Assembly: GCF_963169125.1 (NCBI RefSeq)
Contig: NC_084800.1
Location: forward strand, 142,410,397 to 142,474,396
Reading direction: 5' to 3'
DNA from: Humulus lupulus
Lineage: Eukaryota; Streptophyta; Magnoliopsida; Rosales; Cannabaceae
Length of the DNA stretch: 64,000 nt
Below are positions 1 through 64,000 of this stretch, one piece after another (position 1 is the stretch's first letter; each line of letters opens with the position of its first letter). The translations under genes and the position numbers were made by a program. Under the pieces are notes generated by a model. It was not told the DNA's origin. It saw only the letters and a list, made by a program, of their open reading frames with translations, and ran no database searches.

Positions 1-566
1 TTGGTCACTGATGTATTGCCCTGAACAAAATTCAGAAACTCATTCATCTTGACAGTCTCAGCTGCGTCACAGTAATACTTCTCATTAAACAGCTGCCTGA
101 ATTCTTTCCAGTCCATCACAGCTGTATCTCGTGTCTGGGATACTACCTCCCACCATGTCTGGGCATCATCCCGCAGTACACATGTAGCACAGATTACTCT
201 GTCATGACCTACCAGTCCCATACTATCAAGAATGGAGCTGATCATGCCCATCCATTGCTCAGCTCTGAATGGATCTAGGCCTCCCTCAAAGATTGGAGGA
301 TAAAACTTCAGGAATCTTCCACAGAGAAATTCCCATCTATTCTCAACCCTAGGCTGAGCTGAAACTGATGCCACCCCTGGCATAGCAAAGGAAGAGGTAC
401 TCCCCAACAAACTCCGCTGTTGCTTCAAATACCTGATCTCTTCCTCCTACCTCTGCAATCTTAATTGCAAATCTGTAAGCGTCTGCTGAACATTCAAAGA
501 TGCAAACGAAGAACTGATACCCTGGCTGTAACTCCCAGCCCCTGTATAACTATCACCAGGCCTCAT
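1..566 (-). pseudogene. gag fragment of element E
   Basis: Translating the minus strand from the ATG at 566-564 gives a Gag-like protein leaving the window at position 1. Recognisable segments include PPIFEGGLDPFRAEQWM, DDAQTWWEVV and WKEFRQLFNEKYY, the conserved tryptophan-rich core of Ty3/gypsy Gag (Retrotrans_gag family). An in-frame TAG at 449-447 interrupts it about 39 codons from the start, where CAG would be expected, so this copy is probably non-functional. The C-terminal half, zinc knuckle and pol are outside the window. Confidence 0.7.
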
Positions 567-1056
567 AATCTGCCTTGAATATAAACCTGCTGATTGAATC
601 TGCAGTCAATAACTTGATTCATTAATCTCAATAAGCATATCAAGGGCTTTCCCCCACGGGATAAATCTTACCACACCACAATCATAAACTACTTGCAGTG
701 CTGCAAACATGCCCATGGCATTCATACATACTCATAATTCCTGCTCTTCCAATACTCGAACCATGCCTCCAACCCCAGCATGCAATAACACAATTATATA
801 TATATATATTCACAGAGTAGGTAATCATATGATCACAGTCATATATATATATTCACGGAGCATATAATCACATAGTCAAGAGCCAGGCTCTATCAGAATC
901 TCATGCTCCCTAATACAATGTGCAGGTAAATCATTCACATCAATTCAAACAGCTATGCACATAGCTACAGAAATAGTTACCATTCCTTGAGTGAAGCTAT
1001 CTTCAGTGATGAGTGTACATGCCCAGCTTGTCTTCAGGAACCATAAACCTTGGCTC

Positions 1057-1068
1057 GCTCTGATACCA
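1057..1068 (-). promoter_or_regulatory. Primer-binding site of element E (initiator tRNA-Met type)
   Basis: The minus strand reads TGGTATCAGAGC, the standard plant initiator-Met primer-binding site, three bases inside the inner LTR border at 1072. This fixes the element's orientation (minus) and its LTR boundary. Confidence 0.85.
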
Positions 1069-1071
1069 AGT

Positions 1072-3787
1072 TGTAACGCCCCAAACCCCAGGGACCGTTA
1101 CGATGTGCCTTGTAAACAGTGCTAAACTCGCTAACCGAGTCATTTGGCCAAAATCGTGAACTAAGTATGATTAGCGGTTTAGGGATTAAAAACTTTGGTT
1201 AAGATGTAACGTTTCACTAGAACGTTTAATTTATACATTGGGATCCCGAAAATAAAGTTTCAGAGTTTATTACAGAAAATATTTACAACAGGCCGTTCTA
1301 AGCGGCAAAACAGGGTTCAACCCTAGTTCCACTTTAAACCTCGGCCGTGGCGGACGAGCAGCTGCATATGTACACATCATCACCTAAGCTCTTCAACTCA
1401 GGGATGGTCCAGCTTCCTCTTGCCTTTACCTGCACCACGTAGCACCCGTGAGCCAAAGCCCAGCAAGAAAACACAATAAAGCATGATATAATATCAACAA
1501 CAACCATAATAACCATTCAGGACTATCAGTCCAAGAAAATAGGTGACAATAGCCAAAAGTCACAGTAATGAGCATCGCTCCTTCTAGCCATGTGACGATA
1601 GGGTCACCAGGGCTTAACTGATAAGTGATTCTTTCTTAAGTTTGATTAGGATAGGTGCAAGGTGATTAGTCACCAACATAACCTTCCTCACGACTCTAGA
1701 GTCGAAACTATGGACAACGTCCCTTAGCCATGTGACAAACGGTCACCGGGGTCATATACCTTGGCTATAGTCATCTGATCATAGACCAGGCAAGCGCTTA
1801 TAGTTCTCATTGACCTTCCGGTCGGTCCAGCATTAATACCCCATATGAGTCATTCAATGCCGACCTTGATTGGATCCAATCTTTATTTGGCCCGGCGTTC
1901 ACAACGCACTGCCACTTCTGACCCTTGGGTCGGTGAAACACGACCAGTGCTCAGCCCGTGGTGAACTTAATTAGTAAGTCACAGCTTCACAGACGGATCT
2001 GACACCATTGTCGATTCTGACTAATAATTCAGCGCCATACACAGGTAAGCCATGCCGCCAAACATATATCACATGTCTATTATCCATAAACAAGGTATTC
2101 AGCATGCTTACTTAACAGGTATTAGTACAATTAGGACTATGCATAAACACAGAGGTTCAAGCTCTGAACAATATCATACCCAGTATACAAAGCATGTCCT
2201 AATCACATGTTTCTCATGCATCATATGCAATATATCCTGCAATCAACGTGCATCAATACCAGCCATGCATGCCACGCTTAATAACCAACCAACATGCATC
2301 AAGAATAGCCATGCATGTCATACTCAATAATCAACCAACATGCATCATAATAGCCATGCATGTCATACTCAATAATCAACCAACACGCACCAATAACAGC
2401 CATGCATGTCACATATACACAGGGTGCAGTTTTCTTACCTCAAAGTCGAGCTAGAACGATTAAAAGAACGACCCTTGGGAACGATCAACTTCTAGTCCAT
2501 TAGCGGTCACCTAGTCATAACCAAATATAAAACCTCATCAAAATGAGTAATTAAATACTTCCAAACCCAACCCAAGCCTCCGGGATATCAAATCCCACTC
2601 AACTAGGTAGTAGGATCGATCCTGGGCCCTTAGAGTTAAGTTCCCATCACAAAACCACCATTTAGTATTTTTTTTCCCTTAAGGGCCGCGGCCCTACATG
2701 GACCATGCCGCGGCGCGCCCCCCTGACAGAGCCTCCACCACCTTCTTCAAGTTAGGGCCGCGGCGCCCAAGAACAGGGCCGCGGCCCAACTTCGCACCAG
2801 CCATTTTTCTTCGTTTTTCCACTTCTAAAACCTTCCAAAAACCCATCTAAACATCTCCAAATCATCAAATCAATATTACCAAACTTCTCAATGGTCCAAA
2901 ACCACCAAAACCTGAAGCTCAAACCAACCAAAAACTCAACAATTCACAAAGTCCAATCCTAAGCTTAAAAACTTAAGAAACTCAAAACTTAACTAAAAAA
3001 AACAGAGCACACCTTAAATTCATAACTAGAACCCACCTCAAACACGGTTTTGAATCCCCTTTAATGGACATGACAAGTTCCCTAGCTTCCCCCTTTGATC
3101 TCCAAGCTTAACTCCTCAAGGTGGCTCTCAAAATTCAAAGAAAATGATGAAGGAAAGTTTGTACGGGAGAGAAAGGAAGTAAGGATGAGGTTGGGCTCTG
3201 TTTTGCTCTGTTTCTATAGCCTACTAAACCTCATGTATATCCAAGCCAAATGACCTAAATGCCCCTAGGTCATTTAAAGGCTTCCAAGCACTCCCAAGGG
3301 TAAAATCGTCCTTTTCAACCTATACCGTTAATCATAATTAACGCTCTCCAATTCCCGCTAATATCAACATTCCCAAATACCAATAAATCATATCCCATTA
3401 CCCTTTAATTCCCGGTAATGCTCTAATCATTAAATTCACCCCGAGACTCACCCCGAGCCCCGAACCTAAACCTGTTATGACTAGACCGAACACTTACATC
3501 TCATGATCGTCTCATGCCGATAGCTCGAACCAATCCACCTTATAGTGTGGCTATATTAATTAATCACAATCATGCACCCAAAATATACAATTACGCCCAC
3601 AGTGGCCAAATTACCAAATTACCCTCATAATTAACATATGAGCCCATATGCATGCATTCACCATCATATAATAATATAATTCACGTAAACATGCATATAA
3701 TCATTAAATACTATAATAAATCAATTATGGCCCTCCCGGCCTCCTAATCAAGGTCCTAAACCTTATTAGGAAATTTGGGGCATTACA
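1072..3787 (-). repeat. 5' LTR of element E (2,716 bp)
   Basis: The borders are TGTAATG...CGTTACA on the minus strand, with the primer-binding site next to the inner end. The same sequence occurs in the opposite orientation as a solo LTR at 42578-45252 (2,675 bp), which independently confirms the borders. It contains a 45-46 bp minisatellite (2263-2413) and a GC-rich block with four CCGCGG sites (2683-2790). The only ORF inside it (1334-1516, minus, 60 codons) has no recognisable product. Confidence 0.88.
2263..2413. repeat. 45-46 bp minisatellite inside the E-family LTR
   Basis: Three consecutive units each start CCATGCATG and carry CAACCAACA, followed by a partial fourth. The solo LTR of the same family has the equivalent repeats at about 43960-44090 on the other strand, so the array belongs to the family. 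Confidence 0.75.
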
Positions 3788-4879
3788 TGTACAGCCTGGT
3801 TCGGGACATCGATTTGAGCTTGAACGGCTTCAGGAATTGCTGGGGCCTCTGGTGCTTGGGGAATGTACTCATCGTGCCATTCTCGGCAGTCTTTGAGTAC
3901 ATCCCTCAAGTCGTCGTCTCTCTGCCGCTGCTCGCTGGCTCTGAGACGGCTAAAAACATTGTTTTGTCTGGGCTGCCCCCCAGCATTAAGTCCTGCTTGT
4001 CAGTGTTCTCTAGGTGGTGGGCTTCTGCCTCCACCTCTCTCCTCGTTTCTCCGACCAGCATTCCCTCTGCCTGAGTCGGCCTCTTTGTAGTTGTGGCCAT
4101 CTCTGAACCTTGACTGGCTATGGTGGGACCGACTGTTTCCTCTGTTGCCTCCTTGGGCCGGAACTTCCCGAGCGCTAAGGGGAGGCCTGCGCTGGTCGGT
4201 GGATCCCCATGCATTGTCATGCCGTGGAGGGCCCTTGACCGCAGAGCTTGTCTCCGAATTCCTTATGTTGGCAGAAGGACGTTGCCCCCTGCTCGGTGGG
4301 TGCGGCTCTTCACCCCCTGGGCATCTAGGGCTTCGGGGCTGTTGCCCGGCCCTATTCTGCCTGGGACGCGGGGGATTGCCTCGACCAGCCTGGGATGGAG
4401 GCTGCGTCTCAAGGTCCCTAGGTGGGACATCATCCTGAGAGTGGTGGCTGCTTCGGCCTTTGAGGGCTTGTCGACTGGAGCGGAGGGCTAGGATTAGGAC
4501 CTCTTTGAGGTGGTCCACTCAGGGGGTGATCAGGCTGTGAGGCAGGTGCAGCCTGATTCCTAGCCAATTGGAGGGCTGCTTCGAGGGCTGCCATGGCATC
4601 CCTCTGACGACGGTCCATCTCCGCCTGTCTCTCGCTCAACTCTTGGTGTTGGCGCTCTATCTCCCTCTGCTGTGACACCATTACCTCGGCGGCACTCTCT
4701 TGATTGGCCCTCAGAGCGGCCAGTTCATCTTGCAACACCCCCAGTGTTGTCTTCAAGGTCTCAGAGTCTACTTCCTCCTCATCGAATTCCAAATGAGGTT
4801 CGTCTTCAACCATGTTTGGTGGAGGAGGCTGGGATGGAGCGGCAACAGCCTGTTCAGTTTTCTTGGTAGTCTTTGCCAT
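3788..4879 (-). pseudogene. gag N-terminal half of element D (frame-broken)
   Basis: The ATG at 4879 opens a frame starting MAKTTKKTEQ. It encodes a proline-rich then acidic N terminus and a predicted coiled coil (repeated Q/E/R heptads around DELAALRANQ and ERQHQELSERQ). The frame ends at 4430. Coding character continues in two other minus-strand frames (4518-4000, then 4220-3906), with Arg/Gly-rich sequence typical of plant Gag before the capsid core. At least two frameshifts are needed to follow it, so the gene is broken even apart from the insertion of element E at 3787. Confidence 0.6.
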
Positions 4880-4921
4880 TAGATTTCCCCGGATTCAAGC
4901 CTCTCAATGAAAGCACCAGAA

Positions 4922-5520
4922 TGTTGACCCTGATTTTGGTCAACGACACGGAGTCTAGGAAATGACAAGAACACGATATAGAGCTTGAAAATAATCTAAT
5001 GGAAAGATAAAGAACACAGGGATTTATAGTGGTTCGGCCCCAGTGATTGGTAATGACCTACGTCCACTTGATATTATTATTAATATTGAACTCCCAAGGT
5101 GTGATCAAAGAACAAGGGTTCCTGAGTTTCACGAACCTTAGAAGAAGAAAACAATACAATGATGAATAATAATATAATTCTCTTAGAAAAAAAGAGAATG
5201 ATCCACTTCCTTGAGCTATCTCTTCTGTATTTATAGGCTCAGGAAGAGTTACATAAATTAGGAAATAATATATATCCTTAATGATCGGATCTGCAGGTCA
5301 TAATGAAGAGATATTCTCGGATATCCTCACAACTGTACAGATCTTTACATAAATGAGCGAATATACGACCAGGCTGGTCGTATATAGAACTTGATCTCTT
5401 CGCGCAGAAATAATGCTAGTCGATAGGCGAGCCGTATCTCTGCTGCGTGTCTGCCACGTGTCGAAAATCATTGCCACGTCATCAGCAACTGATTTATGGA
5501 TAAACACATGTGTTTTGACA
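4922..5520 (-). repeat. 5' LTR of element D (about 600 bp; outer border uncertain)
   Basis: The inner end is clear: the minus strand reads GGTCAACA at 4929-4922, followed by the primer-binding site. A TATA-like CCTATAAATA lies near 5230-5239. The outer border is placed at 5520, where the minus strand reads TGTCAAAACAC, because the sequence just inside resembles the start of the solo LTR at 6253 (both carry GATGACGTGGCAA). No target duplication can be checked. Confidence 0.5.
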
Positions 5521-6252
5521 AATTACTTTTTGGACCCTAACCCCGATTTTGGTCAAAGTTTTCTCAACTGAAATCACAAATAATTTACCAAACTAACAAT
5601 TCAGAACAAAAATAAAATCATTCTGCGTAAAATCTGTGTTATTATATTCAATTTTTTCTTCATCAAATTTGAGTTTATGGGTCTATTTGAACCATTTTAC
5701 AAAAAATATAGGGTTCAAAAATGAATTTTTTAAAACACAAGGTCTAAATAAGTAATACGAAAAACACACAAAGTCCAAAAATGTATAAACTCTATTTAAA
5801 ATGAATAAAAAATAGTAAAATTGATATAACCATCTTATTTTTTATCTGCTTATTTGTGGTTAATTAATTTATTATTATTATTATTTTAAATTTAAATAAG
5901 ATATTATTTTTTATTTATAATAATATGTTCGTATCTATTTTTGTAGAATTTTTTTAAAATTAAAGATATTTTATAATTTTTTTTTGTATATGAATATAAA
6001 TTAAAATTTAAATAATTAATTAAATAATATTCTCAATGGATATTATTAAATATATTATTATTATTATTATTATTATATGTGAATTTTTTATACAATTAGA
6101 ATTGAATCTTATAATTATGATACAAAAGCCTGTAATCTCTCTCAATAATCCTTCCTTTTTTCCGGAAGCGATACAAGTAAATAGAATTGACAAAATCTAA
6201 ATTTATCTTTCCATCAAAATATGCTGCTACATTGAAAATTTAATATATATAT
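5521..6252. other. AT-rich spacer without genes
   Basis: About 730 bp of very AT-rich sequence with homopolymer runs and TTA/ATT microsatellites (near 5870 and 6055). A stretch around 5690-5800 resembles the degenerate repeats at 20.9-21.6 kb. No reading frame or RNA gene is supported here. Confidence 0.7.
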
Positions 6253-7316
6253 TGTTATCCCCAAAAAATGGAGATTGATGACGTGGCAATAGAGGTGACA
6301 AGTGGCAGTACATGGTCCGTAAAAAGACACATTAAATAGTCAATAAATACATTGACTCCTCAGAGTTGTGATAAAATTTTGACTGGCTTGAGAAGTGTCA
6401 TGACCGACCAGGCATGACCTTGTCCGACCAGTCATGACATTACTGCCCAGGAGTGACATTGCTGCCCAATAGTGGCATGCTAGACCGGAGTGCCATGTTA
6501 GAGGAGAGACATGGCATGCTAGACCAGAGTGCCATGTTAGAGGAGAGACATGGCATGCTAGACCAGAGTGTCATGTTAGACCAAAGGAGTGCATGTCCTA
6601 CCACTTACATATGTCAAGCATGCATGTGTCCGACCAGAGCTTGCATGTCCTACCAGCAAGTGTATGTCCTACCAGCATGCACATGTCCAACCAGCAAGTG
6701 TATATCCTACCAGCTAAGTGCGTGACTATCCAGTAGAGGTGTGTTCGACCAGCTTGAAGGAGATATGGATCAACTAGATAGAGGAGGACTAAGTCAAGAT
6801 TCCCAGAAACGGCTCCAACAAGAACCAGTCTTGGCACACGCGGGAATCTCTCATTCTTCCCACAAATTGGGTGTTCTGTTATATTTTGAATATTTTTGTA
6901 ATTTAAATGTAATAAATATAATCAAATATCCCGATTCAAAGGGAGAGCAGATGTATGATCCTAAGCCTATAAATATATGGCTTATGGGATGAGAGAGGGG
7001 GCTTCTTCTTCTTTTTAGACTTTTTGGGAAATTTTGGGTCTGAGTTTTCTAGAGAGAGAAAGTGCTTGTATCTGAAAGAAATCTTGTAATCTGTACTGAA
7101 GAAACTCAGTTGGCTCAGTTCATCTGATTTTGAGTACAGATCTATAATCATAACTCTAAGTGGATTAGGCTATTACCAACATATTGGGGCTGAACCACTA
7201 TAAAAATTGCGTGTGTTATTTACTTTATGTTAAAAACCGTCTGTGTCATTTTATTTCTCTTGAAGATTTTATCGTTTTTTACGTTCTCACGTCGTTGGCC
7301 AAAAATGCGGTCAACA
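6253..7316 (+). mobile_element. Solo LTR of a Ty3/gypsy element (1,064 bp)
   Basis: The sequence starts TGTTATCC and ends GCGGTCAACA, and is flanked by TATAT on both sides (6248-6252 and 7317-7321). The duplication has low information in this AT-rich context. Internal LTR signals are present: GATGACGTGGCAA near the start, CCTATAAATATATGG as a TATA region near 6965, and a terminal third resembling the D LTR end. No internal element sequence follows, so this is a solo LTR left by LTR-LTR recombination. It is related to, but not the same family as, the LTR of element D and lies in the opposite orientation. Confidence 0.65.
6455..6735. repeat. Minisatellite in the U3 part of the solo LTR
   Basis: Two almost identical ~38 bp units (AGAGGAGAGACATGGCATGC cores near 6500 and 6540) are followed by at least six ~18-21 bp units with the core CATGTCC-ACCAG. 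The motif GACCAG or ACCAG recurs more than ten times. An ORF across the array gives a repetitive peptide but looks like a by-product of the repeat. Confidence 0.75.
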
Positions 7317-8330
7317 TATATATATAGGTATTGTAATATCTTTTAGTAGTAATAATATATAATAACTTATCACACCTGCCAACTTCTAAAACTAACAAGT
7401 GTGAATAATGTCACTGATCAATAATATATTCATACATTTAGGAAGTTACCATACAAGGTAAATAATAATCATGTCCAGAAATTCAATTCATCAAATCTAA
7501 ATGAAGTATATGTCCTCTATGCATAAAGGAACTTAATAATGGAAGCAAAAAACTCTTCAAACTTGGCTTTATAGAATTGAGCTACTCAAGTTCAATTTGT
7601 TCCTAAGATCAAATAATCAACAAATCAAAATCTAGGATACTGCTATTGCCTTGACAATAAAGTGATAAGCCAATTGAAACAACTTTATTTGGCAAAAACA
7701 TAAATAATACCTATAAAGTTCGTCGTCGGATATATTTTAAATGATGACCATGTCAAAATTGGAAAATATCACACAGTTTTTTTTAAAAAAAAAAAAAGAG
7801 AATTCAAGTAAAAATCTCTAATCTATTTTTAATTTTTCTACATTTTTTATTTTATTTTATTTATGATTATTAAATAATTAAAAAAAAACAAATATCTAAA
7901 ATCATTAATAACGACAATACATCTTCCGTAACTTTTTTTTAATATTTCTTAATAACTAATTTTCTAATAATTATTATAATAAATCAACCATATATAAATT
8001 CACATTTATCTTGAAGATTTTCCAATTCATAATAATCTTTTTATTGTTTCATATTTCAAATTCAAAATTTAAAATATCGTAATTTATTTATATATAACTA
8101 ATTTTTTAATAATTATAGTAATAAATAATCATATATAATTAACATTTATTTTAAAATCTTCCATTTGTATTTATCTTTTTATTGTTTTGACATTTTAAAT
8201 TAAAATAAAAATATTTTTTATTTATATTTAAATAAAATATTTAGGAATAACTAATTTTAAATAATTATAATAATAAATGAATCATATATAAATTGACATT
8301 TATCTTCAAGATTTATTGTTTTGATATTTC
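7317..8330. repeat. AT-rich spacer ending in a degenerate ~145-150 bp tandem repeat
   Basis: From about 7950 to 8335 there are three diverged copies of a unit containing TAACTAATTTT, AATCATATATAA, CATTTATCTT and TTTTTATTGTTT, starting near 7950, 8094 and 8246. The preceding part (7317-7950) is AT-rich with nothing recognisable. Element A is inserted at the end of the third copy, and the sequence beyond A (20606 on) continues it. Confidence 0.55.
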
Positions 8331-8335
8331 AAATT

Positions 8336-9092
8336 TGTACGCCCTGATTTTCCCACGGGCTGATTAGCAAGCTGAGATACGGCCTAATCATGACTACCAC
8401 GTGGACATCCCCAAGACCGGAGCTGCCATCGTAAGGTCCTACCTCCTTAGCTCGAGGTAACCTAAGGGTTCGCCAAGATTGCTCAAAGGACTGAGTCTGG
8501 ACCCTGAAGGCCGCAGGTCAAGGTAAGCATCTAGCTCGTGGTACGAGCTAGAGTTGGAGGCTGTGACCTTTTATAAAGTTAACCACGCAAGGTAAACGTG
8601 CATATATCAGACATCACGTGTCTGATATACCCCTGACTTCTCGGACACGCAGCAGGAACGTGCGTATTCAGACACCCACGATTGGGTTGGACCGTGCGGC
8701 CCATTATCCCCTTACCTATTGATTTGACCACACTCATGTGTCAGGTTTATGAATTAATCATGAATGTCACTGAGTTGACATGATAGGTAAGAAGGTCACG
8801 GAATGACCTTCTTACCAACTCGCAGGTGCCTTCTCCTATAAATAGGGAGACCTTGGGAGTTAATAGGGGTTGGATTCTCGATTGTAAGAAATACCCTGTA
8901 ATCAAATACCCAGTATATAGCAATAATACTGACTAGTGGAGTAGAATGATTTTAACCTTTGAACCACTTAAAAAACGTATTTTGAGTCACCATTTCATTT
9001 TCTAAGATCATATATCTGTTTCGGTTCAACTTAAGCACTAATCCCTTTCTCTTCTTTTCTTAATTACCTGTTGGCGAAGAACCGCGTCAACA
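8336..9092 (+). repeat. 5' LTR of element A
   Basis: Starts TGTACGCCCTG, ends GCGTCAACA. TATA box TATAAATA at 8837-8844. Upstream of it lies a perfect dyad with 11 bp arms (8603-8613 and 8619-8629) around a G-box CACGTG (8615-8620), and an imperfect AAGGTCA/TGACCTT inverted repeat near 8792-8810. The inner end is followed by GTTTGGTGCTTTCATTGAGA, the putative primer-binding site. Confidence 0.93.
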
Positions 9093-9147
9093 GTTTGGTG
9101 CTTTCATTGAGAGCAAGTTCGATTAGTGTTGTCGCAAACATCCAACT

Positions 9148-12100
9148 ATGGTGACTACTCGATCCAGACACGGTAATGAGACAGAACAGCATGATGGGCA
9201 GGAGGCTCATCATATTGCCATTCCTGGTGAACAAATTCCTGAAGTCCAGCAGCGGCCAGGCAAATAGCCGGCAGGCCAAGACGACACCGGAAGTTCGGTG
9301 CCCCGGCCACCTAATCCGAACCCATGTTATTACACTGTGGTGGAGATGGAGAATGCTCAGCTGAGGAGCCAGCTAGCAATAGCTAACCAGCAGATCAAGG
9401 ATGTGCTGGCCCGACTACCCCCTCTCACAACCGACGCTAACGTCGGAGAGAGGCAAGGCGAGGCTCCTAAGTCTCGCCGGGGTAATCGGTCCAGGCATAG
9501 CCGCTCGGATAGACTTCCGACAACCAACTCCACTCCCTCGTCGCACCGACGAGAGGCAGACTTTAGAGGAATGCCTAGAGCCGAACAACAGCAGTACAAC
9601 CGTTCAGTCAGGACTTCAATCCTAGCTCCCAACCAGCCTCGAGCACGCCCAGGGGAGCTCGAGGAAATTCCAGAAGGAGGTTCGGGGAGGGCTCGTAGCG
9701 TCAGCCTGTCCCCAACAGCCATCCTACGCCTCGTCCAGACCGCCAGGCGCGGGACCCGCAGGTTGGCAGGGCCGAAAGGCCCCCACCTAATTTGATTCGT
9801 CCTGATGGAACTAGGATCACCTCTCCGGTCAGGCATCCTCCGTCTCCAATTAGATATCCATCTCCTCCTCAGCCCGTCCGAGATATCCCGGCCTATGGAA
9901 GTAGCAGGAGAAACCTGCCATCAGCCGGACCTTCCCGACGTAGCGGGGCGCCAAGGGAAAGCCCAAATCCTTAGCACCAAAGGCAAGCTCCGAGCCTCTC
10001 TAGCAGGAGCTACTGGACCGGCAGTCGCCAGAGTGACCTTTCGGTCGGAGACCTGTGTCAGGGGGGGACCTGCGAGGTCGCCTTAACTCTCATAGAGGGG
10101 AGCCAGCGGGAGGAGACAGCCATGCTCGCTCGGGGGGGGGGGGGCTATCCGAAGTACGTAACGGCGGGAATGCCCCAAATAACCTATCTCAAGATAGGAG
10201 GGGCAATAACCCACCAAATATGTACAATGGATTCGGAGCTGTTGAACAGCCCTGGAATAACCAAGGACATCAGGACCAAACCCTCGAGCACCTGGCCCAG
10301 ATGGAGGAGCTGATGAGGAAGCTCCTGTCAGAAAAGGAAAAAGATGAATATGATTCAGGGGACGAGATGGAGCTCTTCGCCCCCAGCATAGCAGCAATGG
10401 CTTACCCACTTGGTTTTCGTATGTCGCACCTGTCTAAGTTCAATGGAGACGGAGATCCGTCGGATCATCTGGGGATGTTTAACACCTTGATGATGGCCCA
10501 CAACATTGGCCCCGAGCTGAGATGCTTGATATTCCCTTCCACACTGACTGGACTGGCCCGACAGTGGTTTAAGCAAGGCAAAAGACAGTCAATCAGCTCC
10601 TGGAAAACTTTTTCGGCTGATTTCAAAAGGGCATTCCAAGCCTCCCAGGCTGCTCGCGTTCAGGCCGACTCTCTGGCTAACGTGAGACAGCAGCCCGGCG
10701 AAACTCTGAAGGCCTACCTGAGCAGATTTGCGAACGTCGTTGCTCGGGCCAGAGACGCGGATGATAGCTCCAAGCTCATGGGCATGAGAACTGGAATCCT
10801 CGTCGGAGGGGATCTCTGGAAAGATATACAAAGAAAGGGAGTCAGCTCGGTTAACGAATTCCTCAACAGGGCCCAGGAATGGATTAACTTGGAGGAAGCC
10901 GAAGCCTCAGTTGCAGGAACCAGCCAGGTCCCTGATCAGCCCACTGGAGTGGGGACGGAGGTCGTGGCAGCGACCCAAAATGTCACACAGAACAACCAGC
11001 TCGGTGGAGGCAAAAGAAAGGGGAATGGTGAAGGCAGCCAGCACAGCCAAAAGAAGAATAAGTCTGTGGACAAGTTTAAGCCCGTCTACGCGACTTATAC
11101 AGAGCTCACCCAGTCTAGGGAGAATATTTTCCTAGCTAATTCTACTCGCCTCCCCTGGAAGAGGCCCGAGTCGTTGAAGCACCAAAAGGGGAAGAGAGAC
11201 ACCTCCAAGTTTTGCCGCTTTCACAACGATGTTGGTCACAACACCGACGATTGTAGGCATGTAAAAGATGAGATCGAGACTCTCATCCGAGCCGACCCTT
11301 TGGCTCAGTACACGCGGAACAGGGTTCCAGCAAGTCGACCTGCTCCAGAAGTCCCGGCCAGTCAGCCCGGGTCTCGGATAGATCAGGACGTCCCCCCTCT
11401 TGTGGTAGGAGGGGAGATATCCACCATCTCTGGAGGTCCGCATATGGCTGGCACGGGCAGGGGTGCCCAGAAGAGGTACGTGAACGAACTTAAGGCGGAC
11501 AATGGAGAAGAGTTCGTCCCGGAGCAGCACCTGCCAAAGCAACAACGATTGGAGAAGCAACCAATCATTTTTACAGAAGATGATGCAGGCAATGTCCAGT
11601 TCCCGCACAATGACCCTCTGTTCGTAGCAGTTCAGCTCGCTAATCGGAGGGTTAGGAGGGTGCTGATCGACAATGGGAGCTCGGTGAACCTCCTATTCCG
11701 GTCCACACTAGAGAAGATGGGTTTGACTGTCACCAAGCTGAAGGCGACCTCCATGATGTTGTATGGTTTTTCGGGAGAAGGATCGGTGGCCATAGGGACG
11801 ATCGAGCTGGTGATCACCCTGGGAGAAGGACCTCGGACAGTCTCAAAACTCCTCGAGTTCGTGGTCATCGACTGCTCCGGTGCATACAACGCAATTTTGG
11901 GATGACCTACGCTCATAGCTTTTGAGGCCATCACTTCCATTCGTCACCTCGCGATGAAATTCCCTACTTCCATGGGAATATGCACTGTCCATGGCGACCA
12001 GCTCGCTGCCAGGGAATGCTACAACATTTCCATGAAGGGAAAATCTAAACCCGGGCAGCTGGCAATGGCCATCCAAGGTGGTGAAGAGGAATCTCAGGAA

Positions 12101-15100
12101 CCCTTAGCTGATCCTGAGATTGAAAAACCTCAAAGCGCCGAAGGGGAAAATATCGTCTTAAGTGAGAATATTGACCCCCGAATAGGCGAGGACAGATCCG
12201 AGCTCCAAGCTATTGAGAAGCTCGAGGAAGTAAACATTGATCCGCAGAATCCATCACGGATGGTCAAGCTCGAAAAAAACCTCGGCAGCGAGAGGAAGGA
12301 GGAGCTGATCAAATTTCTGTGAGATAGCCTGGATGTGTTTGCGTGGTCACACGAAGACATGGTGGGAATCAGCCCGAGTGTCATCATGCACACACTTCAT
12401 CTGGATAAAAGCGTTCCTGCGAAGTCCCAGAAGCAGAGACGCCTAGGAACAACCCGGGCTGAAGCCTTGGAGGAAGAGATAGCCTGGCTCAAAAAATGCG
12501 ACTTTATCCGTGAAGCCAAGTTCCCAATATGGGTCGCCAACCCCGTGCTGATCCCGAAGCCCAACAGGAAATGGCGGACCTGCATCAACTTCTCCGACCT
12601 GAATAAAGCCTGCCCCAAGGATTGTTTTCCACTGCCGAGGATTGACCAGTTGGTGGATGCCACGGCGGGGCACGAGCTCATGTCCTTTATGGACGCGTAC
12701 TCAAGCTACAATCAGATCGCCATGAATCCGGCGGACCAGGAGCACACCAGTTTCATGACCCTGACTAACGTTTATTGTTACAAGGTCATGCCCTTCGGGT
12801 TGAAGAACGCCGGAGCTACGTATCAAAGGTTGGTGAATAGAATGTTCGCAGACCAGATCGGAAAAAACATGGAAGTGTACGTTGATGACATGCTAGTCAA
12901 GTCAAAGACTGTCGATAACCATGTTTCCGACCTGGAAGAATGCTTCAAGATCCTACGGGAGTATGGCATAAGGCTAAATCCACAGAAGTGCACTTTCGGA
13001 GTCGCATCGGGAAAATTCCTGGGTTTCATCATCAATACCCGAGGAATCGAGGAAAACCCCGACAAGATCAGATCGTTGCTCGAGCTTCCCTCACCCAGGT
13101 CGCGAAAAGATGTCCAAGGCCTGACAGGAAGAGTGGCAGCCCTCAATCGGTTTATTTCAAAGTCCACCGATAAGTGTTTGCTGTTCTACAACCTGCTCTG
13201 AGGAAATAAGAAGTTCGAATGGACGGAAGAGTGCAAAAGTGCTTTCCTCGATCTGAAGGCACATCTGGCCGAGCCACCCGTACTATCCAAACCAAAAGCA
13301 GGAGAGCCTCTTTTTCTCTACCTGGCTGTCACGGAGGATGCAACCAGTGCCGTATTGGTCCAGGAAGAAGACCGGATTCAGAAGCTAGTCTACTACATCA
13401 GCAAGAGACTTCTCGGAGTTGAATCCCGGTACCCGTTGATGGAGAAGTTGGCGTTCTGCCTTATCACGGCCTCGCGAAAGCTTAGGCCTTACTTCCAGTC
13501 CCACTCAATACACGTCATGACCGATCAACCCTTAAGGCAGGTTTTGCAAAAACCTGAAGCATCGGGACGCTTGTTAAAGTGGGCAATCGAGCTCATCCAG
13601 TTCAAAATTTTGTACACTCCGCGAACTGCTATAAAGAGTCAGGCCCTGGCCGATTTTGTAGCCGAGTGCACAGGATTCCGAGAGGATCCTGTAGAAGACC
13701 CATCCAAGGTCGCCTCGGCCTAAGCATCGTGGAGGATATTTGTGGACGATTCATCCAACGAGAACGGCTCCGGAGCTGGAATCATTTTGATATCCCTTGA
13801 AGGACATCGATTCCACTCGGCGCTGAGGTTCAGGTTCAAGGCCTCCAACAACGAGGCCGAATACGAAGCTTTGCTGGCCGGGCTAAGGATAGCTCAGGAA
13901 CTGAAGGCGAGCTCCGTCCAGTGCTTCAGTGACTCCCAGCTCGTGGTAAACCAAGTTCTGGGCGAATATCAAGCACGGGGACCTAAGATGGCTGCCTATC
14001 TAACAAGGGTAAAGGTTGAGCTGTCCGCGTTCGGGCAGGGCTCGATCGAGCAGATACCTCGGGAGCAGAACGCTAACGCAGACGCTCTTGCTAAGCTCGC
14101 CACCTCCGGGGAAACAGAGACCTTGGGGTTAGTGCCGGTAGAATTCTTGGAGAAACCAAGTATAGAGGAAGCCAGGGCGGAGGTCGAGATGATCGACGCT
14201 AGGCCAACCTGGATGACTCCCATCCTTGAGTATCTCGTCGAGGGAAAGCTACCTGAAGGGCGTAATGATGTGCGGCGAGTTCTGTATCAAGCCCCGAGGT
14301 ATACGATAATAGATGGGGTGCTATACCGACGTGGGCACTCCCTACCTCTCCTACGATGTGTTCTTCCAGGCGAAGCAAAGGCCATCCTGCAGGAGGTGCA
14401 TGAGGGTTTTTGCGGAGATCACACTGGGGGGCAAAGCTTGGCCTTAAAGGTCCTGAGGCAAGGTTATTTTTGGCCAACTCTGTCCAAAGACTCAATCTCA
14501 TATGTGAAGAAGTGCGACAAGTGCCAGCGATTCGCCGCAGTCGCCCGAGCTCCCCCAGTCGAGCTGAAGATGATCTCTTCCCCATGGTCGTTTGCAGTTT
14601 CGGGGATCGACTTGGTTGGCGCCCTTCCTACTGGAAAGGGCGGGGTCCGTCACGCCGTGGTGGCCATCGACTACTTTACAAAGTGGGTTGAGGCAGAACC
14701 TCTGGCAACGATAACTTCCAAAAAAGTCCTTGACTTCGTGGTTAAGAACATTATTTGCCGATTTGGGCTGCCCAAGAAGATCGTTTCCGACAATGGGACT
14801 CAGTTCGACAGCGACCTGTTTATCGAATTTTGCGAAAGGTACGGAATTGTAAAAAGTTTCTCCTCTGTGGCCTATCCCCCCGGCGAACGGCCAGGTCGAG
14901 GCTGTCAACAAGACTCTCAAGGCGAGCCTCAAGAAGAGACTAGATGAAGCGAAGGGGGTCTGGCCAAAACAGCTCCTCCAGGTTCTTTGGGCATACCGGA
15001 CCTCGCATCGGACTCCTACAGGTCATACTCCTTTTTCCTTGACCTTTGGGAGTGAGGCAGTCCTCCCTGTGGAGATTAAGGTGCTTTCGCATAGGGTCCA

Positions 15101-15446
15101 GTCATATGACCAGGACTGCAACCACGAGCTTCTTTGCACCTCTTTAGACTTAATTGATGAAAGGCGAGAAGATTCGCAGCTCCAGCTTGCACATTATCAA
15201 CAGAAGATCACTCGCTATTTCAACTCAAAAGTCAAGAATCGCGCCTTTAGCATTGGCGACCTGGTCCTCAGGAGAGTTTTCTTGGCCAGTAAGGACCCCA
15301 AAGATGGAGTCTTGGGACCGAACTGGGAAGGACCATATCAAGTCATCGAGGTCATTAAGGAGGGAACTTATAAGTTAGCTCGGCTTGATGGAGGGGCAGT
15401 CCCACGAACCTAGAACGCCATCCACTTGAAGAGATACTATCAATGA
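9148..15446 (+). pseudogene. gag-pol polyprotein of element A (multiple stops and frameshifts)
   Basis: Homologous end to end with the intact frame of element B. From ATG 9148 the N terminus (MVTTRSRHGNE) is stopped by TAG near 9267. Frames shift around 9780-10060. A long open part (10055-11905) holds the Gag core, the zinc-finger-like CRFHNDVGHNTDDC and the protease motif DNGSSVNLLF. Pol follows in pieces: RT with YVDDM near 12880, RNase H, a second RNase H (VDDSSNENGSGAG near 13742), integrase zinc-binding and catalytic parts (14400-14900), and a C-terminal NWEGPYQV. Further breaks are TGA at about 11903, 12320 and 13199, TAA near 13721, an extra C near 14880, and TAG near 15411. Several stops are CGA-to-TGA or TGG-to-TAG changes, consistent with cytosine deamination. 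Confidence 0.9.
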
Positions 15447-15587
15447 TTCACTTGTAAGGCCTGAAAGGCCATGTTTTATGTATTAAGCAATGAGAATCAA
15501 CTTTTGTTTATATTTGTACATGTTTTCAAGTGTAATCTAAAGTAACCACGAAAGACCCTTTCCCAGTTACTTGGGGGGCATATGGTA

Positions 15588-16515
15588 CCTGGATATAACC
15601 AGGTCGCCTTAATGACTTAGAAGTTGATTCATATCGATTGATCGTTGTTTTTCTTAAAAAATGCGAGATATTGGTAAGGATCAACGCAAACTAAGTCCTA
15701 TCCTGGATATAACCAGGTCATAAAACTTAGAAGTTGATTTAAATCTATTAATTGTTGTTCTTCCTAAAGAGCTCGAGATATTGATAAAAATTAACACGAA
15801 CTAAGTTTTCAAATTAAGTTCCTGGATATAACCAGGTCATAAAACTTAGAAGTTAATTTAAATCTATTCATCGTGGTTCTTCCTAAAGAGCTCGAGATAT
15901 TGATAAAAATTAACACGAACTAAGTTTTCAAATTAAGTTCCTGGATATAACCAGGTCATAAAACTTAGAAGTTAATTTAAATCTATTGGTCATGGTTCTT
16001 CCTAAAGAGCTCGAGATATTGATAAAAATTAACACGAACTAAGTTTTCAAATTAAATTCCTGGATATAACCAGGTCATAAAACTTAGAAGTTGATTTAAA
16101 TCTATTGATCGTTGTTCTTCCTAAAGAGCTCGAGATATTGATAAAAATTAACACGAACTAAGTTTTCAAATTAAGTTCCTGGATATAATCAGGTCATAAA
16201 ACTTAGAAGTTAATTTAAATCTATTGATCGTTGTTCTTCCTAAAGAGCTCGAGATATTGATAAAAATTAACACGAACTAAGTTTTCAAATTAAGTTCCTG
16301 GATATAACCAGGTCATAAAACTTAGAAGTTAATTTAAATCTATTGATCGTGGTTCTTCCTAAAGAGCTCGAGATATTGATAAAAATTAACACGAACTAAG
16401 TTTTCAAATTAAGTTCCTGGATATAACCAGGTCATAAAACTTAGAAGTTATTTTAAGTCTATTGATCGTTGTTCTTCCTAGAGAGCTCGGGATATAGATA
16501 AAGATTAACGCGAAC
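15588..16515. repeat. ~119 bp tandem repeat array of element A (about 8 copies)
   Basis: Units begin CCTGGATATAACCAGG at 15588, 15702, 15821, 15940, 16059, 16178, 16297 and 16416, giving a period of 119 bp in the inner units. Each also contains TCATAAAACTTAGAAGTTA, CCTAAAGAGCTCGAGATA and AACACGAACTAAGTTTTC. Inner units are nearly identical; the first and last are more diverged, as expected for an array expanding from within. It lies between the pol stop and the 3' end of the antisense gene. Confidence 0.92.
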
Positions 16516-16600
16516 TAAGTTTTTCAAAATAGTAACTAAAATGCGTAGAGGCAAAGGGCAGTAAATCAATTAAGAATAAAATTGATAGTTAAATTGTCTC

Positions 16601-16616
16601 GAGGTGTAAGCACCTC
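16601..16616. terminator. Conserved hairpin between repeat array and antisense gene (element A)
   Basis: GAGGTG, loop TAAG, CACCTC. The same stem with loop AAAA is at 30159-30174 in element B, and a decayed form is near 62860 in C. The position between two convergent transcription units suggests a 3'-end or termination function; this is inference only. Confidence 0.35.
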
Positions 16617-16676
16617 ATGCAAAAGTTACACAGAAATTTTTTTAAAATTCAAGAAAAGAGCACAGAGAGGAAGGCC

Positions 16677-18828
16677 CTAAGTTTTGGTCTTGGCAATGCT
16701 CCGATGAAGGGCAACGGCGCTCTGCGAAAGCGGAGAGGCAATTGCCTTAGGAAAAAAGAAGGAAGAAAGAAAAAACAGGGCAAGGTGTAATAATCAAAAG
16801 CCATAAAAGGTTGAGGTTAGCTTACCGTTAGGGCCATGCCCAATGAAGACTCCAGCACGCCCACCAGGCTCCTGGTTTCGATGGCCCTGAGCTCCTTCTC
16901 GTTGAACTTGTATATGTGGCTGACGGCGTAGTTCGCCGACTCATACACCGTTCCCCGGAAGGCCTCTGGAATCCTCTCCAAGTCCTGGGGATTGACTGGG
17001 ATGCGCACCTCGGAAGGTACAATCGCCGAAGCCTCGAGCTCCGCCCCTGCATCCCGGACGGGGGCCAGAGCTCGCGGAGGGGGTGGGGGCATGTTGCTCC
17101 CCCCTGCAGCGGGAGGAACAGTTCTGTGACCTGGGCGGTTGGGGGCTTCTCTTTCTCCTTTGCAGGAGACTTAGTTGGGGTTCCGGCGGCTTTTTTCGAT
17201 GTCCGGAGCTTCTTCATTTTTGGCCCAGGGGCCCTGGTTGAGGGGTTCCCCCCGGCGAACGCAGCTCGCAGACTCCCGTCGAGTTGAGACATCTCTTCTG
17301 TCAAAACAAAGACATGGTTAGTACAAAAATTAACAGCCATTAAAAAACAAAGGGGGGAAACAGGAGAAATTCAAGTATGTATATATACTAAAAGGGATCC
17401 GACTCTGGTTCTGGGCTAGATTCTTCTACATATTGCCTAAGCCCCGGAGCTACGACACCCCTCCGAAGTGATGGCCATGACCGAAGATTGGTCCCATACT
17501 CCTCAAATAGGATCGACCTAAAGGCTAGGGTGTTATCTACGACTACGGTACCCCTAGGTCGGCTATCTTGGTAATCCAGCACGAGCTGGTCAACACAGTG
17601 GAGCAGGGTTGTATCCAGGTCCGGATCTCTTCGGTGATGTTGGAAGATCTGTCTGGGATTGAACCTAGCTAGCCGGGGGTCGGCAATGGCTCTATCTAAA
17701 TTCCTAAACATGTAAGGGTTACCTTGGCCAGAAGGACCCGCGGCTGCTCCAGACCGGATCCTCTCCTCGTCCGTTCTCTGGGCGACCTCCAGCGCCCGCT
17801 TCCTGTTCCTCACAAGGGGAACCTCGTCCTCCTCCTCCTCCTCTTCTTCCCCCACGGCCTCCTCCACGATGGTGGGTCTGGTGTCGCGAGCTGGGGGAAG
17901 CCCCCGGGGCCTCCTTAGGTTCAAAGTCTGATTTGGGAAAATCAGCTTGCAGGCCACCATCGTCTCGTCTGTTACGAGCACGCGGTAATCCTTCTCACTG
18001 GGGGGCAAACCCGCCAGTGTCTCGTATTAGGCCCCGAGGGTCAAAGATTTCTCTGTCCTCGCGAAGATAGCTGCAGGATTAATCTAAGTCAGAAAGGGAT
18101 ACAGGAGGAGCTAAACGATACTTAACTTATGAGCTAAGGTTGAAAAGCACTTACGAGGACGATTGAAGTAGTGGAGCTCGCAGTTTCTGAACCCCGTCGA
18201 CATAAAGAATTGATCTTTGAAGTCGTTGGGGGTGGCTGGGCAGCTCGATGACCGCAGCCGTGTTGGGGAATCGGGTTAAGTAATAAAACCCGTCGCCTCG
18301 TCCCCACTGCTCCGGGCTAGCCTTGAGGCAGAAAAAACACAAGATGTCTGCAGGAGTGGGGACCTCCCACTCCTGTTTCAAGAATAAATACCTTAACCCC
18401 GCCAACAGCCGATAAGAGTTGGGGGGGAGCTGGAAGGGGGCCAACTTCACGGAATTGAGGAAGTCAGCAAAATACTGATCCAACGGTTGGAAGGCCCCCG
18501 CTTTAAAATGCTCGTCGCTCCAGGCCGAGAATGCCTCGTCCAGCGGCGCGCAGCTCCGCTCGCCCTCTGCGGGAGGTCGGGCAACCACTGATGCTCTCCC
18601 CAGCCCGATGTTGTGGGAGAGGAATATTTTGTTGATCTTCGTCTGGTCGGTAATCTTTGAGACGATCCTCTCCGCCTCAAAGAATGCGTCAGGAGCCACC
18701 TCGAGCTCCTGTTCCACTGCTGGGCCGAAGTGGGGGATTGGGGATTCGGCCATCACCGCCTTTCCTTTGTCTTGCTGAGAGGCCGAGCTGCCGGCGGTCC
18801 TTTTTGGGGCATTCTTCTTCGGTGCCAT
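16677..18828 (-). pseudogene. Antisense gene of element A (degenerate copy)
   Basis: Same exon layout as the intact copy in element B. Exon 1 18828-18155 (MAPKKNAPKRT start), exon 2 from 18070, exon 3 17297-16826, exon 4 16721-16677, all with GT donors and AG acceptors at homologous places. Defects are an extra base near 18230 (frameshift in exon 1), an in-frame TAA near 18026 where B has CAA, an altered exon 2 end near 17388-17393, a frameshift in exon 3 near 17110, and a deletion of about 430 bp in exon 4 that removes the whole coiled-coil region. The upstream leader intron (19349-18837) is still recognisable. Function of the family is unknown; see the entry for element B. Confidence 0.75.
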
Positions 18829-18836
18829 CTGGTCGC

Positions 18837-19580
18837 CTAGTGAACAAAAGAAAAGATTTCAGAAAAGGCGACCTGAGCATGAGGAAAAATCAAATGTTCT
18901 TTGCACGAGCTGAGGTAAGCCCAGCTCGTGGAGAGTGAGACCACGCGGTTCTATGAACACGCGCCTGTTCTCCCAACAGATCCCCGATTACTCGGAATTC
19001 ATGTGTCAGGAGGGTCAGGTTAAAACTTTGCCTTGGAGGGAAAGTTCCAATAGGCAAGAAAGGCAAAACCGCCTGTGAAGCGTGTCCCCTAAGCTACCCG
19101 GTTTTGCACCCAAAATACTGGATATTTTGAACTAATATCCCAAAAATCATACCCAGAAATTTTCCCCAGAAAATGCATCCTGTAAACCATGCTCCTAAAC
19201 GGCTTCCTACTACAAACAATACCCTAACCTAAAAGGCTTTCACCCTTCATTCCCACAAAACCCAGCAAACCCTTGCATACGGCTACAGTAAATATTTACC
19301 TAAGCTATAGTGAAAATAACTTCAAAACATGCATAGTCAGGAGACTTACAGAATGTTTGGCTGGGAAGTGGATGAAGGAATCGCCTGGGTTGGAGCTTCG
19401 TCGGAGTAGTTGGTCTCAAGGCTTCGAAGGAGTCCTTGCACCTGAGTTTCTGGAACGCCGAAGGTAGTAACTGGAAAGAGGAAAAGGGGGGATTTTTTGA
19501 GAGCAAGAAGAAGAGAAAATTTTGGAAAATTTTGAATGAACGGGTGGCCCATGCATAGGATGACCACCCCTTTTTATATG
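18837..19580 (-). promoter_or_regulatory. Promoter and spliced leader region of the antisense gene, element A
   Basis: The minus strand shows a TATA box CATATAAAAA (19580-19571), a leader exon ending at a GTAAG donor (intron starts 19349), and an acceptor TTCACTAG just before GCGACCAG and the ATG (intron ends 18837). The same arrangement is present in element B, supporting a real spliced 5' leader of about 0.5 kb intron. Confidence 0.5.
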
Positions 19581-19801
19581 TGTGAAGGGTCACGTGAAGA
19601 GGGCCGTTGGATTGCCATGATGTAGGATCCAAGGCCCTCCACTCGAAAGATGAAACGACGGCTGGGCATAGGCTAGGCCATTTAATGCAGTTCTCGGAAG
19701 ACGTACCGTTACCAACCACGATGTTCCACGTATTCGGCGCCTGCGTAAAATGTGGAATATGAAGAGTTCATGGTGAAGCCTAAAAGCCCCTACTGTGGCC
19801 T

Positions 19802-19817
19802 TACACGACGTCGTGTA
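19802..19817. promoter_or_regulatory. 16 bp perfect palindrome centred on GACGTC, element A
   Basis: TACACGACGTCGTGTA is a perfect palindrome 26 bp before the 3' LTR. Element B has TATATGACGTCATATA at the same place. The ACGT core is typical of plant bZIP sites. It lies upstream of the antisense TATA box and next to the polypurine tract. Confidence 0.45.
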
Positions 19818-19843
19818 CCACGAGCAGAGGCTTGAGGGGCAGA

Positions 19844-20600
19844 TGTACGCCCTGATTTTCCCACGGACTGATTAGCGAGCTGAGATACGACCTAATCATG
19901 ACTACCATGTGGACATCCCCAAGACCGGAGCTGCCATTGTAAGGTCCTACCTCCTTAGCTCGAGGTAACCTAAGGGTTCGCCAAGATTGCTCAAAGGACT
20001 AAGTCTGGACCCTGAAGGCCGCAGGTTGAGGTAAGCATCCAGCTCGTGATACGAGCTAGAGTTGGAGGTTGTGACCTTTTATAAAGTCAACCACGCAAGG
20101 TAAACGTGCATATATCAGACATCACGTGTCTGATATACCCCTGACTTCTCGGACACGCAGCAGGAACGTGCGTATTCAGACATCCACGATTGGGTTGGGT
20201 CGTGCGGCCCATTATCCCCTTACCTGTTGATTTGACCACACTCATGTGTCAGGTTTAGGAATTAATCATGAATGTCACAGAGTTGACATGATAGGTAAGA
20301 AGGTCACGGGATGACCTTCTTACCAACTCCCAGGTGCCTTCTCCTATAAATATGGAGACCTTGGGAGTTAATAGGGGTTGGATTCTCGATTGTAAGAAAT
20401 ACCCTGTAATCAAATACCCAGTATATAGCAATAATACTGACTAGTGGAGTAGAAGGATTTCAACCTTTGAACCACTTAAAAAACGTATTTTGAGTCACTA
20501 TTTCATTTTCTAAGATCATATATCTGTTTCGGTTCAACTTAAGCACTAATCCCTTTCTCTTCTTTTCTTAATTACCTGTTGGCGAAGAACCGCGTCAACA
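19844..20600 (+). repeat. 3' LTR of element A
   Basis: 757 bp, same borders and length as the 5' LTR. Preceded by the purine-rich AGGCTTGAGGGGCAGA and followed by the target duplication AAATT at 20601-20605. About 24 base differences from the 5' LTR by eye. Confidence 0.93.
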
Positions 20601-20605
20601 AAATT

Positions 20606-22177
20606 TAAAACCAAAATATCTTAACAATTAAAATTGCGCGAAGGCGAGTATATTTTCTAATATATTTATATAATGTGACACTCTAAAATTGCTCCAAAAC
20701 ACCCTTTCTATTTACTTCTTTTTTTATATATTTTTTATTTTGAATTCAAATTTGATTAGATATTTAATTACGACAATTGTTTAATTAAATTATAAATATA
20801 AATAACCGTGAACTTTTCTCATTTTTTATTTTACTTTTCTAATTTATGACTATTAATTAATTAAGGAAAAAACTCTATCAATTTTCTCTTTTTTATTTTT
20901 ATTATAATAATAAATAAATAATCTATCTATTTGTATTTTTTAACCTTTTGACAAAACACGAGATCCAAAATGTTAATAGTTAACAATAAATTATTCAAAT
21001 GAGTAATCAACATTTTGACAAAACACAAGGTCCACAAGTTAATTTTAAAAAATAAAGGGTTTAAACGGGTAATCGACTGAAATACAAAGTTCAAAATGGT
21101 GTGAACATTTTATAGAAAACATAAATTATATATATTTATATAATTTAATTTTTATAAAGAATTTTTAATACTTTGAATAAATTCATGATCCAAAGGTTAA
21201 TTTTTTAGAAATAAAGAGTCAAAATGAGTAATCGGCCAAAATATAGTGTTCAAATAACCAATCTATTATTTTTAACCTTTTGACAAAACTTAAGGTCCAC
21301 AAGTTAATTTTTAAAAATAATGGTTCCAACGGGTAATCGACTAAAATACGAGGATCAAAATGGTGTGAACCCTTACTTTTAACATAAATTATATATATAA
21401 TTTAATTTTTATAAAGAATTTTGAACCTTTTTGAATAAATACATGGTCCAAAGTACATTTATAAAAATAAAGGATCAAAACGGGTAATCGATCAAAATAC
21501 AACGTTCAAATAATCGATCTATCCATTCTTATATTTAAACATTTGACAAAACACGAGGTCTACAAGTTAATTTTTAAAAATAAATGGTTCAAACTGGTAA
21601 TCGACCAAAATAAGTCTTACACAAAACATAAATTTTCTTATACATAATTTAGACTTTTTATACACAAAATTAATCAAAGCGTATAATAATGATAATAATA
21701 ATAAAAATAAAATAAAAGCACACGTACAACAAAATTTTTTAACTTGGTTTTCGACAATCATTCAATTTTTTTTCAAAAACCTACAAGAGGTTTGCTATAC
21801 AATGAACACCATTGTGAAAAAAAAAATTGTAGTCAATACGCCTTTACGTGTCCATATAAAGAGCATATTGTACGAGTAGGGTGAAAAAGAATCCCTACCC
21901 TACAATCTCCCAAAAAAGATTTTAAAATATGTATATTTTTTAATCTCTTCTATATAATAAGTGTGTATATAACGAAAATTCTTGGTTTTAACGATTTTTT
22001 ATTTTTTTCCGTTAATTTTAACAAAATATTCTTATATATAATATAATATTCTTATATTTAACGGTAGATTGTGAACAAAATTTAAACTTAAATCAAATTA
22101 AATAAATAAATAAACAAATTAAAATAGGATATTTTTAGATATTTTATAATGACAATTATTTAAAAAATAATAAAATG
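20606..22177. repeat. AT-rich spacer with degenerate repeats between elements A and B
   Basis: From about 20940 to 21610 a diverged motif recurs at least four times: TTTGACAAAAC, an AGGTCCACAAGTTAATTTTTAA-like core, then GGTAATCGACCAAAATA with small changes. Spacing is irregular, roughly 130-240 bp. The rest is AT-rich with no supported gene. Confidence 0.55.
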
Positions 22178-22182
22178 ATACG

Positions 22183-22952
22183 TGTACGCCCTGGTTTTCC
22201 CACGGGCTGATTAGCAGGTCGAGCCTCGGACTAATCAAGGTTAGTCCGTAAACTTCCCCAGGTCGGAGATCCTGCTTTCCAGGTCGTACCCCCTTAGCTC
22301 GAGGTATCCTCAAGAACTCGCCAAGGCTGCCCAAGACTGGGGGAAGGAGTCCTTAAGGCCGAAGGTTGGGTCAGTGAAGCAGCTCATTGTGCGAGCTTCT
22401 GCTCGTGGATCTCTGACCCTTTGTAAAGTCAACACACGCAAGATAAACGTGCCTATATCTGACATCACGTGTCCGATATCTCCCTGACTTCCCGGGCACG
22501 CATCAGGAACGTGCGCATTCAGACACCCACGGCTGGGTTGGGCCGTGCGGCCCATTATCTCCTTACATACTGATTAGACCACACTTGTGTGTCAGGTTTA
22601 GGAATTAATCATAAATGTTACAGAGTTGATATGACCAATGGTAAGGTCACGTGATGACCTCCCTACCAACTTCCAGGTGCCTTCTCCTATAAATATGGGG
22701 ACCCTGGGAGTTGATAGGGGTTGGAAAAAATAATCTCTGAAGAGCCATATACTTTGTAAACCAAATACCCAGAATACATCAATAATATTGACTAGTGGAG
22801 TAGAAGGATTTTAACCTTTGAACCACTTAAAAACGTGTCTTGAGTCACATAGTTCATTCTCTAAGATTTCATATCTGTGACGGTTCTACTTTCAGCACTA
22901 ATCCCTTTCTCTTCTTCTCTTAATTACCTATTGGCGAAGAACCGCGTCAACA
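22183..22952 (+). repeat. 5' LTR of element B
   Basis: TGTACGCC...GCGTCAACA. TATA box TATAAATA at 22688-22695. AGGTCA-CGTGA-TGACCT dyad near 22643-22659, holding a G-box-like CACGTG, about 30 bp upstream of the TATA box. A second, slightly imperfect dyad around CACGTG near 22454-22480. Confidence 0.95.
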
Positions 22953-23007
22953 GTTTGGTGCTTTCATTGAGAGCTAGTTCGATTAGTGCTGCCACAAACA
23001 TCCAACT

Positions 23008-23133
23008 ATGGTGACCACTCGATCCAGGCATGGCAACAAAACAGAACAACATGATGGGCAGGAGGCCCACCATGTTGCCATCCCTGATGAGCAAATTCCT
23101 GAAGTCCAGCAGAGGCCAGGACGACACTGGTAG
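23008..23133 (+). other. Orphaned original gag start in element B (41 codons, now upstream ORF)
   Basis: ATG 23008 opens with MVTTRSRHGN, the same N terminus as elements A and C, but ends at TAG 23131-23133. Relative to C, about 20 bp are missing between two GGCCA repeats, one of which remains near 23113. The main frame is 22 nt downstream in a different frame. Translation of Gag-Pol would need leaky scanning past this ATG; both ATGs have a purine at -3 and G at +4. Confidence 0.75.
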
Positions 23134-26100
23134 CTCAGCACCCCGGCCACCTAATCCGAACCCGTGTTATTATACTGTGGTGGAGATGGAGAATGCTCAA
23201 CTGAGGAGCCAGTTAGCAACAGCTGGTCGGCAAATCCAGGATATTCTTGCCCGACTACCCCCTCTCACAACCAACGTTAACGTTGGAGAGAGGCAAGGTG
23301 AGGCTCCTAAGTCTCGCCGGAGTAATCGGTCCAGACATAGCCGTTCAGACATGCCTCATGCAGCCAACTCCGCCCCTTCATCACACCATCAAGAGGCAAA
23401 CTTCAGGGAAATGCCTGGGGTCAGACAACAGGAATACAACCGTTCGGTTAGGACGTCAACCCCTAGCTCTCAACCTTCCTCGAGGGCGCCCAGGAGAGCT
23501 CGAGGAAACTCCCGAAGGAGATCTGGGGCGGGCCAGCAGTGCCAGCCCGTCCCAGAAGACCGTCCTGCACCTCGTCCAGCTCGCCCTGTGCAGGACCAGC
23601 AAGCTGGCAGGGCCGAAAGGCCCCCGCCAAATTTGATCCGTACGGACGGAACTAGGATCGCCTCCCCATTCAGACATCCTCCTTCTCCAATCAGATACCC
23701 ATCTCCTCAGCCCATTCGGGACGTCCCAGCCGACGGGAGTAGTAGGAGAGACCCGCCATCGGTTGGGCCTTCCTGGCGCAGCAGGGTGCTAGGGGAAGGA
23801 TCAGATCGTAACCGCCAAAGACGCACTCCAAGCCTATCTAGCAGGAGCCACTGGACCGGTAGTCGCCGGAGTGATCTCTCGGGAGGAGACCTGCGTCAGC
23901 AACTGAGTTCGGCACAAAGTCACCAGACAACGCAGGGAGGCGACCTCCGAGATCACCTCAACTCTCACAAAGACGATCGAACCGAAGATGGTAGGCAGGC
24001 CCGCTCGGCGGGAGTCCGATCCGAAGTACGTAACGGAGGGAATGTCCCAAACAACCTATCTCAAGATAGGAGGGGCAACAACCCACCTAATGTGTACAAT
24101 GGGTCCGGAGCTGTGGAACAGCCCCGTAGTAACCCAGGATCTCAGGACAAAACCCTTGAGCGCCTAACTCAGATGGAGGAGCTGATGAGAAAGCTCCTGA
24201 CAGAAAAAGAAAAAGACGAGTATGACTCTGGCGACGAAATGGAACTCTTCCCCCCCAATATAGCAGCGACGGCCTACCCATCTGGTTTCCGTATGCCCCA
24301 TTTGTCAAAGTTCAACGGGGACGGAGACCCGTCGGATCATTTGGGGATGTTCAACACCCTAATGATGGCTCATAACATTGGCCCGGAGCTGCGTTGCTTG
24401 ATCTTTCCTTCCACACTGATCGGACCTGCCAGTCAGTGGTTCAAGCAAAGTAAAAGACAGTCAATCAGTTCCTGGAAGACTTTTTCAGCTGACTTCAAAA
24501 GGGCATTCCGCGCCTCCCAGGCCGCCCGAATCCAGGCAGACTCCCTAGCTAACGTGAGGCAACAGCCCGGTGAAACGCTAAAAGCCTACTTGAGCAGATT
24601 CGCGAATGTCGCTGCTCGAGCTCGGGACGCTGAAGATAGCTCTAAGCTCATGGCCATGAGAACCGGAATCCTGGTCGGAGGAGACCTGTGGAAAGATATT
24701 CAGAGGAAGGGAGTCGGCTCGGTTAACGAATTCCTTAACAGAGCCCAAGAATGGATAAACTTAGAAGAAGCTGAAGCTTCAGCCGCGGGGACCAGCCAGG
24801 TTCCCGAGAAGCCCGCTGGGGCAGGGACGGAGATCGCGGTGGCAATTCCCGGCGACGTGCAGAACAACCAGCCCGGCGGGGGCAAAATAAAGGGAAACGG
24901 TGAAAACAGCCAGCACGGTCAAAAGAAGAATAAGTCTGTGGATAAATTCAAGCCCGTATTCACAACATATATCGAGCTCACCCAGTCCAGGGAAAATATT
25001 TTCCTGGCCAACGCTGCTCGGGTCCCTTGGAAGAGGCCGGAGCCATTGAAGCACCACAAGGGAAAGAGAGATACTTCGAAGTTCTGCCGTTTCCATAACG
25101 ACATCGGCCACAATACCGACGATTGCAGACATCTAAAAGATGAAATTGAGACTCTCATCCGAGCAGGCCCCTTGGCGCAATATTCACGAAACAGGGTCCC
25201 AGCGGGTCGACCAACTCCAAAAGTCACAGCCAATCAGCCGGGGCCTCGGGTAGATCAGGACGCCCCTCCTCCCTTGATCAAGGGAGAGATATCCACCATC
25301 TCTGGAGGGCCGCATATGGCTGGCACGAGCAGAGGCGCACAGAAGAGGTATGTGAATGAGTTAAAGGCTCATAACGGAGCGGAGTTCGTCCCGGAGCAAC
25401 GTCAGTCCAAACAGCAACGGCTGGAAAAACAACCGATAACTTTCACGGAGGAAGACGCAGGCCATGTCCAATTCCCTCATAACGATCCCTTGGTCGTAGC
25501 AGTCCAGCTCGCCAACTGGAAAGTAAGGAGAGTGTTGGTGGACAATGGGAGCTCGGTGAACCTCCTATTCCGATCCACCTTAGAAAAGATGGGTTTGACT
25601 GTCGCCGAGCTAAAGGCAACCTCGATGATGCTATATGGCTTTTCGGGAGAAGGATCGGCAGCGATAGGGACGATCGAGCTAGTGATCACCCTAGGAGAAG
25701 AGTCTCAGACAGTCTCTAAGCTACTTGAGTTCGTGGTCATTGACTGCTCCGCTGCCTACAACGCCATTTTGGGACGACCTGCGCTCATAGCTTTCGAAGC
25801 CATCACTTCCATTCGACACCTCGCAATGAAGTTCCCTACTTCAACAGGAATCTGTACCATCAAGGGCGATCAGCTCGCTGCCAGGGAATGCTACAGCATT
25901 TCCATGAAGGGAAAGTCTAAACCCGGGCAGCTGGCAATGGCCATTCAGGGCAAGGAGGAATCTCAGGGACCCTTGGCGGCTCCTGAGATTGAAAAACCTC
26001 AGAAGACCGAAGAAGAAAAGATCGCCTTGAGCGAGGACATTGACCCCCGAGTAGGCGAGGATAGATCCGAGCTCCAGGCTATTGAGGAGCTCGAGGAGGT

Positions 26101-29100
26101 GAACATTGACGAACAAAATCCGCCACGAACGGTTAAGCTTGGGAAGAATCTCTGCGACAAGAGAAAGGCGGAGCTGATTGCATTTCTGAAGAATAGCTTG
26201 GACATATTCGCCTGGTCCCACGAGGACATGGTGGGGATTAGTCCGAGTATCATCATGCACACACTCCACCTGGATAAAAGTGTTCCTGCCAAATCCCAAA
26301 AGCAGAGGCGTTTAGGAATGACCCGAGCCGAAGCCCTTGAAGAAGAAGTGGCCCGGCTCAAAAAGTGTGGCTTTATCCGCGAAGCCAAATTTCCAATTTG
26401 GGTCGCTAATCCCGTGCTGGTTCCAAAGCCCAACGGGAAGTGGCGGACCTGTATTGACTTCTCCGACCTGAATAAAGCCTGCCCCAAGGATTGCTTTCCA
26501 TTGCCAAGGATCGATCAGCTGGTGGATGCCACGGCGGGGCACGAGCTCATGTCCTTCATGGACGCGTACTCAGGCTACAATCAGATCGCGATGAACCCGG
26601 CGGACCAGGAGCATACCAGCTTCATGACCCCAACGAATGTCTATTGCTATAAGGTCATGCCATTTGGTCTGAAGAATGCCGGAGCTACCTATCAGAGGCT
26701 AGTAAACAGAATGTTCGCGGACCAGATCGGAAAGAACATGGAGGTGTATGTTGATGACATGCTTGTCAAATCAAAGACTGCCGACAACCATGTTCCCGAC
26801 CTGGAAGAATGTTTTAAAATACTACGAGAGTACGGCATGAGGCTCAATCCTCAGAAATGCACGTTCGGTGTCGCATCAGGGAAATTCCTGGGGTTCATAG
26901 TCAATACCCGAGGAATCGAGGCAAACCCCGACAAAATCAGGTCACTGCTCGAGCTTCCTTCCCCCAGGTTGCGGAAAGACGTCCAAGGCCTCACAGGAAG
27001 GGTGGCAGCACTCAACCAGTTCATTTCCAAATCAACCGACAAATGTTTGCCCTTCTACAACCTGCTCCGAGGAAACAAGAAGTTTAAGTGGACAGTAGAA
27101 TGCGAAAGCGCATTCCTCGACTTGAAGGCGCATCTGGCTGAACCGCCCGTGCTGTCCAAGCCCAGGGCAGGAGAACCTCTTTTCCTCTACATGGCCGTCA
27201 CTGAGGATGCAGTTAGCACCGTGTTAGTACGAGAAGAGGACCAAGTTCAAAAGCCAGTTTACTACATCAGCAAAAGACTCCTCGGAGCAGAGTCGCGATA
27301 CCCACTGATGGAAAAATTGGCGTTTTGCCTAATCACAGCCTCGCGAAAGCTCAGACCATATTTCCAGTCCCACTCGGTGCACGTCATGAACGATCAGCCT
27401 CTAAGGCAGGTGTTGCAAAAGCCTGAAGCATCGGGACGTTTGCTAAAGTGGGCGATCGAACTCAGTCAGTTCGAGATTTTTTATACTCCACGAAATTCCA
27501 TAAAAAGTCAGGCCTTGGCCGACTTCGTGGCGGAGTGCACAGGATTCCAGGAGAATCCATCAGAAGGCTTGCCTCAGGTCGCTTCCCCACATTCGTCGTG
27601 GAAGATCTTCATTGATGGTTCATCTAACGAGAACGGCTCCGGGGCCGGAATCATCCTGATATCCCCCGAGGGACATAGATTCCACTCGGCTCTAAGGTTC
27701 GGGTTCAAGGCGTCTAACAACGAGGCAGAGTACGAGGCTTTATTGGCTGGGCTGAGGGTAGCTAGTGAGCTAAAAGCGAGCTCCGTCCAGTGCTTCAGTG
27801 ACTCCCAGATCGTGGTGAACCAGGTTCTGGGAGAGTATCAGGCGCGAGGACCCAAGATGGCTGCCTATTTGGCAAAAGTAAAAGACGAGCTGGCCACATT
27901 CGGGCGAGGGTCGATCGAACAGATACCTCGGGAGCAGAACGCCAACGCAGATGCTCTCGCCAAACTCGCCACCTCGGGAGAGGCAGAAACCCTGGGGTTG
28001 GTGCCAATAGAATTCTTGGAAAAGCCAAGTATAGAGGGAGATCGGGCAGAGATCGAGATGATTGATATTAGGCCGACCTGGATGACTCCCATTCTTGAGT
28101 ATCTCGTCGAAGGCAGGTTACCCGAAGAGCGTAACGGCGCACGACGAGTCCTTTATCAAGCTCCTAGATATACGCTAGTCGAAGGAGTGTTGTACCAACG
28201 TGGGCACTCCCTACCTCTCCTCCGGTGCGTTCTTCCAAGTGAAGCGAAGGCCATTCTGCAGGAAGTCCACAAAGGATTCTGCGGAGACCACACTGGGGGG
28301 CAAAGCCTAGCCTTAAAGGTTCTCAGGCAAGGTTATTATTGGCCGACTCTGTCCAAAGACTCAATCTCGTACGTGAAAAGGTGCGACAAGTGTCAGCGAT
28401 TCGCTGTGGTTGCCCGAGCTCCTCCGGTCGAGCTAAAAATGATCTCGGCTCCTTGGCCATTTGCCGTTTGGGGAATAGATCTAGTGGGCGCCCTGCCCAC
28501 CGGGAAGGGCGGGGTCCGTTACGCCGTGGTAGCCATTGACTACTTCACCAAGTGGGCCGAAGCAGAGCCATTGGCGACAATAACATCGAAGAAAGTACTC
28601 GACTTTGTGGTGAAAAGCATCATTTGTCGATTTGGCCTTCCTAAGAAGATCGTCTCCGACAACGGCACCCAATTTGACAGCGATCTGTTCACCGAATTTT
28701 GTGAAAGGCACGGAATTGTGAAAAGTTTCTCGTCCGTGGCCTATCCCCAGGCGAACGGCCAGGTCGAGGCTGTGAACAAAACTCTAAAGACAAGCCTCAA
28801 GAAGAGGCTAGACGAGGCAAAAGGGGTCTGGCCAGACCAGCTCCCCCAGGTCCTGTGGGCGTACCGGACCTCGCATCGAACTCCCACGGGTCACACTCCT
28901 TTCTCCCTAACCTTTGGGAGTGAAGCAGTCCTCCCCGTGGAGGTTAAAGTTATGTCGCATAGAGTCCAATCCTACGACCAAGACCGGAACCACGAACTCC
29001 TGTGCCATTCCCTAGACCTGGTTGATGAAAAGCGGGAGGATTCGCAACTCCAACTCGCCCATTATCAGCAAAAGATCACTCGCTACTTCAACACCAAGGT

Positions 29101-29314
29101 CAAAAAACGCGTCTTTAGCGTTGGCGATTTGGTCCTAAGGAGAGTTTTCCTGGCCGGAAAAGATCCCAAAGATGGGGTTTTGGGACCAAACTGGGAAGGA
29201 CCATACCAGGTCATCGAAGTCATCAAGGAGGGAACTTATAAGTTAGCTCGACTTGATGGAGGGGCGATCCCGCGGACTTGGAATGCCATCCACTTAAAGA
29301 AATACTATCAATGA
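23030..29314 (+). CDS. gag-pol: Gag-Pol polyprotein of element B (2,094 aa)
   Basis: Single open frame. Approximate residues: Arg/Pro-rich N-terminal Gag 1-380; Gag core 420-520 (FNGDGDPSDHLGMFNTLMMA); zinc-finger-like FCRFHNDIGHNTDDC near 686; aspartic protease VLVDNGSSVNLLF near 834; RT 1080-1290 with YVDDM near 1240; RNase H 1380-1500; a second archaeal-type RNase H from about 1524 (FIDGSSNENGSGAG), diagnostic of the Tat clade; integrase zinc-binding region near 1747, catalytic core with GIDLVGALP (1814) and VSDNGTQFDSD (1874), and C-terminal NWEGPYQV near 2047. There is no stop or frameshift between Gag and Pol. Start caveat: the family start is the ATG at 23008, but a ~20 bp deletion near 23120 puts it out of frame (TAG at 23131). 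This frame must start at 23030, giving a replaced N terminus. Confidence 0.93.
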   Translation: MATKQNNMMGRRPTMLPSLMSKFLKSSRGQDDTGSSAPRPPNPNPCYYTVVEMENAQLRSQLATAGRQIQDILARLPPLTTNVNVGERQGEAPKSRRSNRSRHSRSDMPHAANSAPSSHHQEANFREMPGVRQQEYNRSVRTSTPSSQPSSRAPRRARGNSRRRSGAGQQCQPVPEDRPAPRPARPVQDQQAGRAERPPPNLIRTDGTRIASPFRHPPSPIRYPSPQPIRDVPADGSSRRDPPSVGPSWRSRVLGEGSDRNRQRRTPSLSSRSHWTGSRRSDLSGGDLRQQLSSAQSHQTTQGGDLRDHLNSHKDDRTEDGRQARSAGVRSEVRNGGNVPNNLSQDRRGNNPPNVYNGSGAVEQPRSNPGSQDKTLERLTQMEELMRKLLTEKEKDEYDSGDEMELFPPNIAATAYPSGFRMPHLSKFNGDGDPSDHLGMFNTLMMAHNIGPELRCLIFPSTLIGPASQWFKQSKRQSISSWKTFSADFKRAFRASQAARIQADSLANVRQQPGETLKAYLSRFANVAARARDAEDSSKLMAMRTGILVGGDLWKDIQRKGVGSVNEFLNRAQEWINLEEAEASAAGTSQVPEKPAGAGTEIAVAIPGDVQNNQPGGGKIKGNGENSQHGQKKNKSVDKFKPVFTTYIELTQSRENIFLANAARVPWKRPEPLKHHKGKRDTSKFCRFHNDIGHNTDDCRHLKDEIETLIRAGPLAQYSRNRVPAGRPTPKVTANQPGPRVDQDAPPPLIKGEISTISGGPHMAGTSRGAQKRYVNELKAHNGAEFVPEQRQSKQQRLEKQPITFTEEDAGHVQFPHNDPLVVAVQLANWKVRRVLVDNGSSVNLLFRSTLEKMGLTVAELKATSMMLYGFSGEGSAAIGTIELVITLGEESQTVSKLLEFVVIDCSAAYNAILGRPALIAFEAITSIRHLAMKFPTSTGICTIKGDQLAARECYSISMKGKSKPGQLAMAIQGKEESQGPLAAPEIEKPQKTEEEKIALSEDIDPRVGEDRSELQAIEELEEVNIDEQNPPRTVKLGKNLCDKRKAELIAFLKNSLDIFAWSHEDMVGISPSIIMHTLHLDKSVPAKSQKQRRLGMTRAEALEEEVARLKKCGFIREAKFPIWVANPVLVPKPNGKWRTCIDFSDLNKACPKDCFPLPRIDQLVDATAGHELMSFMDAYSGYNQIAMNPADQEHTSFMTPTNVYCYKVMPFGLKNAGATYQRLVNRMFADQIGKNMEVYVDDMLVKSKTADNHVPDLEECFKILREYGMRLNPQKCTFGVASGKFLGFIVNTRGIEANPDKIRSLLELPSPRLRKDVQGLTGRVAALNQFISKSTDKCLPFYNLLRGNKKFKWTVECESAFLDLKAHLAEPPVLSKPRAGEPLFLYMAVTEDAVSTVLVREEDQVQKPVYYISKRLLGAESRYPLMEKLAFCLITASRKLRPYFQSHSVHVMNDQPLRQVLQKPEASGRLLKWAIELSQFEIFYTPRNSIKSQALADFVAECTGFQENPSEGLPQVASPHSSWKIFIDGSSNENGSGAGIILISPEGHRFHSALRFGFKASNNEAEYEALLAGLRVASELKASSVQCFSDSQIVVNQVLGEYQARGPKMAAYLAKVKDELATFGRGSIEQIPREQNANADALAKLATSGEAETLGLVPIEFLEKPSIEGDRAEIEMIDIRPTWMTPILEYLVEGRLPEERNGARRVLYQAPRYTLVEGVLYQRGHSLPLLRCVLPSEAKAILQEVHKGFCGDHTGGQSLALKVLRQGYYWPTLSKDSISYVKRCDKCQRFAVVARAPPVELKMISAPWPFAVWGIDLVGALPTGKGGVRYAVVAIDYFTKWAEAEPLATITSKKVLDFVVKSIICRFGLPKKIVSDNGTQFDSDLFTEFCERHGIVKSFSSVAYPQANGQVEAVNKTLKTSLKKRLDEAKGVWPDQLPQVLWAYRTSHRTPTGHTPFSLTFGSEAVLPVEVKVMSHRVQSYDQDRNHELLCHSLDLVDEKREDSQLQLAHYQQKITRYFNTKVKKRVFSVGDLVLRRVFLAGKDPKDGVLGPNWEGPYQVIEVIKEGTYKLARLDGGAIPRTWNAIHLKKYYQ

Positions 29315-29451
29315 TCCACTTGTAAGGCCTGGAGGGCCACTTTCTATGTATAAATAAGAATCGAATGTTTCTTTTTATTTGCAAGTGTGATTTTAAAAGT
29401 AACCACGAAAGACCCTTTCCCAGTTACTTGGGGGGCATATGGTACCTGGAT

Positions 29452-30100
29452 ATAACCAGGTCTCCTTAATGACTTAGGTGTTGACTCTTATCTATTGGCA
29501 AGGGTTAGCGCGAACTAAGTCCTATCCTGGTTTTAACCAGGTCATAAAACTTAGAAGTTAACTTAAATTTATTGATCGTGGTTCTTCTTAAAGAGCTCGG
29601 GATATGGATAAAAGTTAACACGAACTAAGTTTTCAAAATAAGTTCCTGGTTTTAACCGGGTCATAAAACTTAGAAGTTAACTTAAATTTATTGATCGTGG
29701 TTCTTCTTAAAGAGCTCGGGATATGGATAAAAGTTAACACGAACTAAGTTTTCAAAATAAGTTCTTGGTTTTAACCGGGTCATAAAACTTAGAAGTTAAC
29801 TTAAATTTATTGATCGTGGTTCTTCTTAAAGAGCTCGGGATATGGGTAAAAGTTAACATGAACTAAGTTTTCAAAATAAGTTCCTGGTTTTAACCGGGTC
29901 ATAAAACTTAGAAGTTAACTTAAATTTATTGATCGTGGTTCTTCTTAAAGAGCTCAGGATATGGATAAAAAGTTAACACGAACTAAGTTTTCAAAATAAG
30001 GTCATGGTTTTAACCATGTCATAAGACTTGGAAGTTAACTTAAGTTTATTGGTCGTGGCTCTTTCTTAAAGAGCTCGGGATATAAATAACGGTTAGCATG
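29452..30100. repeat. ~119 bp tandem repeat array of element B (about 6 copies)
   Basis: Units start near 29452, 29526 (the first is a shortened unit), 29645, 29764, 29883 and 30003. Core motifs are CCTGGTTTTAACCGGG, TCATAAAACTTAGAAGTTAA, AAAGAGCTCGGGATATGG and AACACGAACTAAGTTTTC. Same position and period as in elements A and C. Confidence 0.92.
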
Positions 30101-30158
30101 AACTAAGCTTATATAAAAATATATATATATAAGTTAAGATTGCCAAGTAAATCGTCTC

Positions 30159-30174
30159 GAGGTGAAAACACCTC
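30159..30174. terminator. Conserved hairpin 3' of the antisense gene, element B
   Basis: GAGGTG-AAAA-CACCTC, perfect 6 bp stem, 55 bp beyond the antisense stop codon and after the repeat array in the sense direction. The homologous hairpin in A has a different loop but the same stem. Confidence 0.35.
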
Positions 30175-30229
30175 ATGAAAAGGTTACAAAGAAAATAAAA
30201 ATAATTAAAAATGCTCAAAGAGAAGTGCC

Positions 30230-32820
30230 CTAAGCCCCATCAGCTGGTCCTTTGGAGGTCGCAGTCTCATCCTGCTCCACCGCGCCAGAGGCCTCCCCAG
30301 TCTCCGAGGGCGGTGCCTCTTTGTTTAGGCGGGCTTGGAGCTTCGGCAGCAAAAAAGCCCAGAGGTCCGGCGGCATAAAAGAGAAGTCAGCATCCGGGTT
30401 ATGGGCCCAGCAGTGATAGAACAGGTCCTGCATGGACTGCTCCGAGATGGCCCACTCGGCTTCCAAGGCGGCCTCCAGGGCAGTCTGGGCCTCGGTCTTC
30501 GCTGCCTCGAGATCTGTTCGCGAAGTGGCAAGGGTGGTTTTAAGTTCTCGGTTCTCGGAGCGGCTCCTCTCTAGCTCGGCCTTCGAAGCCGCCAGCGCAT
30601 CTTTCGCCACCTGAGCTTCCTGAAGGGCGGCCTGGCGCTCAGCCTCCATCTCCTTGAGCTGAGCCTTGGTCCTAGCGATACCTCGATGAGCGGCAGCAAT
30701 GCCCTGCAAGAAAGGAAGGATAAGTTGGCTAAGTGGAAAAACAAGGCATTGTGTAAGTGTTACAGCTTTAAAAGAGTGGGGCAGATTACCGTTAGGGTCA
30801 TGTCCAACGAAGACTCTATGACTCGGACGGGACTCGTTGCTTCGATAGCCCGGAGATCCTTCTCTTTGAGCTTGTAGAAGCGGCCGACGGCATAGCTCGC
30901 CGACTCATACACCGTCCCCCGGAATGCCTCTGAGATCTTTCCCAGATCCTGGGGGTCGACCGGGATGCGTACGTCCAGAGTCCCGACCTCCAGTACCACG
31001 TTCTGGGTGGCTGGTGGAGACTGCTGGGGCGGCGGGGGCATGTGTCCTGCTCGGGCAGCAGGGAGGATTGCCCCCCCGGCCTGGGACAGCGGGGTTTTTT
31101 CCTTCTCCTTAGCCGGCGATTTGGTGGAGGTCCTGGGCGCACTCTTGGACTCTCGGAGCCTTTTCAACCTTGGCCCTGCTGGGAGATTCCCGCCGAAGAC
31201 TACACCCCGCAGATTACCCCCGGGCTGAGACATCTCTTCTGCCAAAAACAAAAACATGGTTATTACAAGTTAGCAATCATGCAGAGGTTAAAAGCAAGAA
31301 AGTATACGAATATTAAGGGAGCCCTACCCCCCGAGCTGGAAGAGCCTAGGACAATTATCTCACGAACTGGCGCGGGTTCTAGGTCCGGCTCTGACTCGGG
31401 GCTGGACTCTTCTACATACTGTCTAAACCCCGGAGCATAGACACCCCTTTGAAGTGATGACCATGTGCGTAAGTTGGTCCCATACTCCTCAAAAAGGATC
31501 GACCTAAAAGCTAGGGTGTTATCTACTACTACGGTACCCCTAGGCCGGCTCTCTTGGTGATCCAGCACGAGCCGGTCAACACAATGGAGCAGGAGTGTAT
31601 TCAGGTCCGGGTCTCTCCCGTGACGATGGACGATCTGCCTAGGATTGAACCTAACCAGCCGGGGGTCTGCAGTGGCCCTATCTACATTCTTAAACAAATA
31701 AGGGTTACCTTGGTCGGAAGGACCCGCGGCTGCTCCGGTTTGGATCCTCTCCTCGTCCATCCCCTGAGCGACCTCCAAGGTCCTTTTTCTATTCCTCACG
31801 AGCGGAACTTCAGCCGCCTCGTCCTCCTCGTCTTCTTCTGCCGCGACCTCCTCCACTGTGATAGGCCTGGTGTCGCGGGCTGGGGGCGGCCCCCGAGGCC
31901 TCTTCAGGTTTAGAGTCTGGTTTGGGAAGATCAATTTGCAGAACACCATCGTCTCGTCCGTCACGAGCGCGCGGTAGTCCTTTTCACTGGGGGGCAAGCC
32001 CACCAATGTTTCATATTGACCCCCGAGGGTCGCAGACTTCTCGGTCCTCGCGTAGATGGCTGCAAGGTTGGGTTGGAATCAGAATGGAATACGGGAGCTA
32101 AAATTAAACAACACTTAAAAGGCGAGCTAGGGTCAGGGTTCACTTACGAGGACGATTGAAGTAGTGGTGCTCACAGTTCCGGAACCCAGTTGACATGAAG
32201 AACTGGTCCTTGAAGTCATTTGGATGGCTTGGCAGCTCGATGACCGCCGTCGTATTAGGAAAACGAGTTAAATAGTAAAACCCGTCACCTCGCCCCCGCT
32301 GATCCGGGCTGGCTTTGAGGCAAAAGAAATATAAAATATCAGCAGGAGTAGGGACCTCCCACTCCTGCTTCTTGAACAAGTACCTCAACCCCGCCAGCAG
32401 ACGGTAGGAGTTGGGGGGGAGCTGGAATGGGGCCAACCCCACATAGTTCAGGAAATCAACGAAATACTGATCCAGGGGAAGGAAGGCCCCTGCCTTGAAG
32501 TGTTCACCACTCCAGGCCGCAAACGATTCATCGAGCGGAGTGCAGCTCCGCTCGCCCTCCGCAGCAGGCCGGGCAATCACTGAGGCTTTCCCCAGGGGGA
32601 TGTTGTGGATGAGGAAGAGTTTGTTGATCTTCGCTTGGTCGATTATCTTTGAGACGATTCTCTCCGCCTCAAAGAATGCGTCGGGGGCCACCTCGACCTG
32701 CTTCTCCACGGCCGGCCCGAAGTGGGGGATCGGCGAGCTTGGCATCACCGCCTTTCCTTTCTCTTGATGGGAGATCGAGCTTCCCACGTTCTTCTGAGGC
32801 AGGTTCCTTTTTGGAGCCAT
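30230..32820 (-). CDS. Antisense accessory gene of element B, four coding exons, 775 aa, function unknown
   Basis: Exons 32820-32148, 32059-31328, 31238-30790 and 30703-30230. Introns of 88, 89 and 86 bp all have GT...AG ends (donors GTAAGT, GTAGGG, GTAATC; acceptors TTGCAG, TTGGCAG, TTGCAG). The joined length is 2,328 nt with no internal stop. Exon 1 (residues 1-224) starts MAPKRNLPQKN and contains a globular part (LAPFQLPPNSYRLLAGLRYL, GDGFYYLTRFPN). It resembles the plant 'putative gypsy-type transposon' family (Pfam Transposase_28), by memory of the family, not a search. Exon 2 has an acidic run. Exon 3 has a basic KSPAKEKEK stretch, a Pro-rich linker and EAFRGTVYESASYAV. Exon 4 is a strong coiled coil (EMEAERQAALQEAQVAKDAL onward) with an acidic C terminus. 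Likely nuclear or particle-associated, but no catalytic motif is evident. Silene Retand carries comparable antisense ORFs. Confidence 0.7.
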
Positions 32821-32828
32821 CTGGTCAC

Positions 32829-33560
32829 CTATCGAACAAAAGAAAACACTTTAGAAAAGGCGACCCAAGCAGAAGGACGAAGCAATTATTATTTACACGA
32901 GCTGAGGTAAGCCCAGCCCGTGGAGAGTGGAACCACGCGGTTCAATGAACACGCGCATATGCTCCCAACAGATCCCAGGTTACTCGGAATTCGTGTGTCA
33001 AGGGGCTCAGAGTAAAAATTTGCCTTGGGGGGGAAGTTCCAACAGGCAGAACGATGCAAAACCGCTTTTGAAGCGTATCCCCTAAGCTACCCGGTTTTGC
33101 ACCCAAAATTCCTAAAAATCCTAACCAGAAATTGTTCCTGAAGAAGCATCTTGAAACCCATACTCTAAGGCGATTTCCTACAACAAGTGTGCCCTAGCCT
33201 AAAAGGGGCTGTCACCCTCCTACCCACGCAACCCCGAGAACCCTTGCATGCGACTACAGTAAAAAATTTCACCTAGGCTACAGTGGCATGTTTTCAAAAT
33301 GAACAGGGTCAGAAAACTTACAGTATATGGTTGGATGGAAAACGTGAGTGTTGCGTTGGTAGGAGCCTCATCGGTGCAGTAGCTTCCAAAGCTTTGGAGA
33401 AACTCGTGCGCCTAAGCTTCGAGAACAAGGAAAATGGTGGCAGTAGAGCCGAGGGTTTCGTCCTTCTGAAAGTCAGAGAAGGAAGAAGGAAAGAGATTTG
33501 TGAAATATTTGAATGAAGGGGTGGTCCGTGCGTAGGATGGCCACCCCCTTTTTATATAAG
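32829..33560 (-). promoter_or_regulatory. Promoter and 5' leader intron of the antisense gene, element B
   Basis: Minus strand: TATA box CTTATATAAA (33560-33551), a leader exon of about 200 bp, a GTAAG donor (intron begins 33321), and an acceptor GTTCGATAG ending at 32829. The exon restarts at GTGACCAG directly before the ATG at 32820. The 493 bp intron and both splice sites have homologues in element A (18837-19349), so the leader is probably spliced. Confidence 0.5.
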
Positions 33561-33783
33561 GGAAATATCACGTGAAGAAGGCTCTTGGATGGCCCTAGTG
33601 AGGGATCCGAGGCCTTCCACTCGAAATATGAAACAACGGCTGGACAATAGGCTAGGCCATTAAATGCGGTTCTCGTAAAACGTACCGTCACCACCCACGG
33701 CGTTCCACGTATCAGACGCCTGCACAAAAAGTGGAATGTGAAGGGTTGTGGGGAAGTCTAAAAGCCCCTACTGTGGTCTTCTA

Positions 33784-33799
33784 TATATGACGTCATATA
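33784..33799. promoter_or_regulatory. 16 bp perfect palindrome centred on TGACGTCA, element B
   Basis: TATATGACGTCATATA, 26 bp before the 3' LTR and about 230 bp upstream of the antisense TATA box. TGACGTCA is a classic plant bZIP (TGA/CRE-type) site. Element A has the same palindrome with paired changes at two symmetric positions. Confidence 0.5.
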
Positions 33800-33825
33800 C
33801 CACGAGCAGGAGCTTGGGGGGCAGA

Positions 33826-34595
33826 TGTACGCCCTGGTTTTCCCACGGGCTGATTAGCAGGTCGAGCCTCGGACTAATCAAGGTTAGTCCGTAAACTTCC
33901 CCAGGTCGGAGATCCTGCTTTCCAGGTTGTACCCCCTTAGCTCGAGGTATCCTCAAGAACTCGCCAAGGCTGCCCAAGACTGGGGGAAGGAGTCCTTAAG
34001 GCCGAAGGTTGGGTCAGTGAAGCAGCTCGTTGTGCGAGCTTCTGCTCGTGGATCTCTGACCCTTTGTAAAGTCAACACACGCAAGATAAATGTGCCTATA
34101 TCTGACATCACGTGTCCGATATCTCCCTGACTTCCCGGGCACGCATCAGGAACGTGCGCATTCAGACACCCACGGCTGGGTTGGGCCGTGCGGCCCATTA
34201 TCTCCTTACATACTGATTAGACCACACTTGTGTGTCAGGTTTAGGAATTAATCATAAATGTTACAGAGTTGATATGACCAATGGTAAGGTCACGTGATGA
34301 CCTCCCTACCAACTTCCAGGTGCCTTCTCCTATAAATATGGGGACCCTGGGAGTTGATAGGGGTTGGAAAAAATAATCTCTGAAGAGCCATATACTTTGT
34401 AAACCAAATACCCAGAATACATCAATAATATTGACTAGTGGAGTAGAAGGATTTTAACCTTTGAACCACTTAAAAACGTGTCTTGAGTCACATAGTTCAT
34501 TCTCTAAGATTTCATATCTGTGATGGTTCTACTTTCAGCACTAATCCCTTTCTCTTCTTCTCTTAATTACCTGTTGGCGAAGAACCGCGTCAACA
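33826..34595 (+). repeat. 3' LTR of element B
   Basis: 770 bp, about 5 differences from the 5' LTR. Preceded by AGCTTGGGGGGCAGA (polypurine tract) and followed by the target duplication ATACG at 34596-34600. Confidence 0.95.
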
Positions 34596-34600
34596 ATACG

Positions 34601-35830
34601 TTTTATAACTTAAATAAAATTTAATTAAACTTAAACTTCACGTATTAGAATAATATCATATTAAACATATAACATAATATAATCCACTATCAACTAGAAA
34701 CAAACTTCATTTTAAAAAAAACTAGCAACAAACTTAAATTTAATTTAAAATACCTATATAATGTTAAAATTATATTAAACATATAATATGTAATATTTTG
34801 TTGTCACTGCCAAATTAAAAAACTATAACAAACATAAACTTCAACAAAACTTAATTAATTAAAATATGATATTTTAAAGATATTTTAAATAATTAAATCA
34901 TATTTATTTAGCAATAATTAAGTCATACATATATTTTTTTACCTTATAAATTTGTGTAATAGTTTATTTTTTATCAAGTAATTGAAGCTCTTTTTCTTCA
35001 TCAAATTCACCAAAAGACATTGCGAGTTACATTAGAAACTAAAAATAGTTGATGCATCTATATTCCTCTACACTATGATTTTTTTCTATTATTATTTTAT
35101 TCTATTATTAATTTCTTTTTAAATATTATTGTAATTTATATATATGTCATGTAGCTATGTAAATATATATTTATATCAATGTTGTGTTTAGATGTCATAA
35201 ATGTATATATTATTGTTATAAATATTTATATATACTATATAATTGTAATTCATTCTATTATATATTTAAAAAAAAATTAACCAATTTTTATTAAAATTAT
35301 AGACGATGTTTTGCCATAATTTTTTAATACATTTATATCATATATTATATTAAATATATTTTATTTATTTTTATGTTTTTTTTATTTATTTAAAATTTAT
35401 ATGATAATTAAAAAATAGTAAAAATAATTTCACATTTGAATAAGCATGTTTATAACTTTAAAATTAAACAAACTTACATTACATGTTATTTTTATCTAGT
35501 AATTATAAAAAAATGTGTAAAAAAACGATTATGTTTTCTAATTTTTTTAATAAAATAGAGTAATTTAGTCAATTTAATGTTTTCTGTATTTCTTAACAAT
35601 TTAAGTATCCAATATAATACAAATAATAATTATTTGATTTATTCTAATTTAAATTAGTGAATGTGTCATTAAAGTGAAATTTTAAACTATTTTCAAGTAG
35701 AAAGTAAAACATACCTACACCCTTTATTAAGAAAAAATACAATCACAACTCTCCTCTAAAGCGCGTATAGTTCACTTTCAAATCCCGAGTAATCAATTGT
35801 GTTAGTCTATACTGTTTCTACTACCACTAA
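34601..35830. other. AT-rich intergenic region between element B and eEF1A
   Basis: About 1.2 kb of AT-rich DNA with no supportable ORF, RNA gene or clear repeat. It separates the retrotransposon from the eEF1A promoter. Confidence 0.7.
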
Positions 35831-36697
35831 CTTTGCGTCCAATGGTTAAAGTCGTTAAAACCAGCGAGAAACCCATGCTATATCAGTACGTGGCAGAACG
35901 ACATATCCGTCATTCCAATACAAACGCAAGGATATATTCGTAAATGCGTAGAAAACATTTCTCTTATAAAATCTCACTGAGTCACCTGCTATCTATCTCT
36001 TCTCTCTCGTTTCTGCCTAGGGTTTTAGCGCAGCTCTCGCCACTGTAAGGGTTCGATCTCTATTATTTTAGCAATCAGTTTGTTTTGGACTGTAGTGGGG
36101 TCTTCATTTATCAATGTGTATCGTTCTCTTTAAGACATTGGATATTAGGTTAATGTCTTTCGGTTGTTTTTTTATGGCAATCTTTGCTTTGTTATCGATT
36201 ACGAATATTTGGCTTTGTATGGATGATCATATTTTGTTTTTGGGTTTTGACTCTATGGTACATTGTTTATTATATAGGAGTTTTCGTTACGTCTCTACCA
36301 TGTGTACATTTCAAAAACATGAAGATTTGTAGTTCGCATTCTATTAATTTTTATTTTATTTTTTCGGCAACTACAAAATTGTTCACAACTATAAGATAAA
36401 GATGATAAAAGCATTACAATCTATGAGGGAACTTGTATACTATATACCCGTAAACAAATTTCTTCTTTTTCATTAACTGATATTAGGTGTTCTTTCTGTA
36501 TTTTCCATTCATCGTCAGAATCCTTCTGATCAGCATTATTTTTTCTGATGCTATCCAGATTGATTTATCTTGGCAGTTTTCCTTTGTTTATGTTTGTAGT
36601 TATTTTTTTGTCTTTGTTGGGAAAACTAGTAAGTTTCAGATTTTGGAAATAGCTTTCTCATTCTTGGTTTTTGTTGCTTACCAGATAAAATTACAGT
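35830..36697 (+). promoter_or_regulatory. eEF1A promoter, leader exon and 5'UTR intron
   Basis: TATA-like TTATAAAA at 35964-35971 is followed by a CT-rich leader (TATCTCTTCTCTCTCG near 35995-36010) and CTAGGGTTTT (36018-36027), the reverse of the telo-box common in plant translation-factor genes. A donor CACT|GTAAGG at 36045 opens a ~650 bp T-rich intron. It ends at TTACAG (36691-36696) one base before the ATG, or possibly at the ACCAG near 36684. A 5'UTR intron just before the ATG is the standard layout of plant eEF1A genes and usually boosts expression. Confidence 0.75.
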
Positions 36698-38164
36698 ATG
36701 GGGAAGGAAAAGATCCATATTAATATTGTTGTCATTGGCCATGTCGATTCTGGGAAATCGACCACAACCGGTCATTTAATCTACAAGCTTGGAGGAATTG
36801 ATAAGCGTGTGATCGAAAGGTTTGAGAAGGAGGCTGCTGAGATGAACAAGAGATCATTCAAGTATGCCTGGGTGCTTGACAAGCTCAAGGCAGAGCGTGA
36901 GCGTGGTATTACCATTGACATTGCCCTCTGGAAGTTTGAGACCACCAAGTATTACTGTACTGTCATTGATGCTCCTGGACATCGTGATTTCATCAAGAAC
37001 ATGATTACGGGAACTTCACAGGCTGATTGTGCTGTGCTCATTATTGACTCCACAACTGGTGGTTTTGAGGCTGGTATTTCCAAGGATGGACAGACCCGAG
37101 AGCATGCTCTTCTCGCCTTCACTCTTGGTGTCAAGCAAATGATTTGTTGTTGCAACAAGGTAGATAATAATCTTAATAAATAAGGTTTTGTATTATATTC
37201 TTGGACTGATGATTTTTTGTTATCGGTGTGATTATATTTCTGCAAATGAGGTTATTAATTTGTTTTATTGTTTCCTTTACAGATGGATGCCACCACCCCA
37301 AAGTACTCAAAGGCAAGGTATGATGAAATCGTGAAGGAAGTTTCTTCATACCTGAAGAAGGTTGGTTACAACCCAGATAAGATTGCATTCATTCCCATCT
37401 CTGGGTTTGAGGGTGATAACATGATTGAGAGATCCACTAACCTTGACTGGTACAAGGGCCCGACTCTTCTTGATGCTCTTGACCAGATCCTAGAACCTAA
37501 GAGACCCTCAGACAAACCTCTTCGTCTCCCACTTCAGGATGTTTACAAGATTGGAGGCATTGGAACTGTGCCAGTTGGACGTGTGGAAACTGGTGTCATC
37601 AAGCCTGGAATGGTTGTAACTTTTGGTCCCACTGGACTGACCACTGAAGTCAAGTCTGTTGAGATGCACCACGAGGCACTTCAGGAGGCTCTTCCTGGTG
37701 ACAATGTTGGCTTTAACGTGAAGAATGTTGCTGTCAAGGATCTCAAGCGCGGTTTTGTCGCCTCAAACTCTAAGGATGATCCTGCCAGGGAGGCAGCCAA
37801 CTTCACCTCCCAAGTTATCATCATGAACCATCCTGGCCAGATTGGCAATGGTTACGCCCCAGTTCTTGATTGTCATACCTCTCACATTGCTGTTAAGTTT
37901 TCTGAGATCCTGACCAAGATTGACCGACGGTCTGGTAAGGAGATTGAGAAGGAGCCTAAATTTTTGAAGAATGGTGATGCTGGGTTTGTTAAGATGATTC
38001 CCACTAAGCCTATGGTTGTGGAAACTTTCTCAGAGTACCCCCCACTTGGTCGTTTTGCTGTCAGGGACATGCGACAAACTGTGGCCGTCGGAGTCATCAA
38101 GAGTGTGGAGAAGAAGGATCCTTCTGGGGCCAAGGTTACCAAATCCGCTGCCAAGAAGAAGTGA
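36698..38164 (+). CDS. EEF1A: Elongation factor 1-alpha (eEF1A), 447 aa, two coding exons
   Basis: Exon 36698-37159, intron 37160-37282 (GTAGAT...TTTACAG), exon 37283-38164. The protein is the GTPase that delivers aminoacyl-tRNA to the ribosomal A site in the cytosol. G1 GHVDSGKS (residues 14-21), G3 DAPGH (91-95), and G4 NKMD (153-156), which the intron splits between the K and M codons, are all intact. The switch-I region [10 protein letters not shown] and the C-terminal Lys-rich tail KSAAKKK are typical of plants. Length equals the usual plant 447-449 aa. No stop, frameshift or missing catalytic residue is seen, so this is a functional-looking copy, one member of what is usually a small gene family. 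It is transcribed towards the TMEM70-like gene (convergent, ~0.8 kb apart). Confidence 0.97.
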
Positions 38165-38957
38165 ATCGTGCAGTTCAACATTACTGAAACCAAAGGCAGT
38201 TTTTGCGGATGGGTTCTTATTACTCATACTTCCAATGGCGTCTTATATGTCTGTTTTGCTTCTTATAACAATTTTCCACCGTCGTCATGCAGCTGTTCTC
38301 AGAACTGGGTGCTTGACAGACGGTGGCATGGTTTTTTTTTGTCATTTTAGCTATTATCGTCTTTTTTTCTTTACATTTTTGTGATTGGTTAAAATTTTGT
38401 TTAGCAGCTACGGAGTTTTAGTCTCTGTCCTATGCTGCCGGATGTCGTCTATTACAAAGCTTTCATGATTGATCCGATCCGTCTTTTGCGTGTTTTAAGT
38501 TTATCAAGTATTGATATAAGAAAATTTTGCCAATTTGTAAAAAAAATTGGGTGATTGTTGCATATTTTGTTTTGAAAAATAATAATGATAAAAAACATAT
38601 TCAAGAAATAAACATAGGAATAAAAAATAAAAATTAAAGATCTATATAAATAGAAGAACGAATGGTGCGCAATTTCAGTTATAACCCCAGAAATTAAAGA
38701 ATAGAAAGCCACAAAAGAAAGAATTGTATTTGGAACAAAAAAAACTAGTTCAGTATCGGGAAACAGGCTCGCAAAAAGACCAAATACAATGAGTTTGCGA
38801 TAACATGCAAACTTTCATTGACCATGACCTTGTCATCCATGAGCTCATAGATACAATCCATGAGCGCAGATACTACTTTCTAAGAGGTTTAAAACTTCCG
38901 TTGCCTTACAAATCTTAAAATGCCAAAATCGCCAAGTAGGATGTGATGGAATAAGCA
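38165..38957. other. eEF1A 3'UTR and convergent intergenic region
   Basis: The first 250-300 bp after the eEF1A stop are T-rich and fit a 3'UTR. The last ~250 bp should hold the 3'UTR of the minus-strand TMEM70-like gene. No other gene is supported. Confidence 0.6.
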
Positions 38958-40460
38958 TCACAAATTTTTGAATCCCGACTCTTGAGTTGCTTTTGGAGTC
39001 AATCTTGCTAACAAGGCCTTGTTATGACAGTGATCAGCGTCAACAAAATAGAAGTTCCCATTGGCTTTAAACGTCACAAAAGGCCGATTGGTCTCTGGAA
39101 GCCGAATATCAGAAAACTTGATAGTCTTCGGAATGTAAGTTGCTAACCAGGACAACATCTCCACCTCGAAGGTGTCAGAACCGGGCTTCCATCTCAGCTT
39201 GTGAACGTAAGGACTCACAAACCAGTGAAGGGCCGCAGTGGTTGTAGCACTGAGAAATATGACAGAAGAAGCCACTGCACCCTTAAGGATCACATTCATA
39301 TCAGGTGATGTCATGAAGGTTACAACTGGGCCTAAAGACACAGAGAGGCAGCAGGTCGAAAGTGATAAAAGCTTCACTTTCTTGATGGTAGAAGAGATCG
39401 GTCCATAGTAGACAATCCCAGAGTCTTTTTCGTTTTCCTCACCTTCTGCTACTTTTTTAGGGCCAATGCTGAGCTTTCCATTGTCTTCAGCTGTAGAGGC
39501 TCGTGAAGCCCATCTTTTCTGGAAAGCATTGATCTGGATACAGGGATTGAAAGTTGGTCCAGTGTTCAAGCGATTTGTCCATACTCCAGGACCAGACCTG
39601 CAAAGATGACTCCCTGGTACAAGAGAGTATAATGTCAAAACCAAGAGTAACCAAGTTGCCCACATAAAAATATGCACTTGTGAAATTTAAATAGACAGAA
39701 CCAAGTGAAATAGATTGGTAGAAGTAAGAGCATGCTTAAAACACAATCTATACAAGGAAAGAAATGCTCTTGGGTTATAATTCAATACCAAGTAATATAG
39801 CTAGAGAAACAAAGGGTAATTTTCAGAAAGTACGGTTACAGAGAGTTCGACCATCCAATTCGTGCACAATTTGAAGAATTTTTTTTTGAGAAAGAAACGA
39901 AAAATGCCATTGTAGAGTGATTAGCATTATATTGAACTTACATTGATAATTGTTTAAAAAAAATGGAAAACAACACATCAGATTTCAGAGAAACATTTCC
40001 TCGTTAAATTGAATCACGATAATCAAGCTCTGAAATGATAATTTGGCACATAAATTGCAAAGCATAAGTTGAGATAATCTACACATCTAGCTCAGCCATA
40101 ATCCCCAATTTCAATCCATTATTCTAGTTTTTTTAGAAGCCGAGATTCACAAAATTTCGGCCGCCAGAAACAACCAATTTCCAATACCCAACATATAAGT
40201 TAGCAATTATCATCATGAAACTAAACACATGGAATTGGTTTCTGCGAAAATTGGGACCGAGAAAGATGGACCAAGGATTAAATATTTGAAATGAACAACC
40301 CGACAAATTAAATCAGAGTTTACAAAAGCAGAGATAACAGTCGATAAAGAGAGAGCGTGCGTGTCTGAATAGTGAATCAGAAGAAACCTGAGGAGTATGA
40401 GGATGATCGAAGGCCCCTGAACTGTGATCTCAGAAGCCGAAAGAGAGCCGCTCTTCCCAT
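38958..40460 (-). CDS. TMEM70-like mitochondrial inner-membrane protein, 242 aa, two exons
   Basis: Exon 1 40460-40388 and exon 2 39613-38958 join in frame across a 774 bp intron (GTTTCTTC...TTGTACCAG). Exon 1 encodes MGRAALFRLLRSQFRGLRSS, Arg/Ser-rich without acidic residues: a mitochondrial targeting peptide. Exon 2 carries VYYGPISSTIKKVKLLSLST, two hydrophobic segments forming a hairpin (around LSVSLGPVVTFMTS and VASSVIFLSATTTAALHWFV), then a soluble C-terminal part with YVHKLRW and FYFVDADHCHNK. This order (YxG motif, two-helix hairpin, matrix-facing tail) matches the TMEM70 family, whose animal members assist ATP synthase c-ring and complex I assembly. The plant role is inferred. A reading frame continuing upstream from 39613 to 39677 is intron. 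Confidence 0.78.
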
Positions 40461-40582
40461 TTTTGATTATTTACTCAAATGCGTGTCTCCTCTCCCAGGG
40501 TTTTAGAACGAGGGAGAGGGGTTAACCTTTCCAAATGATTTTATACATATATATATTAAGAAAATATACTTAACTCCATCTT
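40461..40582. promoter_or_regulatory. Short region between the TMEM70-like gene and tRNA-Pro
   Basis: 120 bp. It contains CCCAGGGTTTTAG (40495-40507), the telo-box-like motif seen in many plant housekeeping promoters, upstream of the TMEM70-like start. The tRNA starts on the other strand, so the two genes diverge. Confidence 0.4.
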
Positions 40583-40654
40583 GGGCATTTGGTCTAGTGG
40601 TATGATTCTCGCTTAGGGTGCGAGAGGTCCCGAGTTCAATTCTCGGAATGCCCC
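40583..40654 (+). tRNA. tRNA-Pro (anticodon AGG)
   Basis: 72 nt cloverleaf. Acceptor stem GGGCATT pairs with AATGCCC. The anticodon stem-loop CTCGC-TTAGGGT-GCGAG gives anticodon AGG. The T arm CCGAG-TTCAATT-CTCGG is perfect. The A box TGGTCTAGTGG and B box GAGTTCAATTC are intact, and a T-run (CTTTCTCTTTT) follows as RNA polymerase III terminator. No intron and no encoded CCA, as expected for a nuclear gene. Confidence 0.95.
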
Positions 40655-41040
40655 TTTCTCTTTTCAGTACTTTTTTATTTTGATGTTGGGGTCAGCTCCA
40701 TTGCCCTTTTCCAAAGTATTTGAAGCCCATTTTAACTTCCACACCTTTTGAGCTCATTAAGCTTATTTTAAGAGGAATTTTGTTGGTTTTTTTTTCCTAC
40801 GAAAATATGAAAAATAAAGTATGAAGGGGTCAATTAGTCAAGTGGTTCAGGTTCTTGGTTGGTTCCCATTCACCTACCCGCATAATTCATTAATGGGTAG
40901 GGTGGAAAACTTAAAGGGCTCCCACCTCCTCTAGATATGTCATCGACAACTTGACGTTCTTTTCTTTGTTTCTTTAGGATTAGCCAAACGATATCCAATT
41001 TAGTAGCTCTCATTTGTGCTAACTTTAAAAAAAAACAAGC
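40655..41040. other. Intergenic stretch without supported features
   Basis: About 390 bp after the tRNA terminator. No gene, repeat or RNA feature can be supported. Confidence 0.6.
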
Positions 41041-41047
41041 TTTTTGC

Positions 41048-44000
41048 CAAAAATATAAAAACCTAACACTATTCTATTCAAAACATGAGAAATTTTGACC
41101 TAAAATAAACTCAAAATCCCATATTTCTATATTTAAAAATTGGGCTTATCATTGTTTGCTCCCATGATACCTTTCTTGATGTGATCTTCATTGCCAAGGT
41201 TCTCTCTCGTCGAATCTTGTGTCACCGATTGTCTTTTTCTCCTCCGATCAAACCACACAAGTTCATCCACTTCATTCTCACCTCACACTTTATCTACTTC
41301 TTTGTTCTCTTCACTTGTTCCCATAATCTCTCCCAATCTTGTAAATTTTCTTAATCCAAGATCACAGTTTGATCATATTTTCCTAGGCCACACTAATAAT
41401 TTTACTTTGTTTTTTTTTTTTTTTGTCTTTTATTTCAAATATGGCTCCATTCAAAGGATTCAAATAGTGTACAAAACATTCGGGTATAATGCTAATTTTT
41501 TTGTCCATTTTTATATTTATATTTTATGAATTATTTTCATAGTTATTTATTTGACGACTGTAGACTTTGCAGAAAATTTAATCAACGACATCTAGATTAC
41601 CACCCCTTATCCTAACTTCTTCTCTACACTTAACAATCTTGTCATGATCCCTCATTCGTGTTAATTTCACAAAAAATAACAACAACAAAAAATATAAAAA
41701 CCTAATACTATTCTATTCAAAACATGGGAAATTTTGACCTATACATATTTCTATATTTAAAAATTGGGCTTCTCTTTGTTTGCTCCCATGATACTTTTCT
41801 TGATGCGATCTTCATTACCAAGGTTCTCTACCGTCTGATCAAGTGTCACCGATTGTCTTTTTCTCTTCCAATCATGTCATCGATTTATCCACTTCATTCT
41901 CACCTCACATTTTATCTACTTTCTTTGTTCTCTTCCCTTGTTCCCATAATCTCTCCCAATCTTGTAAATTTTCTTAATCCAAGGGCACAATTTGATCATA
42001 TTCTCCTTGTCTACACTATTAATTTTACTTTTTTTTTGTTGTCTTTTTGTTTCAAATATGGCCCCATTCAAAGGATTCAAATAGTCTACAAAACGTCCAG
42101 GTATAATGCTGATTTTTTTTTTCCATTTTTATATTTATATTTTATGAATTATTTTCATAGTTATTTATTTGACGACTGTAGACTTTGCAGAAAATTTAAT
42201 CAACGACATCTAGATTACCACCCCTTATCCTAACTTCTCCTCTACACTTAACAATCTTGTCATGATCCCTCATTCGTGTTAATTTCACAAAAAATAACAA
42301 CAACAAAAAATATAAAAACCTAATACTATTCTATTCAAAACATGGGAAATTTTGACCTATACATATTTCTATATTTAAAAATTGGGCTTCTCTTTGTTTG
42401 CTCCCATGATACTTTTCTTGATGCGATCTTCATTACCAAGGTTCTCTACCGTCGGATCAAGTGTCACCGATTGTCTTTTTCTCTTCCAATCATGTCACCG
42501 ATTTATCCACTTCATTCTCACCTCACATTTTATCTACTTCCTTTGTTCTCTTCCCTTGTTCCCATAATCTCTCCAAATGTAATGCCCCAAATTTCCTAAT
42601 AAGGTTTGGGACCTTGATTAGGAGGCCGGGAGGGCCATAATTGATTTATTATAGCATTTAATGATTATATGCATGTTTACGTGAATTAAATTATTATATG
42701 ATGGTGAATTCATGCATATGGGCTCATATGTTAACTATGAGGGTAATTTGGCCACTGTGGGCATAATTGTATATTTTGGGTGCGTGATTGTGATTAGTTA
42801 ATATAGCCACATTATAAGGTGGATTGGTTCGAGCTTATCGACATGAGACGATCATGAGATGCAAGTGTTCGGTCTAGTCATAGCAGGTTTAGTTCGGGGC
42901 TCGGGGTGAGTCTCGGGGTGGAATTGATGATTAGAGCATTACCGGGAATTAAAGGGTAATGAGATATGATTTATTGGTATTTGGGAATATTGAGAATAGC
43001 GGGAATTAGAGAGCGTTAATTATAATTAACGAGATAAACGGGAAAGGACGGTTTTACCCTCGGAAGCTTTTAGAGGGGTTTATTTGGCTTAGGGGCATTA
43101 TGGTCTTTTGACCCTAAGGATATATATGACTTAGGAGGGCTGTAGAAAGAATAGGGCAAAACAGAGTTCTCCTCCTCTTCAACCCGTACACCATCCCTCA
43201 CCATCTTCTCTTTGGTGTTCTTGAGGCCATCTTGGGGTTTTGAGCTAGGAAATCAAAGGTGGCAGCTAGGGGACTTATTACAACCATTAAAGGGGACTCA
43301 AAACAAGTTCCAAGGTGAGTTCTAGTCACTTACTTCAGGTGGTGCTCTGTTTTCAAGCTTTGGTTTTCAGCTTTTGATTCTTGTTAGAAGTTTGGATTCA
43401 AAGGGTTTTTGATGGATTATAGGATTGGGTTTTGATGAGGGGAGGTTATGGGTGTTGTCTAGGGGTTTAATTGTATGTTAGGAAGAGGTTTTATGAAGGT
43501 TTGAAGGACTGGTTTGAGAAGATATCGCACAGGGGAAAAACTGGTTCGTGCGTGGGCATGTTGCTGATCTGGGCTGGGCGCCGCGGCGCAGCAGGGGTGC
43601 GCCGCGGCCCTTGGCGTTTGGCAGAGGGGAGCCCTCTCTGTTTGAGGGCGCGCCGCGGCGCAGCAGGGGAGGGCCGCGGCCCTTAAGGCCATTTTGACAA
43701 AAACACATGTTTTTAAGCTTGGGGATTCAAGCCATAGGCCTCGGGGTTGTACCTAGTACCCGGTTAAGTGGGGATTGATGTCCCGGAGGCTAGATATTGA
43801 TTTGGGAACTTATGTTGATCATTTTTATTGATGATACCTTATACTTGGTTATGACTAGGTGACCGCTAAAGGACTAAAAGTTGATCGTTCTCAAGGGTTG
43901 TTCTTTTAATCATTCTAGCTCGACTTTGAGGTAAGAAAACTGCACCCTGTGTATATGTGACATGCATGGCTATTATGATGCATGTCGGTTGATTATTATG

Positions 44001-45560
44001 TATGACATGCATGGCTATTCTTGGTGCATGTTGGTTGACTATTAAACGTGACATGCATGGCTGTTATTGGTGCATGTTGGATTGCTGGATATACTGCATA
44101 TGATGCATGAGAAACATGTGATTAGGACATGCTTTGTATACTGGGTATGATATTGTTCAGAGCTTGAGCCTCTGTGGTTGTGCATGGTCCTAATTGTACT
44201 GGTATCTTTTAGTAAGCATGCTAAATACCTTGTTTATGGATATTGGACATGTGATATATGTTTGGTGGCATGGCTTACCTGTGTATGGCGCTGACTTATT
44301 AGTCAGAATCGACAATGGTGTCAGAACCGTCTGTGAAGCCGTGACTTATTAGTTGAGTTCACCACGGGCTGAGCACTGGTCGTGTTTTACCGACCCAAGG
44401 GTCAGAAATGGCAGTGCGTTGTGAGCGCCGGGCCGATTAAAGATTGGATCTAATCGAGGTCGGCATTGAATGACTCATATGGAGTATTAATGCTAGACCG
44501 ACCGGAAGGTCAATGAGAACTATAAGCGCTTGCCTGATCTGAGACCAGATGATTTCAGCCAAGGTATATGACCCCGGTGACTGGTTGTCACATGGCTGGG
44601 GGACGCAGTCCTTAGTCACGACTCTAGAGTCGAGAGGATGGTTATGTTGGTGACTAATCACCATGCACCTATCCTAACCAAGCTTATGAATGAAACACTT
44701 ATCAGTTGAGCCATGGTGACCCTATCATCACGTGGCTAGAGGGAGCGATGCTCATTATTGTGACTTTTGGCTATTGTCACCTATCTGGATGGACCATTGG
44801 TTCCAAATGGTTACTATGGTTATAGTTGATATTATATCATGTTATATTGTGTTTTCTTGCTGAGCTTCGGCTCACGGGTGCTACGTGGTGCAGGTAAAGG
44901 CAAGAGGAAGCTGGACCATCCTTGAGTTGGAGATCTTAGGTGATGATGTGTACATATGCAGCTGCTCGTCCGCCACGGCCGAGGTTTAAAGTGGAACTAG
45001 GGTTGAACCCTGTTTTGCCGCCTAGAACGGCCTGTTGTATATATTTTTTGTAATAGGCTCTGAAACTTTATTTTCGGGATCCCAATGTATATATATTAAA
45101 CGTTCTAGTGAAACGTTACATCTTAACCAAAATGTTTAATCCCTAAACCGCTAATCATACTTAGTTACACGTTTTGGCCAAATGACTTGATTAGCGAGTT
45201 TAGCATTATTTACAAGGCACATCGTAACGGTCCCTGGAGTTGGGGCGTTACACCAAATATGGTAAATTTTCTTAATCCAAGGGCACAATTTGATCATATT
45301 CTCCTTGTCTACACTATTAATTTTACTTTTTTTTTTTTTGTCTTTTTGTTTCAAATATGGCCCCATTCAAAAGATTCAAATAGTCTACAAAACGTCCAGG
45401 TATAATGCTGATTTTTTTTGTCCATTTTTATATTTGTATTTTATGAACTATTTTCATAGTTATTTATTTAATTTATTTGATAACTGTAGATTTTGTAGAA
45501 AATTTAATCAACGATATCTAGATCACCACCCATTATCCTAACTTCGCATCTACACTCATA
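41048..45560. repeat. Three tandem copies of a ~620-640 bp non-coding unit
   Basis: The segment CCTAAYACTATTCTATTC starts at 41062, 41701 and 42319 (spacings 639 and 618 bp). Each copy continues through TTTGCTCCCATGAT, ACTTCATTCTCACCTCACA, CCCATAATCTCTC, AATTTTCTTAATCCAAG and GACGACTGTAGACTTTG. Copy 3 is split at 42577 by a solo LTR and resumes at 45258. Copies 2 and 3 are much more alike than either is to copy 1. ORFs of 60-170 codons across the units are low-complexity Phe/Ser/Leu-rich and poorly conserved between copies, so no protein is called. Confidence 0.85.
42578..45252 (+). mobile_element. Solo LTR of the E family (2,675 bp)
   Basis: TGTAATGCCCC...GGGGCGTTACA, same family as the LTR at 1072-3787 but in the opposite orientation. 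Flanked by a perfect 5 bp target duplication CCAAA (42573-42577 and 45253-45257). No internal sequence is left, so the element was removed by recombination between its LTRs. It carries the family's CCGCGG-rich block (43581-43682) and CATGCATG minisatellite (about 43960-44090). Confidence 0.93.
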
Positions 45561-46106
45561 ATCTTGTCATGATTCCTCATTTGCAGCTTCTCTTATTCAC
45601 ATTCGGAAAATAGCCACACACCATCACCATTGGGTGCAAATGAAAGTACTTTTGATGTTGGGGTTCTTTAGTCTACTTCTTTTCAAAAGGGTTGGTGTCC
45701 AAAGAGCCCACTTGCAACCACTATCATTTTGGACTCCACCACGCATATCTCCACTTTTTTCTTTTCTTTTCGATATTCTGAAAACAACAGGCCATTAATT
45801 AGTGTATAGGGGTTGACTTTCCATTTCCACATGTGTTTGAATAGAAAGTATAATTTCTTTAGCTTTGCTACACAAACAAACATGTAACAACAATTTTTTT
45901 TACTATTCACCATTTTTGTCATTTGAGACATAAACTATCCTCCAAAAATATTGAATAAATAATAAACATGTTGGTTTTGTTATGTTAAAATAAATGTATA
46001 AAATGTATTCATTTTTTAATTATATGTCCATACTTTACAAGTTTAGCCCTCTAATTTGTAAATGGATTCCACCACATTAGTAAATAATAATAATAACTAT
46101 TTTGAA
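45561..46106. other. AT-rich spacer without supported genes
   Basis: About 550 bp after the third repeat copy. ORFs here (for example 45683-45931, minus) are short and unlike known proteins. Confidence 0.6.
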
Positions 46107-47008
46107 GGTGATAACTGGTCACCACTACCAAGTTTTACATGTGAAAATAACACCTAGTACCCAATTTAAGTTAATCTTTTTAATTTTTATCCACCTTTTA
46201 AAACTCTTAGATTAATACCCAAAATATTAATGACTCTACCCATTATACCCCTTCTATTTCACAACTTCTTCTCCTCACACACATATCGTCTTCTCCCCAC
46301 TACAGCTTCTCGCCGGACTGGTTCTGCTGAAAAGCTTTGGGTCCCTGAGTTGTCGAGAAGCTTCGTCTGACTAGACAAAGATGGCCGCCGAACTGAACAT
46401 AGGTGAGGGAAAGAGGAGAGAGAGAGACTTAGGACCATTGGTTACTAAGGCCAAAATCGAAGGGGTCGTAATATATACATGGTTCTCTTTTTCACATAAC
46501 TCTAAACTCTTCTACGTTAAAATTCATATAGCAACAACATATAAATTGTTATATTCATTTATATATGATCCTAACAAACATATATACTTGAAAAAAAGAT
46601 TGGGAAGTTGGAAAAAATACATTTTGTTTCAAAATAAAGATAAACTCACCACGATAATGGTGGTAGTGGCAGAAAGGAACGATGGTGGTGATGCTATGGG
46701 GAGGCGCAGTGCTGATAACGAAGGCGGAGGAGTGGTGGTCCAGTGGAGCTAACAGTGTAATATTATTTAAATGGGGAAGTAAATGACACGACAGAGACAA
46801 AGATTGAGATTTTTACATTGGACTTCTAGTAGTGTTTTAAGGGTAACATGAGAAATGTGCTTAAAAAAGTGGATAATATTCAACTAAATGTTATTAGTAG
46901 CTATTTTTAGTTAACTAATCATAAAACTAGGTGTTTTTCAAGTTATCCCGTTTCACATTGCATAGTAACTAGTTACCCATAGTTGCAATAATATGGGTAA
47001 CCAGTTGT
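46107..47008. mobile_element. Possible non-autonomous DNA transposon (MITE or Pack-MULE-like), about 0.9 kb
   Basis: The left end reads AACTGGTCACC and, about 35 bp in, AACACCTAGTACC. The right end on the other strand reads AACTGGTTACCC and, about 65 bp in, AACACCTAGTTTT, so the two ends are imperfect inverted repeats. The right end can also fold on itself (46967-46980 with 46993-47006, 14 bp stem with one mismatch, 12 nt loop). The interior holds GC-richer patches (46290-46400, 46650-46750) and a 123-codon ORF (46381) of no recognisable family. No clear target duplication was found, so this is tentative. Confidence 0.35.
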
Positions 47009-47271
47009 TGGGAGTATAGCTTATAACACAGCAAGAATATTGTAATTTAAGAGAATTAATCACAATATAACAGTAGATTAATGGAAGATAAACACAAATT
47101 AGATTAAGAGGAACAATAGACCTTTGTAGAGAGAAACCCTAGTTATATGAAATCATAAGGATATGATTTTGTGTGAGAAACAATAAAGATGACAAGAAGG
47201 CTTGACGCAATTAGAATTTTTGTCCAAAAATCTTTATTCCTAGCCTCCCATAATATATTGTTTGAAGTTAC
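47009..47271. other. Short spacer before the copia LTR
   Basis: AT-rich, nothing supported. Confidence 0.5.
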
Positions 47272-49099
47272 TGTTGGGGTTTTATGCCCTAATTAAAACT
47301 CAAATTCTTTGTAATCTTATTTTATTATCAATAAAAGAATAGAAATCATTTTTTGACTTGGTCAATCACTTTGCTCACATGTTTTATTATCATGATTATT
47401 TGTTTAATATAAACTTCTATTAAATCCCGAGCATATAGCTAATCTTATTTATAGTGACGTAATCACAGTGGAATATAAATATGATTATATGTTCAAAATA
47501 AGTTAGTCCTAAGATTAGACAGTGCACAGGATCTACACTGACTTGCCAATCTACGATATGATCTACTTACACATTACAGTGTTATGTTCTTTCCAGAACA
47601 TTAGCAAAGTAGATAAGATCGGATGTATTTGTTACATCGAACTGGATCGATATTGACAGTTGATAAGATAAGTAAACATATCGTTATTATCTATTCTAGT
47701 CAAATCATATAGTTGACCATAGGTCAATTCAATCTCAACTCTGAGTGGTTAGTATTCTAACTGATTGTATTATTTGAGTTCTTTGACTTGTTTGTTACCA
47801 GCTTACCCTACGGACTAGCCCATACTTTAGTGGGAGTGTTAATCATAGATATGAACATCTATAGCTTCTGATGAAGAAGTGAAACAATGGTTTCCTTTTA
47901 GTTTGGTTCAAGGTGTTAAATGATAGATATCTCATTTCAGTAATTAAATTAGTTTACTGAAATATCATTTACAAGGAACTAAGTATTTTAAGGATAAAAT
48001 ACAATGATGGGTAAAACAATATTTTAGTCCTATCTCATTATAGACCATCTATAGATGATTGAGTAACAATTATGGTTGTAACAATGAATAATTAATAGCG
48101 TATCTATATTTGTTATAGAGCGTTCTATGAATTCAAGAGTACAATTCCGAGTCTATAGTGGAGTAACGAGGAATTAATAAGTTAGTAAATTTATTTGTTA
48201 GATTCATGATAACTTATTGGAGCTTGATTTCATAGGCTCATGGTCCCTATCGTACCTTGGATAAAATCATCTAGATAGTCTCAATTAATTGATTTAATTA
48301 TCAATTAGAATTATAAAAGTTGACTAGGTCAATTTTGGATAGTTTCACAAAGTTATGTAATTTTGAGAAGAAAAGATAAATTAGGGCAGATTTATTAATT
48401 AAGATAAATTTGTATCTAAATTAATAAATAAGTTTAAATCAAGGTTCAAATTATAAATAATTAATTTGATAAATGATTTAAATAATTATTTAATTAAATC
48501 AATAGAAAATAATACAAGCCTTGATTTTAAGTCCAATGGGCTTCTAATCAAATGAGAAATTTCACGAGCCTAAAGCCCATGATAATTTCAACCTAGGGCT
48601 TCAAATTGACTATTATTTTATTGATTTTTTAATTAAATTAAATGGCCTAATTGAGTCTATAAAAGGAGTGCTTAGAGAGAAGTCAAAATAGACGATAAAT
48701 AAGTTTAATCAATAGTTGTCTGATAGTTTTAGATTTTCTCTAAACACAAGTCCTTTTTCTAAGCCTCTTAGTTATTTTCTCTTCTTATCTCTGTATCTAT
48801 CTCATGTGTTGAGAATTGCCCACAATAGTCTAGGTGATTCTAAGGATATATTGAAAGACTGTGAAGAAATTAGAAGAACGGTTCAGTTTCTTGATAATAC
48901 TCTGCGACAAAAAGGATACAAGAGTTAGAGAAACTGAAGGAAAGACTCTTTCATTCCATTGTGTATACTGTAAGTATTCTTATTTTTGTTTATCTTTGAA
49001 TTCAAATTTAGAAACATGTTCTAGGTTATCTCATATTAATTTGTTTAATATTAGATCTACATGAAAATAAATAAAAATTCTGCATAAATTTTCCCAACA
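47272..49099 (+). repeat. 5' LTR of copia element 1 (1,828 bp)
   Basis: TGTTGGGGTTTTATG...TTCCCAACA with inverted ends TGTTGGG/CCCAACA. Followed by ACTGGCTTCAGAGTC, a degenerate initiator-Met primer-binding site. TATA-like TCTATAAAAGG near 48656-48666. The last ~575 bp are repeated at 53365-53946. Confidence 0.85.
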
Positions 49100-51406
49100 A
49101 CTGGCTTCAGAGTCTTTGGTAATCTTTATTTTCATGAATGGACATGTTTAAAATTGAATTATTTGATATATTTGAATAATTGGATGGTTTTCATGTTTTT
49201 ATGAAGCATATTGATTTTATGTGATTATTAACAATTTTTAGGTTATTTTGTTGTGTTTTCTATGTTATTAATTTTTATATATGCTTTATTTTGTGTAAAA
49301 CATGTTAAAAATTAATTAGAAAATAGTTTTAGTTTGAAAAATTGCTCAAAAAAATTTTTTGGAAATTTTTTGGCCTGACTGCCCATGCGCGCGTGCACCT
49401 GCTCGCACGCCTGCGTGCCCACGCGCATCAGCCACCAGTGCGGTGAACAGTACCCACGGGTACTATTCATCCAAAAAATTAAATTAAAGAAAAATAAAAA
49501 ATGTGAAAATTAATTATTTATAATCAAAATAAAAAATAGCATATTTGTTTTATCATTTAAATTTGTTTTTTAAAATAAGATATTTTTGTTAGTTGAGATT
49601 TAAATATAATTAGATATTTTCTACAAAGATTCAAATTCAAATTTAAAAATAGACTAACAACTTAATTTAAAATTTTTTAATATATTAAAATATTAGAATT
49701 AAGATATCAGATATTTTCTTTTAAATTCTTGATATTTTATTAAATATTTATTTGAAAATATAAATATATGTTTATTCTATAGTTTTTAATATTTCAATTA
49801 TTTAAAATTTGTTAGTTAGATATTGTCATGGATATTTGAATTTAATTAACTGTTTTGAGATATTTTATGATTGTTATAACTATTACTATTTTTTTTAAAT
49901 GGTTAAAATATTTTCTTATAGTTGTAACAATACATGATCTTTTTGAAAAACAGTAAAGATATTGTTTTAAAATTTAAAATTGGTTAAATTTTGAAAAATA
50001 TCATTTTTTTTCAGCCAATTAATAAAATATTTTTTTAATAAATGAGATTTAAAGTAACTTTGGTTAATTGTTGATAAATCCTATTTAAATTAAATTAATA
50101 TATTTTTTTTCAAATTAACCTAAAACCAAGTTGATTGTTGATAAATAAAATTTAAATTAACTATTGTTAATTGTTGATAAATTTCATTTAAATTGACTTA
50201 TTATTTGTAAAAATTTAATTAATTTGAATTTTTTGATAAATTTTAGATAATTAATTGTGGTATTTTTGCAAATGAAATAAATTGTGGTATTTTTTTGCAT
50301 AAAATTGCTCATATAGTAACATGCTTAGGCCCATCCAATTATAACATGTTAATTTGCACTATATGTGGTATTTTTGCAATTGGGCTTAGATGCATATAGT
50401 GGCACATATGTTTGTTAGATATATAGTATTTTGCCAAATAAAATATTCATAAAATGATAGGTTTTATTTGGGCCCATTAGAAAATGTAAAGTTTAAATTC
50501 ATCTTTTGTGGGTAATTCTCCTTGTGAAGGCCCATTTGTTTTGCATGACTATAGTTGGCCTAATCAATTAATAACAATTAATAAAACGAAGGTTTAAATT
50601 CCTGTCTTTTGGACCTTGTATGGAAGATTGGGGGTCTTTGTAGTGGGAACGACATACTGGACTCAACCCTCCTCCATACAAGCCCAATTGTTAAGGCCCA
50701 TTTACCTGAGTTGGACTTAATTGTATAGGTTCATTATATTAGTTAAACCTAAATATTGATTAGCAACAAATTAATTCTAAATTAATTGAATTTGTTTCAA
50801 TGTGACACCTTGGAATTAATAGAAAATTATAGGACTTTGGTTTTAAAATATTTAATTTGTTTAATTTTTTTTGGAAAACCATAGTCATTAATTTTCTAAA
50901 AATAAATAATAAAAATAGTACTTTAATTTAATAATGAGCTTATTTTAAGAATTTTATTCGATCTCCACCGTTGGTTTAACATAGTCAATAGCTTAATGGG
51001 ACCTCGAGACGCTTTGATTCGTCCCCCTGCGGAAGGTGTTCATTAGTTATTTTGACAAGGTTAGATCTCGAAAGATAGATAATTATAGGTCAAATTCTAC
51101 TAGACTCACCCCTACGGTGACTACTAGGACTAAATCTATGATTATTTAACTATTGGTATTTTTGACTCTCGCCAACCGGGACAAGGATATCATAGATTAG
51201 TTAAAAAACCTAAAGAAATAGAGATATGATTGTTTTTGGTATTTTTTCTCATATCTTACATATTTTGGTATATGTTGTGCTATTTCTTGAAATTTGTGTG
51301 AATATAAGTTTTATTGAGCAAATGTGATTGATTTCTATTTTATTGGTAATTTGTAGTTTTAAGTTAAGTAGTGTCTTTGTATACTCCCATCCTTTCTCAA
51401 CTTTCG
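49100..51406. other. Leader of copia element 1 (2.3 kb, non-coding)
   Basis: AT-rich untranslated region between primer-binding site and gag. It has a local GC-rich patch CCCATGCGCGCGTGCACC (49382-49399) and three copies of an AATTGTTGATAAA motif near 50067-50180. The partial second copia copy shares its first ~1 kb. Confidence 0.65.
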
Positions 51407-53360
51407 ATGGAGAAACTCACTGGAGAAAACTTCCTTAATTGGAAGCAGAATATCAACATAGAGTTGATTGGTGACAACTCTGAATTCGTCATGATTGAGG
51501 AATCCCCAGAATGAGCATTGTGTCCGCACATTCGTGATGGCACTGTCAATGCTCGTGATTGCACCATAAATGCTTGGATAGCACCATCTCCGCACATACG
51601 TGATGACATCGTGAATGCTCGAATGGCACCATTTCCGCACGTTCGTGATCAACTCAAATATGGTATGACGCAACTCTTCAGATTATTGAGTCTATCATGG
51701 ATGGACCTAGTAAAGGAGGAGAAAATAAGACTACTGTTGTTGCTGCTGATCTAGCTAAGGCTGAAGCTAACCAAGCTTCGTCTTCGAAAGCTAGAAACAA
51801 GAGGAAATGTGGACAAAACAACAACCCCGAGCCTACAAAGGCTGCAAAGACAAATGCACAACCATATGCACAGATGCCTAAGGGGAAGAACAAGAAAAAC
51901 AAAAAAGGTAAAGATAAGTGTTTTCACTGCAAAGAGAAGAGGCATTGGAAACAGGATTGCCCTAAGTGTCTACCAGCGAAAAACAAAGGTAATGATTATA
52001 GTTCATTTATCTTAGAAACATGTGTTTTAGAGAATGATAAATTCGTTTGGATTATTGATTCTGGATCTACCAACCATGTTTGCAACTCTTTACAGCTTCT
52101 TGAATCGTGGGAGGAAGTGGACGAAGGCGGCTTAAAGCTTAGAGTTGGGAACAGAGCATTCATTGCGGTCCAAGCTAGAGGAAGAGCTCGTCTAAAGTTC
52201 GGAAATAAATTTTTAATTTTAAATGATGTATTTTTTATTCCAGATTTTAGTAGAAATTTAATTTCAGTTTCCATGTTGCAATTAGAACGATTTGATATGA
52301 CTTTCACAAGTTCTAATATATCTATTTCTTTCAATGGATCACAATTGTGTATTGCATGTTTGGAAAACGGCTTTATATTTTGCGACCTAACGAACCCCTC
52401 GCTCTTAGCAATGATTTGTTCAAAGTAGCTAAACCTAGGACCAATAAATGTAAAAAGACCGATAACGAAAATATGACGTATTTATGGCACTAGAGACTAG
52501 GTCATATTGGCTATGATAGGATTCAAAGACTTACAAAGGATGGACCTTTGAGGGAACTCACCTTAGGTGAATTACCTGTTTGTGAATCTTGTCTAGAAGG
52601 CAAACTGACCAAGCGTCCATTCTTTGCAAAGGGTGATAGGGCCAAAGAACTACTTGGTCTTGTGCATTCAGATGTTTGTGGACCTTTGAATGTACAAGTC
52701 AGGGGTAGTTTTGAGTATTTTGTCACTTTCATTGACGATTACTCTAGATACTCATGTCTTTACCTAATGCATAGGAAATCGGAAACATTTTCAAAGTTTC
52801 AAGAATTCCTAGCAATGGCTCAGAACTAATTAGGTAAAACGTTAAAGATCTTGCGATCTGATAGGGGTGGAGAATATTTGGATATGCAGTTCCAAGATCA
52901 TTTAACTGAACTTGGGATTTTATCACAACTTACTGCCCCAAGTACTCCGCAGCAAAATGGGGTAGCGGAACGTCGGAACAGAACTTTATTAGAAATGGTT
53001 AGATGCATGCTTAGTTACTCAACTCTACCAACTTTGTTTTGGGGACATGCAATTGAAACCGCGAATGACATTCTCAATGTCGTGCCATCAAAATCAATAC
53101 CCAAAAAACTTTTAGAATGCTGGAATGGTTGTGAACCTAGTTTACGCCATTATAGAATCTGGGGGTGTCCCGCTCACGTCCTAAGGAAAAAGGAGGGAAA
53201 GCTAGAACTGCGAACTGAAGTTTGCATGTTTGTTGGCTATCCTAAAGGTACTCGGGGTGGAATTTTCTATAGTTATTCAGAAAAGAAAGTGTTTACTTCT
53301 ACAAATGCTACTTTTCTGGAAAATGACTATGTCCAAAACTTCAAACCTCGCAGCAAAGTA
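51407..53360 (+). pseudogene. copia gag-pol remnant (gag, protease, integrase)
   Basis: From ATG 51407 the Gag start (MEKLTGENFLNWKQ) ends at TGA 51512. Most of the Gag body is missing and replaced by a short degenerate repeat (about 51525-51655). In another frame (51697-52428) there is a Lys-rich stretch, a CCHC zinc knuckle CFHCKEKRHWKQDC and the protease WIIDSGSTNHVCN. A further frame has the GAG-pre-integrase LGHIGYDRIQR and integrase: DYSRYSCLYL, then after a TAA near 52828 RSDRGGEY and APSTPQQNGVAERRNRT, to NDYVQNFKPRSKVV at 53350. RT and RNase H are deleted. It cannot encode a working polyprotein. Confidence 0.85.
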
Positions 53361-54946
53361 GTTTTAGGTCTAATGAGCTTATAATCAAATGGGAAATTTC
53401 ACGGGCCTAAAGCCCATGATAGTTTCTACCTAGGATTCAAATTGGCTATTATTTTATTAATTTTTTAATTAAATTAAATGACCTAATTGAGTCTATAAAA
53501 GGAGTGCTCAGAGAGAAGTCACCAGTGAAGATTTCTGAGACGACATATAAGTTTAATCACTAGTTTTCTGATAGTTTTAGATTCTCTCTAAACACAAGTC
53601 ATTTTCTAAGCCTCTTTGTTATTTTCTCCTCTTCTCTCTATATCTATATCACGTGTTGAGAATTGCCCACACTAGTCTGGGTGATTCTAAGGATACATTG
53701 GAAGACAGTGAAGAAAATAGAAGATAGGTTCAATTTCTTGATAATACTCTGCGACAGAGAGGATACAAGAGTTAGAGAAAGTGAAGGAATGACTCTTTCA
53801 TTCCGCTGCGTATATTGTAAGTATTCTTGTATTTTTTTCTCTTTGAATTCAATTTTAGAAACATGTTCTAGGTTATCTCATATTAATTTGTTTAATATTA
53901 GATCTACATGAAAATAAATAAAGATCCGGTACAAGTTTTCCTAACAACTGGCCTTGGAGCCTTTGATAATCTTTATTTTCATGCATGAACATGTTTAAAA
54001 TTGGATTATTTGATATGTTTGAATAATTGGATGGTTTTCATGTTTTTATGAAGCATATTGATCTTATGTGAATTTTAGCAATTTTTTAAGTTATTTTGTT
54101 GTGTTTTCTATGATATTAATTTTATATATGCTTTATTTTGTCTAAAACATGTTAAAAATTAATTAGAAAATTGTTTTGGTTTGAAAAATTGCACAAAAAA
54201 AATTTTCGAAAATTTTTGCCTGGCTGCCATGTGTGTGCGCGCCCGCACGCATGCCACGCGATGAACAGTAACCAGTGAACAATACCACAGGTACTATTCA
54301 TCCAATTTTTTTTTTTAAATTAAAGAAAATTAAAATTGTGGAAATTTATTATTTATAATCAAAGCAAAAAATATCAGATTTGTTTTGTTTTAAATTGTTT
54401 TTTAAAAGATAATATATTTTTGTTAGTTGGGATTTAAATAATTAGATATTTTCTACAAAGATTCAAATTCAAATTTAAAAATAGACAAACAACTTAATTT
54501 TAAATCTTTTAATATGTTAAAATATTAGAATTAAGATATCAGTTATTTAAGATATTTTCTTTTAAATTCTTGATATTTTTATTAAATCTTTATTTGAAAA
54601 TATAAATATATTTTTATTCTATAATTTTTAATATTTAAATTATTTGAAATTTGAATATTGTTAGTTAGATATTTTTATGGATATTTGAATTTGTTTAAGT
54701 ATTTTGAGATATTTTAGGATTGTTATAACTATTTATATTTTATTTTATTTTTCAATAGTTAAAATATTAGCTAATAGTTATAACAATACAAGATATTTTG
54801 GAAAATAATTAAGATATTGATTTTAAATTTTAAAATTGGTTAAATTTTGAAAAATATAATTTTTTTTTGGCCAATTAATAAAATATTTTTTTATAAATGG
54901 GATTTAAATTAACTTTGGTTAATTGTTGATAAGTCCTATTTAAATT
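53361..54946 (+). mobile_element. Copia element 2: partial second copy (end of LTR plus leader)
   Basis: 53365-53946 matches the last third of the copia LTR (TATA-like TCTATAAAAGG near 53493-53503, end CCTAACA). It is followed by a primer-binding-like ACTGGCCTTGGAGCC and a leader parallel to that of element 1 (CATGTTTAAAATTGGATTATT and onward) up to 54946, where element C is inserted. The first ~1.25 kb of its LTR is absent. Either this is the 3' LTR of element 1 shared with a tandem second element, or two copies were fused by a deletion. Confidence 0.75.
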
Positions 54947-55693
54947 TGTACGCCCTGGTTTTCCCACGGGCTGATTAGCAGGTCGAGCCTCGGACTAATC
55001 AAGGTTAGTCCGTAAATTTCCCCAGATCGCAGATCCTGTTTTCGAGGTCGTACCCCCTTAGCTCGAGGTATCCTCAAGGACTCGCCCAGGCTGCCCAAGA
55101 CTGGGGGAAGGACCCTGAAGACCGAAGGTCGGGTCAGGGAAGCAGCTCGTGGATCTCTGATCCTTTGTAAAGTCAACACACGCAAGATAAACGTGCCTAT
55201 ATCTGACATCACGTGTCTGATATCTCCCTGACTTCTCGGACACGCAGCAGGAATGTGCGTATTCAGACACCCACGGCTGGGTTGGGCCGTGCGGCCCATT
55301 ATCTCCTTATTTATCGATTTGACCATACTTATGTGTCAGGTTTAGGAATTAATCATGAATGTCACAGAGTTGATATGACAAATAAGAAGGTCACGGGATG
55401 ACCTCCTTACCAACTTCCAGGTGCCTTCTCCTATAAATATGGAGACCCTGGGAGTTGATAGGGGTGGAAAAAAATAGTCTCTGAAGAGATACACCTTGTA
55501 ACCAAATACCCAGAATAGATCAATAATATTGACTAGTGGAGTAGAAGGATTTTAACCTTTGAACCACTTAAAAACGTGTCTTGAGTCGCCTAGTTCATCT
55601 CCTAAGATTTCCTATCTGTGACGGTTTTACTTTCAACACTGATCCCTTTCTCTCCCTCTCTTAATTAATTGTTGGCGAAGAACCGCGTCAATA
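54947..55693 (+). repeat. 5' LTR of element C (747 bp)
   Basis: Starts TGTACGCCCTGG and ends GCGTCAATA, where the family has GCGTCAACA, so the terminal CA has mutated to TA. TATA box TATAAATA at 55432-55439. Inner end followed by GTTTGGTGCTTTCATTGAGA. Confidence 0.92.
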
Positions 55694-55748
55694 GTTTGGT
55701 GCTTTCATTGAGAGCAAGTTCAATTAGTGCAGCCACAAACATCAAACT

Positions 55749-58700
55749 ATGGTGACCACTCGATCCAGGCATGGCAATGAGACAGAGCAGCAGGATGGGC
55801 AGGAGGCCCACCATATTGCCATCCCTGATGAACAAATTCCTGAAGTCCAACAGAGGCCAGGGAAGCAGCCGGCGGGCCAAGACGATACTGGTAGTTCGGC
55901 GCCCCGGCCACCTAATCCGAACCCGTGTTATTATACTGCGGTGGAGATGGAGAACGCTCAGCTGAGGAGCCAGTTAGCAACTGCTAGTCGGAAAATCCAG
56001 GATATTCTGGCCCGACTACCCCCTCTCACAACCAACGTTAACGTTGGAGAGAGGCAAGGTGAGGCTCCTAAGTCTCACTGGGGTAACCGGCCCAGGCGTA
56101 GCCGTTCGGATAGAATTCCTGCAGCCAACTCCACCCCTTCATCGCACCATCAAGAGGCAAACTTCAGGGAAATGCCTGGAACCGGACAACAGCAATACAA
56201 CCGTTCGGTCAGGACGTCAACTCCTAGTTCTCAACCTTCCTCGAGAACGCCCAGGAGAGCTCGAGGAAATCCCCGAAGGAGATCCGGGGAGGGCCAGGGA
56301 CGTCAGCCCGTCCCAGAAGACCATCCTGCGCCTCGTCTAACTCGCCCAGAGCGGGACCAACAAGCTGGCAGGGCCGAAAGGCCCCCACCAAATTTTATCC
56401 GTCCAGACGGAACTAGGATCGCCTCCCCAGTCAGGCATCCTCCTTCTCCAATCAGATATCCGTCTCCTCGGCCCGTCCGAGACATCCCAGCTTACGGGAG
56501 TAGTAGGAGAAACCCACCATCAGCAGGACCTTCCCGACGTAGCAGGGCGCCTGGAGAAAGCTCAGGTCCTCACCACCACAGACGCACTCCGAGCCTGTCC
56601 AGCAGGAGTCATTGGACCGGCAGCCGCCAGAGTGATCTCTCCGGAGGAGACTTGCGTCAGCAACTGAGTTCAGCGCAAAGTCATCAGACCACCCAGGGGG
56701 GGGACCTTCGAGATCGCCTCAACTCTCACAGGGAGGATCGAGCTAGAGATGGTAGCCCGGCCCGCTCGGCAGGAGTCCGATCCGAAGTACATAACGGAGG
56801 GAATGTCCCAAATAACCTATCTCAAGATAGGAGGGGCAACAACCCACCTAATATGTACAATGGGTCCGGAGCTGTTGAACAGCCCCGGAATAACCCAGGA
56901 TCTCAGGACCAAACCCTCGAGCGCCTAACTCAGATGGAAGAACTGATGAGAAAGCTCCTATCAGAAAAGGAAAAAGATGAATATGATTCAGGGGACGAGA
57001 TGGAGCTCTTCGCCCCCAGCATAGCAGCGACGACATACCCATCTGGCTTCCGTATGCCTCACTTGTCAAAGTTCAACGGGGACAGGGACCCGTCGGACCA
57101 TTTAGGGATGTTCAACACCCTAATGATGGCCCATAACATTGGCCCGAAGCTTCGTTGCTTGATCTTTCCTTCCACACTGACTGGACCTGCCAGACAGTGG
57201 TTCAAACAGAGTAAAAGGCAGTCAATCAGCTCCTGGAAGACCTTTTCAGCTGATTTCAAAAGGGCGTTCCACGCCTCCCAGGCCGCCCGAGTCCAAGCCG
57301 ATTCCCTAGCTAACGTGAGACAGCAGCCCGGTGAGACGCTGAAAGCCTACTTGAGCAGATTCGCGAATGTCGCTGCTCGAGCGAGGGACGCAGATGATAG
57401 CTCCAAGCTCATGGCCATGAGAACTGGAATCCTGGTCGGGGGAGACCTGTGGAAAGATATTCAGAGGAAGGGAGTCAGCTCGGTTAACGAATTCCTTAAC
57501 AGAGCCCAAGAGTGGATAAACTTAGAAGAGGCTGAAGCTTCAGCCGCGGGGACCAGCCAGGTTCCCGAGAAGCCCGCTGGGGCAGGGACAGAGATCGTGA
57601 TGGCGATCCCCGAGGTCGCGCAGAACAACCAGCCCGGTGATGGCAAAAGAAAGGGAAATGGTGAAAACAGCCAGCACGGTTAAAAGAAAGGGAAATGGTG
57701 AAAACAGCCAGCAGCTCACCCAGTCCAGGGAAAGTATTTTCCTGGCCAACGCTGCTCGGGTCCCCTGGAAGAGGCCGGAGCCATTGAAACACCACAAGGG
57801 AAAGAGAGATACTTCAAAATTCTGCCGTTTCCATAACGACGTCGGCCACAATACCGACGATTGCAGGCATCTAAAAGACGAAATCGAGACTCTCATCCGA
57901 GCAGGCCCCTTGGCGCAGTACTCGCGAAACAGGGTCTCAGTGAGTCGACCCGCTCTAGAAGTCCCGGTCAGTCAGCCCGGGCCTCGGGTAGATCAGGACG
58001 TCCCTCCTCCCGTGGTCGAGGGAGAGATATCCACCATCTCCGGAGGGCCGCACATGGCTGGCACGAGCAGAGGCACCCAGAAGAGGTATGTGAATGAATT
58101 AAAGGCCCACAACGGAGCGGAGTTCGTCCCGGAGCAGCGTCATTCAAAACAGCAGCGGTTAGAGAAGGAACCGATTACTTTTACGGAGGAAGACACAGAC
58201 CATGTCCAATTCCCCCATAATGATCCCTTGGTCATAGCAGTCCAGCTCGCTAACCAGAAAGTGAGGAGAGTGTTGGTGGACAACGGAAGCTCGGTGAACC
58301 TCCTATTCCGATCCACATTAGAAAAGATGGGTCTAACCGTCGCTGAGCTAAAGGCGACCTCCATGATGTTGTACGGTTTTTCGGGAGAAGGATCGACAGC
58401 GATAGGAACGATCGAGCTGGTGATCACCCTGGGAGAAGAGTCTTGGACAGTCTCCAAGCTGCTTGAGTTCGTGGTCATTGACTGCTCCGCTGCCTACAAC
58501 GCCATCTTAGGCCGACCTACACTCATAGCTTTCGAGGCCGTCACTTCCATCCGACACCTCGCCATGAAGTTCCCTACTTCAACAGGAATCTACACCGTCA
58601 AGGGCGATCAGCTCACTGCCAGGGAATGCTATAGCATTTCCATGAAGGGAAAGTCTAAACCCGGGCAGTTGGCAATGGCCATTCAGAGTGAGGAGGAATC

Positions 58701-61700
58701 TCAGGGACCCTTGGCGGCTCCTGAGATTGAAAAACCTCATAATCCCGAATAGGAAAAGATCGCCTTGAGTGAGGACATTGACCCCCGAGTAGGCGAGGAC
58801 AGATCCGAGCTCCAGGCTATTGAGGAGCTCGAGGAGGTGAACATTGATAAACAAAATCCGTCACAGACGGTTAAGATTGGGAAGAACCTCTGCGACCAGA
58901 AGAAGGCGGAGCTGATTACGTTTATGAAGAATAGCTTGGACGTATTCGCATGGTCTCACGAGGACATGGTGGGGATCAGCCCGAGCGTCATCATGCACAC
59001 GCTCCATCTGGATAAAAGCATTCCTGCCATGTCTCAAAAGCAAAGGCGTTTAGGAACAACCCGAGCTGAAGCCCTAGAAGAAGAAGTGGCCCGGCTCAAA
59101 AAGTGCGGCTTTATCCGCGAAGCCAAATTTCCAATTTGGATCGCCAACCCCGTGCTAGTTCCAAAGCCCAACGGGAAATGACGGACTTGCATTGACTTCT
59201 CCGACTTGAATAAAGCCTGCCCCAAGGATTGCTTTCCATTGCCTAGGATCGATCAGCTGGTGGACGCCACGGCGGGGCACGAGCTCATGTCCTTCATGGA
59301 CGCGTACTCAGGCTACAATCAGATCGCGATGAACCCGGCAGATCAGGAGCATACCAGCTTCATGAGCCCAACGAATGTCTATTGCTATAAGGTCATGCCG
59401 TTTGGCCTGAAGAATGCCGGAGCTACCTATCAGAGGCTAGTAAACAGAATGTTCGCGGCCTAGATCGGAAAGAACATGGAGGTGTATGTTGATGACATGC
59501 TCGTCAAGTCAAAGACTGCCGACAACCATGTTTCTGACCTGGAAGAATGTTTTAAAATACTACGGGAATACGACATGCGGCTCAATCCTCAGAAATGCAC
59601 GTTCGGTGTCGCAACGGGGAAATTCCTGGGGTTCATAGTCAATACCCGAGGAATCAAGGCGAACCCCGAAAAAATCAGGTCACTGCTCGAGCTTCCTTCC
59701 CCCAGGTCGCGGAAAGATGTCAAAGGCCTCACAGGAAGGGTGGCAGCACTCAACCGGTTCATTTCCAAGTCAACCGACAAGTGTTTGCCCTTCTACAATC
59801 TGCTCCGGGGAAACAAGAAGTTTGAGTGGATAGTAGAGTGCGAAAGTGCATTCCTCGATCTAAAGGCGCATCTGGCTGAACCGCCCGTGCTGTCCAAGCC
59901 CAAGGCAGGAGAGCCTCTTTTCCTCTACATGGCCGTCATTGAGGATGCAGCTAGCGCCGTGCTAGTATGAGAAGAGGACCAAGTTCAAAAGCCAGTCTAC
60001 TACATCAGCAAGAGACTACTCGGAGCATAGTCACGGTACCCACTGATGGAAAAATTGGCGTTTTGCCTAATCACAGCCTCGCGAAAGCTCATACCGTATT
60101 TCCAGTCCCACTCGGTACACGTCATGACCGATCAACCTCTAAGGCAGGTTTTGCAAAAGCCTTAGGCATCGGGACGTTTGTTAAAGTGGGTGGTCAAACT
60201 CAGTCAGTTCGAGATTTTCTATACTCCACGAACTTCCATAAAAAGTCAGGCGCTGGCTGACTTCGTGGCGGAGTGCACGGGATTCCAGGAGGATCCCTCA
60301 GAAGGCCTACTTCAAGTCGCTCCGCCGCATTCGTCGTGGAAGATCTTCGTTGATGGTTCATCTAACGAAAGCGGCTCCGGGGCTGGGATCATTCTAATAT
60401 CCCCCGAAGGACATAGGTTCCACTCGGCGCTAAGGTTTGGGTTCAAGGCGTCCAACAATGAGGCAGAGTACGAAGCTTTGTTAGCTGGGCTAAGGGTAGC
60501 TCAGGAGTTAAAGGCGAGCTTCGTCCAGTGCTTCAGTGACTCCCAGCTCGTGGTAAACCAGGTCCTGGGCGAATATCAGGCGCGGGGGCCCAAGATGGCC
60601 GCCTATTTGGCGAAGGTAAAAACTGAGCTGTCCGCATTTGAGCGAGGATCGATCGAACAGATACCTCGGGAACAGAACGCCAACGCAGATGCTCTCACAA
60701 AACTCGCCACCTCGGGAGAGACAGAAACCCTGGGATTGGTACCAATAGAATTCTTGAAAGAACCAAGCATAGAAGGAGATCGGGCAGAGGTCAAGATAAT
60801 TGATGCCAAGCCGACCTGGATGACCCCCATTCTTGAGTATCTCGTCGAGGGCAAGCTGCCTGAAGAGCATAACGATGCATGGCGAATCTTGTATCAAGCT
60901 CCGAGGTACACACTGGTCAATGGTGTGTTGTACCGATGTGGACATTCCCTACCTCTCCTCCGGTGCGTTCATCCAGGTGAGGCACAGGCCATCCTGCAGG
61001 ACATTCACGAAGGATTCTGCGGAGACCATGCTGGGGGGCAAAGCCTGGCCTTAAAGGTTCTTAGGCAAGGTTATTACTGGCCGACTTTGTCAAGAGACTC
61101 GATCTTGTATGTGAAAAAGTGCGACAAGTGCCAGCGCTTTGCCACGGTTGCCCGAGCTCCTCCTGTCGAACTGAAAATGATCTCGGCCCCTTGGCCATTT
61201 GCCGTTTAGGGGATAGATTTAGTAGGCACCCTGCCTACCGGAAAGGGCGGGGTCCGTTACGCCATGGTAGCCATCGACTACTTTACAAAGTGGGCCGAGG
61301 CAGAGCCATTGGCAACAATAACATCGAAGAAGGTACTCGACTTTGTGGTTAAAAGCATCATCTATCGGTTCGGCCTGCCGAAGAAAATTGTCTCCGACAA
61401 CGGCACTCAGTTCGACAACGACCTGTTCACCGAGTTTTGTGAAAGGCACGGAATTGTGAAAAGCTTCTCCTCTGTGGCCTATCCTTAAGCAAACGGCCAG
61501 GTCGAGGCTGTCAACAAGACTCTAAAGGCGAGCCTCAAGAAGAGGCTAGATGAGGCAAAGGGGGTCTGGCCAGAACAGCTCCCCCAGGTCCTTTGGGCAT
61601 ACCGGACCTCGCATCGGACTCCTACGGGTCACACTCCTTTCTCCCTAACCTTTGGGAGTGAAGCAGTCCTCCCCGTGGAAGTTAAAGTTCTGTCGCATAG

Positions 61701-62052
61701 GGTCCAGTCCTACGACCAATATAGGAACCACGAACTCCTATGCCATTCCCTAGACCTTATCGATGAAAGGCGAGAGGATTCGCAACTCCAGCTCGCCCAT
61801 TACCAGCAAAAGATCACTCGCTACTATAACACTAAAGTTAAAAAACGTACCTTTAGCGTTGGCGACTTGGTCCTAAGGAGAGTTTTCCTGGCCGGAAAAG
61901 ATCCCAAGGATGGAGTCTTGGGACCGAACTGGGAAGGACCATATCAGGTCATTGAAGTCATCAAGGAAGGAACCTATAAGTTAGCTCGACTTGATGGGGG
62001 GGCAGTCCCACGGACTTGGAACGCCATCCACTTGAAGAAATATTATCAATGA
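55749..62052 (+). pseudogene. gag-pol polyprotein of element C (about nine nonsense codons)
   Basis: Starts at the family ATG (MVTTRSRHGNETEQQ) and stays open through Gag to 57683 (644 codons). There a ~32 bp segment (AAAAGAAAGGGAAATGGTGA core) is duplicated in place of the normal linker, creating TAA and a frame change. The rest follows B closely: protease DNGSSVNLLF, RT with YVDDM near 59490, both RNase H domains (FVDGSSNESGSGAG near 60347), integrase with SDNGTQFDNDLF, end NWEGPYQV. Stops lie near 58750, 59179, 59461, 59968, 60028, 60163, 61207 and 61486. Several sit where TGG or CAG stood, fitting C-to-T/G-to-A decay. Non-autonomous now. Confidence 0.9.
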
Positions 62053-62181
62053 TCCACTTGTAAGGCCTGGAAGGCCACTTTCTATGTATTAATAAAAATC
62101 AAGTGTTTCTTTTTATTTGCAAGTGTAATCTTAAAGTAACCACGAAAGACCCTTTCCCAGTTACTTGGGGGGCATATAGTA

Positions 62182-62745
62182 CCTGGATATAACCAGGTCT
62201 CCTTAACGACTTAGATGTTGATCCTTATCTATGGATCATTGCTCTTCTTAAGGAGCTCGAGATATGGATAAGGGTTAACGCCAACTAAGTCATATCCTGG
62301 TTTTAACCGGGTCATAAAACTTAGAAGTCAACTTAAATTTATTGATCGTGGTTCTTCTTAAAGAACTCGAGATATGAATAAAAGTTGACACGAACTAAGT
62401 TTTCAAAATAAGCTCCTGGTTTTAACCGGGTCATAAAACTTAGAAGTCAACTTAAATTTATTGATCGTGGTTCTTCTTAAAGAACTCGAGATATGAATAA
62501 AAGTTGACACGAACTAAGTTTTCAAAATAAGCTCCTGGTTTTAATCGGGTCATAAAACTTAGAAGTTAACTTAAATTTATTGATCGTGGTTCTTCTTAAA
62601 GAACTCGAGATATGGATAAAAGTTGACACGAACTAAGTTTTCAAAATAAGCTCCTGGTTTTAACCGGGTCATAAAACTTAGAAGTTAACTTAAATTTATG
62701 GATCATGGTCCTTCTTAAAAGGGTCTCGGGATATAAATAACGGTT
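62182..62745. repeat. ~119 bp tandem repeat array of element C (about 5 copies)
   Basis: Units start near 62182, 62297, 62416, 62535 and 62654 with CCTGGTTTTAACCGGG, TCATAAAACTTAGAAGT and AAAGAACTCGAGATATG. Same place and period as in A and B, fewer units. Confidence 0.9.
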
Positions 62746-62926
62746 AACATGAACTAAGTTTATATAAAAAAAAAATAGTTTATCAAAAAACAAAATATGT
62801 GTATTGTAGCCAAAAGCATGAAGAAATACACAAGTTAAAATTGCAAGGCAAATTGTCTCGAGGAGAAAATACCTTGTGCTAAGAATTACATAAAATACTT
62901 CAAAAATAAAGAGAAGAAAAAACGCC

Positions 62927-63938
62927 CTAAGCCCCGTCAGTCGGCCCCTTGGAGGTCGCAGTCTCATCCAGCTCCGCCGCACCAGAGGCTTCCCCAGTCT
63001 CCGAAGGCGGCACCTCTTTGTCAAAGCGGGCTTGGAACTTCACCAACAAGCGCGCCCAGAGACTCGACGGCATGAAGGAGAAGTCAGCCTCCGGGTTGTG
63101 GGCCCAGCAACGATAGAAAAGTTCCTGCATGGACTGTTCCGAGGTGGCCCGTTCAGCTTCAAGGGCAGCCTGGGCCTCGGTCTTCGCTGCCTCGAGGTCT
63201 GTTCGCGAGGTAGCAAGGGATGTCTCAAGCTCTTTGACCTTTGAGCGGGTCCTCTCTAACTCGGCCTTCGAGGTCGCCAGCGCATCTTTCGCCGCCTGAG
63301 CCTCCTGAAGGGCGGCCTGATGACCAGCCCTCATCTCCTCGAGCTGAGCTCTGGTCCTGGTGATGCCTCGGTGTACGGCAGCGATGCCCTGCGAGAATGG
63401 AAAGACAAATTGGCTAAGTAGAAAAATAAGGCGGTGTGTGAGGGCTAAAGCCTTAAAAGAATGGGGCAGCTTACCGTTAGGGTCATGTCCATCGATGACT
63501 CTATTACGTGGACCGGGCTCAGTGTCTCAATATCCCGGAGCTCCTTCTCTTTGAACTTATAGAAATGGTTGACGGCATAATTCGCTGACTCATACACCGT
63601 CCCCCGGAAGGCTTCTGGGATCTTTTCCAGAGCCTGGGGGTCGACCGTGATGCGTACGCCAGGGGCCACTGCAGCCGGGGGCCCGACCTCCATTCGCACG
63701 TCCTGGATGGCTGATGGAGATCGTTGGGGCAGCGGAGGCATGTGTCCTGCTCCGCTAGCCAGAAGAGTTGCCCCCCCGACCTGCGATGGTGGGGTTTTTT
63801 CCTTCTCCTTTGCCGGAGATTTGGTGGAGCCCCCAGCCGTGCTCTTGGACCCTCGAAGCCTTTTCAATCTTGGCCCTGCTGGGGGATTCCCCCCGAAGTC
63901 TATGCCCCGCAAACTATCCTCGGGCTGAGACATCTCTT
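62927..63938 (-). CDS. Antisense accessory gene of element C, exons 3 and 4 (partial)
   Basis: Exon 3 63938-63475 and exon 4 63388-62927, joined across an 86 bp intron (GTAAGC...TCTCGCAG). Both are open and in frame. Compared with element B, exon 3 is 15 bp longer and exon 4 12 bp shorter, both multiples of three. Exon 3 has MSQPEDSLRG, the basic KSPAKEKEK and EAFRGTVYESANYAV. Exon 4 has the coiled coil (RTRSKVKELETSLATSRTDL) and the MQELFYRCWAHNPEADFSF motif. Exons 1-2 and the promoter lie beyond 64000. Function unknown, as for element B. Confidence 0.65.
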
Positions 63939-64000
63939 CTGCAAAAACAAAAAACATGGTTATTACAAGTTAGCAATAGGGGAGAAATAAAAGCAAAAGG

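Follow-up and report, generated by a model that had tools for sequence, protein, structure and literature searches.

The antisense strand of element B, an LTR retrotransposon in the 64,000-nucleotide stretch of hop DNA analyzed here (the window), carries a spliced coding gene, a conclusion that we hold with high confidence. Purifying selection acts on its joined 775-amino acid frame, and the two LTRs of this copy are nearly identical. The full reading that we prefer, a spliced antisense accessory gene encoding a nuclear, trans-acting regulator of its own family, has a probability of roughly 0.4, and the nuclear regulatory role taken by itself is similarly tentative. Three observations support the gene model: purifying selection on the joined frame, a hop protein that runs over two of its three junctions, and donor sequences that recur in short public ORFs. 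Judged from these sequence data, the gene is constrained and very probably spliced.

Element B and the antisense gene model

The sequence features of element B fit a Tat/Retand-type Ty3/gypsy LTR retrotransposon. Its parts on the sense side are as follows.

22183..22952, + strand: 5' LTR, 770 bp, 99.35% identical to 33826-34595 (5 mismatches)
23030..29314, + strand: gag-pol, a single ORF of 2094 aa
29525..30107, no strand: tandem array of a 119-bp unit, 4.9 copies (TRF)
33826..34595, + strand: 3' LTR, pairing with the 5' LTR

A 5-bp target duplication, ATACG, flanks the element at 22178-22182 and 34596-34600. The gag-pol product comprises Gag, protease-like, RT, RNase H, a second RNase H-like domain, and integrase. 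Its Pfam matches are Retrotrans_gag followed by RVT_1, RT_RNaseH, RVT_3/RNase_H, and rve, the latter four in the gypsy-type order; a match to Asp_protease_2 scores under its Pfam cut-off. The second RNase H-like domain is a Tat feature. The region from pol to the 3' LTR is long (4511 bp between 29314 and 33826) and contains a TRP28-type antisense exon; pol and the antisense gene converge, with the tandem array between their ends. A preliminary description of this DNA had called the element young, which fits B, with its LTR pair and target duplication, but not its relative C, whose gag-pol carries 9 stops in 2085 aligned codons, marking it as a decaying copy.

The antisense gene of B is modeled as follows.

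33547..33560, - strand: TATA-like sequence CTTATATAAAAAGG, to which ATATAAAAA is aligned in A
33322..33525, - strand: predicted leader exon, its start guessed from the TATA position
32829..33321, - strand: predicted leader intron, 493 bp, sites common to A and B
32148..32820, - strand: exon 1, ATG at 32820, TRP28-type domain
32060..32147, - strand: intron 1, 88 bp, phase 1, GTAAGT..TTGCAG, both sites also in A
31328..32059, - strand: exon 2, with an acidic stretch, RNRKR, and a conserved middle part
31239..31327, - strand: intron 2, 89 bp, phase 1, GTAGGG..TGGCAG
30790..31238, - strand: exon 3, basic (with KRLR) and Pro-rich stretches, conserved C part
30704..30789, - strand: intron 3, 86 bp, phase 0, GTAATC..TTGCAG, both sites also in A and C
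30230..30703, - strand: exon 4, coiled coil and C-terminal part, stop TAG

The previously described arrangement of four coding exons, three GT/AG introns of 86-89 bp, and 775 uninterrupted codons proved exact in B, where the joined exons 1-4 measure 2328 nt, corresponding to 775 codons plus TAG. Retention of intron 1, 2, or 3 would close the frame, with stops at 32142-32140, 31265-31263, and 30762-30760, respectively. Over the codons aligned to A, the other five frames of the joined exons contain 14-29 stops in B, and each exon falls within an open frame of 159-247 codons. The TATA box placed ahead of the gene corresponds to the TATA-like stretch at 33560-33547, and the leader intron of about 0.5 kb to the 493 bp at 33321-32829, which is predicted from its sites.

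Two further copies of the gene lie in the window.

16677..18828, - strand: element A relative of the gene, broken, exon 4 mostly absent
62927..63938, - strand: element C copy of the gene, exons 3-4, its remainder beyond the window edge

The splice sites had been said to recur in both. This is so for all three coding splice sites of C inside the window and for most of A, where GT or AG is present at seven of the eight sites (leader intron counted) and the donor of intron 2 is deleted. The acceptor of intron 2 is kept in both copies. Exon 1 of A carries a 1-nt shift; across 641 aligned codons, A has two premature stops, while a third stop codon aligns with B's own, and 107 of the 474 bases of its exon 4 are aligned, at 58.9% identity. 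Exons 3-4 of C are free of premature stops in 302 aligned codons, and their differences from B are in-frame as reported, with a single gap each (+15 bp in exon 3 and -12 bp in exon 4).

Selection on the joined frame

A dN/dS comparison across many copies had been suggested; ours covered three (A, B, and C), of which A is broken and C partial, and gave a low ratio in the joined frame. Between A and B, dN/dS was 0.19 (95% bootstrap 0.15-0.24) for the joined frame, 0.08 (0.05-0.13) for exon 1, 0.22 for exon 2, and 0.30 for exon 3, with weak constraint in exon 4 (0.48, 0.19-1.25; 33 codons). Between B and C, the joined frame gave 0.34 (0.24-0.49) and exon 4 gave 0.25, with weak constraint in exon 3 (0.47, 0.29-0.79). 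With the same method, gag-pol gave 0.09 (A-B) and 0.15 (B-C), and the N part of Gag gave 0.28 and 0.25; the value for the Gag capsid, 0.07 between A and B, is like that of exon 1. Forward-shifted frames of the joined exons had ratios of 0.95-1.57. One of the three reverse frames was low too (0.30 A-B and 0.51 B-C); it contains 24 and 10 stops in B, and its low ratio is probably explained by silent positions that it shares with the real frame.

In exon 1, A and B differ at 91 third positions versus 24 first and 19 second positions. Introns 1-3 have diverged at a neutral-like rate (A-B K2P 0.55, compared with 0.60 at 4-fold sites of gag-pol, for which the B-C value is 0.24). Exon 2 shows conservation in A over codons 225-262, with 3, 5, and 11 substitutions of 38 at the three codon positions. 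As B has no in-frame ATG before codon 262, this conservation points to entry from exon 1.

Exon joins in an annotated hop protein

A full-length protein search, in which the 7995 candidates with the most words in common were scored and others were possibly missed, identified the annotated hop protein P0001 (532 aa; 48% identity to the B antisense protein, E = 4.1e-113). The joins of exons 2, 3, and 4 are the same in this protein. P0001 is continuous over junctions 2-3 and 3-4, and its blocks 1-201, 222-371, and 374-532 correspond to exons 2, 3, and 4, with block ends at most 13 nt from the junctions. Right before junction 2-3, the hop protein has 14 + 2 (16) extra residues, which appear as gaps. 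Among the proteins found, none crosses junction 1-2 (intron 1).

Short public ORFs have the donor sequences of B in common, in all three that reach donor 1 and all five that reach donor 2. Past donor 1, P0002 ends immediately, and P0004 and P0007 diverge from B. Past donor 2, the next residues are common to P0012-P0014, and P0017 keeps those of B. Scans of viral contigs with the exon 1 and exon 2 alignments returned 52 and 114 pattern matches, respectively, with no relatives among them. When residues 40-300 of the full protein served as the query of a region search, none of 2390 candidates matched at E <= 1.

Protein architecture

The architecture proposed earlier is borne out, with a TRP28-type N part, an acidic stretch, a basic stretch, and a coiled coil. 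The suggested Pfam search for Transposase_28 (TRP28, PF04195) yielded a match at residues 106-151 of the B protein, at 22.8 bits (E 1.1e-4), which is under the curated cut-off of 26.2 bits. P0004, which is ~81% identical to exon 1 of B, scores 29.7 bits and is the sole one of five scanned exon-1 relatives above the cut-off; the others score 15.5-25.4 bits. Because B lies under the cut-off and its close relative above it, we call the domain TRP28-type and not a member of the family. The heptad a/d excess of the exon 4 coiled coil was matched by 0.0005 of shuffles. A K[KR]xR motif in exon 3 reads KRLR in B and, by eye, KKLR in A, KRLR in C, and KKPR in the hop protein. The Pfam matches of the B protein included no DNA-binding domain. 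AlphaFold2 models were unusable, with a mean pLDDT of 34.5 for exon 1 (10 sequences) and 33.9 for exon 2 (9 sequences).

Slowly evolving noncoding stretches

Several noncoding parts of the element evolve slower than neutral sites: the tandem array (K2P 0.14 A-B and 0.12 B-C), the 3' half of the leader intron (32829-33079, 0.19 A-B, versus 0.35 for 33080-33321), the TATA-to-LTR stretch (0.20 A-B), and the LTR (0.25 A-B and 0.08 B-C). The leader exon is fast (0.67 A-B). Exchange of 3' ends between families is disfavored as a cause of the slow LTR and repeats, since slow and fast blocks alternate along the region, from slow repeats to fast introns, then from the slow 3' half of the leader intron to the fast leader exon, and on to a slow promoter and LTR. 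Roles in the element's promoter activity, packaging, or replication can also explain the slow rates.

For the leader intron, we rejected an RNA structure (fold z-scores of -0.29 and 0.21, 60 shuffles) and, for its 3' half, a coding function, as mismatches by phase were 13, 11, and 18 of 83-84 each and all six frames contain at least one stop. Words of 8, 9, 10, and 12 bases were compared between the tandem unit and each of the leader intron, the LTR, and the TATA-to-LTR stretch, and between the LTR and the leader intron. Each of these four pairs was set against 200 dinucleotide shuffles, giving 16 uncorrected tests. The tandem unit and the leader intron gave p values of 0.035-0.045 (8-10 bases, uncorrected), with AT-rich 9- and 10-base words, and the LTR and the leader intron gave 0.055-0.235 (8-10 bases); all remaining tests, including those of the tandem unit with the LTR and with the TATA-to-LTR stretch, gave 0.29 or more. 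The word AACCGGGT or its complement has three occurrences in the array and one in the leader intron, and is absent from the LTR, TATA-to-LTR stretch, gag-pol, and antisense gene; its counts are too thin, and it was rejected as a target motif. No convincing target motif came out of this word search.

Discussion

In the mechanism that we propose, host Pol II would start at an internal TATA promoter close to the 3' LTR and transcribe the antisense gene in the direction of pol, and the 0.5-kb leader intron and the three short introns would be spliced out of the antisense mRNA only. In the sense genomic RNA, these introns lack the orientation needed for splicing and would therefore be copied intact; the earlier argument that antisense introns escape loss by retrotransposition of the sense RNA is sound, and intron-in-reporter assays, as presented in PMC12786077, are its converse. 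The ~86-kDa product would enter the nucleus, as suggested by the exon 3 motif and by the Grande GENE23 protein, reported to be nuclear (PMC7264820). It may multimerize via its C-terminal coiled coil and act in trans on members of its own family. The slow noncoding modules (LTR/promoter, leader intron, and 119-bp repeats) would be the recognized targets, and element transcription would be raised or tuned, or silencing countered. Such a regulatory or anti-silencing role is possible.

Alternatively, the protein of the same spliced gene could serve the replication cycle, acting with Gag or the pre-integration complex in nuclear import, integration, or particle assembly. We regard this as unlikely. 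In its favor, exon 1 is constrained like the Gag capsid, the protein has a coiled coil and basic stretches, and such a role is discussed for antisense ORFs in PMC7264820, whereas Pfam gives no link to Gag, integrase, or a known import factor, and a promoter of its own on the opposite strand would leave the amount of protein unmatched to Gag. Nothing in the evidence separates this role from the regulatory one.

It is very unlikely that the antisense transcript, and not the protein, is what matters, with the RNA pairing with genomic RNA and triggering or titrating silencing. Overlapping RNA is expected from convergent transcription, dsRNA roles are proposed in PMC7264820, and control by Ty1 antisense RNA is described in PMC12786077. 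However, the selection on amino acids, seen in the codon positions of exon 1, and the neutral-like introns leave antisense RNA at most an added role. We find it still harder to accept that the exons are separate, unspliced, and independently translated ORFs, which is how antisense ORFs are described in PMC11963269 and which would agree with the open frame around every exon and with the similarity that persists past donor 2, among P0012-P0014 and between P0017 and B. Against this stand the joining of exons 2, 3, and 4 in P0001, the conserved exon 2 codons ahead of the first ATG, the end of P0002 and the parting of P0004 and P0007 past donor 1, and introns at a neutral rate beside exons that keep their amino acids. 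A captured host gene fragment carried as a passive passenger would account for the introns, but is scarcely credible given its presence in A, B, and C despite their divergence at gag-pol 4-fold sites, its homologue in hop, the purifying selection, and the description of TRP28 in PMC11963269 as confined to flowering plants, with no similarity outside transposable elements.

Related systems are known. Antisense ORFs had been noted as known in Silene Retand, which is correct, although their known range is far wider: a survey of Retand elements reports an antisense TRP28 ORF in 97% of clusters (Vicient 2025, PMC11963269). Like B, the Retand elements described there are Ty3/gypsy elements with a long region between pol and the 3' LTR, one gag-pol ORF, tandem repeats adjoining pol, and an antisense ORF matching TRP28 (PF04195); some antisense ORFs match Smc models, and exon 4 of B is a coiled coil. 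The survey lists ORFs of 600 bp or more separately, whereas in B the pieces are joined in one four-exon gene. A word search of PMC11963269 finds "intron" and "splicing" nowhere, and "spliced" and "exon" in the reference list only. What is new here is one gene that brings together a TRP28-type exon, a middle part with acidic and basic stretches, and an exon encoding a coiled coil, along with noncoding modules that evolve slower than neutral sites. The separate antisense frames seen in such elements may belong, as exons, to a single regulatory gene. If so, the protein to clone and test has been truncated until now; the gene model supplies exact junctions for cDNA tests, the slow modules are candidate target sites, and the role of antisense genes becomes directly testable.

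Maize Grande gene23 (Gomez-Orte 2013, via PMC7264820) is likewise an antisense gene between pol and the 3' LTR with its own promoter. HBZ of HTLV-1 and other spliced antisense retroviral genes (PMC10186651) are also antisense genes in LTR elements, with a nuclear product acting on transcription. HBZ is a bZIP factor expressed from the 3' LTR, whereas B has three coding introns, a TATA-like site that is internal and outside the LTR, and no bZIP model among the seven Pfam families listed at E up to 1; we consider the likeness an analogy only, without homology.

A model for the B protein is provided by VANC of the VANDAL DNA transposons, an anti-silencing protein acting on tandem-repeated noncoding motifs of its own family (PMC5735166); by this analogy, the B protein may possibly work in a VANC-like manner. 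A wider extension, which we regard as quite doubtful, is that the Retand antisense ORFs scattered over the flowering plants belong, as exons, to a single ancient regulatory gene with introns that retrotransposition is unable to remove. Its TRP28 protein, nuclear and with a coiled coil, would recognize the slowly evolving repeats, leader intron, and LTR of its own family and shield that family from silencing, as a retrotransposon counterpart of VANC. VANDALs belong to a different element class, and their target repeats vary considerably between related elements (PMC5735166), whereas those of B evolve slowly. The repeat unit of B, at 119 bp, is also longer than the 8-100 bp given for Retand (PMC11963269).

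Gene Model in Element B

The antisense gene studied here lies in element B, one of three related LTR retrotransposons.

8336-20600: element A, LTR retrotransposon, first of the three
22183-34595: element B, LTR retrotransposon, second of the three
From 54947, continuing beyond the window end: element C, LTR retrotransposon, third of the three
29525-30107: tandem array of B, 119-bp unit
32820-32148, minus strand: exon 1 of the antisense gene of B, 673 nt
32059-31328, minus strand: exon 2, 732 nt
31238-30790, minus strand: exon 3, 449 nt
30703-30230, minus strand: exon 4, 474 nt

Both A and B are flanked by 5-bp target duplications, and their paired LTRs differ by 24 mismatches in A (757 bp) and 5 in B (770 bp). 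The gag-pol of B is a single 2094-codon frame encoding Gag, RT, two RNase H-like domains, and integrase; it contains 7 stops in A and 9 in C. We use the label Retand provisionally, on the basis of the layout and an exon of the Transposase_28 (TRP28, PF04195) type, not of an RT tree.

The four-exon gene that a preliminary description had placed at 30230-33560 was recovered as 2328 nt on the minus strand of B, corresponding to 775 codons and a TAG. Introns 1-3 measure 88, 89, and 86 bp, within the claimed 86-89 bp, are all GT..AG, and have phases 1, 1, and 0; retention of any of them brings in a stop codon within that intron. Upstream of the coding exons we found the predicted leader intron (493 bp, described as ~0.5 kb) and a TATA-like sequence at 33560-33547. 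In A, both leader splice sites and ATATAAAAA are also present. The predicted spliced leader of B (33371-33322 plus 32828-32821) holds one upstream ATG, which reads ACG in A and is therefore not conserved.

The splice sites had been said to recur in both other copies. In A, GT or AG is retained at 7 of 8 sites, but the intron 2 donor is deleted; in C, all three visible sites are retained. The antisense gene of A is damaged by a 1-nt shift in exon 1 and two premature stops among the aligned codons, and exon 4 is mostly absent. No premature stop occurs in the 302 codons of C that could be compared (exons 3-4), the remainder lying beyond the window, and the in-frame differences claimed between B and C are present (exon 3, +15 bp; exon 4, −12 bp).

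Evidence for Splicing

Four lines of sequence evidence indicate that the antisense gene of B is very probably spliced. With the full protein as query, 7995 candidates were scored and a single match was obtained (E 4.1e-113), the predicted 532-aa hop protein LOC133807277, which is 48% identical over residues 262-761 in a gapped alignment. Its blocks 1-201, 222-371, and 374-532 correspond to exons 2, 3, and 4 and end at most 13 nt from the predicted junctions, with 14 and 2 additional hop residues directly before junction 2-3. The hop protein covers exons 2-4 only and is uninformative for junction 1-2.

Residues 1-281 of B retrieved 16 proteins from ENA contigs (P0002-P0017). Nine cover exon 1 (P0002-P0010), and all three that reach donor 1 carry RPRK, reading across the donor; past it, P0002 ends and P0004 and P0007 diverge. 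Exon 2 is covered by seven (P0011-P0017), and SSSSGG followed by K or R is found in each of the five that reach donor 2. Donor 2 is thus shared without a break in similarity at this site: beyond it, residues remain similar among P0012-P0014 and between P0017 and B. Because the public ORFs read into introns, they derive from unspliced sequence. P0010, which by eye starts like a bacterial lipoprotein and ends in a Transposase_28-type region, is probably a chimeric contig.

Exon 2 codons 225-262 are conserved in A, and the first in-frame ATG of B there is codon 262; conservation ahead of this ATG points to entry from exon 1. The introns themselves diverge between A and B at the level of 4-fold sites, counted solely in codons sharing the first two bases: K2P is 0.55 for introns 1-3 pooled (interval 0.42-0.73), compared with 0.60 for gag-pol and 0.48 for exons 1-2. 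Between B and C, intron 3 gives 0.22 versus 0.24 at gag-pol 4-fold sites.

Coding Constraint and Protein Features

dN/dS was estimated by Nei-Gojobori counting on aligned codons, with gapped codons dropped and intervals from bootstrapping. The preliminary description had asked for a comparison of the joined exons across many genomic copies; this was answered in part, with the three copies A, B, and C. The A-B joined frame gave dN 0.160 and dS 0.835 (ratio 0.19, 0.15-0.24, 641 codons), with 0.08, 0.22, and 0.30 for exons 1-3 and 0.48 for exon 4 (0.19-1.25, 33 codons). B-C, confined to exons 3-4, gave 0.34 (0.24-0.49, 302 codons), or 0.47 (0.29-0.79) and 0.25, respectively. As controls, forward-shifted frames of the joined exons gave 0.95-1.57 and two of the three reverse frames 1.07-1.48; the third reverse frame was low (0.30 and 0.51), yet has 24 and 10 stops in B. 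Identical counting on gag-pol yielded 0.09 (A-B) and 0.15 (B-C), with 0.03 and 0.08 for RT, 0.07 and 0.12 for the Gag capsid, and 0.28 and 0.25 for the Gag N part. By the A-B figures, constraint on exon 1 is thus close to that on the Gag capsid, and constraint on exons 2-3 resembles that on the Gag N part.

The predicted protein has a mass of ~86 kDa and a pI of 5.8. Residues 106-151 match Transposase_28 (E 1.1e-4), but at 22.8 bits the match falls below the cut-off of 26.2; P0004, an 81% identical relative, scores 29.7 bits. The architecture described earlier was borne out: an acidic linker (residues 284-310, net −9), a basic stretch containing KRLR (469-520, net +6), and a C-terminal coiled coil, whose heptad spacing at 619-705 was reached by 0.0005 of shuffles and is also seen in the hop protein (0.0025). 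Structure prediction yielded no usable model.

Proposed Role and Relation to Known Elements

The antisense product is likely a nuclear, multimeric regulator that would act on its own element family, everything beyond the protein sequence being what we infer. Nuclear entry is proposed from a basic motif in four relatives and from the maize Grande antisense protein (GENE23), reported as nuclear in PMC7264820. The rivals considered were a role in replication, a role of the RNA, separate ORFs, and capture of a host gene. A retrotransposon gene can retain its introns only when the genomic RNA preserves them, which antisense placement achieves.

Antisense Transposase_28 ORFs are already known as a mark of Retand elements; a survey of 617 assemblies gives them for 97% of clusters, with Smc matches as additional antisense ORF domains (PMC11963269). 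In that paper the words "intron" and "splicing" are absent, and "spliced" and "exon" occur in references only. PMC7264820 urges examination of antisense and spliced transcripts. Among the papers listed in searches of the open literature, we found none that describes introns in an antisense gene of a plant LTR element, and these would be the new part; Gomez-Orte 2013 and Kejnovsky 2006 may describe introns.

Slowly Evolving Noncoding Blocks

In the A-B comparison, several noncoding blocks have a lower K2P than introns 1-3, the leader exon (0.67), and 4-fold sites: 0.14 for the tandem array, 0.19 for the leader intron's 3' half, 0.20 for the TATA-to-LTR segment, and 0.25 for the LTR. The leader intron's 5' half, at 0.35, is intermediate. 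Counting transversions alone gives the same grouping. Between B and C, the array (0.12) and LTR (0.08) again lie below gag-pol 4-fold sites (0.24). These blocks are candidate target or control sites; a motif common to them was sought, and none was convincing. For the tandem repeats (29525-30107), the LTRs (22183-22952 and 33826-34595), and the leader intron's 3' half (32829-33079), A-B divergence is 2-4 times below that of introns 1-3 and 4-fold sites.

Surrounding Sequence

Directly downstream of B lies a host elongation factor 1-alpha gene (36698-38164) in two frames, probably two exons. A minus-strand frame at 38958-39677 matches the TMEM70/TMEM186/TMEM223 family and is likely a host gene. 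Two pairs of inverted repeats, each ~40 kb apart, probably belong to another repeat family (1229-2115/44208-45094, 887 nt, 91%; 3247-3465/42892-43110, 219 nt, 85%). Two pairs of direct repeats, 41496-41795/42114-42413 (99% identity) and 48755-49054/53602-53901 (91%), are perhaps LTRs of other elements.
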